NCBI GenBank assembly: GCA_039720395.1
Contig: JBBPBK010000128.1
Coordinates: forward strand, 124,001-188,000
Direction of reading: 5' to 3'
Origin: Liquidambar formosana
Taxonomy: Eukaryota; Streptophyta; Magnoliopsida; Saxifragales; Altingiaceae
DNA length: 64,000 bases
The position numbers were made by a program, and so were the translations under genes. This document shows positions 1-64,000 of the stretch, one piece after another. Positions within the stretch are counted from its first letter, which is position 1; each line of letters starts with the position of its first letter. The notes beneath the pieces were generated by a model. That model was not told where the DNA came from. It did no database searches and worked only from the letters and a program-made list of their open reading frames with translations.

Positions 1-173
1 GAGAAAGAAGAGAAAGAGAAGGAGAAGAAAACGAAGCGGGGGGTTATAGGTTAGAGAGCAAAATCACATTACTCTAACCCTATCAGCCCTTATTATATTA
101 ATAGTTAAAAAGTTACAAAAGTGCCCTTGTAACATAAACAAAATAATATATGAACAATGCTAAGTTGCTAACA
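1..173 (-). repeat. 3' LTR of the copia element, partial
   Basis: This matches the right LTR at 5119-5330 apart from small differences. It ends at 'gctaaca', the minus-strand TGTTAGC start of the LTR. The degenerate polypurine tract lies just beyond it, at about 174-190 (minus strand CTTGAGTTGGAG). The left part of this LTR is outside the window. Confidence 0.88.
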
Positions 174-180
174 CTCCAAC

Positions 181-910
181 TCAAGCTGGAGCATAGGGAT
201 CAAACATGCCCAACTTGAAAGATAGGCATTGAAAAGGAGCACGAGCAAAAGGCTTCGTAAGAATATCACCAAGGTGATCATCAAAGCGAATATAAAGAGT
301 AGCAAGCTCGTGCCGCAATAACAAATCTCGAATAAAATGACAATCAACTTCAATATGCTTTGTCCGCTCATGAAAAACAGGATTGTTGGCAATAAAGATG
401 GTAGCTTGATTGTCACAATACATATCCATAGAAGTAGGAATGTTAAGACCAAAATCAGTAAAAAGAGAGCAAACCCAAAGCATCTCAAAAGCAGTATGAG
501 CCATAGCTCGATATTCGGCTTCAGTACTAGACCACGCAACAACAATCTACTTTTTACTATGCCAGGTAACTAAATTATCCCAACAAAGGTATAGTAACCA
601 GAAGCAAACCGCCAATCAAAACAAGAACCGACCCAATCAGTATCACTAAAACCAATGACAAACAAGGTATGAGACGGTTTGTACAACAAACCACGACCAG
701 GAGTACCCTTCAAATAACGGAGAAGACGACAAACTGCTTCAAAATGGGGTTGACGAGAAGCATGCATAAACTGACTAACGACCCAACTAAATAAGTAATG
801 TCAGGTCGAGTAACAGTAAGATAAATCAACTTCCTAACTAATCGATGATAGCGACCAACATCACCAAACTCTACCTCCTGATTACTATCGAGCTTAACAG
901 AAGAATCCAT
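181..910 (-). pseudogene. Copia RNase H and end of reverse transcriptase (broken)
   Basis: Two or three overlapping frames on the minus strand together cover the end of the copia polyprotein. The RNase H part (504 down to 181) shows YCDNQAT, then ERTKHIEVDCHFIRD, then LGDILTKPF, all typical of copia RNase H. The piece 767-570 has the RLLRYLKGTPGRGLLY connection motif. Piece 910-710 has TRPDITYLVG. Changes of frame between these pieces show at least two indels. The remnant cannot encode a working enzyme. Confidence 0.88.
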
Positions 911-993
911 AGGGGTGTCACTAGACGATAACCCAAAGGACCCGTTTCAGACAAAAGATCAAGAACATATTTCCATTGAGACAAAGAAATGCC

Positions 994-1646
994 CTAAGAA
1001 GAACGAGCAACTTCAATGCCAAGGAAATAACGAAGAGAACCAAGATCTTTAGTTTGAAAGTGGGTGCCCAAGTAGCATTTTAAATCAGCAATGCCCATAG
1101 AATCATCCCCATAGACAATATCATCAACGTAGACGACGAGAACAATAGTACTAGCAAAAGAACGACGAACAAATACAGAATGGTCAGAGAGAGAGCGTAG
1201 AAAACCATATACCAACACAACAGAACTAAAACGAACAAACCATAAGCGAAGGGACTGTTTTAGACCATATAATGCCTTCTTCAAGCGACAAACAAGATCC
1301 TCATGACCAACAACAACATAGCCAAGTGGTTGATCTATATAGACTTTTTCATGGAGATCACCATGAAGAAAAGCATTTTTTATGTCACGTTGGTATAAAG
1401 GCCAAGAGCGACTAACCACCACTGAGAATAAGATGCAAACAGAGTTAAGATGAGCAACAGGGGAAAAGGTCTCCAAATAGTCGACACCATAAGTCTGAGT
1501 ATATCCTTTAGCCACGAAACGCACCTTAAGGCGCTCAATAGAACCATCGGGAAGGTATTTGACATTGTACACCCAACGACAGCCGATAATGTGTTTCCCA
1601 GCTCCCATGTCCGATTATGATGAAGAGCACTCATTTCCTCATCCAT
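994..1646 (-). pseudogene. Copia reverse transcriptase domain (broken)
   Basis: The main open stretch (1608 down to 994, 204 residues) contains [62 protein letters not shown] and the catalytic box YVDDI. It finishes with the [11 protein letters not shown] motif and a stop. The upstream start of the domain ([16 protein letters not shown]) lies in a different frame at 1646-1560, so a frameshift separates them. The polymerase active-site aspartates are still present. Family assignment is secure; function is lost because the polyprotein is interrupted on both sides. Confidence 0.9.
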
Positions 1647-1649
1647 AGC

Positions 1650-2720
1650 TTGTTTCCCAGAAGAAGATAATGCCTATTTATGGGAGGAAGGAATAGAAAT
1701 AGAAGATAAAGAACAAGCAAAGGAGTGCATGCAAGGGGAAAGACGATTATAAGACAAGAAATGAGCAATAGGATGTTGAGTGCATGTTCTCTTACCTCGA
1801 CGAAGAGCAATAGGCAAATCATCTGGATGTGTCGAGGAAGAAGGAAAAGTTGGATTCGCCGACCTAAAAGAACTAGGAGCAGGGCCATAAGAAACAATAT
1901 GCCTATCGTGAGATCACCGATATACCTACAATAGAAGATTAGGAGGAGGACTAGGGAGAGAAAGAGACGGAACCATAGAGGGAGACACTGGCATCGGGAA
2001 AGTAGGAAAGGTAGAAAAATGCTCCCCCTTACAACAAGAGATAAGGTCAGAAGATAAACTTTGACCTGAAGAGGAAAAGAAGGAGGTAGACTCAAAAAAG
2101 GTGACATCAGCACTGACAAAGTAGCGGCGAGTTGCGAAACAATAACAGTGATATCCTTTTTAAGTACAAGAGTACCTAAGAAAGACACACTTATGAGCCC
2201 CAGGAGACAATTTATCCTAACCAAAGCCAAGATCATGGACAAAAGCGACACAACCAAACACACAAGGAGTAAGTGCAAAAGGAGGACGATCCGGATATAA
2301 GAAAGAGAAAGGAGACTTATGACCTAACCCAATAGAAGGCACCGATTAACAAGATAACAAGCAGTAAGAACAGCACCACCCCAAAAATGCTTAGGAACAT
2401 GCATATTAAACATCATAGTGTGAGCAACATCAAGTAAAGTATGATGTTTCCGCTCGGCGACACCATTTTGCTGGGAAGTATGAGCACAACTAGTTTAATG
2501 TATAATACCCCTAGCAACACAAAAAGAATGCATAGCATGCTCAGTATATTCCAAAGCATTATCTAAATTAAAAATTTTAACACGCTTATTAAATTAAACA
2601 AAAACCTCATTATAAAATTGAAGAATAATAGTAGGCAATTCAGACCGTTCTCTCATAAAAAATAACCAGATCATCCGAAAATGATCATCAACAAAAATAA
2701 CAAAATAATGAAATCCATTC
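1650..2720 (-). pseudogene. Copia integrase core and linker to reverse transcriptase (broken)
   Basis: The minus strand here encodes, in shifting frames, the rest of the integrase core and the Pro/Ser-rich linker that precedes copia reverse transcriptase. I can follow pieces such as a QQNGVAERKH-like run near 2440-2480, the segment read as 'HKCVFLGYS' near 2190-2230 and a Ser/Pro-rich linker at about 1780-2080. The longest single open frame (2278-1631) is largely a shadow frame. No uninterrupted domain remains. Confidence 0.7.
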
Positions 2721-3550
2721 AAAGTAGAAGTGCGACAAGGTCCCATATATCCGTATGAACCAAATTAAAAGATTCGGACTCACAACCATGAGGACTACTA
2801 GAAAAAGTGCTATGATGATGCTTGCCCAATTGACAAGCTTCACACTCTAAACGAGACACAAAACTCAAAGAGGGAATAGCATGCTTAAGGCGAGCCAATG
2901 ATGGATGACCCAAGCGAAAGTGCCACTGGAGAGATGAAACTACAGTAGTCAAAACAGATGAACAAGGAGAGAAAGAGCCACTGGAATCCAAAAAGTATAA
3001 GCCGTTCTTCTTATGCCCCAAACAAATCTTCTTCTTAGTCTTTGGATCCTTAAAAAATACAAGAGATAGGAGTAAAAAGAATTTCACATAGCAAAGCTTT
3101 TGTCAATTGACTAACAAAAAGCAAATTAAATGGAAAATTAGGAACATAAAGACTCGAAGGTAAAGATAAGGACGAGGTAGGATGAAGAACACCTTTACTG
3201 TGAACAAGCCGAGAAGAACCATCAGCTAACACAATATTATGATTAACAGGAGTCAAGTCAGAAAAACAAGAGGAGAAACTAGAGATATTGTTGTTAGCAC
3301 AAAAATTAATAACCCAAGGAACAGGAGAAGAGGCAACACATGCAAGATTACCTGAATGAGCTAAAGTAGCTATAGAAGAAGAAGGATAGGCAGAAGAAAA
3401 AGCAGTGCACAAATGCTGGACAAGATACTCACCAAGCTGAGGTCCAAGTGCATCACGAGAACCAAAGGTAGAGTCTGTAGAGTAAAGGAATCCATGACCA
3501 GGAAGTGGTTGTACGGGAGACGACGCAGAACCATCACTAACCTGATTCAC
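2719..3550 (-). pseudogene. Copia protease and integrase zinc-binding region (broken)
   Basis: The frame 3550-3050 covers the protease region and the following conserved NIVLADGSS ... LYVPNFPFNLLFVSQL block. The protease catalytic triad region reads WVINFCANNN, so the expected Asp-(Ser/Thr)-Gly motif is missing. A frameshift near 3060-3087 moves to the frame 3087-2719. That frame has the integrase HHCC-type region (HFRLGHPSLARLKHA ... CEACQLGKHH) followed by FNLVHTDIW, which holds the first catalytic Asp of the integrase core. Protease function is clearly lost. Confidence 0.85.
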
Positions 3551-3571
3551 ATAACTCGGCTTACTGTATTT

Positions 3572-4413
3572 CTAGAAACAATACGGTTTAGTATAATTAG
3601 TACCCCTACAATAATCACATTTTCGATCACCACGACCACTAGAACGACCACCTCCACGTGGTCCACCACGAAGACCACGACCTCCACGAAAACCACCACG
3701 GCCACCACTATTAGAAATCAAGGCGGTAGAATCCAAGGATGAAGGAGTAGGGCTAGGCAAAGTAGAAGAATTAGTCCCCAGTGAGGAGCACAACAAGCAA
3801 GAATAAGCATTGGCAGTGATAGGTAAAGTCTCACTGGCAAGAATCTGATCTTTAAACCCACGAAGATCAGAGTCCAAACCATACAATAGAGAAGCTATCA
3901 TAAACTCCTCCCAGTAACTTTTCTGCTGCTCCAAATCAGTCGTAAGAGGCCGATACAGTGATAATTGATCCCACAAGCTCTTAAGAGAACTATAGTACAC
4001 TGCTAATGATTTCCCTAATTGCTTAATAGTGAAAATTTATTCATAAAGCTCATAAACACGAGAAATATTACTCTTTTGGAAAAAAGACTCAGAAATAGAA
4101 TCCCAAATCTTCTTGGAGGAATCACAAAACTCAACGATGGCAACAATATGGGTTCCATACTGTGCCATAATCAGCCCATAATAGCCGAATCTTCACATAT
4201 CCAATCTTCATAGGTCGGATCAGTCGAATCAGGTGGATTATCTGTTATGTACTTCAATCGACGCTTACTATGCAAGTAAACTTGAACTGCATGTGCCCAA
4301 GACATATAGTTCACAACATCTAATTTCCTTGAAGTGATACACTTAGGGGAATCATCATCCTTAAGTGGTGGGAGTTTGATCACAGCCATAGTTGTAGACT
4401 TCTCTTCAGCCAT
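3572..4413 (-). pseudogene. Copia gag (UBN2-like) with damaged zinc knuckle
   Basis: The start is taken as the Met at 4413 (MAEEKSTTMAVIKLPPLK); a longer in-frame start at 4443 lacks family-like sequence. The N-terminal piece ends at a TGA near 4171 after SAIMG, and a frameshift follows. The frame resumes as YYSSLKSLWDQLSLYRPL ... FMIASLLYGLDSDLRGFKDQ (3999-3800), the UBN2/retrotrans_gag region. A Gly/Arg-rich stretch and a CCHC zinc knuckle follow (3640-3575). The knuckle reads CDYCRGTNYTKPYC, so the zinc-binding His is a Tyr. The gag can no longer be made whole. Confidence 0.88.
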
Positions 4414-5103
4414 CTCTAACAAGATACTATACCAAATTATCAATCAACAAGCCAACTTATGAAAACCAACTCAGAAGACAACACAAATCAGCCACAAGTC
4501 TCACAATTCAACAAACATAAACCACAAAGCAGCCACTGTGTATTCAAAAAACCAGAAACCTATCCCAGCCACTGTAGACTCTCAGAAAACCAAAAAAACA
4601 GCAACCAAAAAAATCTCAAAAATTACCAGAAAAATAGAGGAACCATCCAAGACAAGAAAGGAAGGCAGCCATGTCTTCCTTCACAGTGCTGAAGCCCCAA
4701 AAAGCCATTCAACGACGTATTCATGGCAATACACAAGCAACGGAAGACAACTGAAGGCAAACAACACCTCCTAGGGTCTAGTCGGCACCCATAGGACTCA
4801 TTCCAGCCAACAAGAAGTTCTCAAAAAGCCCACAAGAACAGATCCAAAAAATAGGGTCGAATCAAGCGAAAATCAAAGGAAAATAGAAAAATCATACCAG
4901 ATGGTATCAAACAATCAAATAAAAGGTACCATAATTCTCATAAAAATAGGGTGAGCCAAGGGAGAGAGTCGCCGGTTGCCGGAGGTCGTCCCGATGCTAA
5001 CATCATCAACCGGCAGCTAACGTCAACACACCGTAGCTCTCTGCCGAGGTCCTCTAGTGACGGTATGCAAAATAAAAAAACAATCCCAGGTATGTTTGAT
5101 TCT

Positions 5104-5115
5104 GCTCTGATACCA
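5104..5115 (-). other. Primer-binding site of the copia element
   Basis: The minus strand reads TGGTATCAGAGC, the complement of the 3' end of initiator Met-tRNA used by most plant copia elements. It sits a few bases from the inner edge of the right (5') LTR. The leader between it and the gag start (4414-5103) holds no other feature I can support. Confidence 0.9.
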
Positions 5116-5118
5116 AGT

Positions 5119-5330
5119 TGTGTGATAGATTTAGGGTTTAAGTGGAGGAGAAGAAAGAAGAAGAGAGAAAGAAGAGAAAGAGAAGGAGAAGAAAACCAAG
5201 CGTGGGATACAGGTCAGCAAAATCACATTACTCTAACCCAATCAGCCCTTATCATCTTAATAGTTAAGAAGTTACAAAAGTGCCCTTGTAACATAAACAA
5301 TAATATAATAACAATGCTAAGTTGATAACA
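5119..5330 (-). repeat. 5' LTR of the copia element
   Basis: About 212 bp, short for an LTR. The outer edge is 'gttgataaca' (minus strand TGTTATCAAC) and the inner edge is 'ttgtgtgatag' (minus strand ending CACA or ACACAA, so the inner edge is uncertain by 2-4 bases). A purine-rich 'agaagaaagaagaagagag' stretch in the plus strand is shared with the left copy. Confidence 0.88.
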
Positions 5331-6548
5331 AAGAGAATGTTTCACGTTTTGTGAAATGAACCCCTTTGGCTACTCGCCTATTCTTACCTAAGGCCGAAGT
5401 TTTTTATACATTTTTTTATTAGTCTAGCATTAAAAAAGGGTCAAAATATTATGCAAGGTGACTTTAAGGTTGATAGCTTTTATATGACTAGTGACTCCAT
5501 AGAAAATTCAATAGACTATAATCAAAAGTGGTGACATGCATAGCAAGAGAATAGGAAGCTTATGCCAACAAAAGCTTATCTATCGTTTTCCAAGAGTCTA
5601 ATATTTATAGTTCCTAGTGTGCTTTTGTTAAAGGTTGTAAGATCTTAGATACTGTTTTTGTGGCCAATGAGGCTGTCGATGATTACAGGCTTAGAGATTT
5701 GGAGGTTTTACTTCTTAAGGTAGATTTTGAGAAGGCGTATAATCATATGAGTTGGGAATTTTGGGATTTTATGTTGGAAAGTAAGGGCTTTGGAACTAGG
5801 TGGAGGAAGTGGATAGAGGTTAAAGGCTTCTACAAATTTTTCGATTCTGCTAAATGGTAAGCCTGGTAGGTGTTCCAAGCTTCTAGGGGGTTGTGGCAGG
5901 GACCTATTGTCCCCATTTTTTATTTACTTTGGTTGTGGATGCCTTAAGCAAAATGGTTAATAAGGCAAAGGAATTCAATTTTATTGAAAAGATCGTAGTT
6001 GGTCGGGAAGGAAGGAGTTCCCATTCACATTTGCTGTTTACTGATGATACTTTATTCTTTGTTTCTGAAAATAAATACATTCTGTTTAATTTTCAATCTA
6101 TCCTGTAGATTTTTTAGTTGGTCTCAGGGTGAAAGGTTAAACTAGCTAAGAGTTCTTTAGCAGGTACTGATAATTCTCAAGAGAAATTGGACAGGTTAGT
6201 AGGGGTGTTCGATTTTTCAATGGAGAATTGGCCCATGAAACATTTAGGGTTGCCACTGGGGGGATCTGAGAGTTGTTTCTTTTTAGGACCTTGTTATTGA
6301 TAAAGTTGGGAAAAGATGGGTGGAAAAAAGCCTTAATGTAAAGGGGGTAGACTCATTTTGGTTTAGTCTATTTTGGCTAGTTTGCCTACTTACTATATGT
6401 CTATTTTTAGATTCCCTGTAAGCATGGCATTACGAACTAAGATATCGATGGGAAAATTTTTATGGGAAGATCTAGGGAAGGGAAGAATGATCACTTAATG
6501 ATCTAGGCCTAAAAGGGGGTTTGTAGTGGGAAACATTACTGCTAGGAA

Positions 6549-7013
6549 CAGTGTTACCGGGATCTCTTGACCCCACTTCAAACTGTGATCCAGGATCCTT
6601 GACCCAAAATGCGATTCTTTTGCAATCCAAAACTCCATTTTTAGCGTCCTGAAATATAAAGGAGACAAACACACACACAAATACTTGTATTCACAAAGTT
6701 ACAACTTTAACTCCCAAATTAGGATTATTTACAATTGTATAAGACTCTCAAAGTGCTATAAAATGTTAGTAAATTCTATATATAATTCGATTTCCAAAAT
6801 CATTCAATATTTGAATCTAATTAAAGTTTTAATTTTCATAATATTTTGAAAGAATCTCTCTCTCAATAAATGGGGAATAAATAGATATACATACATACAT
6901 ACCCCCTAACGTACTAAAGCGAACCAACTAAGCCTACCCCCTCACATGCCACGTATGAACAAAGCATCGTACCCGTACCCGTACCACATACCAGAATGAA
7001 CCACGCTCCAGGT
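6549..7013. mobile_element. Unclassified insertion inside the LINE
   Basis: LINE coding sequence stops at 'aacattactgctaggaa' (6532-6548) and resumes at 'aacattggctaggaaaa' (7014-7029), an imperfect direct repeat of about 15 bp. The inserted 465 bp have no coding similarity I can see. They include CA/TACA simple repeats and a triple 'gtaccc' near 6970. The long imperfect duplication suggests a SINE- or LINE-mediated insertion, but I cannot identify the family. Confidence 0.5.
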
Positions 7014-7676
7014 AACATTGGCTAGGAAAATTGCATTGCTAGGTAAATGGCTTGGGAGATTTCCTATTGAAACTTGAAAGTGAGTCCTTATGGCACTTGG
7101 TTATCAGAAGCAAATATGGTTTGTAGGATAATGGATAGGATTCTCTTAGTAATGTTACTGTGTTAGGGTTTTTGGCAGAAGTCCTAAGATGTTTATTTCC
7201 CAAGTTGTATCTTTTTGTTAGTCATACATCTTTGGTGCTAGGTAATGTCGAAAGAATTCATTTTTGGGAGGACGTGTGGAGGGATGGTTGTCATTTTTCA
7301 ATCTATTTCCCTCGTTTGTACAACTTATTTCAGGCTCGTGGTTACTTCGTTCGAAGCTTGGTTGTTTCACGTTCTGTTCCTATTAGTTGGGATTCCAAGT
7401 CTTTAGAAATCTTAACGACAGAGAAATTTGTGAGTTGTCTTCTCTGTTATATTTGCGTAGGGTGTTGTTCTTAGGCCCTCAATTCCGGACAGTAGATTGA
7501 GGTCCCATCATTCTTCAAGAATGTTTTCTTATAAATCTTTCTTGGAGACCATAAATGATGATTCGAATATTCTTCCTTTTCTTTTGTTTCAGATGATTAA
7601 GAAATCTAAAGCTCCTTTAAAGCTGCAGATTTTTGTGCGGTCTGTTGCTTATAAGAGAATTAATACTAATGATGTT

Positions 7677-8395
7677 TAGGTGTGAATGTGTGATCATGGG
7701 TCAATTCGATTCAGGTTTGGGGTCCACCTGCAATCCACCCTAATAATATTGAGTGAGCTGATTTCTCCCCTACACCTGCCCACATGATCAGGAAATGTTG
7801 ACCTGCTTACCATATCGGATTGGCAGGCAGGTTGCAGGTGGGTTGTTAGATTGCGCTTCTAGAACCCTTTTTTTTTCTTTTCTTTTTTGAAACATTTCAA
7901 CTTAGTGAAATTAAATAAACAAAAGTTAACTCTTATTACTTTCATTCTCCTATATGTTCTGCAATACCTGTTTAGCAGGAAAAAAAAAAAAAAAAAAAGT
8001 GCAGCACCACTTTAATTAAGCCTATGTATATACACACACATACATAAATATGTATGTAGAGTATCTAAAAGGTTATTAAATAAGAAAAAGAGCAAGTCAT
8101 ATATATAATAGTCAGTAGGTTATTAAGAAGAGTTAACTCTTTATTTTATTTTATACTAGGTATTGAATTAGATGTCAACATGTGGCCAAATGTATGAATT
8201 TTTGTTATATTGCAGGCAGCGGAGGTACAATCATTTTTTCAATTTCACACCCATGAACCCCGCCCACAAACTTGCACAAAAATAAAAATTGAAACCACTA
8301 CCTGCTCACCTAGTCATTTGGGATCGCCCATTGAGCTACAAGTTGGTTCGGTTCAGGCAGGTGGGTTTGTCTTTGCAGACCTTCAAGCAGCCCTA
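7677..8395. mobile_element. hAT-type MITE nested in the LINE
   Basis: The element is flanked by 8-bp direct repeats, ATGATGTT (7669-7676) and ATGATATT (8396-8403), one mismatch. Its ends are TAGGTGTGAA and, read inward from the right, TAGGGCTGCT. Eight-base duplications and TAGGG-like ends fit hAT elements. Removing it joins the LINE reading around an N-D codon pair, which supports the boundaries. No transposase is seen. It contains an A-run at 7980-7998 and simple repeats. Confidence 0.7.
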
Positions 8396-9095
8396 ATGAT
8401 ATTTTTCAGAAGAGGAGGCCCACCTTCTCCTTGCAACCCTAGTGGTGCATCATGTGCAGGAGGGAGGCTGAGAGTATTGATCATTTGTTTTTGCACTACA
8501 AAGTGGCTAGTTGTTTATAGAAAAGGCTGTTTCAAGTGGCAGGGTTGAGTTGGGTTCCCCTGTGTTTGTGTGTTGACTAGTTTGCTATTGACTCTTTTGG
8601 GTTTGGGAGGGATAGGCAGGGTGTGGTATTTTGGCAAGGTGTGATTCTAGCTTTTTTTTGGGTTCTATGGTTGGAAAGAAACGCGAGAATTTTTGAAGAT
8701 AGATTTGAGATTGGAAAGCTTTTGGATAGGGTTGTGTTCTTAGCTTCCTTTTGGGTTTCGATGGCTAAGGAATTTTGGGGCGTTTCTTTGTTTGTCATGA
8801 AATCGAATTGGAGAGCTATTTGTGGATTGTAGTATTTTCTTGTTTATTTTTGTTTTCCTTTTCTCCTATGAGGACTTCTCCTCCTTCACGTATAATTCTT
8901 TTCTTTCATTTTTTTACAAAATTTATTGTTGCCTATAAGGTAAAATAAATAAAAACTAAGGCCTACTGGTTTCCTTGTTAAACCAGTCACCATTTGCAAG
9001 TCTAACGGAAAATAAGAGACTCGATCATGCAAGCATTTGCATTTTTATAATCTCATGAGCTCTAAATGTTGATAGTTGTTAATCCCTTCTTGCAG

Positions 9096-9170
9096 GTAAT
9101 GAGGAAACACTTGATAGCCATCATGAATCTAGTGGATGGATTGCGTTTTCCTGAGCGAGCATTTAATGTA
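9096..9170 (+). CDS. Alpha exon, copy 1 (unrecognised protein)
   Basis: A 75-nt open block between a good acceptor ('ttcttgcag') and a good donor ('gtaagt'), both in phase 0. It encodes 25 residues with RKHLIAIMNLVDG in the middle. It belongs to a repeat present six times in the array. No family is recognised. The exact length, kept in five copies despite base changes, argues for coding history. Confidence 0.5.
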
Positions 9171-9535
9171 GTAAGTGTACTTGCTAGCACTTGATATTGT
9201 TTTATATAAATAAACCAAATTTCTTTTGAATTTAGATATGAAGTGGCCATACAAAAGAGAGTGATTGTACGGTAGGTAGGCATTTGCATTACTACTTGGA
9301 GGCTTACATAAACTTAGGGGCAAACCCCTTTCTAAATTTGTCCTAAGAGAGATCCTGACTCACCTATTTTACTTGACTATTCTAGGAATATGAAAAGACA
9401 TCCTCTCTAGATTTTACTCAGGCTGCTTGATTATAAGATTTTCTCTAATTACTAAAAGACATATCGAATAGAAAAAAAATCTAAATTTTGTAGGCAATTC
9501 TAATATGTTTAGATTTCAAAATTATTATGGAACAG

Positions 9536-9712
9536 GAAGAAGAAGAAGAAGAAGAAGAAGAAGAAGAAGACGAAGAAGACGACGAAGATGAAGAAGTAAG
9601 TGAAAAATCTAAAGAAGCCAACATAGAAGACATGGAGAAGGAAGAAAATGTAAGTGCTCTAGCAGTTGAACATGAAATGTTTGAAGAAGCATGCCGAATG
9701 ACCTCACAGGAG
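9536..9712 (+). CDS. Beta exon, copy 1 (poly-Glu exon)
   Basis: A 177-nt block (59 codons, phase 0 at both ends) after 'ggaacag' and before 'gtattc'. It begins with a long Glu run made by a GAA repeat, then D/E-rich sequence, VSEKSKEANIEDMEKEEN, and ends EACRMTSQE. The C-terminal half aligns with the other beta copies. It looks acidic and disordered or coiled-coil-like. The donor here is 'gtattc' rather than the 'gtaatc' of the other copies. No known family. Confidence 0.5.
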
Positions 9713-11190
9713 GTATTCAATGTCAACCCTTTAATTTAAATCTCATCCGAAGTAAATATGATGAAATTTTTTCAACAATGAAATTTTTTTTTGTCTTTTC
9801 GGAAAAGTAGGCCTACTAACATGGATTGCAATTTGAGAGGGAAAAGAAAGTAGCACATATGTAAAATAATAAAAGAGTCTGGCTAGCATTAGGGTGCATC
9901 ATTGCTTTTTGCAATAGCAGACACGAGGACACACAATCACATGCCTGGACATATAGGCCTCATATGTTCTTGTAGACTGGTCTCCCCATGTTCCAGTGTC
10001 ACGGATTGTCAAAAAAGCATCCATTTTTCATAATAGGTTTGACTCCAACAAATTCATCGAAGTAAGCATATTCTCAACTCAAAACAATTTAAGGTTGAGA
10101 TGTGTAAACCAATATTTTGAAAATGGAACAGTTTAAAACTGGAAATGGGACCTAAATGAGGGTCAATGGTTCAACTTCTGTGTCAACCAAAGAGAATGAT
10201 GACAACAACATGTTTACATATATATAGAATGTTTCACATTTGGTGTAATGTCTCTACCTATTCTTAGACTAAATTTTCCAAATTGTCTAGCAATAGAAAA
10301 AGGATCAAAATGCTGAGCAAAGAGACTCCAAAATTTTCCATTTAGATAGTTTTTATATGACTAGTAATGTTGCTAAGTAGTTTGGGGAGGGGGGAAGTGC
10401 GAGTATGCTATTGCACTCCAATAAGTAAAACTGATAATTATACTTGATACAAAGCCTAGTTCACAATCTTTGAATCATTTTTATGGATAGTTACAACTGA
10501 TTTGTCAACATTTTCCACACAATGTGAAGGCCTGTAGAAGAGAATGTGATTGTTCTCATCAGAAATTAACATACTAAATAAATCTGAAGTTAAAACGAAA
10601 TGCAATTATTGATTCAATTATAACTCAAAGCAGTACCACTGTCCAGAGAACCGGAGTTTTTCTTACTGGGTTTAGATAATCATTTTTTTCCCCGCTATTT
10701 TCTTATGTACGATCTTATCTAAAGTTGATTTTAGATCTTATAAAGAAATTCCACTTATTGGTTCACTTGTAATGTTGCCCACTTAAAGGAAATGTTTCAC
10801 ATTTGGTGTAATGAACCCTATGGCTATTCTCACCCAAAGCTGACTTTTTAAAGATTTTCTTCTAGCCTAGCATCAGAAAAAGGGTCAAAATAGCTGGAGA
10901 AATTTTATATGACTAGTGATTCCATGGACAATTCATAACTCAGATAGAAAGACAAGTGGTCATATATTTGGTCAGGGAATAGGAAGCTTGGAAGCTTGTA
11001 CTAACAAAAGCTTCAATGTTGTTTTCGAAGAGTTCCTGTTATTCATACACTGAGATTTTCTAGCCTCCTTGTTACCCCGGTCACCAGTTGCAAGATCTCG
11101 TGGAAAAATAAGAGATTCTTTGTCAAGGAAGTGCATTTTTAATATCTCATGAACTTCTAATATTGACAGTTACTAATTCTCTTTTTGTAG

Positions 11191-11265
11191 ATAATCAAGG
11201 AACACTTGAAAGCGATAATGAATCTAGTGGAAAGACAGGATTTGCACAAGCAAGAGCTTGGCATA
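11191..11265 (+). CDS. Alpha exon, copy 2 (unrecognised protein)
   Basis: A 75-nt open block, acceptor 'tttttgtag', donor 'gtaagt', phase 0-0. It encodes IIKEHLKAIMNLVERQDLH followed by KQELGI. Both splice signals look usable. Confidence 0.5.
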
Positions 11266-11565
11266 GTAAGTGCACTTGCTAGAACTTGACATTGGCTTTT
11301 ATAAATAACCAAATTTCTTTTCTATTTAGATATGAGACTGCTATATAAAAGAGAGAATGATTGTATGTATGTAGGCTCTTACCTAACAAGTTGCAGGAGG
11401 AACCCTTTTTATACTTGTCCAAGGAAAGATCAAGACTCAACTAATTTGAACAAGGACTGATTGGTTATGGGATTTTCTGGATTTTTCTAAAGTACATATA
11501 ACACAAAATCTAGATTCTCTAAACAACTCTAATATTTTTAGACTTTCAAAATTACTCTCCAACAG

Positions 11566-11574
11566 AAAGAAGAA

Positions 11575-11606
<32 letters not shown>

Positions 11607-11760
11607 AGAGGAAGAAAAGGAAATGGAAGAAGTCAGTGAAAAATCTGAAGAAGCAAACATAGATGACCAGGAGAGGGAAGAAAATATAAGGTCTCAAGCA
11701 ATCCAACATGAAATGTCAGAAAATGCAAAAGAAGCAGCATACCAAATTAGCTCACCAGAG
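11566..11760 (+). CDS. Beta exon, copy 2 (poly-Glu exon)
   Basis: 195 nt, 65 codons, phase 0-0, acceptor 'ctccaacag', donor 'gtaatc'. It opens with a Glu/Lys-rich run, then VSEKSEEANIDDQEREEN, then IQHEMSENAKEAAYQISSPE. The longest of the beta copies; extra length comes from GAA repeats and an added EAA-like segment. Confidence 0.5.
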
Positions 11761-12788
11761 GTAATCAATGTCTACCTCTTTAACCTAAACCTCATATGAA
11801 GTGAATATAACTGGAACTTTGTTAAAAATTAAAACATAAAGTTTATTTTCTATCATTTTGGAAAAGTACATGGATTGTGGATTGAAAAGAAAAAGAAACT
11901 AGTACATATGTAGAATAATAAAAGAGTCTAGCTAGCATCCATCATTGCTAAAAAGCAATGACGGACACGAGGATACACACACACACATGCCCCTTACATG
12001 TGTCTGCATGTCTTGGTGTTCGTCATTGCTTTTGCAATGATAAATTGTCATGAATGCATGCATATTCCATAATAGGTCTAACTCCGGCAAATTCAACAAA
12101 CTAGTCAAATCCTCAACTCATAACACAATTTAAGGTTGAGATGTGTAAAAAAATATTTTAAAAATTGGACAGTTCAACAAACTGAAAAAGGGACCTGGAT
12201 GAGGCCATGAGGGTCCACAGCTCAACTTCCATGACGACCAAAGAGAACCATGACATCATCATGTTGTCATATATAAAGAATGTTTCACATTTGGTGTAAT
12301 GACTCTGGCTAGTCTTGAACAAAGCTGAAGTTTTTATAAATCTTCCTTTTTGTCTAGCAATTTAAAAGGGGTCAAAATACTGAGTAAAGAGACTTTGAAC
12401 TTTTTCCATTTGGATAGTGTTTGTCTGACCTATAATGTTGCTAAGCAGTAAGGGGCAGGTGAATACAAGTGTCCTATTGCACTCCACAAAGTGTAAACAA
12501 ATGAATAAATAAATAAATTCATTGATAATTACAGTTGACAAAAAGCTTCGTTCACAATCTTCAAATCATTTTTAAGTGATTGTCCTCATAAGGAATAATC
12601 AATAGTTGCCAAAAAGATAGAAAGGTGTGCCAGCAGGAATGTGATTGTCCTCATAAGGAATAATCTTGTATAATAAATTAAAGGTTCAACGCAATGCAAA
12701 TATCAATTCAATTATAACTAAAAGCAATACCATATACACTGTCTAAAGAACCGCAGTTTTATTGTTTCTGATGTTAGATCTTCATTTC

Positions 12789-12804
<16 letters not shown>

Positions 12805-12826
<22 letters not shown>

Positions 12827-13205
12827 TGTTGATAAGGTAAATATGTATTGATGAACAAAAAAGGGCAAAGCCCATGTACATAAGTCATATACAGTGACTA
12901 AGTATGACCCCCTCTAAAGCCTAAATGAATCCACAAAATTAATAAAAGAAAAGTTAGTAGCATTGGTATGACTAGAATACCAAACAAACAAGGATTTGAG
13001 GAAAAGTGATTTGAGAATAATAATATCCTTCTCCACCCCATCAAACGTCCTAGCATTCCTTTCCTTCCATATACACCACAAAATAGCATGCAGAGCCATG
13101 CGCCATATAACTTTAGCTTTTTTACAGCCCCCCTTAAAACTCCATCCCACCAAAAGATCGTAAGTAGAGGATGGAAGCACCCAATGAACTCCACACAAGT
13201 TAAAA
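12805..13205 (-). mobile_element. LINE 3' fragment (zf-RVT end), minus strand
   Basis: The minus strand encodes LLVGWSFKGGCKKAKVIW and then ALHAILWCIWKERNARTFD, the LINE ORF2 C-terminus, ending with a stop near 12898. The T-run at 12809-12828 is the poly(A) tail on the minus strand. The rest of the LINE is absent. Inserted at the end of array unit 2. Confidence 0.8.
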
Positions 13206-13208
13206 AAT

Positions 13209-13240
<32 letters not shown>

Positions 13241-13241
13241 T

Positions 13242-14230
13242 GTTTTATCACCAACAAAGAGAAAATTTTATTAGATAAAACAGAAAATTGAAAACTTTGC
13301 AAAAGAGGTGCAATTCAATTGATTCTAATATGAAAATTACAAGGTATATAAATACTAGAAACCTTATACAAAGGAAATACCAATAATACCCCTAATATAA
13401 GATATATCTATACTACCTATAAAAGTCTGTATCTCAAAAAAACTTTTGATTGACCATTCTACCCTCATTTTAATTTATAAATACAATTTTAGCCTTCGTA
13501 ACAAATGAAAGTTAGATTTTAACTCAACTCTTAACAAATGAAAGTTAGATTCTTACTCAGATTCCTAAATAATATATAAGAATACAAACTCTTTGATTAT
13601 TCCGTTTTATGGGGAAAAAAATAATTTATAAATGTATATCTAAAGGGTTTTTTAACTTTCATTGACAATTTTAATTAAAAAAAAAATGTACTTTTGAATT
13701 TTAAATATTATCTTTTATGAAAAAAATATAAAATCTTTAGGTATTTATTACTTTTTAAATAACTAATATTATTTTAAAATATTCACATGCAACGCACACT
13801 TGCTATATCTAGTATATAAAGATATCCTAACACCCCCCCCCCCTCCTCAAACTCATGATGTGACCGTAAGAAACATCGAGAGTTTGTCAAGCAGAAACTA
13901 GAAGCACGAGACGGTGTGGGACTTTGTAAAGAAGTCTGCCAATTGCATAGTAGAGGAAACAAAAGGCAGGGCAGCCCAGCTGAAGATGATAACGCACAAA
14001 ATGATAGTCAATCTCAATGTGTTTAGTGAGTTCACGAAAGAAAAGATTATGCGCAATATGAATAGCATTCATGTTGTCACAATACATCAGAGTAGGAGAC
14101 AATGATGGAACACCCAAATCGGTAAGCAACCAGCGCAACCAAACGGTCTCAGAAGCAGTAGTAGCCATAGCCCAATACTCGACCTCATCAAAGGAACAAG
14201 CAAGCAACGACTGTTTATTTCTCTGTATGT
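13242..14230 (-). mobile_element. Copia 3' remnant: RNase H end plus LTR
   Basis: The minus strand from about 14205 to 13887 encodes copia RNase H (EYWAMATTASETVWLRWLL, then YCDNMNAIHIAHN, then LTKHIEIDYHFVR). A C-rich run on the plus strand at about 13833-13850 is the polypurine tract, and the LTR starts at 13832 (minus strand TGTTAGG). The LTR is split by a Helitron at 13407-13812. Its far end is not defined; the T-run at 13213-13241 lies next to it. Only the last part of the element remains. Confidence 0.75.
13407..13812 (+). mobile_element. Non-autonomous Helitron inside the copia LTR
   Basis: It starts TCTATACTACCTATAAAA and ends ATATCTAG, lies between host A (13406) and T (13813), and has no target duplication. 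Near the 3' end a short stem (GCAA ... TTGC around 'gcaacgcacacttgc') precedes CTAG. These are the Helitron hallmarks. It shares both termini with the minus-strand element at 43494-44743, so they are one family. No Rep/helicase is encoded in 406 bp. Confidence 0.8.
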
Positions 14231-14299
14231 ATATATGATATATATACAAAGATATCTTGACAAAAATCACAAAAGGAAGAGGACAAGATGTCATCAAAA

Positions 14300-14645
14300 T
14301 AAAAAGTACAAACTAAAAAACTACTACATATTACAAACCAACCTCAATTTTGTTCAATAATAAACAAAGGAATTCCCTCAAAGACTTTAGAAGCCAATGC
14401 CCTAAACCTTTAAAACTTACACACTCCCACAACCCATCTTCCACATCAAACTTATCCTCAAACACCCTAGCATTCCTCTCTAACCAAATAACCCAAAACA
14501 TAGCCATGATAGCACACCTCCAAAGAGTAATTGCTATCTTATTCTTCCCAAAACCACCATAATCTATCTCAAACATGCTAGAACAAGACCAATACCCAAC
14601 ATACTTCAACCCTTTGAAAATACAAACATTCCACTGTCGATTCAC
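14300..14645 (-). mobile_element. LINE 3' fragment, different family from 12805-13205
   Basis: The minus strand encodes GGFGKNKIAITLWRCAIMAM followed by FWVIWLERNARVFED and LLKSLREFLCLLLNK, a LINE ORF2 C-terminal segment close in style to the end of the LINE at 5612-8955 (WVLWLERNARIFED). The fragment lies just before array unit 3. A near-repeat 'cgattcactta' occurs at 14638 and about 14669. Confidence 0.75.
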
Positions 14646-15105
14646 TTACAATGTTTTTTTGAACAGATCGATTCACTTATAAAGTTACAGAGCTAAAGTG
14701 AATGTCTCACATTTGGTGTAATGAACCCCTCTGGCTATTCTTCCCAAAACTAAAATTTTAATAAATTATTCTTTTTGCCTAGTATTAGGAAAAGGTTCAA
14801 AATATTGTGTAAGGACACTTTAAGCTTGATAGCTTTCATATTATCAATGATCTTCACAACACTGTGATCAAGAGACAAGTGATAACATATGTAGCACGAG
14901 AATAGGAAACTTGTACCAACGAATCATTCATATTGTTTTCAAGAGTTCATATTCATCAACTTGAGGTTTTCGATTTTCATTGTAAAACTAGTCACCACTT
15001 GCAATGTCTCATGGAAAAATAGGAGACTCTTGGTCATGCAAGCATTTGTATTTTCAAAATCTCATGAGCTTCAAATGTTGACAGTTACTAATTTCCTTCT
15101 TGCAA

Positions 15106-15180
15106 ATAATTAGGGAACACCTGAAAGTGATAATGAATCTAGTGGATGGGTTGAGTTTGCATGAGAGAAAACTTGGTGCA
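15106..15180 (+). pseudogene. Alpha exon, copy 3, splice sites lost
   Basis: The 75-nt frame is still open (IIREHLKVIMNLVDGLSLH then ERKLGA). The acceptor is 'ttgcaa' instead of 'ttgcag' and the donor is 'atatgt' instead of 'gtaagt'. It would not be spliced normally, so this exon copy is probably dead even though its frame survives. Confidence 0.5.
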
Positions 15181-15627
15181 ATATGTGCACTTACTAACAC
15201 GTGATATTGGCTTTTAAAAGTAAACCAGAATCTATTCTATTTAGTAATTAGATGGTTGTTTCTTTTCTATTTATTTATTAGATGGGTTTTTTTTTTTTTT
15301 TTGGTGGTGCTGCAAATGTTTGTTTCTTCTCTATTTAGATATAACTGTACAAAAGAGAGTGATTGTACGGTATCTAGGCTCTTTCCTTACTACCTGGAGG
15401 CTTAATGGAGGGGACCATTTATACTTGTCCTAGGAGAGATCTAGGCACAATTAATTTATTCAACTATTCTTGGAATGCAAAAATCTAAAAGAAATCATGT
15501 CAAGATTTTAGGAGGACCACTTGATTATAGGAATTTCTAGATTTTTCTGAAGTGCATATTGGATACATAAAATCTAGATTTTCTAGACAATCCTATTACT
15601 TTAAATTCTCAAAATTATTCTTTACAG

Positions 15628-15798
15628 GAAGATAGAGAAGAAGATGAAGAAGAGGAGAGGGAAAAAGAAGAAATAAGTGAAAAGAATAAAGAAGAAAATG
15701 TAGAAGAGGTAGAGAGGAAACAAATTATAAGTGCTCAAGAAATTCAACATGAAATGTCAGAAGTAGTAGGAGTGGCATACCAAATCAGCTCGCCGGAG
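15628..15798 (+). CDS. Beta exon, copy 3
   Basis: 171 nt, 57 codons, phase 0-0, acceptor 'tttacag', donor 'gtaatc'. It begins EDREEDEEEEREKEE (the Glu run is interrupted), then ISEKNKEENVEEVERK, and ends AYQISSPE. Splice signals are intact, unlike the alpha exon of this unit. Confidence 0.45.
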
Positions 15799-17383
15799 GT
15801 AATCAATGTCAATCTTTTTAACCAATACCTCATCTGTGAATATAACAAGAACTTTGTTCAACCAAAAAGTTTTTTTTTTTTTTTTTTTTTTCTGTCTTTT
15901 GAAAAGTAAGTCCTACTGACATGGATTGCAACTTAAGACAGAAAAGAAACTACTAGGTATGTAAAATAATAAAAAGTTATGGGTAACATCAATGTCCATC
16001 ATTGCTAGACATGAGGACATGCAGACACATGCCCCAACATGCGCACGGTGCACCCCATATGTTTTACAAACGGGTATCGATGTGTCTATGTGTTCACCAT
16101 TGCAAAAGCAATGACATACTGTCATGAAAGCATGCAATTTCCATAATAGGTTTGATTCCGACAAATTCAACAAAGTGATCATATTCTCTACTCAAAACAC
16201 AATATAAGGTTGAGATGTCTGAAGGAATATTTTAAAAATCGGACTGTTCAATAAACTGAAAAAGGGGCCCAGATGAGGGTCAATGGATGAACTGTTGTGT
16301 CAACCGAAGAGAACCACAACATCATCATGTGTCCAAGTTGTACTCTTCTTTCTGATTAATACAATTTGTTTCTTATCCAAAAAAAATCAGGTTATCATAA
16401 ACATAGAATGCTTCGCATTTGCTGTAATAACTCTAGCCAATCTTACACAAAGCTTAAGTTCTTAATAACTTTTCCTTTTTGTCTAGCAATAGAAAAGGGG
16501 TAAAATTAATGAGTAGGGAGACTTCAGGATTTTTCATCTGAATAATGTTTTTACCACCTAGCCTGTAATTTTGCTAAGCAGTAAGGTGGGGAGGGGGAAA
16601 ACAAGTGCCCTATTGCACTCCAAAAAGGGAAGAAAAAAAAAATTGACAATTACAACTGACATAAATCCTAGTACACATCTTCGAATCATTTGTATGTGAA
16701 GGTAGTACTAGTATGTCAACAGTTGCCAAAAGATGGAAAGGTTTGTAGAAGAGAATGTGATTGTCCTCATACAGAACAATCTTGCTTAATAAATTTAAAG
16801 TGAAAACAAGATGCAATTATCGACTCACTAATAATTGAAAACAATACCATTGACTAGAGAATCGAAGTTTTAGTTTTTGATGTTAGATCTTTTTTTGGGG
16901 CTATATTCTAATGTAACCAAAGCTAATGAAACCTATTAAAAAGCAATATTTATTAACAATTCACTAATAACGTTAAACAGTTAAAAGAGTGTCTCACATT
17001 TTGTTTAACAAAACCCTCTGGTATATTTTACGTATTCCCTGGTTTAATATAATGATTCACTTGTAAGGGGACTTTAAGCTTGATAGCTTTTAGGCGACCA
17101 GTGATTCCAAGGAAAATTCAAGAGACAAGGGTCAATAGGCAAGTGGTGACATATATAGAAAGAGAATAGGAAGCTTGCACCAACAATAGCCTTTATATTG
17201 CTTTTCCAGAGTTCATATTCATCAAAAACTGAGGTCCTTTGATTTGCTTGTTAAACTGGTCGCCACTTGCAAGGTCTCATGGAAAACAAAAAAAAACAAA
17301 AAGGCTACTGGTCGTACAAGTATTTGCATTTTCAAAATTTCATAAGCTTCAAATGTTTATAGTTACTAATTCCCTTCTTGCAT

Positions 17384-17458
17384 GTAATCAAGAAACACTT
17401 GAAAGTATTAATGAATCTACCGTTTGGGTTGGGTTTGCATGAGCAAGAGCTTCAGCTG
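17384..17458 (+). pseudogene. Alpha exon, copy 4, acceptor lost
   Basis: 75 nt, open (VIKKHLKVLMNLPFGLGLH then EQELQL), donor 'gtaagt' intact, but the acceptor AG is AT ('cttgcat'). It could only be used with another acceptor. Confidence 0.45.
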
Positions 17459-17823
17459 GTAAGTGCACTTGCTAGCACTTGACATTGACTTCATAAATAA
17501 ACAAAATTTCTTCTTTCTTTTAGATATGAGATGGCTATATGAAAGAGAAAGTGACTGCTGTAGGCTCTTGACCTCTTACCTAGAGGCTTACATGAACTGA
17601 GGGGGAAACCCCTTTTCATACTTGTCCTAGGATAGATCAAGACTCACCTAAATTACTCAACTATTCTTGGAATACTGAAAGAAAGAATCTTCTCTAGATT
17701 TTAATAGGACCCCTTGATTATAGGATTTATAGATTTTATAAAGTGTACATATTGGATACACAAAATCTAAACTTTGTAGACAATTCTAATTTTTTTTAGA
17801 TTTTCAAAATTATTCTCCAACAG

Positions 17824-17988
17824 GAAGAAGAAGAAGAAGAAGAAGAAGAAGAAGAGGGAAAGGAAAAAGTAAGTGAAAAATCTAAAGAAGCTAACGAAGA
17901 TGAGCGGGAGAGGGAAAAAAATATAAGTGCTCAAGCAATTCAACATGAAATGTCCAAAGAAGAGGCATACCAGATAAGATCACTAGAG
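17824..17988 (+). CDS. Beta exon, copy 4 (poly-Glu exon)
   Basis: 165 nt, 55 codons, phase 0-0, acceptor 'ctccaacag', donor 'gtaatc'. A pure GAA run gives a long Glu tract, then KEKVSEKSKEANEDERERE, then IQHEMSKEEAYQIRSLE. Shorter than copy 2 by ten codons, with differences in whole codons. Confidence 0.48.
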
Positions 17989-19140
17989 GTAATCAATGTC
18001 AACTGCTTTAAGCAAAACCTCATATGAAGTGAATATAACCAGAACATTGTTCAACAATTCAACCATAAACTTTATTTTTTGTCTTTTTGGAAAAGTAAGG
18101 CCTATTGACTTGGTTTGCAAAATGACAGGGAATACATAAAATAATAAAAGAATCCGGCTAGCATTAGGATGCATCATTGCCTTTAGAATGACGAATACAA
18201 GGACACATGGACACATGGCCTAACATGTGGACCCTAACATGTGGGCCCCATTTGTATTTATGGACAAGAGTCTGCATCTCGCAATGTCTGTTATTCTTTT
18301 GCAATGCTAGATTGTTATGGAAGTATGCATTTTCCATAAGAGGTTTGACTAGGGTAAATTCAAAAAAGTGATTATTTTCTCAAATCAAAATACTCTTTTT
18401 TTCTTTTTTTTGATCAGCAAAGAGAATTTTCATTAAAATGATGAAAAAGAATACAATCAAATTTGCAGGAAAAAGCTGCCCATCAAAACACAATTTAATG
18501 TTGTTTTAAAAATCGGACTATTCAATAAACAAGAAAAGGGCCCTAGATGAGGAGGTTCAAGGGTTCAACTAATGCATCAAACGAAGAGAACCATGACATC
18601 ATGACATCATCATGTTGTCATAAATATTGAATGTTCATATTTTTCATAATGAGTCTAGCTATTTCTACACAAGCTTGAAATTTTTATAAATTTTCCTTTG
18701 TCTGGGAATAGAATTATAGAAAAAGGGTGAAAATAAGTAAGGAGACTTCAAGCAATTCCATTTAGATAGTGTTTATATGGCCAGTAATGTTGCTAACCAG
18801 ATAGGAAAGGGGGGTACACATGCCTTGTTGCACTCCAGGAAGTAAAATAATTATAATTACAGTTAGCACAAAGTGTAGTTCACAATCTTCAAACCATTTT
18901 TACGTGAAGATGCTACAAATGCATCAACGGTTGCCAAACATGGAAAGGTCTGCAGATAGGAATGTAATTGTCCTCATAAGGAATAATCTATCTTAAAAAA
19001 TTCAAAGTTAATATGAGTTGCAATTACCGATTCACCTATAACTGAAAGTAATACCACTGCCAAGAGAACCAAAGTTTTAGTTTAAATCAATCCCCAAAGC
19101 TAATGTTGGATCTTAAAAAGCAATAATACCGATTATTGAT

Positions 19141-19589
19141 TCTATTAATATTTGGGTCGGATTGTGACCCGTACCCAAGGACCTAAATATCAGTATCGAT
19201 GGATATACCAATGGTCCAAAAACACGGATATATTGGTTATATCGATGAATATATTGAAAATATCGATATCGATTTACAGATAGGATGGATATAATTAGTT
19301 AAACACAGATATTTTTATTGAAACTTTAGGAAATAATTATTTAGACTCTAATAAACAATCTAGCATCAAAATATTGCAATTTAAATGTGTATAATACAAG
19401 TATGTGTTGTGTAGGGTATAAAAAATGTGATATACAATAATACCATATACCAATAGTTGTTGAATTATATATGATATATGTGTGTTAGTGTGTGTGTGTG
19501 TGTGTGTGTAGGGTACAAAAAATGTGATATACGATATACCATATACCAATAGTTAATACCATATACCAATAGTTGTTGAATTATATATG

Positions 19590-19630
<41 letters not shown>

Positions 19631-20272
19631 CCTTTAAGCCTTTAAAGTAAAAAACGATCTGCAATTTTGTACCCGATATAATCGATAAGTACCGATATTC
19701 TTGATATATCATCGATATATCCACGATATTCTACTGAAACGAAATCACCATAGAATTTCGTATTGACGTGCACTGATACATGGATATATCGCCGATATTT
19801 CCTATATTTAAGACCATGCCCGTACCCATGATCTGCCCACATGCCGGCGGTAGATCTTATAAGTTTGTTTCCTATTATGAGTAGGTTTTCTAATGTGAAT
19901 AGGAACCTTAGTCCTACTAGGACTCATAGGAAACTATATAACAGGGCTCTCTTCTTTTATTGAGAGAACTAATGAGCACTCTCTACAACAGCCCTCTTCC
20001 GTCTCTCTCTCTAGCACTCTCTCTACGACATCACCATGGCCTTTGGGATTTGGAAGTGTGGAACAAAGGGAGAACTCTAGTAGCGATCCGTACAACACAC
20101 ACAGCGATATAGAACCATGGTCTAGTTCATGTTCAAAGCATTTGGATTGCATACAGCAACATCACGGGCTTATAACAACAAGCAACGGTCCTTTTCTTGG
20201 GTCTCTTCCGCAAGAGGTAAATCTTAGACCCGTATTTGTATGCTATATGCATCACTTAGAGTGTATTTACAG
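19141..20272. mobile_element. Insertion between units 4 and 5, probable LTR-like and ATCGAT-rich repeat DNA
   Basis: Unit sequence breaks at 'gattctatt' (about 19139) and resumes at 'gattcacttataaagtt' (about 20274). The insert has (a) 19160-19300 and 19670-19830, inverted-looking tracts rich in 'cgatatatcgat' and 'gacccgtaccc'; (b) 19376-19620, a duplicated block around 'accatataccaatagttg' ending in (TG)n runs; and (c) 19860-20230, a TATA-bearing stretch ('aactatataacaggg' at 19931) with CT-rich leader and a possible donor 'gaggtaaat', resembling the end of a retrotransposon LTR. Families not identified. Confidence 0.45.
19490..19626 (+). repeat. TG microsatellites within a local duplication
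   Basis: Two (TG)n runs, at about 19487-19508 and 19590-19626, each follow 'gttgaattatatatgat'. The block around them is duplicated with the copies next to each other. Confidence 0.85.
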
Positions 20273-20806
20273 ATTCACTTATAAAGTTACATGGTTAATT
20301 AGGCTATTTCATAATAAAAAGTTGATACGACTTAATATACCTGTTTGGGCCATCCACCGAATGGATTAGACTTTTAGGTTGGAAACTTAAGATGGTGTAA
20401 TGACCCCTTTAGCTTTTCTCACCCAAAGCTAGAGTACTTATATACTTTTCGTTTCGTCTAGCAACAGAAAAGGGTCAAAATACTGTGCAAGGAGACTTCA
20501 AGCTTTTCCATTTGGAAAGCATTTTTCATGACTAGTGATTCCATGGACAATTTATAAGATTGAGATCAACTAACAAGTGACATATGTAGCAAAAGAATAG
20601 GAAGCGTGTAACAACAAAAGCTTGTATACGTTTTCCAAGATTTCATAAATTAATCAAAAAGTGAGACGTTTCCCATTTCCTTGTTAAATCCATCACCACT
20701 TACTAGGTCACATGGAAAAATAAGAGATTCTTGGCCATGCAACCATTTGCATTTTCAAAATATTATGAGCTTGAAATGTCAACGGTTACTAATTCCATTC
20801 TTGCAG

Positions 20807-20881
20807 GTAATCAGGAAACGCTTGACAATGATAAAGAACCCAATGGATAGGTTGGTTTTCGGAAAGAGGAAGCGTTGTGTA
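20807..20881 (+). CDS. Alpha exon, copy 5
   Basis: 75 nt, open, acceptor 'ttcttgcag' and donor 'gtaagt' intact. It encodes VIRKRLTMIKNPMDRLVFG then KRKRCV, the most diverged protein sequence among the intact alpha copies, and basic where the others are mixed. Confidence 0.45.
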
Positions 20882-21248
20882 GTAAGTGCACTTGCTAGCA
20901 CTTGATATTAATTTTTATAAATAACCCAAATTTTTTTCTATTTATATATGATATGGCTGTACAAAAGAGGGAATGACTGTACATAGGCTCTTGCCTTTAT
21001 ATTTGGAGGGTTACGTGTAGTTAGGACTTAGGAGGAAACCCCTTCTTATACTCGTCCTTGAAGAGATCTAGACTCACCTAATTTACTCGACTACTCTTAG
21101 AATACTAAAATACATCATCTCTATATTTTACGAGGACCACTTGATTATAGGATTTCCACTTTTTTTCTAATGTACAAAATGGATAGGCCAAATCTAGATT
21201 TTGTAGACAATTCTAATTTTTTTTATTTTGACAATTATTCTCTCGCAG

Positions 21249-21418
21249 GAAGACAAATGTGAGGACGAAGAAGAAGACAACGAGGAAAAGGTGAGTCAAA
21301 AATCTGAAGAAGCAAATGGAGAAAAGGTGGAGAGTGAGAAACTGTAAGTGCTTAAGCAATTCAATACGAAATTTCAGAAGAAGTAGAAGAAGAGGCATAC
21401 CAAATAAGCTTACAGAAG
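21249..21418 (+). pseudogene. Beta exon, copy 5, frameshifted
   Basis: 170 nt, not a multiple of three. It begins EDKCEDEEEDNEEKVSQKSE and meets a TAA at 'gaaactgtaagtgc', where the other copies have one more base in this stretch. Acceptor 'tcgcag' and donor 'gtaatc' remain. The Glu run is short. Confidence 0.5.
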
Positions 21419-21960
21419 GTAATCAATGTCAAACTCATTAACCAAATACTCATATGATGTGACTATAATAAGAACTTCATTCGACCAAAAATTTTGTTTT
21501 TCATCTTTCTAAAAAGGTAAAGTCTACTGATGTGGATTGCAACTTCACAGGGAAAAGGAACTAGTACGAGTGTAAATAATATATCCTGTTAGCATTATAG
21601 TTCATCATTGCTTTTACCAATGACAAACATGAGGACATGCAGACACATGCCCCAATATGTGGGCCCTATATGATTTTTCAGACAGGTGGCTGCATATCCC
21701 AGCGTTCGTCATTGCAAAAGCAATGAAGGACTATCATGAAAGAATGCATTATCTCTAGTAAAATGGCAAGCTTTGACCCAAACAAATTCGACAAAATGAT
21801 CATATTCTCAACACAAAACATGATTTAAGTTTCATATGTGTAAACCAATGTCTTAAAAATCAGAAAGTTGAATAAACTAGAAAAGGGACCTGGATGGAAG
21901 TCAACGGTTCAACTGCCATATCAACCAAAGAGAACCGTGAAATCATAATTTTGTCATAAA

Positions 21961-22875
21961 TGCAGAATGCCTCACATTTCATGTAATGAATCTGGAAATT
22001 CTTACACAAAGCTGACGTTCTATAACTTTTTCCCTTCTTCTTCTTTTTTTTTTTTTTTTTTTTTTTTTTGGTCTAGCACTAGAAAAAATGTCAAAATACT
22101 GAGTAAGCAGACTTGAAGCTTTTCCATTTGGATAGCATTTATATGGCCAGTGATTCCATGGACAATTCATAAGATTGAGATCAAGTGAGAAGTGCCAGTG
22201 ACATATATAGGAATTAGGATGACAATATATAGGAAGCTTGTACCAACAAAAGCTTCTATGTTGTTTTTCAAGATTTCACATTCATCAAAAACTGAGGTTT
22301 TTTTTTGGTATCCTTGCTTAATCAGTCACCACTCACACGGTCTAATGGAAAATAAGAGACACAGTTATGCAAGAATTTGCATATTCAAAAACTCATGACC
22401 TTCAAAAGCTGATAGTTACTAATTCCTTATTGTATATAATCAGAGAAAGCTCAAAACTATTATATCCAGATGACAGGACAGTGCAGAAATAGTGTATCAC
22501 AAAATGAAAAAAGTTGAAAAAAAAAAATTATAATAATCTGAAGAAGACGACGAAGTGGAAGAAGAAGTGGAGATGGAAGAAGATATTTGTGTTCAAGCAA
22601 TTCAACATGAAATATCAAAAGAATCAGAAGAAGAGGCATAACAGACTCTCTGGTTCACTGGAGGTCATCAATGTCAACCTTCATAACCAAAACCTCATAT
22701 GGCTAAAACTTTGTTCAACCATAAGGTTTATTTTTATCTTTTTTGAAAAGTAAGACCTACTGACGTGGTTTGGATTTAAGAAGGAAAAGGAACTGACAAG
22801 TACATGAAACAAGAAAATGGCAAGGTTTGACTCATAACACAATTTAACATTGAATACATAAACCCAGTTAAACCT
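21961..22875 (+). repeat. Array unit 6, truncated hybrid unit
   Basis: The second-leader type sequence of unit 5 (about 21963, 'gcctcacatttcatgtaatg') passes straight into first-leader type sequence near 22140 ('gccagtgattccatggac'), skipping the spacer. The alpha relic starts at 22436 with a lost acceptor ('tgtat'). The inter-exon intron is missing: a beta relic (about 22538-22663, with in-frame TAA in 'gaggcataacag') follows within 30 bp. The unit ends around 22870 ('aacacaatttaacattg'). Confidence 0.75.
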
Positions 22876-22945
22876 TTTGAACCCCAAACTCTGTCTGCCT
22901 AATGTATCTAGTTATTTTTCTGGTGATTTTGGTTAAATATCTATA

Positions 22946-23144
22946 GGGTTTTCTTAATGTATGCCCTAAGGGCACATGTTAAGCTACAATTAATTAGCCA
23001 ATTATTGCATGGAAAATTGTAACAATGCATAGAGAATAGTGAAAGTTGCTTCGAAAAATGTGAAAATGCTTAGAAAACTGTGCAAACACAGGTTCGTTAA
23101 TCGCAACTTAACATGTGCCCTTAGGGAATACGTTAAGAAAACCC
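22946..23144. mobile_element. MITE with 9-bp target duplication (Mutator-like)
   Basis: Perfect 9-bp direct repeats ATATCTATA flank the element (22937-22945 and 23145-23153). Terminal inverted repeats of about 45 bp start GGGTTTTCTTAA and include CCCTAAGGGCACATGTTAA. Nine-base duplication fits the Mutator superfamily. 199 bp, no coding capacity. Confidence 0.88.
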
Positions 23145-23153
23145 ATATCTATA

Positions 23154-24440
23154 ATGTCATTTTAATTCATAACAATATTACTTTTCCCAAAATTTAGCTA
23201 ATTAGCTCTTTTTTTAACTGATAATCATTGTATCTAGAGCTTAATTTACACACTTACACCAGTACATAATTAATAGAATTGAAAAAACAGTCGGACTAAG
23301 AAACACAACAATATAATGCAAGGACAAAAGGAGCAAAAAATGCAGGAACCAAATATAAATAAGACTTCCATGGAGAAACAAGAGAGCAATGCTCTACCAA
23401 ATTTTGATCGATCAAAGAGAGAATTATTCAAAAGTTCCCCACACTTCTTTAGCACTCTTCCACACCACTTTCTCCTACAACATTAATCAACAAGTCCACT
23501 ATTTCATAATAGTCTAATTACACTTCAAAATAAAAACAAAATTTAGTACTAGCTAGTAGTTACTAAGCATAACTAATATTAGTACCCTGGTTAGTTTCGA
23601 TGTAATTGTGCAGAATTGTTACATATCACCATTTCTGTTTTCAATGTTTCTTATTGGTACCTGTATTTTATAACAGAGAATCATTTGAGCTCCGCAGCTT
23701 CCATGATCAAGCATTGCACAAAATCCAGGCTTCTAAACATCTCTCAGCTTGTCCTATTCTGCAGATGCGCTAGGTTATTCTGATATTCTTGGTGAAAGGG
23801 CAATAATTTCTATTCATGCATATTGCTACTTCTGAAAAAATGGTATTTCTAGTTTATATGGCTACGTATTTGTGCATTTATATAACCAAAGAAAAAAAAA
23901 GCACCTTTAGCAAATGTGATTTTTTTGTGTGTATTTGGTATTTGATCAACACTGATATTCAAAACCATTGATTTTTATTAAAATTTTGTGATAGTTTCTC
24001 TTAATTCTGTGCTTTCTTTCTTCTAATTCCTTGTGAAGTAGATACAGTTTATTCAGAAAACACCAAATGGTTCAAAAGGGATTTTTTTTGCCAAACACAT
24101 TCCATAAATCAAATTACAAATGTGAAGGGTGTTAGGTATTTTGGCATTATGTGAAGCGTAGATATATTTAGGCCTTATGTGGAGTTCAACTCCTCTACAG
24201 CATAGCATCTCCAGTTTTCCCTATGACAGCTCTCAGTGCGACACCTAGTTTTAAGTCAATCCAATGGCCTATGAATAATCACATACTCCACCCACATTTT
24301 GGAAATTGATTTCAAAGAAAACATGGAAGCAATAAAAGTTTATCAACTCAATATGATGGGGTTGTATGACATAGTTAACCACACTTAAAAAAAAAACGTT
24401 GGCAAACAGGCTAAAAAATAAAATCTATTTGATGGGGTAC
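23154..24440. other. AT-rich non-coding stretch
   Basis: No open frame with recognisable protein, no clear repeat ends. Contains short A/T runs only. Confidence 0.6.
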
Positions 24441-24470
24441 TGATGGGAGTGGTTTCCCATACACCAAACT

Positions 24471-24614
24471 TGAGAAGGATTCAAGGTCAAACTGTAAGAA
24501 TACTATGTCTAAAATTTGATGTAGAGAGTGAGTTATGAAGAGCAGGCGAGCTGTTTGGAAGAATGAAAGGAAAATATGATCCTAGAAACAAATGTAGCAC
24601 TAAAAGATTTAATT

Positions 24615-24653
<39 letters not shown>

Positions 24654-24925
24654 AGGATTCAAGGTCAAACTGTAAGAATACTATGTCTAAAATTTGATGT
24701 AGAGAGTGAGTTATGAAGAGGAGGCGAGCTGTTTGGAAGAATGAAAGGAAAATATGATCCTAGGAACAAATGTAGCACTAAAAGATTTAATTACAATATA
24801 TATTGTAATTACAATATATATTGTAATTAAATCTTTTAGTGCTACATTTGTTCCTAGGATCATATTTTCCTTTCATTCTTCCAAACAGCTCGCCTCCTCT
24901 TCATAACTCACTCTCTCTCTATATA
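24471..24925. repeat. Direct plus inverted duplication forming a large fold-back
   Basis: A block starting 'tgagaaggattcaagg' at 24471 is repeated at 24649 (178-bp period, separated by a (TA)n run at 24619-24649). The second copy is then followed by an inverted copy of its last ~105 bp (about 24810-24915), centred near 24805 in 'tacaatatatattgtaatt' repeats. The inverted arms appear almost identical, so a transcript or single strand would form a long hairpin. Confidence 0.85.
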
Positions 24926-24930
24926 TATAT

Positions 24931-25318
24931 ATGGGGAGGTATCCGTTTACACCCAATGTAAAACTTTTCAGTCTTACACCCCTCAATAACTTTTTGTGGG
25001 ATCGATATCTAACAAAACCAACGTTGGATTGGATACTGCTCTCATGGAGATCATGCACACCAAATTTCACATTGGTTGGAGATTAGGAACTATTCCATCG
25101 ATAAAGTGGCCTAAATTATAGTTTTATTTGCAAAAAGAAAAGTGAATTTATAGATGAGATGCTTATGAGTATCTGATCAGTGTAAAATTTTGTGTGCATG
25201 ATCTCCATGAGAGCAATATCTAATCCAACAGTTGGTTTTGTTAAATATTGATCCTACAAAAAGTTATTGAGGGCTGTAAGACTAAAAAGTTTTACACCGG
25301 GTAAACGGATCCCCCCAC
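24931..25318. mobile_element. MITE with about 140-bp inverted repeats in a TA run
   Basis: The left arm starts GGGGAGGTATCCGTTTACAC and the right arm, read inward, GGGGGGATCCGTTTACCC; they match for roughly 140 bp, including a CTCATGGAGATCATGCACAC block. Both sides are (TA)n, so the target duplication is probably TA, as in Tc1/mariner-type (Stowaway-like) elements, but cannot be proven here. Confidence 0.75.
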
Positions 25319-26038
25319 TATATATATATATATATATATATATACGATTATATAAAAGAGAGTGTGCCAAGTGGCACATCTCTCAATCTTTTCCTCTCAT
25401 ATATTAAGAGCTTACCACGTGGCACATTCCTCAAAAAAATTCAAAGGAAAAAATAAATAAGGTAAGAGATTAGAAAATCAAACAAGGGAAGAAAATCAAA
25501 GGCATTATAATTACCAAGCCTAAATTAAATAAGGTAAGAAAATTGAAGGAAAAAATAAATAATTAAGATAAGAGAAATATTTTTTTATTTTTATATTTTC
25601 TTTACATGAAAATAGATTAATAGTTGACTTGATGCGGTCGATAAGTTGATTTTCAATTTTTGTAAGTGGAATGGACAAATCAGTTCATAGATGATTCTAA
25701 GATTAACCTAAATTGGTTTACCCATATCAAGTGGTTAGATTATATATATACACACACAGAATGTTCAAGTTCAGGATCCTGGACTAAAAAATTATCTGAG
25801 CTTCTATTTCCAACAACCAAATCAAAATCATTTAAGCCACTTTTTTTCCAAATGAGGAGTATCCTAAGCCTTTGGCCAAGACTAATCTCCGTGATACACA
25901 AACCACCCGCAAGAAAACCGGAGCTCGGGACTTTCAATTCTTGACTTGGGGTGCTCTGCCATGTGCACTACCCTCGCGGGTTAAATGACATGGATTTCAA
26001 TCCAATGGTGGCAAAAAGCAGCCCGAAAATTCTTCACG
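25319..26038. other. AT-rich non-coding stretch
   Basis: A (TA)n run at 25319-25345, then A/T-rich sequence. Open frames at 25666-25944 resemble no protein I know. Confidence 0.55.
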
Positions 26039-26046
26039 TTGAGGAT

Positions 26047-26749
26047 CAGGGGTGGATGCACTACAGTGCATCTGTGCGCACATGCAACCACTCAAATTTT
26101 TTTTTTTTAAAAATTTTGATAAGTAATTTTATTTACATTTACTTAAGTGCTTTAGCCCCCATTGAGAAAAAAATGTTAATTTTGATTAAATTTTGTTTAA
26201 TTTTGGTTAACTTTACTAATGTACACCACTTTTGTAGATTATATAAAGTTGGATTTAATTTGCGAATTAGTTCTTATGTGCAACCATTGAGAAGGACTTT
26301 CTCCCACATTGAGCATAGTGTGTTAGGGTTGGTATATATGTAAGATTCTGCATCTCTAAAAGTCGCATAGGTTTTTGGATTATGGCATGTTTGTTAGTCT
26401 TATGTCTTACTTCATCATTTCTATCCACTCATGTCAATGTGTGGTCATGTGACTTTCTCTCTTTTCCCATCTTGCTGAGACCTTGTCCCACATAAGGTCG
26501 ATCGGGATGGAAGTATTAAGAGTAGTATATATGGTTTCGCATTTTTAAATGTCACCTACACATTTTAAAGTATGGCATGCTTATTGTTTTGTCCTTTCAC
26601 CACTTCTAGTTAGTCATGCCGATGTGTGGTCCTACCTTTCCCTCTTTCCTATTTAACTCTTAGAAGCCAATATATATATATATATTTATATATTAAAAAA
26701 AAAAATTAAAAAGTGCAACCACTAAGAAAAATTTCTAGGTCCGGCCCTG
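26047..26749. mobile_element. Non-autonomous hAT element
   Basis: Ends are CAGGGGTGGATGCA and, inward from the right, CAGGGCCGGACCTAGAAAT. Flanks are TTGAGGAT (26039-26046) and TCGAGGAT (26750-26757), an 8-bp duplication with one mismatch. Both termini also carry a 'gcaaccact' motif. CAGGG ends and 8-bp duplications fit the hAT (Tip100-like) group. No transposase seen. Confidence 0.78.
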
Positions 26750-26757
26750 TCGAGGAT

Positions 26758-27353
26758 CTTGGACCTAAACAGGACCGCATATGTATATGGATATAAGATG
26801 ATGGATGGAACCAAGGGGATTCCACGAAAACCCTACATATTGCTGACAATCTCTCTGAAAACGAATGAAATATTTGTAATTTTAAGATCTAGAAATCACA
26901 TGAGATTTTTCTAAGAAGTGATAACAGCAAAAATTAGATTTATTCAAGAAATCTAGCAAAGAACTTAAATTACCAAAAACTATACAGAGTTGTAGGCATT
27001 TGGTGGTGGGGTCGCCTTGGCCACCTTCTCCCCAAATTCTTCTCAGTGCTTTCCTGTTATTGAGGCCAAGGAGATTACTCTCTTGACCAAGTTCTCGTAA
27101 ACCTGAACTTTGATATGGCCATTCCTCAGATGAAGGGTAGCGTTTCTCTTCTTTAGGGGAAGTGATGAAGCAGTTGCCACCGCAGCGGATTGAGTCATCT
27201 GTGAAGAAGCATAGGACGAGCAGAGGAGGAATTTAGAGTCTAGTACTCTAATGTATCTAGGAGTCAAAAGAGAAGTGTCACATTTTCTTACCATGGAGGA
27301 AGAAAAAGAAAGACAAAAAATGCTACAAGGTATTTTTCTCCATTCTTTCATTG
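26758..27353. other. Non-coding stretch with one unrecognised minus-strand frame
   Basis: A minus-strand frame of 102 codons (27351 to 27043) includes SSLPLKKRNATLHLRNGHIK. I do not recognise it. It has no clear promoter or splice context. It could be a gene relic or chance. Confidence 0.2.
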
Positions 27354-27496
27354 GGGAATTTTAGATTGGTCGGCCTACTGCAAAATAATTACAACTAAAG
27401 TCATTATTCGTTAAATTAGTGTTTATTTACAAGAAAATTAGTGACATTGGTACTTAACTGTAATTGTTTTCTATAGCCTGATCAATCTAAAATTCC
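27354..27496. repeat. Short inverted-repeat element (MITE-like)
   Basis: The left end GGGAATTTTAGATTGGTC matches the right end read inward, GGGAATTTTAGATTGATC, and the arms continue imperfectly (for example 'aattacaactaaag' / 'aattacagttaag'). No target duplication is clear. Confidence 0.6.
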
Positions 27497-27792
27497 CTCT
27501 ACAAAAGTGGGTTTTGTTCTGTTGAATTGGGATTCAAGCCGGGGTTTTTCCAATAGAGATTTTTTCTGGGTGACGTTTTTGCCCCAGCCCAAAACTCAAT
27601 TTTTTTCTTTTCTATTTTTCCAATAGAGAGTTGGAAGCCTTTTCTGTTTTTTTTTTTTTTTTTAAATTGTAAAACTTTGGAAAGTTGGCCCTTTCGCGGT
27701 ATTAATTCCCTTGTCGTACAACAACCACAAGAAGAGAAAACCTCCCGTACTCGCTCTTTCTTGATATATTACCGGGAATACTCTTCTTCCAA

Positions 27793-27880
27793 ATGAAAGT
27801 TCTGTATTGGAACATCAAAGGCATTGGTAATTATAGAGTCCAAATTTGGTTGTATTGGCTTTTCCGTTTTCAAAAATAGT
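27793..27880 (+). pseudogene. LINE endonuclease start fragment
   Basis: Encodes MKVLYWNIKGIGNYRVQIWL, matching the opening of plant LINE ORF2 endonucleases (a WNIRGIGN-type motif). Only about 30 codons can be followed before stops, so this is a short relic. Confidence 0.5.
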
Positions 27881-29510
27881 CAAGCTGTTAGAGTTTAGGA
27901 AAGTTGAATCCATTCCAAAGTTGGAGTTCAACTTATCAACATAGAAGCACAAGTTGATTCTATTGAAGAATTTCGTTGAAGCTTTGACTTGAATGCTTTT
28001 GGGATGGCATGGAGCATTAGATTCCTTGCATATTCATATTTAGCATTCCTACGTATTTAGGTTTTCATTAGAAACTTTGCTCTTGATCATTAGGTTGCTT
28101 TTAGTTTTCATTATTTCATTATTTCATAAATCGGAGGAAGTCCTTCTAATCATTGGAAGTGTTTTTCGCATATAATTCATCATTCTAGCTTCTGTGGTTC
28201 ATGGTAGGTATCATTGGAAATGATAGTAGGAAAAAGAGCATTGTAAGAAGCCAAAATAGCTCTTTGACATCAATCGTACCTATGATCAGGAAAACTATAA
28301 CTACGATTGGGAGTAGTTTTGCATAATAACATTCTACCTTCAATCGTACCTACAATCAGACCAACTGTACTTAATGTGAGCTTGACGTCCTAAACTATGC
28401 GGATCAGGAGTATACTAACTAACCAACAAGGGCCAGCGTGGAGAGGAGTCGCCACCCGATTATGGTTTCGAAAACTAATTGACCCTGCAAGGTCTAACTT
28501 ATCATAATCAGAGATTTCAACCTTGATTTAGAGTTAGGGTGTAATATTGGGAATGTGTTAGGCACCCAACAATGCTGAGTTGGAAATCGTCTCCCACACA
28601 TATTTATTGGCTATAATTAAATTGGTACTCAAAATAGGTTCAACCCTAAAACATGCAACAATATATGGTAACATGCATAATATAGAATATCATCAAAGAA
28701 AGAAATAAACAAATAAAAGGGAATAATTAATTAGCAAATAAAACAAATAAAGGAAACATTAATTACAATGACAAACAGAAAAAAAGAACACATAAATTAG
28801 GAAATATGCTATTATAAAAATTAAAAAAAACCTAGAAACTAATTAAAAGAAAATAAGCAATCATGGAAAAGTCTACTACAAAAGAAATAAGTAAATATAG
28901 AAACACAAATAAGAAGAAAACACTTAAACACATGGAAACATATCATTATGGAAATAAATAAAAGGAAACATCCTGGAAAACCTAAAAATAAATAAGAGTA
29001 GTGATATTGCCACAACAGAAAACACTGCTTCCACAACAGTAAAAAAAATTAAACACTAAATAGACCATTTTGCCCCTAAAACAACAATCAAAACCATGTG
29101 CCCCTACGATCAAACTCTCTCTTCTCTATGCCGGTGGGTGGATCTTATGTAGCCGACCCCATCGTTGCCAAATGCTCTATGAAAACCCAAACCCCAACAT
29201 TAAGCACGGTGAGGAAGAATGGGGCTTTGGGGTTTTTAAAATTTTCTTTATTTTTTGCCTCTGCTAGGTTTTCAGCCAAAGATTTGGTCTACCAATGGAA
29301 CCCTCTCTCACCTAGATCTTCCTACAAATCGACGATGGGAAATTTGAGATGGAGCAACACACAGAAGTGCATGGTCCAGATCTGAGAACAACACGCCGCC
29401 TTCCAAATCGTTGCGTTCTATGGTCTTTATTCCCACTCATTTCGTTGCCAAGATCGTGCCCTTCGCCTTGTTCCTTTTTAGCCCCAGTATATATATATAT
29501 ATATATAGGT
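27881..29510. other. Non-coding repeat-like DNA
   Basis: Contains a GC-richer block at 28380-28620 ('gagtcgccacccgattatgg', 'gtgttaggcacccaacaa') that reads like retrotransposon leader or LTR sequence, then A-rich DNA to 29050. Frames at 29098-29385 and 29070-29267 show no family features. (TA)n near 29489-29507. Confidence 0.4.
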
Positions 29511-29672
29511 GATCCCATCAGCACGTACTGATATAAGTTACATCAGTATTATGCATTGGGGGTTGTACCCCTTGCATTGATTCAATGCACCTCACATCCC
29601 ACTAATGCACAAGGTACAACTCCTAATGCAGGTTTTAATATAAGTTATATCAGCACGTGCTTACCTGATCAT
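29511..29672. mobile_element. MITE with 'atcagcacgt' inverted ends
   Basis: The left end (TGATCCCATCAGCACGTACT) and the right end read inward (TGATCAGGTAAGCACGTGCT) are inverted copies, followed in each arm by 'gatataa(g/c)tta'. A related half-element begins at about 29704 ('atcctatcagcacgtgctga'). It lies in (TA)n, so the duplication is unclear. Confidence 0.6.
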
Positions 29673-30165
29673 CATCCTATATTTTATATATATATATACA
29701 GAAATGATCCTATCAGCACGTGCTGATATAGTTTATATCAGCACGGCTACAAAGTTACAATTGCTGATTACAAACCTACAATTTACTGATTACAAACTTA
29801 CAATTGATTGAATTGATTGACTACAAATGGACAATTATCGATCTGTGGGCGATTGTAGTCAGTCAATTATAGGTTTGTAGTCAGTGAAATGGGATGTTTG
29901 AAAAATTATCGACTCCACCTCCTTTGAAAAATTTCTTGGAGCTTTGCATCTACGGAGGAGGAGAAAGGTTTGTATACGTAAATCGCCTCTCATGTTGATC
30001 CCTGGTGAAGGTTAAGGTCATTGGCCTAGAGAAACAAGGAAAATTATTTGACTCTTGTTGTCGAAGGGGCAAAATGATCCATTTAGTGAGTAATTTTTTT
30101 ACTATTGTGGAAGCAATGTTTTCTACTATGACAATATCGTCACCCAAAAACAAAAAGAGCGACTA

Positions 30166-30400
30166 AGGGGTTGTTTGGCAAATCTAAAAAATTGGTCAGT
30201 TGAGAATAAGTCTAGTCAGTTTTGATTTCACACTATTTGGTAAATCTCTTTTTATTGCTAATCAGTTTAGCTTTGTTCTAAAAACAAAGCATAAACATAG
30301 TTTTTTTAAACCAACTGTGACTTGATTTATTTAAAAACTAGAAAACAATTATAGACCAGACCCAGTCTAATCTAGTTTTTGAAATTCCCAAGCACGCCCT
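30166..30400. mobile_element. hAT-like MITE, copy A
   Basis: Starts about AGGGGTTGTTTGGCAAAT and ends AAATTCCCAAGCACGCCCT; read inward the right end is AGGGCGTGCTTGGGAATTT. The same internal motifs ('ttttgatttcaca.tatttgg', 'gaccagacccagtctaatc') occur in copy B at about 36232-37020. No target duplication recognised. Confidence 0.55.
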
Positions 30401-30960
30401 AAAAAAGATGGAAATAAACTACTATAGAAACAAATTATATAGAAAAGTTTACATATCACAGAACCAAATATAACAAAGAACTAAATAAAAGGAAATACTC
30501 ATGAAAAGAATATTTACAAACTTACCTAGTATGCGTACGCATCCATGTAGGTGCATACACACGCCTTTGATGTAGCCTGTCTAAACAGATAAGTTAAAGA
30601 AAATAAAATAAAATATAACAAATAAATAAAAAGAGACAAACCCTAAATCACATAATCATGTAAAAATAAAATAAGATAAAATAAATAAAAAGATTAAGAG
30701 AAGACAACCTATTAAACTAATAAACAAACGAAAGACAACAAACAACATAAATATAAATTAATAAGAATTGAGCTAACTAAAATTACGACGAATTGAAATA
30801 CGAACCTAGCAAGCAGAGAATCAAATATTATGTCGAAATATCAAATCTAATCTCACTAGCATATATAATTATGCGAAGAAGATATTAACTACTAAATAAA
30901 TAAAATTCTAAACTAAAATATAATCATACTTCAATGCAACTCTAAATCTACATATGTTGT
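30401..30960. other. A-rich non-coding stretch
   Basis: Long A-rich sequence with many stops on both strands; no feature recognised. Confidence 0.6.
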
Positions 30961-31105
30961 GGTATGTGGAGTTTAATGATATTGGTCAGCAGCATTGATG
31001 GGGGGTTTTGGGCGCGGAGCCTTCCCAGAGGGGTACAATACAACTTTTGTATTTTTATGGAAAGGTATTTTAGGTATTTTCCCATAGTTCTATGTTAACC
31101 CTAAT

Positions 31106-33133
31106 TGTAACACCCGTGATTTGAAAGTAAGGTATTAAGGGTTTAAGCTGCTGAAATTTGGCTAAGTGTGGGGAAAAAGTGAATTTTCGTAAATCTTTGT
31201 TTTTAAAGATAATTTTTTGCGGTAATAGAAGTTTATAATATTATAAGACTTCTGTGATTTTATGGGATTTTATTAGCATGTTTGGATTGGGTTCTTCACA
31301 TGTTTGTTTTAGGAAAATCTGTCGGGAGACAGATTTTGTACTAAAACTTGGAAATGAGATTTTGATATACTTGGAATTTGATTTTTCTGATATTTTATTT
31401 GGATTCAAATGGGGGGTTATTTGCTTATTTTCATTAAATACCTTAAAGTAAAAGGATAATATAAGAATGAAGAAGATTACTTAAATGTTTTGGATGAAAA
31501 TAAGGCTGAGGTCTGTACTGATGGAGAGTGGCCTGACTAACTGTCTGTTTTCTGCTGTCTGTATATTTCAGACGGCTGAAACATGTTTCAGCCGTCTGAA
31601 AGACAATTTTCAGCCGGCTGAAAGTTCATGTCAGCCGACTGAAAATTTCAGAGAGCATTGTTTTGTGTTGGGCATTTTCAGCCGGCTGAAAATACTTGTC
31701 AGCCGTTTGAAAGTGTCGGCAGACAGTTTTAAAAAACAAAAAAACTTGTTTGACGATTTTACCCCCACTTTCCATTATTAAACCCATTCCTAATGGGTTT
31801 CTTACCCATTTTCGGTAGAAAAGGAAAGAGAGGAGAGAGAGAGAGAGAAAGAGGAGCTCGACGGTGAGGAGCGTGACTACGGGAGCTCGGGTCCGACCCC
31901 ACAACGTATGGATCTTGTGATTTCCACCCTGATCTACACGTGTACACCCTTAGATTCACGTTTCTAGCTACCATTTGTGAGGTAGGTGCATTTTTTATGG
32001 TTGTAAACCATTGTATGCATGATTTGTTATATTATTATGGGGTTTTTAGCATGTTTACATGATATGATACATGTTTACATGGGATTGGGGTTTGAGTTTC
32101 TTAATAATTCATATATTTGAGAAATTAGGGTTTTGTTTATGCCCTATTTAGTTATATTGGTATTGTTTTGCATACCCTCACATGATTTGGAATACAATGG
32201 TTTGATTTTGAAAACCTATTTGTTAAATCCTTGTAATGGACTATTTAAGGGTAACTTTTATATAAGTGTTGGAAATCCATTTTCTTTCTAAAATTATAAA
32301 TAAAAATGGATGTGATGATAAGGGGTACTTTCCGGTCTTAATGACCGTAGTGTTCCCGAAATGAGGTTACTTTCTGGATCCATGTAGGATCCATAGTGTT
32401 TCCTCAAGATGAGGTTACTTTCTGGACCCATATAGGGATCCATAGTGTTTCCTCTCATTCCCGCGCGCGAGGGCCCTGCATGACCTGGGGAGGATTATTC
32501 AGTTTAAAAGACTGATGATGTTATGAACTGCTAGATATGGCGGATTTATGTTATGAATGACTTTCATGTTCTCCTGTACTTGTTTTAAAATTGTGATATG
32601 CAACCCCTTATTACCTCATTTTATTTAATTGTACATAATGGTTTTAAAACTTTGATATACAATCTTGAAAAATGTATCCTACTGAGTTTATACTCACGCC
32701 TATTTTCAAAACCTTTTGCAGACTTTGAGCAAAGTAAGGATGACTCTTATGAGGAGGCATCACATCGGACTTAGAATATGCATTGCATTATGGGTGTTGT
32801 GCAGATGTATTTTACAATTTTATAGCTTGTATATTATTTAGACAGACTTATTGTATTATACACTGCTTGTATTTGACAATAGAACTATGTGAGAACTAGT
32901 ATGCCAGCTTAATTTAATTACCTGTTGTGGATGGTTGAATGATTTTGATTTTAAATTGAACAGGTTTAAACTGTCGAGAACTTGGTATGTCCTATTTTCA
33001 GACAGGACCATGCCGGATTTTCTAAAAATATTTTATAAAGCTAAAATTTTTTTTATTATAAACCATCCTTGAACTACATTTTATTTATTCTTCTTTCTAT
33101 TGACACGTCATAGCCTATTTTTGGGTCGTGACA
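31106..33133. mobile_element. Solo LTR (2.03 kb) with 5-bp target duplication
   Basis: Begins TGTAACACCC and ends GGTCGTGACA, the TG...CA rule for LTRs. The perfect 5-bp repeat CTAAT flanks it (31101-31105 and 33134-33138). No internal retrotransposon domain is present, so it is a solo LTR, made by recombination between two LTRs of a complete element. Length and termini suggest a gypsy-type element. It contains repeated 'ggttactttctgga' and 'gatccatagtgtttcct' blocks at 32365-32455 and the palindromic 'cagccggctg' cluster at 31565-31730. Confidence 0.85.
31565..31730. repeat. Cluster of 'TCAGCCGGCTGAAA' palindromes
   Basis: At least six related copies of a palindromic 10-14-mer ('cagacggctgaaa', 'cagccgtctgaaa', 'cagccggctgaaa', 'cagccgactgaaa', 'cagccggctgaaa', 'cagccgtttgaaa') in 170 bp of the solo LTR. 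Could be protein-binding sites of the LTR promoter or a hairpin region. Confidence 0.8.
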
Positions 33134-33320
33134 CTAATTACTACGGGTGTTATATATAAAGGGGGCTGGTCGTCAAAAGGCTTTGTATCTTGTATTCTCT
33201 TTTTCGCCCCAGAGCATAGTGGAATTGTGTGTGTGCCATGGACGTATCTCATTTAGAGGGAACCACGTAAATTTTTGTGTTATTGCTTCTTTAATTCTTT
33301 CTTTCTTTTCATGTTAATCG

Positions 33321-34808
33321 CTGTGTGTGTGGTAGAGAAAGGTTAATTTCTCCCAATAACATACTCAAATATAAGATAATGTTAAATCAAATAAATAAGA
33401 TAAATCTACTTACTAGGACAAGAAATAGAAAACAAACCAGAAATTCATCAATCTACAGAACTAGAAATTTTGATAGCAATTTTGATCTTGAAAACGTCAG
33501 AATTAGTGATTTTCCATTAGACACAAAGTCATAGAGCTTTAAAAAACCTTTCTAAAAAGTACTAATTGCCTCGATTTGACTTCTTAGCGAAAAGTTATGA
33601 TAAAAATATGAAGCTGGTTTTTTTCCCCCAGGTTTGTTTGTTGCTTAAAAAGAAATTGAATGCAGTTCTCTCTCTCTCAAGTAAATAAAAACACAACAGC
33701 TATTGTTAGTGAAAGATGGAAGGCTCCCCTTTTTTATAAGCTTATAAAGGTGTTTATATAGAGGTAGATTAGGGTTAGGTAAGGTCTCTGGTCAAATACT
33801 ATTGAAAATCAATGTTTCCATGTTCAAAAGCTTGCTTGGAGGGGAGGAAAATACCTTACAAAAAATTTCATTTTTGAACTTAGGGTGCGTACACATCCTT
33901 TATGTGTGCGGACGCAGTAAGGTGGGTACACACTCGTCTTGGGTGCTTATCAATTTTGGAGTAAATCAATTTCAATTTATTTTCCAAGAAAAATGTTTTA
34001 TTAATCCTTCCGTATTTCTTACTAAATGCCACTGTAATCACATCTACCCATCAAAGACCATCCAATTAAACTCTAAACTTCATCAAACCTCATCATCGGG
34101 ACCCCAAGACTCAATATGACAACCAGTACAAAATACGGTGTCTACACCTAGGATTGTTGGCAGATTTTCTATTTCGAGTTTACTTGTCAGCCACTCTTTT
34201 TCCTTATTTAATTAGGATTTTTGTAGGTTATTTAAGGGAACATATAGTACGACTTTTGAGAGAGGTTTTTGAGAGAGAAAAACCCTTAGAAAGAGCATTG
34301 GGAAGGAACCCTAGCCTCTATGCTATCCTCATGGCTTTCATTCATTAGATCACTTTGATACTGGGTTATCATTGATACTATCATTCTAGTTGCATCTCAT
34401 GTTCATGATCTAGTGCCATAAACCACATCCAAGAGACAATACTCATTGTGTGTGAAGTTGTTGTGACAGAGATCAAACTTATGAGCTTGTGGATTGAATA
34501 TTTGCTGTAAGTGAAGGTTGGATGCATCCAAAGCTATGAGTACACAAAGATCAATTGTGGGATCGTGGTTAAGTCAAAACAATTGTTGGGATTGGATTCA
34601 TGTGTGATTGAGTTTGCAAGGTTTGCGTCTTGTACTTGTTTTTGCTCTAATAGTGGATTGGTTTTAGGTAGACTACGGTCCCATGGTTTTTCCCTTGTTA
34701 GGGTTTTTCACATAAAAATCTTGTGTGCCATCTTTTGCTTTTGCATTTGCTTTACTTTGTTTATGCGATTGAATGGTATGTGATTGGGGGACTTTTATAA
34801 TTGATTAA
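33321..34808. other. Non-coding stretch, partly LTR-like
   Basis: 'aaaatacggtgtctacacctag' at 34130 resembles retrotransposon LTR edge sequence, and 34200-34330 carries 'gagagaggtttttgagagag' like a transcribed leader. Nothing is coding. Confidence 0.35.
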
Positions 34809-35228
34809 TTAAATATTGGGAAAATTAGGAAAAGGTGTTAAAAAATGAAACCATTTAGGAAAAAAAGGAGATAGACTCCTTTATTTATTTAAAAAAGGCA
34901 AGTGAGACTTTTAAATTTTTGAACATGGTATTTTTAAATAATTCCTATTAAGCCCTTTTCATAAATATTCAAAATCATTTCCCTTATTAGATTAAATTAC
35001 CAAAATACTCCCTTCCGTGTGCATTAAATTACATAGATACCCCACTTTGTGCTCCCTTCTTACTCTCGTCTCTCATATATTCTCACTGATACGATATTCA
35101 AAAGCCATCAAGGGCCAATGTTGTAAACTCTTACTTTTTATTATTATTTGGGATTGTTAACTCTCACTCTTATTAACTCCCTTTATTCTTTATTTATTTA
35201 TTTTTTGGGTATGCATCATTTATAAAAA

Positions 35229-35480
35229 TAATTTTTTTTTAGAAGAACTAACTTACAAAAATAACATAACAAAACAGAACAAATGGCCAAAAAACCAATT
35301 GTGAACAAAAGCTTCAGAATTTGTATGGGCCAATCTTGCCATAGCATGAGCATCTCCGTTCATAGCTTTTGGCACAAAACTGAAGCTTTCATCATTGACC
35401 CCTTTAAGCCCTTCCACAATATCATCTATGATGGCTACAAATTCCCATGAACATCTATCAAGGTTGTGTAACAATATTAA
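35229..35480 (-). pseudogene. LINE RNase H (RVT_3-type) fragment
   Basis: The minus strand encodes LKGVNDESFSFVPKAMNGDA then HAMARLAHTN, the C-terminal part of plant LINE RNase H-like domains (FVPREAN.DAH motif). The T-run at 35229-35238 marks a 3' poly(A) on the minus strand. About 70 codons. Confidence 0.65.
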
Positions 35481-35609
35481 GGCATCTTATAACTATCAAA
35501 TACCACCACAATCATTAAGATTTAATTAGCATGAAACATAAGGTTCTTCCAACACAATTTTAATATAGTAAATAAAAGAACCAATATAACAGCCCTTGAA
35601 AGAAAAAAT

Positions 35610-35770
35610 AAAAAGGGGGGGGGCCGGGGTGGATGGCAGGAGAGTGAAGAGGGAGAGAGGGCTGGGAAATATGAGTGAGGGGGGAGGCGAAAGGAGAGAG
35701 GGTTAGGAAATATGAGGAGGGGGGGGGGGGGATGGCAGGAGGAGAAAGGGCTGGGAAGTATGAAGGGGGA
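35610..35770 (+). repeat. G-rich imperfect tandem repeat
   Basis: G-runs of 7 to 14 bases alternate with 'gatggcaggagag', 'agagggctgggaa(a/g)tatgag' units repeated about three times. The plus strand could form G-quadruplexes. Sits inside the Mutator-like element at 34818-36020. Confidence 0.8.
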
Positions 35771-36231
35771 TGGTGGGATGATAGAGACGGATAAGAAATT
35801 ATAGAAAAATAAGGGTTTTTGGTTTTTTGGGTAATCTAATGCAATATATCAAGGAAAACATCTTTCATAAAAAAATAGCAGAGGGGTAAAAAAGAGATTA
35901 TCTAATAATCCCCTTTTTAAAAAAGTAAAAGTCTTACTTGCCCTTTTAAAATAAATAAAGGATTATATGCCTTTTTTTCCTAAATGGTTTCATTTTTGAA
36001 CACCTTTTCCTAATTTTTCCTTAAATATTTGGTAAAAATTTGAAGAGACCTATTTAACCCCACTTCTAAGTCTTATAGGTTACGTAACATTGAAATTTCA
36101 GTAATCAAGCCTTTCACCATGAACAAAGAAACTTCTGCATTATGTCTCATCGTCCAAACTATGCATATCTCATCCAATGATGGAGTTTAGCTCTATTCCC
36201 TCCATCTTATTGGATATCTTTGGGCTTGAAA

Positions 36232-37022
36232 GTAGGGTTGTTTGACAAATTTAAAACTGAAAACTTGGCCAACTGAAAATATGTTGGCCAATTTTGATTT
36301 TACATTATTTGGCAAGTCTTTTTTTTCTCAATTCAGCATTTTTTTTTTTTAAAACAAGTTATTCAAAACCAAATAACAGTTATGGACTGGACCAGTCTAA
36401 TCCAGTTTTTGAAATGAGGGTGGCTTTCGCAACCTCACAACTTTATTTGTAAAACCCACTTATTTTCACTTTTCAAGGTTATATGAAAAATATAAAATGT
36501 TTTCATAAAAATTAGTCAGGATGTCCATTATAAAACATTATTTTGAACAAACTTGTAGAAGAAATTTTTTCCAAAATCTATCGATTAAGAGAACTTTTTG
36601 GTCATCTACAATCTCTATTTCATTTTTACAGAAATGAAAATTATAAATAGTCAAAAATTCCACTTAAATGACAAATTTTGGATAAACTTTATTCTACAAA
36701 GTTGTTCAAAATAATGTTTTTTAATGAACTATGCTACTAGTTTTCATGAAAACCTTTCATATTTTAGAGAATTGCAGATTCAGGCTAGGGGTAAATAATT
36801 ACGCATACATACAATGACTAACTTCATAGTAAAAGAATGCTAACTTAACTAAGAATGATTACTAAGTGTAATTATTTGCCTGTAGTTGGACCAATAGGTA
36901 ATTCCCCCTTATATTTTTCATGAACCCTTGAGAAACTTAAAATAAATGGGATGTGCAAGTAAAAATTGAGGGGTTGCAACAGACTATAGCCTCCCTCTTT
37001 TGAAATTCCCAAACAAGGCCCA
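36232..37022. mobile_element. hAT-like MITE, copy B, split by a Mutator-like element
   Basis: Same family as copy A at 30166-30400: left 'agggttgtttgacaaattt', right 'gaaattcccaaacaaggccc'. It is interrupted at 36416-36998. Exact outer ends and target duplication are uncertain. Confidence 0.55.
36416..36998. mobile_element. Mutator-like MITE nested in the hAT-like MITE
   Basis: Perfect 9-bp direct repeats TTTTGAAAT (36407-36415 and 36999-37007). Ends: GAGGGTGGCTTTCGCAAC and, inward from the right, GAGGGAGGCTATAGTCTG. The flanks joined together recreate copy A of the hAT-like MITE ('tttttgaaattccca'), which fixes the boundaries. 583 bp, no coding region. Confidence 0.85.
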
Positions 37023-37630
37023 TAGTGGCCCACAATCACAGGGTCTAGCTATTGCCACCTCCATTTTGATTTACAGCCTCCAACTTAATTAAAATCTATT
37101 TTACTAAAAATACCTTTTGGCAGATTTACTATGAAAGACATCAGTATTAAAAACCTAAATATGTTTCTCTTTCTAACTTGCATCCAAACCTAACATAACA
37201 TAACACGCACCACATACAAATCTTTTTCACGTCTATCTCACAACCACCCCTAAGCACAAATCCATAAACGCTTATTTTTTTTGTGGTTTTATAGTTTTTA
37301 TGAGCAATGAATGAGAAAAGAGACGTTTGTGATTATAGTATTCTAAATGATACAAATATGTTTGGTATCATACGACTAAACAAAACACATATGTCTGGCC
37401 GTATGAAAGCTCAATTCTCTATTGAGCCCATGCGCTACTACTATTCGGTTTTGTACAATTCTATGTGGTCGTGGAGCACATAGATGTTCGACATCATACA
37501 ACCAAATATATGTGTAAGGTTCGATTATGGTATTCTGAACAAGAGATTTCAAATATTTTCATCTTCCACATCAAAGTTGAATCCGGCTACTTTTAGTGTT
37601 GGTCTACCCCTCGTGATATATTGAATTAAA
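37023..37630. other. Non-coding stretch
   Basis: No protein family, RNA gene or repeat end recognised. Confidence 0.55.
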
Positions 37631-37636
37631 CTTGAC

Positions 37637-37755
37637 AGGTGCTGTTGGGAAACCCCTGGTGTCAATGGAGTTGGTGGTATCATTAGGAACCATAATGGTA
37701 CAGTTTGTGCCAATTGGGATGGATGCCGATATCAAGGTGTTAGTGGCCGGTGCGC
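37637..37755 (+). pseudogene. LINE/RNase H-like fragment
   Basis: In one plus frame the piece reads approximately NGVGGIIRNHNGTVCANWDG, the start of an RVT_3 RNase H domain (G-GG-IRN-NG pattern). Too short to say more. Confidence 0.5.
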
Positions 37756-38039
37756 TTTGGGATGAGCTTATTTTTGCGCCACTTTTTTTTCTTTTTTTTT
37801 GGTTCAAAACAGAATATCATCCCAACGGGAAAACAATATTACAAAAGCAGTTCTATTACTAAACCTCCAGCAACTACTCGTCGGCGAGCCATGAATACTC
37901 GAGGCACAAGCTAATAACTTTATAGTTTGTACCATCAACCCCAACTAGCCTACAAGGATAAGGAATCTCAATAAACTAAAAAGCTGAAAATATATGTTGC
38001 CAATGACTTCAAAGGTGATTGGGAGGCCATCAAGCCAAA

Positions 38040-38240
38040 AGAAAAAAAGCTAGGGAATTTTCTATTAAATCGGCTTATCTCATATTACAAAGCAATAAAA
38101 TCCCCCTATGCTTCCCATGCTAAATTGGCATATTATTTGGAAGCTTCCTATTGCCCTAAAAGTAAAATATTTTCTTTGGCAACTTCTTTGGGGATGGCCT
38201 GCATGTAGCAAGCATTTTGTTTCACCATTTGGAAGCTTCA
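38040..38240 (+). pseudogene. LINE zf-RVT fragment
   Basis: The plus strand encodes FSIKSAYLILQS followed, after a stop, by IWKLPIALKVKYFLWQLLWG, matching the zf-RVT region of plant LINE ORF2. Flanked by non-coding DNA on both sides. Confidence 0.65.
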
Positions 38241-38590
38241 TATATTATGTAGTTACCGCAATTAAATCCATTGGCTGTATATTTGACATGCTTTACCAAG
38301 CACACGAGATACCAAAATTACTAATTTCAGCATTGTAATATACTCCGAAGCATGGACTCGCAACCTAGGACCCATGAAAGCGAAATTGCACTGAATCACT
38401 CTAAATTTTATTATAGCATTTGGAAGGAAACTCCAATCCCAACCTCAAAGATAAGCGAGTGCTATTGAAACCACACAAGCAGCTACACACTATCTTAGAA
38501 CAATAGATAGTCCATTTGAAATATAATTCACTATGTCCTCAGCTTCTCAACATACACTGGAACCAAAAGATTGATAGATTAAGAATATAT

Positions 38591-38612
38591 ATATATATAT
38601 ATATATATATAG
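38591..38612. repeat. (TA)n microsatellite
   Basis: A run of alternating TA just upstream of the duplicated region. Confidence 0.9.
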
Positions 38613-38857
38613 AAAGATAAAGCAAAAATAACTTGTTTCAAAATTCTAAAAATAGCCTGCCAATAATTTTGCTAAATAGCCAGCCTACAATAATTTTACT
38701 AAAATGGCCTGCCAAAATTCTCCTTTACCTTGAGTGATCCTAGGTTGGGTTCATTAAGTTGATCTGCTTCTGTTTTGTTTTCAATCATCCTGGCTGCTCT
38801 GTTTTCTCTCTGTTTTCCATCCTGCTGTTCTCAGTCTGTGGGAGTTTTTGATGAGTA

Positions 38858-39121
38858 ATGCTGAGTCCTGAGTGGGGGGCTGTCCGTCGGGGATGGTTGG
38901 CAGTTGGGGGAGTGCTATTCCTCGGGCTGGTCTTGCTACTCTTGACTAGTGTGAATACTATTTATCTGTTCTGGGGAATGTCATGTGCTGAGTTTTGTTT
39001 GTATTTTGGTGGCTGGTTTAAGGTGCTTCAGCAGGGCTATTTTGGCTCCTTGTGGGGTTGTCTTGTTGAAGCTGTAAGTGCCATCAATCTCATTGTTTGG
39101 GTAATTAACGGGGCTAAATGA
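38858..39121 (+). other. Unrecognised open frame with hydrophobic segment (D1)
   Basis: 87 codons, with VGGVLFLGLVLLLLTSVNTI as a possible membrane segment. The D2 equivalent (41325-41528) keeps the segment (IGGVLFLGMVLLLLTSVNTI) but ends earlier after frameshifts. GC content is higher than the surroundings. No family recognised; the frame may be chance. Confidence 0.25.
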
Positions 39122-40090
39122 AATTGGTGTTGTGCCTCTTCCTTCCTTTCAGCTTTTGCATACAGGTGAGTGAAATAACTTGAAATGCCTAACAAATTTT
39201 GCAGGGACTATGAAAGTGTTGAGTAAATCTTGTGCACGCCTGTTCTTGTGTTTGTGTGTACATTGTTTAAAAATCTAGCCACATTAGCATCTTTTGTTTT
39301 TTTGGTTTACCCCTTGGTCTATGTTCATTTATTTCCACACCCCTATTTTTAGTGTCGTGTGAGTTTCCCAAATTTGATACTAAATCACCTTTTTGTTCCA
39401 AAAAGAACCTCAAGTCTTCAAAATATTATTATATTTTTCAATTTTATGGGTGGTTCAATTGGGAATATAGTATCTGAATGATTTAGTCATTAATTAGCTA
39501 CTAGCCACATAAAATTACTGGATCATTAGCAAAATCTGCAGGCAAGGTCCTTGAAAACCCCACAGCTGTCAATTTGGATTTTGACCACATAAAATTAATA
39601 GGATCATAGAGTCCAACAGTACATATCAAGTACAAAGAGTCGAATTATTTAATTCTCATTCCATCTTAAAATTGTTACAACAAATTTACTTGTTACAGTG
39701 CACAAAAGGTTTTATACTCAGAGAAGCTAAATAGGAAGCATATTAGTGTTTTCAAAGCAAATCAAAAACAAACAGGAAGCAAATCTAATACTTGTATAGA
39801 GTCAGTTGAAGCACATCATATTCAAAAGTTTTGGAAGCTCAGCTGATACATCGGACCATTTGGCCAACTTAAAACCCAAATACCTTATTTCAAATTTTCT
39901 AGGACAAGGAGTTAAGTTCACACTCTTTTGTCAGAAGAACAATTAAACTCGTTTAAATCTTTTAATTACATTCATAATTTCTGTCATACTACTTTACTCG
40001 GATGGTATGGAAGGCTAATCATTGTTTAATGCATACCAAAATAACATGAGCAAATGCTTTGAAAATCCTTGTGAAACTTTATTAAATTAA

Positions 40091-40174
40091 GCTATGTTTG
40101 GATAAGGAATTTCTAGGTGGAATTTTCATCTCAAAGACAAATTCTGCCTAGAAATTCCTCATCCAAACATAGCG
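40091..40174. mobile_element. Short MITE, present in D1 only
   Basis: Hairpin with ends GCTATGTTTGGAT and, inward from the right, CGCTATGTTTGGAT, flanked by TAA on each side (40088-40090, 40175-40177). The D2 equivalent ('attaactaacatcaagg', near 42980) lacks it. A 3-bp TAA duplication suggests a Harbinger-like element. Confidence 0.75.
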
Positions 40175-41015
40175 TAACATCAAGATTTCCCCAATTTTCA
40201 AAGAATTTTATCGCATAAAAATAGTTTAGGTCAGAGTCTTCCAATTGACTTCTAATAACAGACTCAATTTATAAGATAGATTGCTCGACATTTCACAGTT
40301 TCTGCAATAAAACGCATCAGCTGTATATTTGACATGATTTACAAAGAACCCAGAAGACATCAAAATGATTATTTTAGGAACACGTTCATTTTTCAAAGCC
40401 ATCTTCAAAAACACGACAGACCTCATTATTTTATCTATAAAATGCAAAACGTGAGCAAATGCCCCGCACATTTGAGCGAATCTTAAGAGAAATTATTTAT
40501 GAAACTTTATTAACCAGGATAATCTACTTTGAAGCATGGATTCACAAACATGGACCCTGATGAAAATTTTCACTGTATTCCATTTATTTTATTTCAGCAT
40601 ATATATATATGGAAGAGGGATTTGATTTCCATCCTCAAAGATAGAGCAAGTGCCAGCAGAGAAGTGAGAACACAGCACATAGATATGCATTTATGTAACA
40701 TCATATGATTTCTTTAAAGTAAGCACTCAGCTCTGTAACATATATTCGAACTGAAAATTCAATAATGAAAATTTTCAGAATGAGATTAAATGTAGTACAA
40801 ATATCCTAAAATATGCAAGAGAGAAGATAAAATCACAAAAGGCTTTGTTTCAAACATACTAACTTCAATAATTATGCAGTTGATAATGACATAAGTTAGA
40901 TATATATTCCTCAACAAGGCACACAAAACTTTCTTGATGCCAACAATGTTTAGGAAACTGTTATAGTAATCTGAAATAACCTAAGAACAACAAATTTCTT
41001 ATCTTTGAGGGACAT

Positions 41016-41294
41016 TAAACACCTTTGAGCTGTCTCCCATCACAATGTTCTCGAGTGAAAGAAAGCTTGGAGTATGAGGAAACACTTCAATCCCTGATTG
41101 ATTACCACATAGCTTTCTCAAACTTCCTGTTTGGGGATTTATAAGAAATCAGATTATTTCTACAAGATAACTTCAAACTTTCATCGTTTCTAGAATGTCG
41201 AATTAGCTGAAGCCATATATATTTGATCATACTTGTAGTGCGCTTTTGAATCTTTAATAACAACCTCTTTTGTCCAAGATTCCTTGACACCATA
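41016..41294 (-). pseudogene. Truncated copy of the F-box gene's last exon
   Basis: The minus strand reads IWLQLIRHSRNDESLKLSC and NNLISYKSPN, matching the F-box exon at 45327-45637 (IWLQLIQHSRNDESLMLSC, NLISYNPRTG). It is cut off on its 5' side by the duplication junction at about 41300 and has frameshifts (for example in 'tgtttggggatttataag'). Confidence 0.8.
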
Positions 41295-43493
41295 TTCCTC
41301 CATCCTGCTGCCCTCAGTCTGGGGGTGCTGTCCTTCCTTCGGGGATGGTTGGAAATTGGAGGAGTGCTATTCCTTGGGATGGTCTTGTTACTCTTGACTA
41401 GTGTGAATACTATTGATCTGTTTTTGGGGAGATCTTGTGTCGAGTTCTGTTCGTATTTTGGTTGCTGGTTGGTGGTGCTTCAGCAGGGTTATTTTGGCTC
41501 CTTGGGGTTTGTCTCGTTGAAGCTGTAGGTGCCATCAATCTCATTGTTCGAATAATTAGGAGGGCTTATTGAAATTGGTGTTGTGCCTCTTGCTTCCTTT
41601 CAGCTTCTGCATGGCATTTGTACATACAGGTAAGTGAAATAACTTGAGAAGGTTAATGGCATGCAAAGATACATAGAATTATTCTGGAACACAGATGAGT
41701 TACCAGAATATGTTGACACTTTTAAAGATCCTGACTGCATATTTCCAGAAGAAGTTGGAGAAAAATACAGTTGTGACGACTTCAATTCCTAGAAAATAGG
41801 TTCACCCTCATTTTCGACGTTAAAATTTTTTCTTAGTCTTTAAACAACCTGTTTTGAGCCAGCAGTTTTTGAGTCTATTTATTTCATAATACCATCTGTA
41901 TGCATTAGTATTTGTGTGCACATTGTTTAAAAATCTATTTATTTGTGTCCAGTAGAGATTTATATTGGTTTCACTTGAAATATCAGTTATCTTGCTCACG
42001 CCTGTTCTCGTGTTTGTGTGCACATTGTTTAAAAATCTAGCCACATTAGCATCTTTTTTGGTTTAACCCTCGGTCTGTGTTCGTTTATTTCTACACCCCT
42101 ATTTTAAGTATTTTGAGTTTCCCAAATTTGAAACTAAATCACCTTTTTGTTCTAAAAAGATCCTCCAAGTCTTCAAAATATTATTATATCTCTCAATTTT
42201 ATGGGTGGTTCAATTGGGAATATAGTTAATTAGCTATTAGCAACATAAAGCTAAGTAGGAAGCATATTAGTGTTTTCTAAGCAAATCAAAAGCAAACAGG
42301 ATCATAGAGTCCACATAAAATCTGCAGGTGAGGCCAAGAAACCCCACATCTGTCAATTTGGTGCCACATCTGTCAATTTAAATTTTGACCACATAAAATT
42401 AATAGGATCATAGAGTCCAACAGTATATATCAAGTACAAAGAATCGAATTATTTAATTCCCATTCCATCTTAAAATGTTTACAACAAATTCACTTGTTAC
42501 CGTATTTTATCCATGCATGCACAAAAGGTTATACACTCAGAGAAACCAAGTAGGAAGCATATTAGTGTTTTCAAAGCAAATAAAAAACAAACAGGAAGCA
42601 TATCTAATACTTGTATAGAGTCGGAATTGAAGCATATCATATTCAAAAGTTTTGGAAGCTCAGCCAGTAAATTGGACCATTTGGCCCACTTAAAACCCAT
42701 ATACGTTATTTCAAATTTTCTAGGACAAGGAATTAAGTTCACACTCTTTTGTCCCTGGAACAAGCTCGTTTAAATCTTTCAATTACATTCATAATTTCTC
42801 TTATTCTAATTTACTCTTACGTTATGGTAGGCAGTAGTAGGCTAATCATTGTTTACTGCATACCTAAATTATATCATGTTTTTGTTTATTCCTACAGTAA
42901 TCTATTTGATTGCTGCCAAGACATAGGAAAAGTGAAAAGGCACAAATTGGAACATGAGCAAATGCTTTGAGAATTTTATTAACTAACATCAAGGTTCCCC
43001 AATTTTCAAAAAACATTTTTGGTGAAAAATGGTTAAGGTCAGAGTCCTCCAATTGGCTTCAAATAACAGACTCAACACTGAGAAACCTTGACACTGAAAG
43101 CCTTCATGAATGGATCAATTTATAAGATAGACTGCTCAACATTATACAGTTGCTGCAATTAATCACATCTGCTGTATATTTGACATGATTTACAAAGTAC
43201 CCAGAAGACATCAAAATAATTATTTTAGAAACATGTTCATATTTGAAGCCATCTTCAAAAACACGACATACCTCATTATTTCATCTAGACAATGCAAAAC
43301 GTGAGCAAATGCCCTGCATATTGAGTGAATCTTAAGAGAAATTATGTATGAAACTTTATTACTAGGATAATGTGCTTTGAAGAATGGACTCACAAACATG
43401 GACCCTGATTAAAATTTTCACTGTATCCCTGATTAAAATTTTCACTGTATTCCATTTATTTTATTTCAGCATATATATATATATATATATATA

Positions 43494-44743
43494 CTAGTTA
43501 TAGCACACGTGCGTTGCACATGAACACTTTTAACCAATATAAGAATGATAATTTCAAAAATATTAATAACAATATATAGAAAGTTGATCGAAATTGAGGA
43601 AAATGAAAGAGTACCTTTGAAATTGGAAGGCCTAAATTACACTTTCAGAATATGTTTTTTTTATAAATTTATTGGTTATGAGAATTGATTTGATATTGAA
43701 TTGTATATGGATGCTGGAAGAGTTTGATTTTGATACAATAAACTAACGTGCTTACCTCATCATCATCTGATAGATATATATATGAAATTTATTTTATTTT
43801 ATTGTATTTTATTTTAAAAAAGAATAATCAATAAAAAATCATAAATTTGTTTAGTGTCACTAATACTCACCTCTCTGATAAAGTCTATCTATATAGATAT
43901 ATAGATATATAGATATATATATAACAATTGAATTTTTTTTAATTTTATTGTATTTTATTTTAAAGAAGAATAATCAATAAAAAATCATAAATTTGTTTAG
44001 TGTCACTAATACTCACCTCTCTGATAAAGTTTTGTAAGCAATTAAACAAACATAACATAGGTACAATAGACCTTGTAGAAAAAAAAATCCTAAACGATGG
44101 CTCTACATACTTGGTAAAAATGACCTTGCAAAAGAAAACAAAGCTTGAAATTGAAAGAGCAAAAAGCACTAAAGACAAAGCAAAGGCAAACTATGCACTA
44201 ATTAGATCAACCTTTTGTCCGGTTGAAGTTACCTGTTGTATATATGATTTAAGTTGGGCCGAATGGTGTTTATGTGTGATTCCTAGCATTGTGAGAACTC
44301 ATGGTAGCACGTGCTTTCTAACTTTCCTTGCCCTTAGTTTGTCGGTAACCTGCAGAACAATGAGTAAGTGATTTAATAAAATCAAACTCAGAAAAAATAA
44401 TAAGAGAATAAGAATTTGATATTATATACATACGAATTAAGGTATGTGTTTTATAGTTTTCTTAGAATTCTTATTAAGGTATGTGTATTTGGGTTTGGTT
44501 TTATTTAACCTGACTGTTTATTTATTATATATGAATTAAGGTATGTGTTTTATAGTTTCCTTAGAATTATTATCAAGGTATGTGTTTTATAGTTTCCTTA
44601 AAATTCTTATTAAGGTTATATGTTTTATATTGCTATACTTCCTATATATGTAGAAGGGTAGTTGTGTATTTAAAAATTAAAATATAGGTATATTAGTCAA
44701 TCAAAAGTTTTTCTCACATTCATCTTTTTATAGGTAGTATAGA
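43494..44743 (-). mobile_element. Non-autonomous Helitron, minus strand
   Basis: On the minus strand it starts TCTATACTACCTATAAAA and ends GTGTGCTATAACTAG, with host A before and T after. The matching D1 region at 40598-40612 ('cagcatatatatatatgg') is the empty site: flanking sequence is continuous there. Termini match the Helitron at 13407-13812. Inside, a block of about 105 bp ('ttgtattttattttaaa...ctctctgataaagt') is duplicated (43800-43885 and 43948-44033). It encodes no helicase. Confidence 0.88.
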
Positions 44744-45072
44744 TATATATGGAAGAGGGATTTGATTTCCATCCTCACAGATAGAGCAAGTTCCAGCAGA
44801 GAAGTGAGAACACAGCACATTCATACGCATTTATGTAACATCATATGATTTGTTTAAAGCATGCACTCAGCTCTGTAACATATATTCGAAATGAAAATTC
44901 AATAATAAAAATTTTCAGAATGAGATTAAATGTAGTAAAAATATTCTAAAATATGCAAGAGATAAGATAAAATCACAAATGGCTTTGTTTCAAACATACT
45001 AACTTCAATTATTAATTCCTCAACAAGGCACATAAAATTTTCTCGATGCCAACAATGTTTAGGAAACTGTTA

Positions 45073-45306
45073 GGCCATGTTTGTTTGGTTGGAATGGAAT
45101 GGATGGGAATGGAATCTGATTTCATACTCAAAATGATTGGGAATGGAATGAAATTGAAATAAACATTGCGAAATGAATATCATTATAATTCAATACTACT
45201 ATTTGATTCCATTCCCATTTAATTACCTCATCCAAACATGTTGTTTGGAATGAATTGGAATGGGATTCCATTCCATCCATTTTATTCCAACCAAACAAAC
45301 ATGGCC
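45073..45306. mobile_element. Harbinger/Tourist-like MITE
   Basis: Ends GGCCATGTTTGTTTGGTTGG (left and inverted right). The 3-bp TTA flanks it (45070-45072, 45307-45309). In D1 the site reads 'aactgttatagtaatctg' (40960-40980) without the insert and with one TTA. 234 bp. Confidence 0.9.
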
Positions 45307-45326
45307 TTATAGTAATCTGAAATAAC

Positions 45327-46542
45327 CTAAGAACAACAAATTTTATATCTTCGAGGGACATTAAACACCTTTGAGCTGTCTCCCATCACAATGTTCTCGA
45401 GTGAAAGAAAGCTTGGAGTATGAGGAAACACTTCAATCCCTGATTGATTAAAACATAGATTTCTCAAACTTCCTGTTCGGGGATTATAAGAAATCAGATT
45501 TTTTCCACAAGACAACATCAAACTTTCATCGTTTCTAGAATGTTGAATTAGCTGAAGCCATATGTCACCATGGCTGATGTGCGCTGTTGAATCTTTAATG
45601 ACAAGCTCTTTTGTCCATGACTCCTTGACACCATATTCCTTCATCACCTATATTTCGATAACTGAAGGAGAAGTAGAATAATAACCCTGATTAACACATA
45701 TATAGAGACAACCTCCTAATACCCCGAGGTTTGACCAGTAAGTTTTATGCCCTCGTTTTGAGCATGTGAAACAGGTGGCAGTGGGATTGTTTGGAATTGC
45801 TCGTTTCCAATGCCAAAAGCACATATTAGTATAGAGCGGTTATTATCATGCGCAATCCATGCAATCCAATGAAGAGCACCATTCAAAAAAAGGCCAGGTA
45901 TTGAAAAATAGGAATAATACGGGGCAAAACCAATATTTCTCCTGTGCCACTCCCCACTGTGTACATCTCTACCTCCAATAAGCAATAGCAAATATGTCGA
46001 TATTGCATCCTTGTCACCTTGTATTGGTTAGTCTTTGAGCTAAAGCCAAATCCAGACACAAAATTATTTGCCCATTCCGTTAGGGTTTTCGGAAGGCTCA
46101 TGAACTCACCAGTAATTGGATTTGATACGTGAAAGAAGTCTCCCCGGTCACCATATAAGCAAAGCAAACCATTACAAGAGCCAATAATTCTCATACCATT
46201 CAACTTTGGGATTTGAAAACCGATGTTATCTTTCGTTATTGCATCATGATAACAAGTTTCTGGCTCAACCATATGCGTGGAGATTGGTTTCCAAAAACCC
46301 CCAAATTGAAATATGAGAATGGAGGGTGCTGTTGTAAGGTGGAGTCCACCAAAAACAGGGTCTAATATCAGATAGCGCCATGCCTTACATACACACCTGC
46401 AGTACATTAAGGATTCGACAGGAAGTTTGCAAAAGATAACCTTGACCACGTCACGTGAGAGTTTTGATATGCTTGAGTCACTTATCCTTTGCTGTTGGTT
46501 CGTCGTCGCGGTCTTTTTCTCACTATCTTCTTCATCACCCAT
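45327..46542 (-). pseudogene. F-box protein gene with FBA-type C-terminus, disrupted
   Basis: F-box proteins are substrate receptors of SCF ubiquitin ligases. Start taken at the Met at 46542 (MGDEEDSEKK). Residues about 20-65 form the F-box (ISKLSRDVVKVIFCKLPVES, then CRCVCKAWRYLILDP). The F-box-associated region follows: IIGSCNGLLCLYGD, NPITGEFMSLPKT, GFGFSSKTNQYKV, then, after a frameshift near 45945-45955, NIGFAPYYSYFSIPGLFLNG and ALHWIAWIAHDNN. A second shift near 45738-45750 precedes LGVLGGCLYICVNQGYY, then an in-frame TAG at about 45647, then VMKEYGVKESWTKELVI to a stop at 45327. Full length would be about 400 residues, normal for the family. One could instead propose an intron from the 'gtatta' at about 45722 to 'atatag' at 45646, but the sequence between them encodes family-like protein, so I prefer decay. 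Minus strand, no operon-like context. Confidence 0.85.
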
Positions 46543-46705
46543 ATTGCCGAGACAGACAATGAGGGAGTTGAGCAGCAGAGACTGTAACAAAACCTAATAT
46601 GCTCCTTTTTTTTGGCCGTGCAGACAGAGGAGACCAGTATATTTTCAGAAGGACGCCGGCCCTAAAGTCCCATATGTCAACTTTTTTAAAGCATTTGGTT
46701 CTCTA

Positions 46706-47027
46706 GGCTCATTTCCCAAAATGGTAGGTTTTTTAGAATTTATTCCAACATTGGTGTGATTTTGAACTTAATTCCCACACAGTGATAAATCGTGGTTGCT
46801 AACCACGATTTTATTAAAATCGTGGTTAGCAACCACGATTTATCACTGTGTGGGAATTAAGTTCAAAATTGTGGTTGTATACCTAAAGCTAAAATCGTGG
46901 TTGCTAACCACGATTTTATTAAAATCGTGGTTAGCAACCACGATTTATCGCTGTTTGGGAATAAAATTTAAATTCACACCAAAGTTAGAATAAAGTCCAA
47001 AAAACCTACTATTTAAGGAAAAGAGCC
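46706..47027. mobile_element. Mutator-like MITE with large palindromes
   Basis: Perfect 9-bp direct repeats GGTTCTCTA (46697-46705 and 47028-47036). Ends GGCTCATTTCCC and, inward from the right, GGCTCTTTTCCT. The whole element is an inverted repeat, and it also contains a 111-bp palindrome (55-bp perfect arms, 46759-46813 and 46815-46869) plus a second shorter one around 46895-46950, each built on 'cgtggttgctaaccacg'. Confidence 0.9.
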
Positions 47028-47219
47028 GGTTCTCTAGGTCAAATATCTATATGATTATATCAAAGTGCAGTATTGCCACCATACAAAATATTCTAAGCTT
47101 CACTAATTAAATCCTTTTAAATTTTACTGAAAGCACGTCCTATTTTCTTAAAATACCCTTAATAAAAAATTCTTTAAATATTCTTCCATCCCACCCCTAA
47201 CCTGTAACCTGGCCCCTTC

Positions 47220-47462
47220 TCAAACCCCTTGCCTTTTACCAAAGAAGACGGTATCGTCCTTGGCAAGACTCACCGGAAATCGATGCCGATGTGAACAAAC
47301 GCCACCACAAGCCGTGCTGACACAAACTGACACCGTTGCCTCACCGGCAACCGACGCCGACGCCCACATAAGTAGTAAACTCACTACTATAATCCATGAC
47401 AAAAGCAAACTCAACCATGCTACCTTGGGTGGACACATCATCACCCTGTAACAAGTAAACAA
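47220..47462 (-). CDS. Possible small secreted protein (unrecognised)
   Basis: 80 codons. From the second Met run, MMCPPKVAWLSLLLSWIIVV then SLLLMWASASVAG, is a good signal peptide with a plausible cleavage after ASA or VAG. The short remainder has three Cys (VSVCVSTACGGVCSHRHR). GC content is higher than in flanking DNA, which is consistent with coding. There is no recognised peptide-hormone motif. Chance remains quite possible. Confidence 0.25.
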   Translation of the reverse strand: MFTCYRVMMCPPKVAWLSLLLSWIIVVSLLLMWASASVAGEATVSVCVSTACGGVCSHRHRFPVSLAKDDTVFFGKRQGV

Positions 47463-47469
47463 TGTAAAA

Positions 47470-48269
47470 ATAATAATTTTTGAACCTGTTCAGTTACTCA
47501 AAACCGAACATCTCTTATTTATTTGGATCCATTAGTAAAAACAAAGTATATATGTTCAAACCTATTAATAAGAACAAAGTATATAAGTTTGGCTTTATAG
47601 AAAAGAACAACAAAAAAACGTTCGGTTTTAAAAATCCATTCATAGTTACATAAACAAACAATTCTCAATTTTTGTATAGTTAAGTTGTTCAATGTTTTAA
47701 AACAGAACAACACAAGCTTGTCCGGACTCCTACAGGTGAACAATATCCATTTGTTCGGAGTTGGGAAATGGAACTAAATAACTTTGTTCGGACTTAAAAG
47801 TCGGAACGCGTTAAAAGAGTTTGGTGTTTCATAAATGAACATTATAAAAATGTTCAGAATCAAGAAATTGAACAAGACGAAATTCAACATACGAAAAACT
47901 TAAGTTAAACTCGGTAAAAAGTGTACAAATACTTACATTTTAGTTGCTAATATCATTTCTATCAATGCTTTTCTCGTCTATTATTCAATATAACATGAGA
48001 AATACTAATTTTTCATGTAAATATGGATTTAGTGTTAAAGTTGTCAGAGTTTGTGAGAGCATGAAGTCTATAGATTGTGTAATGTTTTTGGAGTTGGGGA
48101 TGGAGTGGAGTGGGGATAGGAAAATTTTGAAGTCTTTAACTAGACATGTCCTTATTGGTAAATTTACATTTAAATATAAAGAATTTAACAAATTATTTTA
48201 AATAGTGGGGGCTTAGAGTATTTTGAGTGGTGGCAATAGCCTAACCCTTATATCAATACCATATATATA
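47470..48269. other. Non-coding stretch
   Basis: AT-rich; repeated short motifs ('gttcgga', 'gaacaa') but no protein, RNA gene or repeat end recognised. Confidence 0.55.
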
Positions 48270-48278
48270 CTACTATTA

Positions 48279-48440
48279 GGGAAATGCATGTTAGTTAGCC
48301 CCATACTTTGCCCTACACTTTACCCAACTATGAGAATAAGTGGGTAAAATGGTGGGACCTACTAATATGGTTAAACCCTAAAAATTGAAACAATCCTTCT
48401 CTCATGGTAGGGCAAACTGTGGGGCTAACTAGCATTTCCC
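48279..48440. mobile_element. Mutator-like MITE
   Basis: Flanks CTACTATTA (48270-48278) and CTACTGTTA (48441-48449), 9 bp with one mismatch. Ends GGGAAATGCATGTTAGTTAG and, inward from the right, GGGAAATGCTAGTTAGCCCC. 162 bp. Confidence 0.82.
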
Positions 48441-48508
48441 CTACTGTTAAATGTTTATGAATGAAAAAACCTTTTAACTCGCTAAAATAACCTTAATAAA
48501 AAATTTAA

Positions 48509-49056
48509 AGGTAAATTGTACTTGAGGATCTAAAATTTGGGTCAAGTTTCACTTTAGGGTCCAAAGTTTAAATTGCATTAATTCATTACTTGAATTATTA
48601 GTTGAGTTGCATGTAATTTGGAGTTTATCGTGAGAATTTTTTGTATTATCCATACTTTACCCTTTTTATATGTTTGAAAACCCTATTTTACCCCTATCAA
48701 CATTTAATAAACCTTTATATTTTAACTAGATCTGAATCACTCTACCGTCAGATTTGTGTTTTATAAATGGAAAATATAAAGGTTTATTAGATGTTGATAG
48801 AGGTAATATAGAGAGAAAATAGATAAGACTGATTCAGATCTAGTTAAAATATAAAAATTTATTAGTTATTGATAGGGGTAAAATAGGGTTTTTAAACCCA
48901 TAAAAGGGGCAAAATGGGAATAATATATAAAATTTTGATAGTAGGCCCCAAATTGCAACTCAATTAATAATTCGGATACTGAATTGACGCAATTTAAACT
49001 TTGAACCCTAAAGTGAAACTTGACCCATACTTTAAACCCTAAAGTGCAATTTACCT
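48509..49056. mobile_element. Mutator-like MITE, fold-back along its whole length
   Basis: Perfect 9-bp flanks AAAATTTAA (48500-48508 and 49057-49065). Ends AGGTAAATTGTACTT and, inward from the right, AGGTAAATTGCACTT, extending about 120 bp; inner sequences ('tagatctgaatc', 'cctatttta(c/t)cccctatcaa') are also inverted. 548 bp. Confidence 0.85.
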
Positions 49057-49065
49057 AAAATTTAA

Positions 49066-49448
49066 AAGGATTTTGGCTACGAATCCATAAAATAAGACTT
49101 ATGCGGACATAACTCTTCTGAGAAATTTTGTGTAGTCTTAAGTCCGCCAAACTTTTACCAAAAAAAAAAAAAAAAGTGTCCACCAAACATGTAGGGACCA
49201 AAATACCCTCCAAAGAGAGATTTTCTCTTGAAGCAAAATACGCTCCCCCCACCAGTGCCAAAAAATCACGCCCAACTCTCAAATTTATCCACTAGTCCAT
49301 CATCGTGAGACTAACCCACAAGCCTCCTATCACCATCACATAACAATATCGACTCCATTGACTTTCACCCCACCATTTCCTACCTCTATTGAGTTGAAGC
49401 TCCTGCCAAAACCATTATGGTTATAGTATCTAGTTATGAATTTAGTAG
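49066..49448. other. Non-coding stretch
   Basis: Nothing recognised apart from an A-run at 49160-49174. Confidence 0.5.
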
Positions 49449-49456
49449 AACCCACC

Positions 49457-49999
49457 TAGGCCTCATCAAAAGCCCAAAGCCCATGGGCAGCCCAAAGCCC
49501 AGCCCGAAGCCCAAAGGAAAAAGCCTAGCCCGAGCCCGAAAAATCCCAAGCCCGAGCCCAGCCCGGATACCCTTGGGCTAGGCCTGGGCCTTTAGTTGAA
49601 GCCTGAAGCCCGAAACTTGGCCCGAAGCCCAACACTGTAGCAATTTGAAAGTTTTCCAGTTTTTCAAAAAATTAATTTTTGGTGTTAACTTCCTAGATTA
49701 ATACCAATAAAAGAGCATTTTTTGTTAACTTACTACAAATAGACAGTAACTTAATACAAAGTGACTACAAATGTCCTCTGTTTTGGTATTATGATGGGAA
49801 GTGATCACCAAAATGTAATTTGTTTTACTTTTCTTTCCTTTTTGTTACACATTGGCAGTAGGCAATATGGCTTAGGCCCGAGGCCCAAAGCCCAAAAACG
49901 CCCAAGCCTGTGGGTTGGGCCTAGGCTTCACATTTTCCTTCATGGCCCGGCCCAATGAATAGTAGAAGCCCGCCCAGCTTGGCCCGATGCCGAGGCCTA
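49457..49999. mobile_element. hAT-type MITE with GGCCC-rich ends
   Basis: Perfect 8-bp flanks AACCCACC (49449-49456 and 50000-50007). Ends TAGGCCTC and GAGGCCTA. Subterminal regions carry many copies of 'aagcccgaagccc' or 'ggcccgaggccc', as in hAT elements where such repeats bind transposase. 543 bp, non-coding. Confidence 0.88.
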
Positions 50000-50007
50000 A
50001 ACCCACC

Positions 50008-50535
50008 AAGACCACTATCACCTGCTGTTTGTGCACCTCTCACCTACAGTCGGCATCCTCAGATTCCTCAAACCTTAGTTGAATCGTGAAGCCCTTTTGG
50101 CCGACAACCAACATCGACACCACCACCATCTTGCATCATCGTGAAGGCCAATCACTAACCCAATCCCGCCATAGTAGATGCACCATCACGAATTCCTGTC
50201 AATACCTATTGAACCACCACAAGCCTTCGAGTACTGTTGCATAGATTTCTAGCCTTCTCTTGCTGATTTTTCTCTGCTTTGGCTGACACCACCACAAACC
50301 TTCAATAAACATCCCTCGTTATTAGGCATGAATTATCATGGCAAATGGTATAAATAAATAATAAAAAAAATATTTTTTAATTTTTAATTTTTTTCCTATG
50401 AATAGAGAAAAAAATCAAGCGTGGCAAATTCTATGGCAATTGAACCCATACAAAATAGTTACGTGTCAATAGTTACATATAATTGTTTTCAAATAAGTTT
50501 CTTTTACTAAAAAAATAAATTAAATTAAGTCTTTT
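50008..50535. other. Non-coding stretch
   Basis: No recognisable gene or repeat boundary; A-rich at 50350-50400. Confidence 0.5.
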
Positions 50536-52740
50536 TTTTTTTTTTTTGGATCCCAAATGAGATAATATATTATTATTAAAAGAGATTACACCCAAAGCCC
50601 AATTGCAAAAGCAACCCCCAAACTAGAACGACTGAAAAACTCTAGAGCACCCCCACTAAAAACCACACCCCAAACCACAACCACAAATTAAGCCCAACAC
50701 AACCTAAACCACAAACTAAGCCCAACACACCCCTATATAGAAAGCAGCAAAACAAAACAAAACACATTCCTCTAGTGAACTGCACCAACAATCAAAAAGA
50801 ACAGTTAAAACAAAGGCATTGGATCCAATATTTGAAGTAAGACACCTAGCAGAAACACCCAAAAAAAAAAAAACCTTCCCAAAAGCTCCAAAAAAACCCT
50901 AACAAATTGAGGGGCAGACAAACACAATAGAAACTCCTGACCAGCGACGACACGCACCCAACAAAAAACAGCCAACAAACTATGACAAAAGCATCAAAGC
51001 AAACCCACGACGAACCCCAACAAAGCAGAAGTAATGCAGCCTCGACCTATAAATATAATGAGACCACAAGCTAACCCAAGCTATGGAAGAACATCTTTGC
51101 AGAGAAGAGCACCATCTACACGAAGTAGCAACAACAACCAATCATGAGTGAAAACCTCAACACCAACACTAAACTAGAAATGGAACTGAGAACGCATAAT
51201 TCTCATCGTAGCCACCATGGTGCTACCTTCACAAAAAACAGCTTGCACAAATGAAAAACACCAGGAAACAGAGAACAACTCAGCACCAAAATTGCCCATC
51301 AAAGAGTGATAAAAACATTTACTCACAGAGATTACTTAAAAAACCCACGAGGAGCCAAGAGCTTGAGCTAATCCCACTCAAAGAATACTAGATTTAAAAA
51401 CCCTTTCCTTTTAACACCTTATCTTCTTGAATTTTTTTCTTTTGCGGTGTTGCTTCACCTTCATAACTAATTCGGCTATAGTATCCTCCTCTCTTAAGCC
51501 CTCAATGAAGCTTTCCCAGTCAGATGAGTATTTTGGAACCCTCCCAACTAGACTTCTATATGAATTATTACCCTTTTCAGACCCAGAAAATTAATACTCT
51601 TGACTTAAAATCCAACTGAGGTATGCCAACACCCGACCCTGCTATGATTAATAGAGACGGATTCGCTAGCTACTACAAAGTTCAACTGAGGCAGAACCAA
51701 TTAAAAAAACCACTGGTTTCAACCATACCATCAAATCTTCTCTTGTTTTTCTCAACTACTCCTTCACCTAATTCTTTCCTATTGCCAAAATTAGTTTCAA
51801 CTACAACGGTTGTAGATATATTAATAGGACTATTCATCTCGCCACTCAATGGAATTGGATTTGAATTTAAATTAGAAGAACCCCCACCATCCACTTCTGC
51901 CACTATATCCCCTGAATTTTCCAAGTCATCCTCCACATGAGTAGTCTTCAACTTACTCCCTACATCATTACTACAGCAATGGAAATGTGATCCAAGAGAA
52001 CCCTTTAAACCCCCAGCTAATTTGATCGGACTACTATTAGCTTCAAAAAGCATTATTGCACTAAAACCTTTAGCTTTTCTATGTTTTTGGTTGCATAAAT
52101 CAAATCTGATACCCACATCTTCTCGAACATTAATAATAAATGAGACGTTATCGACCACAACCACCATTTCTCTAAAAATACTATTATATTCTTTAGTAGA
52201 AATTAACACCCTTCCTCTATCTAGCACTCTTCTATCCACTATATCACTATGCATTGATAATATTGAACCAAACCTTTCTGCAATCCCTCTAAAATTAGTG
52301 ACATTCCAATCATTCATAGGAAGGCCTTCTATGCTAAGCCACACAAATCTTTCTTTATGCTCCAAACCAAACTTCCAATCTTTGAGTTCTTCAAACCATG
52401 TAGATAACCAAGAAGCTCCATCTTCCATATAATTCCTTTTAATATCAGCAGAAGCAAATTCCAACAATAACATCATACCTCCCATATGTCTGAATGTAAT
52501 GTCAACAACTCCAGCATCAATAAAAGCTTCCTCCAACCCTACAATACAATCCATCCATCTCACATTTCCAACCACACAATTGTCTAGACATTTCCTGTCC
52601 ACCTCTTCAGCTGTAAATGACTCAAAGTCATTGTTAATTCTAGCTGCATACTCCTCCCCAGCATCTTTGGATTGCTTCTTCGCTATCTTGCCATTTTTAA
52701 CAACCCCCACAAAAGTTTTAGAATGATGTACCTCTTCAAA
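50536..52740 (-). mobile_element. LINE with ORF1 but without ORF2
   Basis: On the minus strand the T-run at 50533-50547 is the poly(A) tail. ORF1 is at 52710-51682. The 1.1 kb between the two is low-complexity, ACC/CAA-rich on the plus strand, and encodes no reverse transcriptase or endonuclease. Either ORF2 was deleted or this is a non-autonomous derivative. Its 5' end is close to the gypsy LTR at 52762. Confidence 0.7.
51682..52710 (-). CDS. LINE ORF1-type protein (DUF4283-like), 342 residues
   Basis: One uninterrupted frame. Residues about 30-140 look like the RRM/DUF4283-type nucleic-acid-binding domain of plant LINE ORF1 proteins: VVGNVRWMDCIVGLEEAFID, FRHMGGMMLLLEFASADIKR, WLSTWFEELKDWKFGLEHKE, and RFVWLSIEGLPMNDW followed by FRGIAERFGSIL. 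The C-terminal half is Ser/Asn-rich and unstructured-looking. It lacks an obvious CCHC knuckle in the visible part. ORF1 proteins bind the LINE RNA. A host-gene origin is less likely given the poly(A) tail and DUF4283 style. Confidence 0.72.
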   Translation of the reverse strand: MGVVKNGKIAKKQSKDAGEEYAARINNDFESFTAEEVDRKCLDNCVVGNVRWMDCIVGLEEAFIDAGVVDITFRHMGGMMLLLEFASADIKRNYMEDGASWLSTWFEELKDWKFGLEHKERFVWLSIEGLPMNDWNVTNFRGIAERFGSILSMHSDIVDRRVLDRGRVLISTKEYNSIFREMVVVVDNVSFIINVREDVGIRFDLCNQKHRKAKGFSAIMLFEANSSPIKLAGGLKGSLGSHFHCCSNDVGSKLKTTHVEDDLENSGDIVAEVDGGGSSNLNSNPIPLSGEMNSPINISTTVVVETNFGNRKELGEGVVEKNKRRFDGMVETSGFFNWFCLS

Positions 52741-52761
52741 AGATGCATTTTCCTATCTTAT

Positions 52762-54136
52762 TGATCATATCAAAATCAATTACCCGTAGGATGCAAAAAA
52801 ATTTGTATATAGTGGTAGTACGGGTGTCGTACCAGAGGGACTGTACTAGGATTATTTTAATTTTGAAAACTGAATACTAAAATAATTCAAAAAGATGATT
52901 TTTGTAGTTTTGAATTCTATGGAATGCAAGCAAAATAAATTTATATTTTCTTCAAGAAAAGAAATACTTAGGGTCTCGAATCCACCACTAATCTTGTATA
53001 AAAATGCTCTTATTGTAACGTGTTTCAAGAAGTTATTATTTGGTATGAGCAAGACTCATTGTAGCTACAAGCCCAATGACATCATTAAGAAAGGTTCATA
53101 TATTTGTAAATTAGGCATAACTCATCAAAGATATAGTATGAACCGTCTCACCTACTCTACTCTAAACTAATTTGTGAGCACGACTCATCTTGTTTAAGCA
53201 TGAATCATCCTAATCTCCAAATATATATACAGTGAAAACCATTGCATAACCATTGTATTTAAAATCACAGAAATTAAACACAATTTGAGATAAAAACACT
53301 AAAACCAATTGTATCAATAATACAATCCTCCTAGTTATGCAATCCTCATACACAAATAATCAAATCAACAACACAATACAATAAAATACACAATACTTGA
53401 TTAGGGCTTTATCTCCCCCATAAGACAAAGATTAGTTGGCCATGTAGATAACCAAGAACTAGTCTCTCCCTTTTGCCATATTTGTACCTCCTCCTCTTTT
53501 CCTCCCCTTTTTTCCCTTTGTTATGTGAATTCCCTTGGTATTTATAGGAGATGGGGGAAGGATCCAGCTGATCCCACAAGTCAAAAGCAATGCCCACTTT
53601 CTTTGAATTCTTGGCTGCCCATGTTCTCACTTTGACAAATGCTGCCAAATTCAGATTTTTGCAAATAAGTCCACTTCCAGCTCATTTCTGACTTGGAAGA
53701 CGTTTGAATCAGGAAATTCCATAAACTAAACAATTGTAGTTCTTTAAGTGCTCTTTCCAGAGCCACAAATTTCACCCAAATCGGATATGGGAATCACAAG
53801 TTATGGCCAGATTACCAAAACTTGGTCAATCTGTCCAGATTTGCTGCTGATTTTGGGATCATGAATTTCTTTGCTTATCTTTGAATTTCAGCTGTTCAAA
53901 TCTTCAAAATTGTTGACCCAACTCTTGTTACAGCTCCATGAAATTTTAGGCAAGTGAGAAACCCATTTCAGGTTGCATTTATTAGCTTAAGTAGTCCTGA
54001 TTGTCATCTTTTCTGGTATAAACTCAACAGCCCTGCAATAAATCAAGAACACTTTAAACACACAAAATTAAATATAATAAAATAATTAGAAAATATAAAT
54101 TAGGGAGTAATTTCAATGAATATTTTATGCTTATCA
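52762..54136 (-). repeat. 3' LTR of the Athila-like element
   Basis: 1375 bp, from TGATCATATC to TGCTTATCA on the plus strand, so TGATAAGC...GATCA on the minus strand. Corresponds to 63201-64000 of the other LTR. The polypurine tract lies immediately beyond, at 54137-54150 (minus strand AAGTTGGGGGTATT). Confidence 0.92.
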
Positions 54137-55632
54137 AATACCCCCAACTTACACTTTGCTAGTCCTCGAGCAAAGCAAAATAAAATAAGACAAACAAAAT
54201 AAAACAAAAACTAACTAGTCCATTTTCGCAGGTAATGCGATTGCATTTAGCATATGCAATAAGCCTTTAAACCCCTAGGTTTCCCCTAGTGGACGAGTTA
54301 TAGTCTCGTGAGGGCTTCTAGTGATGACACCCACAAACATCTTTTATTATCACGGATGCTGTTCATGATTCTGCATTTAGATAATATCTTGCTAACTCAA
54401 ACGAAAATTCTCATTCATTGAAATCAAACAGTTAAACAATACATTTTTTACTAATCTAGTAAAGTCCAATCCACTTGTACTCAAATAGAAAATTTATCAC
54501 AAGTTCATCTAGTGTAAAGTGAATTTTTATACAAATGTGTGGCCCCCAACATATCAGCATTCCTTAATTTGTTAAATTCACCGTAGCAAGGTAAACCAAG
54601 GCTTCAGCTCAATACGCACACAAATAATAATAATAGTAATAACAACACTTTTTTTTCTTTTTTCTTTTTTCTTTTTTTTTTTGATTGGGTACAATGTTCA
54701 GGTCCATTAAGCTTTCTAATTAACCCATGTAATGAGCATTGGGCCAATGACTCCCAAACCAATTGGCTTTAGGGCACTAGGTGTAGAGACACCCCTATGA
54801 GCTTACTTACTCAAGTTAAAAAGGTTACGAACCCAAACTAGTTACACCCATAATTCTACTAAACTACTCACTGTTTGACGCGAATACTCATTGCTTAGTG
54901 AGGCAAGAGGCCCGGTTACTAGGTGAGTAGTATGATACCAGCACACATTCTTTCTTTTTCTTTTTTTTTTAATTTTTATTTGTTTTTTTTTTTAAAGATA
55001 AACAAAAAGTTAAGAGCTGTTGCCAAGGTCATTTATTTGCAGTTTATTCAACTCATCAAAGATTAACAAGTTTAAGCCCACAAAATGAATAAATGTGATT
55101 GTGCAATTAGATATACAAGTGATAAATTCTCTATGCAAATATAAATATAAAGGACTAAACTAGAATTGCCAAGCTAATGACATGTGTTCAAAAGTTTAAT
55201 TTCATGAATGATACTAATCCAAAATTTAGAGTCATTCACTGAACATTATTTGAATGCAAAATCATGATCTAGAGGCATCCATTTAGATTTTTTTTTTTTT
55301 AATACACTTGGGCCTCCTATTCCTGTTGGTGTGCGAATAATGGGCCAGTGGCCCAATAACGACTGATGGGCTGATACGGACATCCAAGACTTGGTATACC
55401 CAAACCTTTGAATCCAAACCCGAAAACCTACTCTCTTACCCGACCGCCTAAAACTTTGACTGCCGACTATAATTGGAAGGCTGCAATATCGAGATGTGAC
55501 CATTTTATCAATAAAGCAATAGTAATGGTAGATTATTGCAGGTTTCGAGAGGATTTAGAGGATTATTTAATCCTTAATGTCTGATAGCGTGCCAAATTTT
55601 CCCACAGTGCATCGATCATTGAACCCTGCTTT
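54137..55632 (-). other. 3' untranslated region of the gypsy element
   Basis: Non-coding on the minus strand; no env-like frame. It starts with the polypurine tract and contains T-rich simple runs at 54645-54680 and 54950-54990. Confidence 0.65.
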
Positions 55633-55752
55633 TTGAATCTTTTTGAGTGGGTTTTAAAACCCAGAGATCGATTGCAGGAATTCAAAAACTCTCCTTCAAT
55701 CCTTCAATCCTCAAAAGCCTCACTTTCTCTAAGCCTCCCTCTCACTAATCCC

Positions 55753-56310
55753 ATGGCTTCATCTTCTGCTTCCCACAATCGCCCAAACCTGAACGTGGTG
55801 CCAAAACCAAAAGTTTGGCAACCAATATTCTTAAACTCCCGGTACCAACCTATCACAGTCAATGATTCCCTTATGTATAATTTTACAAATGCCACAGCAG
55901 TGGCTGTAAATCTCGTTACTCCTTGTGACGAGAGGATTCTGAGTGAAAGGTCTGATATGGACGTTATGAGAGATTCCATGGCTCTAAGTATCCAAGCTGC
56001 TACAGTCACTTCCAACATGGCTCGGCGTTTGCACGCCAGGACTATGGAAGTGCAAGGGTTAAGAAATCAAGTACTAAACCTTCAGCAACTGCTTACTGGG
56101 TCCCATCGGAGGATGAGGATCTTGAGAGTAGAGAACAGAGAACTGAAAAGACTGGTGGACTCCTATGCTAGGGGTCATGAACCCAGAGTTGTGGAGCTAG
56201 AAGGGCTCGATGATCAAATTCGGGGGCAACTTGAAAGACTCTCGGATAGGGTTCAGAGAGAATCTAGTGTTGATTCTCCCAATCCTTCTCAGAATGCTAC
56301 TATGGAGTAG
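55753..56310 (+). CDS. Antisense ORF in the gypsy 3' region, coiled-coil protein
   Basis: 185 codons, opposite strand to the retrotransposon genes. The start at 55753 is preferred (MASSSASHNRPNLNV, good plant context 'cccatggct'); an in-frame upstream Met at 55633 would add 40 residues. Residues about 60-155 are rich in heptad-like Leu/Ile/Met/Val (LRNQVLNLQQLLTGSHRRM, then ILRVENRELKRLV), suggesting a coiled coil. The rest is Ser/Asn rich. No catalytic motif. Extra antisense ORFs near the 3' end are known in some plant Tat-lineage gypsy elements, but I do not know this protein. The frame is intact while gag and pol are broken. Confidence 0.65.
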   Translation: MASSSASHNRPNLNVVPKPKVWQPIFLNSRYQPITVNDSLMYNFTNATAVAVNLVTPCDERILSERSDMDVMRDSMALSIQAATVTSNMARRLHARTMEVQGLRNQVLNLQQLLTGSHRRMRILRVENRELKRLVDSYARGHEPRVVELEGLDDQIRGQLERLSDRVQRESSVDSPNPSQNATME

Positions 56311-56330
56311 CATTTTTCTTCTCTCTCTCT

Positions 56331-56374
<44 letters not shown>

Positions 56375-57078
56375 TTTTTGGTTTTTGTTATTGCTGCTAC
56401 TAGAATGAAAATGGTTTTATTTGCTAAACTCAAAAAACAAACAGATAAAATAGCACACAAAATGAATGAACACAACAAAGTACTATTCATAAATAGATAA
56501 CACACTGGAATACTTAGCACAACTTCTAAACAGACAAATCAAAATAAAATAAAAATAATAATTATCGAAAATACAAAACGTACACTAGCAACAAATAACA
56601 TGGCAAAATTTCAAGAAAGACCAGAAATGGGACCACTGGCATAATTGGAATCTCCTCATGTACACAATATTCCAATATCCAGAAGATGAGTGGAATGACA
56701 ACTAGGTACCACGGGAGCATGAAAGTGAAAAACCCATTCATCATTGCAGAGATGAGGGTTTTAGGGAGGAATAGCCATGATATTTATAGAAAAGTCCTTT
56801 TTTTTTTTTTTTTTTTTTTAATTTTCTTTTTACAACACCAAAATTCCCTCCCCACAACTTAAAATTTACATTGTCCTCAATGTAAACAATGAAAAACAAA
56901 GTAATAGAAATCGTGGAGAGTACCTTTAATAGAAAACAAACAAGCCTGCAAAATTGATTAGCTGTGAAAAATAAACTCATCAAAAAAATAAAACACACAA
57001 AGAAAATAGGTTAGACAAAATAAATAAATAAATAAATAAATGGTCTTTTAAAGCCAGATTCCAAGGCTATTAGTGAAT
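56311..57078 (-). other. Gypsy 3' region between pol and antisense ORF
   Basis: Long pyrimidine run on the plus strand (CT then T, 56318-56373), another T-run at 56799-56819 and (TAAA)n at 57020-57040. A minus-strand frame at 56744-56562 is hydrophobic (FFTFMLPWYLVVIPLIFWIL), but short and unsupported. Confidence 0.5.
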
Positions 57079-58281
57079 TTAAATAGTAAGATATTCAGGA
57101 TCCACCAAATTTATGGATTCAATGAGTTCTTTATCTATGTCTCCTTCCACATATGGTTTTAGTCTTTGGCCATTGACCTTAAACATAGAACCATCATGTG
57201 GATTTAAAATTTCAACAGCACCATGGGGAAAAACCTGGTTAACAACAAAAGGGCCGTCCCATCTAGATATCAACTTACCAGGAAAGAAGCGCAACTTAGA
57301 GTTGAAAAGCCACACCTTTTGATTGGGTTCAAAGGACTTTCTGTTGATGTGTTTATCATGAAAAGCTTTAGTCCTATTCTTGTAAATCCTAGCATTCTCA
57401 TACGCATCATTACGTATCTTTTCCAATTCACTGATTTGAAGTTTTCGGTGTGAGCCCGCATCAGCTAAATCAAAGTTAAACTTCTTCGCAACCCAAAGTG
57501 CCCTGTGTTCTAGCTCAACTGGTAAATGACAAGCTTTACCAAACACTAAACGGTACGGGAACATACCTATGGGAGTTTTATAGGTAGTAGGATACGCCCA
57601 CAAAGCATCATTCAAGCGTAAGGACCAGTCTTTTTTATCAGGTCTAACCGTTTTCTGAAGGATGTTTTTGATTTCCCTGTTAGAAACTTCGACTTGTCCA
57701 CTAGTTTGGGGATGATATAGGGTGGCAACTTTATGGGTCATGGAGTACTTGTGAACCAAAGCCTCAAAAGGCCGATTGTTAAAGTGTTTACCCCCATCAC
57801 TAATTATAGCGCGCAAAAAGCCAAAACGACAAAAGATATTGTCTTGAAGGAATTTGACCACAACCTTGTGGTCATTTGTTTTTGTGGCGATCGCTTCCAC
57901 CCATTTTGACAGATAATCTACCCCAACCAGAATGTACTCAAAGCCAAAAGAAGATGGAAATGGACCCATGAAATCAATACCCCAAACATCAAAGATTTCC
58001 ACCACTAGGATGGGATTCAGAGGGATCATGTCACGTCGAGAAATGGACCCCATTTGTTGACATCTTTCACAGGCATGACAAAATGCATGGGCATCTTTGA
58101 ATAAAGTAGGCCAATAAAACCCACTTTGCAAGACTTTAGCAGCAGTCTTCTTCCCACTAAAATGCCCTCCACAAGCAAGGGAATGACAAAAGGTGAGGAT
58201 ACTATTGGTTTCATTTTCTGGGACACATTTTCGAATCACTTGATCTGGGCAATATTTGAATAGCTCTGGATCCTCCCACAA
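57079..58281 (-). pseudogene. Gypsy integrase region of pol
   Basis: 400 residues in one open frame. Order: zinc-binding domain ([19 protein letters not shown], then CHACERCQQ), core with [10 protein letters not shown] (first Asp), ISDGGKHF (second Asp), and [12 protein letters not shown] (Glu), spaced about 35 residues after the second Asp, then the C-terminal domain ([17 protein letters not shown]). Active-site residues look intact. It is separated from RNase H by an in-frame TAA at about 58318-58320, so it would not be made as part of pol without readthrough. Confidence 0.9.
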
Positions 58282-58317
58282 GTAAAACTTAACTTGGGAA
58301 AAAAATCGATCTTTGTC

Positions 58318-60423
58318 TTACTTAGACCAATGAGGTGGGATTTGACCAACTGCAAGATAATTCACAATATGAGCAAACCATGGTAATTTAACATGAGAAA
58401 CCTCAAATAATTGCTCATCTGGGAAAGAATCTGGTATTGGTAAGTTGGTACCAAAATGTTCAACTAGAATCCGAGACAAATGATCTGCAACCACATTTTC
58501 TGACCCCTTTTTATCCCGAATCTCCAAATTAAACTCTTGTAGCAACAAGATCCATCTAATGAGGCGAGGTTTAGTGTCTTTTTTGGACAGTAAATACCGT
58601 AAAGCGGTATGATCAGAGAACACTACAACCTTGGATCCTAAGAGATAGGATCGAAATTTATCAAGGGCAAATAATACAGCTAATAATTCTTTTTCTGTTG
58701 TGGTATAATTCAATTGAGCATCAGAAAGAGTTTTACTAGCGTAGTATAAGACATAGGGTTTTTTATTCACCCGTTGCCCCAAGACTGCACCAACTGCATA
58801 GTCGGATGCATCACACATAATCTCAAATAGGAGTGACCAGTTGGGTGGTTGAATGATGGGAGCAGTGGACAATAATGAGCGAAGTTTCTCAAAGGCTTCC
58901 AAACAGGCTTTATCAAAGGTAAATGGTACATCCTTGACAAGAAGATTGCATAAGGGTCGAGAGATTTTGCTAAAGTCTTTGATGAATCGACGATAGAATC
59001 CTGCATGACCAAGAAAAGATCGCACTTGCCTAACAGATGCTGGGGGAGGAAGGCTAGAGATGAGATCAACCTTGGCTTTATCTACTTCTATCCCCCTAGA
59101 AGACACAATATGTCCCAAAACAATTCCTTTTTGAACCATGAAATGACTCTTTTCCCAACTCAAAACAAGATTTGTCTCTATGCAACGTTTAAGAACATTA
59201 GAGAGATTTTGGAGACAATCATCAAAAGTGATCCCAAAAACTGAGAAATCATTCATGAAAACTTCAAGAAATTTCTCCACCATGTCAGAGAAAATAGACA
59301 GCATACACCCCTGAAAAGTAGCAGGTGCATTACATAAGCCAAAAGGCATACGCCTATATACAAATGTGCCAAAAGGACAGGTGAAAGTTGTTTTCTCTTG
59401 GTCATCAGGAAAAACAGGTACTTGGTTATATCCAGAATAACCATCTAGAAAGCAGTAGAAGCTTTGGCCTGCTAACCTCTCTAGGATTTGATCGATGTAG
59501 GGTAGAGGGAAATGGTCTTTTCTAGTTACCAAATTGAGCTTCCGATAATCAATGCAAACACGCCAACCTGTTGTTGTACGTGTTGGAACTAATTCACTAT
59601 GTTCATTTTTAACAACAGTAATTCCTGACTTCTTGGGCACCACTTGAGTAGGATTTACCCATTTACTATCTGAGATGGGGTATATGATACCTGCATCTAA
59701 TAACTTCACAACTTCTTTTTTTACAACCTCCTTCATGTTAGGATTTAACTTCCTTTGCATTTCACGAATTGGCTTGGTATTCTCCTCAAGATGAATGCGG
59801 TGCATGCAAATGGAAGGGTCGATCCCTTTTAAATCAGCTACAGACCATCCTATAGCACCCATATGTTCTTTAAGCATGCTCATAAGTTGACTTTCCTGTT
59901 CAGTAGTCAAGTTAGATGCTATAATGACTGGAAGGGTGTCATCAGGTCCTAAGAATGCATACTTAAGTGTATCGGGGAGTGGCTTCAACTCAAGTTTGGG
60001 AGGCACTTCAGTGGAAGGAAGGGTAGGTTCACTAGACAATGGAGGCAAAGACTCAAATTTGGATTTCCAAGGTGCATGATCCTGGAGGGGTGGTAGTTCA
60101 AGCATAGCATTCACTTCCTCAATAGATTTTTCAATATCAAACTCATCATAGCCAAAATGAGCTAGACATGCTTCCAATGGATCCTCGGTTAAAATGTAGG
60201 GTAAAGCTTCTTCAACTAAACCATCGATGACATCTACTGCAAAACAATCATCCTCCTTGGAAGGTTGTTGAGCAGCATTAAACACATTTAGCCTTGCTTT
60301 CATGTTACCAAAGGACACGTCCATCACTCCAGACCTACAATTGATGCAAGCATTAGCTGTAGCTAAGAAAGGGCGACCTAAGATGACGGGAATTTGTTTT
60401 CCTGGATTGCATACTGGTTCCAT
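58318..60423 (-). pseudogene. Gypsy reverse transcriptase and RNase H, active site altered
   Basis: 701 residues in one frame. Begins just after protease ([14 protein letters not shown]); RT with [56 protein letters not shown] and the catalytic box read as FMNDFSVFG. The family box has two Asp, so here the first is Asn. RNase [42 protein letters not shown] (Asp, Glu, Asp, Asp all present). Ends at TAA 58318-58320. The Asn change alone should abolish polymerization. Confidence 0.92.
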
Positions 60424-60424
60424 A

Positions 60425-60880
60425 TCAAGAATAAGAAAGTCTACAGGGAAAGTAGAACCTATCTACCTTAACAAGAACATCCTCAATTATTCCACGTGGC
60501 ACCTTAACAGATCTATCAGCTAATTGCAAAGTAACTGATGTTGGTTTCAACTCACCTAGCCCAAATTGCTCATATACCGAATAAGGAAAGAGATTAACAC
60601 TTGCCCCTAAGTCTAAGAGTGCCCTGTCTATGGAATGATTTCCTATCACACATGAGATGGTAGGAGCACCTGGATCCTTAGACTTGGGAGGAGTACTATT
60701 TTGCAAAATGGAACTCACTTGCTCGGTTAGAAACACCTTTTTGGACACTTGTGCCCGAGTCTTGCGCTTTTGAGTGCAAAGGTCTTTGAGAAATTTGGCA
60801 TAGGATGGAATTTGTTTGATGGCATCAAGAAAGGGAAGATTGATTTTCACTTGTTTGAACATTTCCATCATATCTTCCAT
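60425..60880 (-). pseudogene. Gypsy gag end and aspartic protease (frameshifted)
   Basis: Overlaps the gag frame by a few bases. Early part KINLPFLDAIKQIPSYAKFL then KDLCTQKRK is the region typical of Athila/Tat gag-pro; protease follows: ALLDLGASVNLFPYSVYEQF (catalytic Asp in D-L-G-A), QLADRSVKVPRGIIEDVLV. It ends in a wrong-frame tail (CRLSYS) because of a one-base insertion in a C-run near 60445; the next segment reads on in another frame from about 60423. Confidence 0.85.
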
Positions 60881-62625
60881 AGATGTTCCTTATTTCCAAA
60901 AGGAGAAGGTGCATTAAGACAAGTAGGAAAAGGAGCTTTTGGCAAATATGGTGTTGCCATAGGATTTGGTGATGTGGAAAGAGATGGAGGAGGATCCTTC
61001 TTTGATTCATTTATTTTTTCAATCCCTGAATCCTTGGACTTGCTAACTGACTGGCCATTCTTTTCCTCATCCACTCCAGGCCTAGTATCAATCACTTGCC
61101 CATCCCTTAAGGTCACGATTGCCTTTGCTTGCTCTTGGTAAGCGGCATCAGCCTGTGAATTTTCTATGGAATATTGACCCTTAGGATTGTTCACTGGTTG
61201 GCTTGGAAGTTTTCCCTTTTCTCGTCTACTAAGAGCATTTGCTAATTGCCCGATTTGGGCTTCAAGCTTGGCTATTGATTGAGTATGGGAATGCAGCATT
61301 TGTGTGTTGGCCTCAAGTCCTTGAAGGCCTTGCAATACTCTCTCCTCAAAAGATGGATTTCTTGGAAGTGGAAGATTAGAGTGTGGGAATGGCTGCTGTG
61401 GTTTAGTAGGTTGATAACTAGAAGGGTTGAGAGTATGAGGCACATTTGGCCTTTGAGATTGGGCAAATGAATTCCCTGGAGCTTGTTTCCAAGAAAAATT
61501 GGGGTGGTTTCTCCATCCCGGGTTATAGGTATTAGAGAAAGGATCATTACCCGGTCTAGAGAATCCTTGAGCAGCATTGACTTGTTCTTGGACAAACTCA
61601 GGGAATTGGGAAGCCATTGGGCATTCACTTATGAAGTGAGCACAGCTAGAACATAAAGCACATTCTTCTTGTAAGGTGGGAGGCTGAGAAGATGTTGTAG
61701 GGATTTGTCCTATGGACAACAATTGATCAAGCTTTTTAGATAAAGCATCCACTTTCCCATAGATATCTATGGAGTGCCCTACTTCATAGATACCTCCTCT
61801 CTTTTGAGAACTAGAAGATGTTGGTTTTTCACTCCTAGAGGCCGCAACATGTTGAAAAGAATTCTCACTAAGGTTCTCAAACAATTCCCAAGCCTCATTT
61901 TCACTTTTCATCATGAAAGTCCCACCACAAGAGGCATCCACCATTTGACGGTGATTTGTGGATAAACCATCATAAAAGCATTGAACCAGTTGCCACTTGG
62001 GCACTGCATGGTGAGGACATTTACGAATGAGGTCTTTGAATCTCTCCCAAGTCTCATGAAATTGCTCACCATCGAGTTGTGAGAAACTCGTGATAGCTCG
62101 CCGAATTTGGTTGGTCTTGCTTATGGGAAAATACTTCTTTAAAAATTCTTGTTGCATTTGTTCCCACGTGGTAATTGTGTTGCCTTATAAGGAGTTAAGC
62201 CAGTTTTTTGCATTATCCTTAAGTGACAATGGAAACAGCCTCAATCTGAGAGCATCATCAAAAAAATTTGAAAATTTGATTGTAAAACAGATTTCGAGGA
62301 ATTCATCAAGATGCTTATAAGGGTTTTCATTTCTCAGTCCGTAGAAAGATAGAAGCATTTGGATCACACTGGACCTAATCTCATATTGAGCAGCAGCTAC
62401 AGTAGGTAGCCGAATGCAGGAAGGTGATGTGTATGTGGAGGGGGTGAAGTACTCCCTCAATGGCTTGGGCATGTCTTGGTTTTTTGTATTCATGATTTTA
62501 AGTATACCAATAGTCTTATTAGATTGTGAAGACAGTCTAATAGTCCTAAGGGTGTACTCTATCTCAGAGTCAAAGGGTACTAAGTCAGGAAACAAAGAAC
62601 AACGTCTATGCATACAACACCTCAA
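60868..62625 (-). pseudogene. Gypsy gag with internal stop
   Basis: Two open parts in the same frame, 62625-62185 and 62157-60868, split by a TAA at about 62184-62186. Part 1: IQMLLSFYGLRNENPYKHL and LRLRLFPLSLKDNAKNWLNS (retrotrans_gag). Part 2: FLKKYFPISKTNQIRRAI, FHETWERFKDLIRKCPHHAV, then LVQCFYDGLSTNHRQMVDAS, a CALCSSCAHFISECPM knuckle-like motif, a Pro/Asn/Gln-rich stretch and TQSIAKLEAQIGQLANALSR (coiled coil). The start is uncertain; the Met at 62625 is the first of the frame. The frame then shifts near 60870-60880 into protease. Confidence 0.88.
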
Positions 62626-62798
62626 AACTCTTTTTTAAAATTTTTTATTATTTCATTTTTTTTAATTTTTTTTGTGCAGCTGCAAGAAAACAAGAATAAT
62701 TACAACAAGGTAATATATTTGAAAGATAAAATGAAATAAATAAAGTAAAACAGGCGGTACAACCATCCTTGAAAAGAAAATAAAAGAAAAGAGAGAAA

Positions 62799-62849
<51 letters not shown>

Positions 62850-63176
62850 TAGGCGGTAAAACCGGCCATAATAATGATAATAATAACAATAATAATAATA
62901 ATACTAAAATTAAATAAATAAAATAAAACAGGCGGTACAACCGTCCTTGAATAGTTAGTCAAGTTATGTTAGTTGTCAAATTAGGAAGGCAGTACAACCG
63001 TCCTTGAATAGCATTAAAATTTTTTTATTTTTTATTTTTTAGCCTAATGTCTGCTCGTCTATGTAGTCTACCAATTACCTGCACATGAAAAAAATAAAAT
63101 TAGTAAAAACAAAAAATTCTAAACTAAGAATTATAGTAGAATATCAATTCTCTAATTAACGCAATCGCACTGACAG
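62626..63176 (-). other. Gypsy leader with repeated 'ggcggtacaaccgtcc' motif
   Basis: Untranslated leader between primer site and gag. It contains a (TA)n run (about 62801-62846) and four related copies of a 16-20 nt motif at about 62751 ('ggcggtacaaccatcc'), 62853 ('ggcggtaaaaccggcc'), 62931 ('ggcggtacaaccgtcc') and 62988 ('ggcagtacaaccgtcc'). Their role is unknown; packaging or dimerization is one idea. Confidence 0.7.
62801..62846. repeat. (TA)n microsatellite in the gypsy leader
   Basis: An uninterrupted run of alternating TA, about 46 bp. Confidence 0.9.
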
Positions 63177-63194
63177 TCCCCGGCAACGGCGCCA
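63177..63194 (-). other. Primer-binding site of the gypsy element
   Basis: The minus strand reads TGGCGCCGTTGCCGGGGA, complementary to the 3' end of Asp-tRNA as used by Athila-type elements. Six bases separate it from the LTR start at 63201. Confidence 0.88.
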
Positions 63195-63200
63195 AAAATT

Positions 63201-64000
63201 TGATCGTGTCAAAATCAATTACCCGTAGGATGCAAAAAAATTTGTATATAGTGGTAGTACGGGTGTCGTACCACAGGGACTGTACTAGGATTATTTTAAT
63301 TTTGAAAACTGAATACTAAAATAATTCAAAAAGATGATTTTTGTAGTTTTGAATTCTACGGAATGCAAGCAAAATAAATTTATATTTTCTTTAAGAAAAG
63401 AAATACTTAGGGTCTCGAATCCACCACTAATCTTGTATAAAAATGCTCTTATTGTAACGTGTTTCAAGAAGTTATTATTTGGTATGAGCAAGACCCATTG
63501 TAGCTACAAGCCCAATGACATCATCAAGAAAGGTTCATATATTTGTAAATTAGGCATAACTCATCAAAGATATAGTATGTACCGTCTCACCTACTCTACT
63601 CTAAACTAATTTGTGCGCACGACTCATCTTGTCTAAACATGAATCATCTTCATCTTCAAATATATATATAGTGAAAACCATTGCATAACCATTGTATTTA
63701 AAATCACAAAAATTAAACACAATTTGAGATAAAAACACTAAAACCAATTGTATTAATAATACAATCCTCCTAGTTATGCAATCTTTATACACAAATAATC
63801 AAATCAACAACACAATACAATAAAATACACAATACTTGATTAGGGCTTCATCTCCCCCATAGGACAAAGATTAGTTGGCCATGTAGATAACCAAGAACTA
63901 GTCTCTCCCCTTTGCCGTCTTTGTACCTCCTCCTCTTTTCCTCCCCTTTTTTCCCTTTGTTATGTGAATTCCCTTGGTATTTATAGGAGATGGAGGAAGA
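63201..64000 (-). repeat. 5' LTR of the Athila-like element, partial
   Basis: Aligns with 52762-53562 with scattered substitutions (for example 'tgatcgtgtc' against 'tgatcatatc'). The outer end lies beyond the window. Confidence 0.92.

Follow-up and report, generated by a model that had tools for sequence, protein, structure and literature searches.

The six-unit tandem array at positions 5331-22875 of the window (the whole 64,000-nt stretch of DNA that was analysed, C112:124001-188000 of the Liquidambar formosana genome) very probably encodes the C-terminal, post-LRR tail of an RPS2-like resistance protein of the NB-ARC-LRR class. NLR receptors determine which pathogens a plant resists, and their post-LRR regions are poorly understood. 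The gene departs from the usual form of a well-known kind and does not belong to an unknown family: whereas the sequence-only reading recognized no family here, NB-ARC and RPS2-like LRR exons lead in frame into the array. An orphan family without known relatives was ruled out by the genome search, which placed these NLR exons upstream.

Within the window, six head-to-tail units each contain an alpha block and a beta block with shared introns, all in the same order and orientation, and alignment of the units with their introns bears out the fixed arrangement originally reported for them. The features are as follows.

1-5330, minus strand: copia-type LTR element, entering from the left edge and lying inside a tail intron
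5331-10226, plus strand: unit 1, comprising leader, alpha 1, and beta 1 and interrupted by a LINE-like insertion
5598-8971 (limits approximate), plus strand: LINE-like insertion in unit 1, seen as a gap between aligned unit halves
9096-9170, plus strand: alpha exon 1, 75 nt, phase 0-0, AG and GT intact, open
9536-9712, plus strand: beta exon 1, 177 nt, phase 0-0, AG and GT intact, open, acidic
10227-12277 (limits approximate), plus strand: unit 2
11191-11265, plus strand: alpha exon 2, 75 nt, AG and GT intact, open
11566-11760, plus strand: beta exon 2, 195 nt, AG and GT intact, open
15106-15180, plus strand: alpha exon 3, frame open, acceptor AG lost (CAA), donor lost
15628-15798, plus strand: beta exon 3, 171 nt, AG and GT intact, open
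17384-17458, plus strand: alpha exon 4, frame open, donor intact, acceptor AG lost (CAT), with an in-frame AG 9 nt inside the exon
17824-17988, plus strand: beta exon 4, 165 nt, AG and GT intact, open
20807-20881, plus strand: alpha exon 5, 75 nt, AG and GT intact, open
21249-21418, plus strand: beta exon 5, 170 nt, frameshifted; TAA at 21345-21347 after 32 codons, the end of the predicted protein
22436-22641, plus strand: unit 6 (terminal), degenerate alpha from 22436, beta from about 22540 with a frame running to TAA at 22639-22641

Compared as whole units with introns included, units 1-5 are 72.4-76.2% identical to one another (10 pairs), and the five pairs that include unit 6 show 63.2-68.0% identity; the terminal TAA of unit 6 occupies the same position in a paralogue on chromosome C7. 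A leader query gave nine matches at E <= 1.7e-13 and a tenth, weak one (E 0.46), or about two per unit. The units had been described as free of insertions, which is correct only once the inserts are subtracted: a LINE-like stretch (with a weak RVT_1 match, below cut-off) interrupts unit 1, and about 1.9 kb and 1.3 kb follow units 2 and 4, respectively. Nor does the array begin at 5331; that position merely follows the right LTR of the copia element, which ends at 5330 directly before the unit-1 leader, and further units lie to the left of the window. The element carries an RVT_2 Pfam match at 994-1611, and its LTRs (1-173 and 5165-5330) are 89% identical.

The suggestion to extend the sequence left of position 1 proved right. 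Beyond the window edge lie three more alpha copies, the third with its beta missing. They are preceded, on the strand of the array, by an NB-ARC/LRR head and three further LRR exons of an RPS2-like resistance gene, the last of which (LRR exon 4, ending at C112:112389) adjoins the array, with alpha at C112:115689. The upstream open reading frame matches NB-ARC (PF00931) at E 5.9e-37 (127.7 bits against a cut-off of 23.5) as well as LRR_RPS2, and the head has a P-loop (GMGGVGKT) at 205 and an MHD motif at 471. Across loci, NB-ARC was above cut-off in all five heads scanned and LRR_RPS2 (PF23247) in all eight proteins scanned. No GLPLA pattern turned up in the heads at C112 and C7, which counts against the tail assignment, and Pfam scans of the five heads (E <= 0.001) matched neither TIR nor coiled-coil families.

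Reading splice sites along this region yields a single open path that runs for 2121 codons and spans about 46 kb, comprising 16 complete exons and part of a 17th, all phase 0-0, with every acceptor AG and every donor GT; the alpha/beta tail accounts for the last 554 residues of the predicted 2121. Counting against the tail assignment, the path skips alpha 3 and alpha 4, whose acceptors are lost, stops in a frameshift, and crosses a transposon-bearing intron of about 11.8 kb.

We assign a substantial but somewhat less than even chance to a decayed tail, in which the exons were formerly part of the NLR gene and those in the window no longer function, so that the receptor ends after the LRR or in the first left-hand units. 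Damage to the exons is uneven: units 3 and 6 have lost both alpha splice sites and unit 4 its alpha acceptor, the beta of unit 5 is frameshifted, and unit 6 is degenerate. The copia and LINE-like insertions and the left-hand alpha that lacks a following beta fit such decay, as does the close C7 paralogue, which has only two units, a state that apparently arose by deletion between units, and whose first beta has an in-frame stop ahead of the usual donor. Moreover, conservation of the alpha exons does not exceed that of the introns (p-distance 0.323 versus 0.262-0.299), an observation that we also count against the tail assignment itself; codon position 1 is the most variable in alpha, and the alpha-1 set from other loci, with 12% nonsynonymous and zero synonymous differences, likewise counts against it. 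The short-beta set contributes no figures, one of its four rows (C5c) having been taken in the wrong frame. On the other side, canonical splice sites still carry the open path as far as unit 5, indels keep the frame, and the pooled dN/dS lies below 1. Of the two outcomes that the sequence-only reading had offered, a long gene grown by exon-pair duplication or its decayed remains, the first is upheld and the second applies in part.

Among units 1-5, indels within exons preserve the frame and those in introns mostly break it. Introns and flanks carry 157 pairwise indel events, 119 of which are not a multiple of 3; beta carries 14, with 4 off-frame events, each of size 1 and one per pairing with the frameshifted unit 5, and alpha carries zero. 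Under neutral decay, the probability that at least four of six units keep both frames is 3.9e-6 to 8.8e-4 across eight settings. Pooled over alpha and beta in units 1-4, dN/dS is 0.60 (0.38-0.96). The ranges for alpha alone (0.37-1.42) and beta alone (0.30-1.15) include 1, which counts against the tail assignment. Together, the in-frame indels and the pooled ratio below 1 suggest that the units remained under coding constraint once they had separated.

A non-coding or transposon-like tandem repeat with frames open by chance is very improbable in our assessment, given the frame-keeping indels and exon ends that agree exactly with those of an annotated protein, P0001 (see below). Two observations do favor such a repeat. 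Genome-wide, there are at least 40 scored copies among 92 candidates, spread over six contigs, with two copies isolated. In addition, all five complete units have related sequence at the site of a fold-back element. The scored copies are nevertheless concentrated: 38 of 40 are on C5 (19), C3 (11), C112 (7), and C7 (1), the four contigs where a check of some of the copies found NLR heads. Strong folding of the fold-back is seen in units 2 and 5 (z -8.2 and -6.3), with z of +1.2, -0.9, and -1.6 in units 1, 3, and 4. An RNA hairpin conserved in every unit was rejected, as only these two units fold strongly and the stretch varies more than the sequence around it; because of this uneven folding and low conservation, we read the fold-back as an old element copied with the unit. 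No Rfam family reached its gathering score anywhere in the window.

The association of head and tail recurs elsewhere in the genome. An NLR head lies upstream of the tail on one strand at C112, C7, C3 (18.5 Mb), and C5 (5.77 Mb); in the fifth region examined, on C3 (42.6 Mb), the head lies beyond the tails instead of upstream, which counts against our assignment. There are nine alpha copies at C112 and two at C7. The protein P0001 (L1049_024271) of L. formosana, from another locus, on C5, is annotated as a 247-residue hypothetical protein, and that annotation would suggest that the tail is a separate gene merely adjoining NLR genes, as would the isolated tail copies on C1 and C15, which have no LRR match in the 10 kb examined for each and which also count against our assignment. 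We consider a separate gene unlikely, since the four loci keep head and tail ordered on one strand, and since residues 1-42 of P0001 match the end of the last, RPS2-like LRR exon at C3, C5, C7, and C112, meaning that the P0001 model already starts inside an NLR. After this LRR end, P0001 continues as alpha, beta, alpha, short beta, alpha, alpha, with junctions that coincide exactly with the splice sites in the window. Judged from its sequence, P0001 itself bridges the LRR end and the alpha/beta tail, as the window gene does, differing in its shorter tail and in being annotated without an NLR head.

Unlike the gene that contains it, the repeated alpha/beta peptide stays unmatched to any family in sequence comparisons. 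Neither it nor P0001 reached a Pfam family cut-off, NCBIfam gave nothing near cut-off for P0001, and a CHAD domain in P0001 was rejected (E 7.5e-4, below its cut-off). A known solved fold was likewise rejected: one unit had no match at E <= 10, and P0001 had marginal matches only, the best (E 0.029) being to response regulators at residues 167-200. Tail searches of the protein database covered proteins of about 157-499 and 204-648 residues, a range that places full-length NLRs of other plants outside their view, and returned P0001 as the sole match. We found no paper recognizable as describing the tail in the open-access literature dealing with duplicated exons, regions after the LRR, or the NLRs of L. 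formosana. Alpha is predicted, with low confidence, to be a helix and beta a disordered acidic linker (mean pLDDT 59.8, pTM 0.33).

If the open path is transcribed and spliced, it would yield a receptor of about 2121 residues, of which the final 554 would form short amphipathic helices (alpha, 25 residues) connected by acidic disordered linkers (beta, 55-69 residues). As all alpha and beta exons are phase 0, tandem duplication can add whole pairs and deletion can remove them with the frame kept, and an exon can be skipped after splice-site failure. We judge it most likely that the tail would serve, beyond the LRR, as a surface of variable length for contact with a ligand or for electrostatic regulation of the receptor, a role perhaps comparable to that of the post-LRR regions of TIR-type NLRs; copy number differs among paralogues, as might be expected if the demands on this part of the receptor change. 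More speculatively, and in our view with well under an even chance, these genes may represent a new type of NLR, with copy-number-variable helix and acidic-linker modules after the LRR that act in recognition or self-control and differ in number among paralogues. An NLR family with a phase-0 exon-pair tail, to which modules can be added, lost, or skipped in frame, offers a natural test case for receptor-tail tuning. Public annotation can also cut such genes, P0001 being listed as a small orphan despite its LRR-exon start.

Among known systems, the C112 gene resembles RPS2-like NB-ARC-LRR (CNL-type) proteins in its NB-ARC, P-loop, MHD, and multi-exon LRR_RPS2, to which it adds the tandem alpha/beta exon-pair tail, a predicted 554 residues, after the last LRR. 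Grass CENP-C (PMC549713) has duplicated exon pairs 9-10 and 11-12 in two or three copies; as in the array, a pair of small exons has been duplicated in tandem in the interior of a fast-evolving plant gene, with one exon acidic, and in CENP-C the partner exon is basic. It is nonetheless a different protein: the upstream exons of the window gene are those of an NLR, and the CENP-C family had no Pfam match in the alpha/beta peptide or P0001 (E <= 1). Ma, a TIR-type NLR, carries a single duplicated PL exon and a very large region after the LRR (PMC4851768). Ma and the C112 gene differ in that the latter has no TIR found and a duplicated unit that is an exon pair (helix plus acidic linker) with no Pfam match, yet they are alike in that exon duplication has enlarged the post-LRR part into a very large C-terminus.

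The array at 5331-22875 is predicted, from its genomic setting, to be part of a gene of a recognised kind, an NLR with an unusual tail. A genome search locates the window at C112:124001-188000 (C numbers denote L. formosana contigs), and to its left on the same strand lies a 1015-codon ORF with an NB-ARC and RPS2-like LRRs (the head), followed by three more LRR exons (LRR2-4), by alpha, beta, alpha, beta and alpha exons, by transposon sequence including a copia element, and then by the window units, each a leader, an alpha exon and a beta exon. The sequence-only reading had assigned the array to no recognised family; this fails for the gene, given the NB-ARC and LRR exons upstream, but holds for the repeated alpha/beta peptide, which matched none of the curated families searched. 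A predicted splice-site path of our choosing starts in the head, crosses LRR2-4 and the five tail exons on the left, and within the window takes in both exons of units 1 and 2, then beta 3, beta 4 and alpha 5, skipping alpha 3 and alpha 4, whose acceptors are lost. Its 16 complete exons are all multiples of 3 and stop-free, and it ends inside beta 5 with a total of 2121 codons. The first residue of the LRR2-4 exons and of every tail alpha is V or I, in the same phase.

The six units are confirmed by direct repeats, self-comparison and alignment, so that the array first described is real; its proposed growth by exon-pair duplication is also borne out, the duplicated unit being a whole genomic block of ~2.1 kb together with its introns. 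Pairwise identity among units 1-5 is 72.4-76.2%, which makes them roughly equidistant, and the inner branches of their tree are short and poorly supported (supports 36-53); they thus appear to have arisen in a burst. In units 1-4, the alpha exons measure 75 nt and the beta exons 165-195 nt, every length being a multiple of 3, with AG before and GT after, apart from the lost acceptors of alpha 3 and alpha 4 and the lost donor of alpha 3. GAA microsatellites lie within beta exons (9536-9596, 11567-11616 and 17824-17855), where their length shifts change the acidic run by whole codons. Strong fold-back hairpins follow beta at the same position in unit 2 (11935-12045, z -8.2) and unit 5 (21590-21735, z -6.3) and are decayed in units 1, 3 and 4; within the right arm, units 2 and 4 have TTTT as the four-base spacer of CATTGC-TTTT-GCAATG, and units 3 and 5 have AAAA. 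Other features of the window are as follows:

24471-24803: 178-bp unit repeated x1.9 at 98%, adjoining the palindrome; like it, either very recent or an assembly artefact
24701-24916: perfect 216-bp palindrome, two 108-nt arms, spacer-free
40984-41303: partial second F-box copy, in pieces 67-88% identical
45330-46542: two-exon F-box gene, identical to L1049_001685 over all 281 residues
51685-52752, reverse strand: 356-codon ORF, DUF4283 match below cut-off (24.7 vs 27.2 bits)
57079-62184, reverse strand: ORFs in several frames, a broken Ty3/gypsy-type element recognised by eye

Indels were counted over the 10 non-independent pairs of units 1-5, with unit 6 excluded and terminal gaps trimmed. 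Four flank and intron stretches hold 27, 30, 41 and 59 events, 119 of these 157 not being multiples of 3; beta holds 14, of which four are not, all of size 1, which we take to be the unit-5 frameshift counted in its four pairings; alpha holds none. Under simulated neutral decay on a star tree (eight settings), the probability that at least four of six units retain both frames is 3.9e-6 to 8.8e-4, and that at least five of six retain alpha alone is 0.02-0.13, a weak result. For units 1-4, dN/dS is 0.60 (bootstrap 0.38-0.96) with alpha and non-acidic beta pooled, and 0.68 (0.37-1.42) for alpha and 0.55 (0.30-1.15) for beta separately. Counting against coding constraint, the alpha nucleotide distance (0.323) is not below that of the introns (0.262-0.299), and codon position 1 in alpha is more variable than position 3. 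Read from these sequence comparisons, the constraint on alpha and beta is real but loose.

Across the genome, 40 of 92 candidate alpha-region copies were scored: 19 on C5, 11 on C3, seven on C112 and one each on C7, C1 and C15. A head of ~1000 codons lies upstream of the tails on the same strand in four of the five regions fetched at length (C112, C7, C3 at 18.5 Mb and C5 at 5.77 Mb); in the fifth, C3 at 42.6 Mb, where the fetched DNA runs from the tails onward, it sits on their opposite flank. These regions hold 36 alpha rows, reduced to 33 for splice-site reading by dropping two partial rows and merging two; by our count 25 of the 33 carry AG as well as GT, and 22 are also in frame and stop-free. 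The isolated C1 and C15 copies showed neither an LRR match nor a 120-codon minus-strand ORF within 10 kb each.

The heads of C112 and C7 share 94.3% identity at the DNA level and 88.5% at the protein level. The C7 tail has one full unit, whose nearest counterpart is the second of the C112 units left of the window (88% and 82%), and directly after it a terminal unit that matches the C112 terminal unit at 90% and 86% and ends at the same TAA; between the two, C7 is without ~26.7 kb relative to C112. Since the C112 units diverge from each other more than C112 does from C7, we infer that the array is older than the C112/C7 split and that C7 lost units. Head dN/dS is 0.52 for C112/C7 and 0.75 for C5/C3; among the tail sets it is 0.51 (0.19-1.69) for alpha 2, 0.45 (0.20-0.91) for alpha 4 and 0.46 (0.16-1.52) for beta 1, and the alpha-1 set has no synonymous differences and 12% nonsynonymous.

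With the joined alpha/beta peptide as query, the one match among 5791 candidates (proteins of ~157-499 residues) was L1049_024271 (P0001; E 9.9e-14), an annotated 247-residue hypothetical protein and tail paralogue on C5; a chimeric query again returned it alone among 5891 (~204-648 residues), query length setting the size range in both searches. Its alpha and beta boundaries coincide with the window's splice sites, and residues 1-42 correspond to the closing part of the final LRR exon at C3, C5, C7 and C112. A model of P0001 (10 rows, mean pLDDT 59.8, pTM 0.33) has helical alpha stretches and acidic stretches without structure. In the window alphas of units 1-5, five to six of seven core positions are hydrophobic in a register picked to maximise hydrophobicity, and the predicted tail of 554 residues has 207 acidic and 69 basic. 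We infer that the tail may consist of short helices chained by acidic tethers after the LRR. TIR-type NLRs also have post-LRR regions. Guided by these, including that of Ma (PMC4851768), our guess by analogy is that the tail would act in receptor recognition or self-control.
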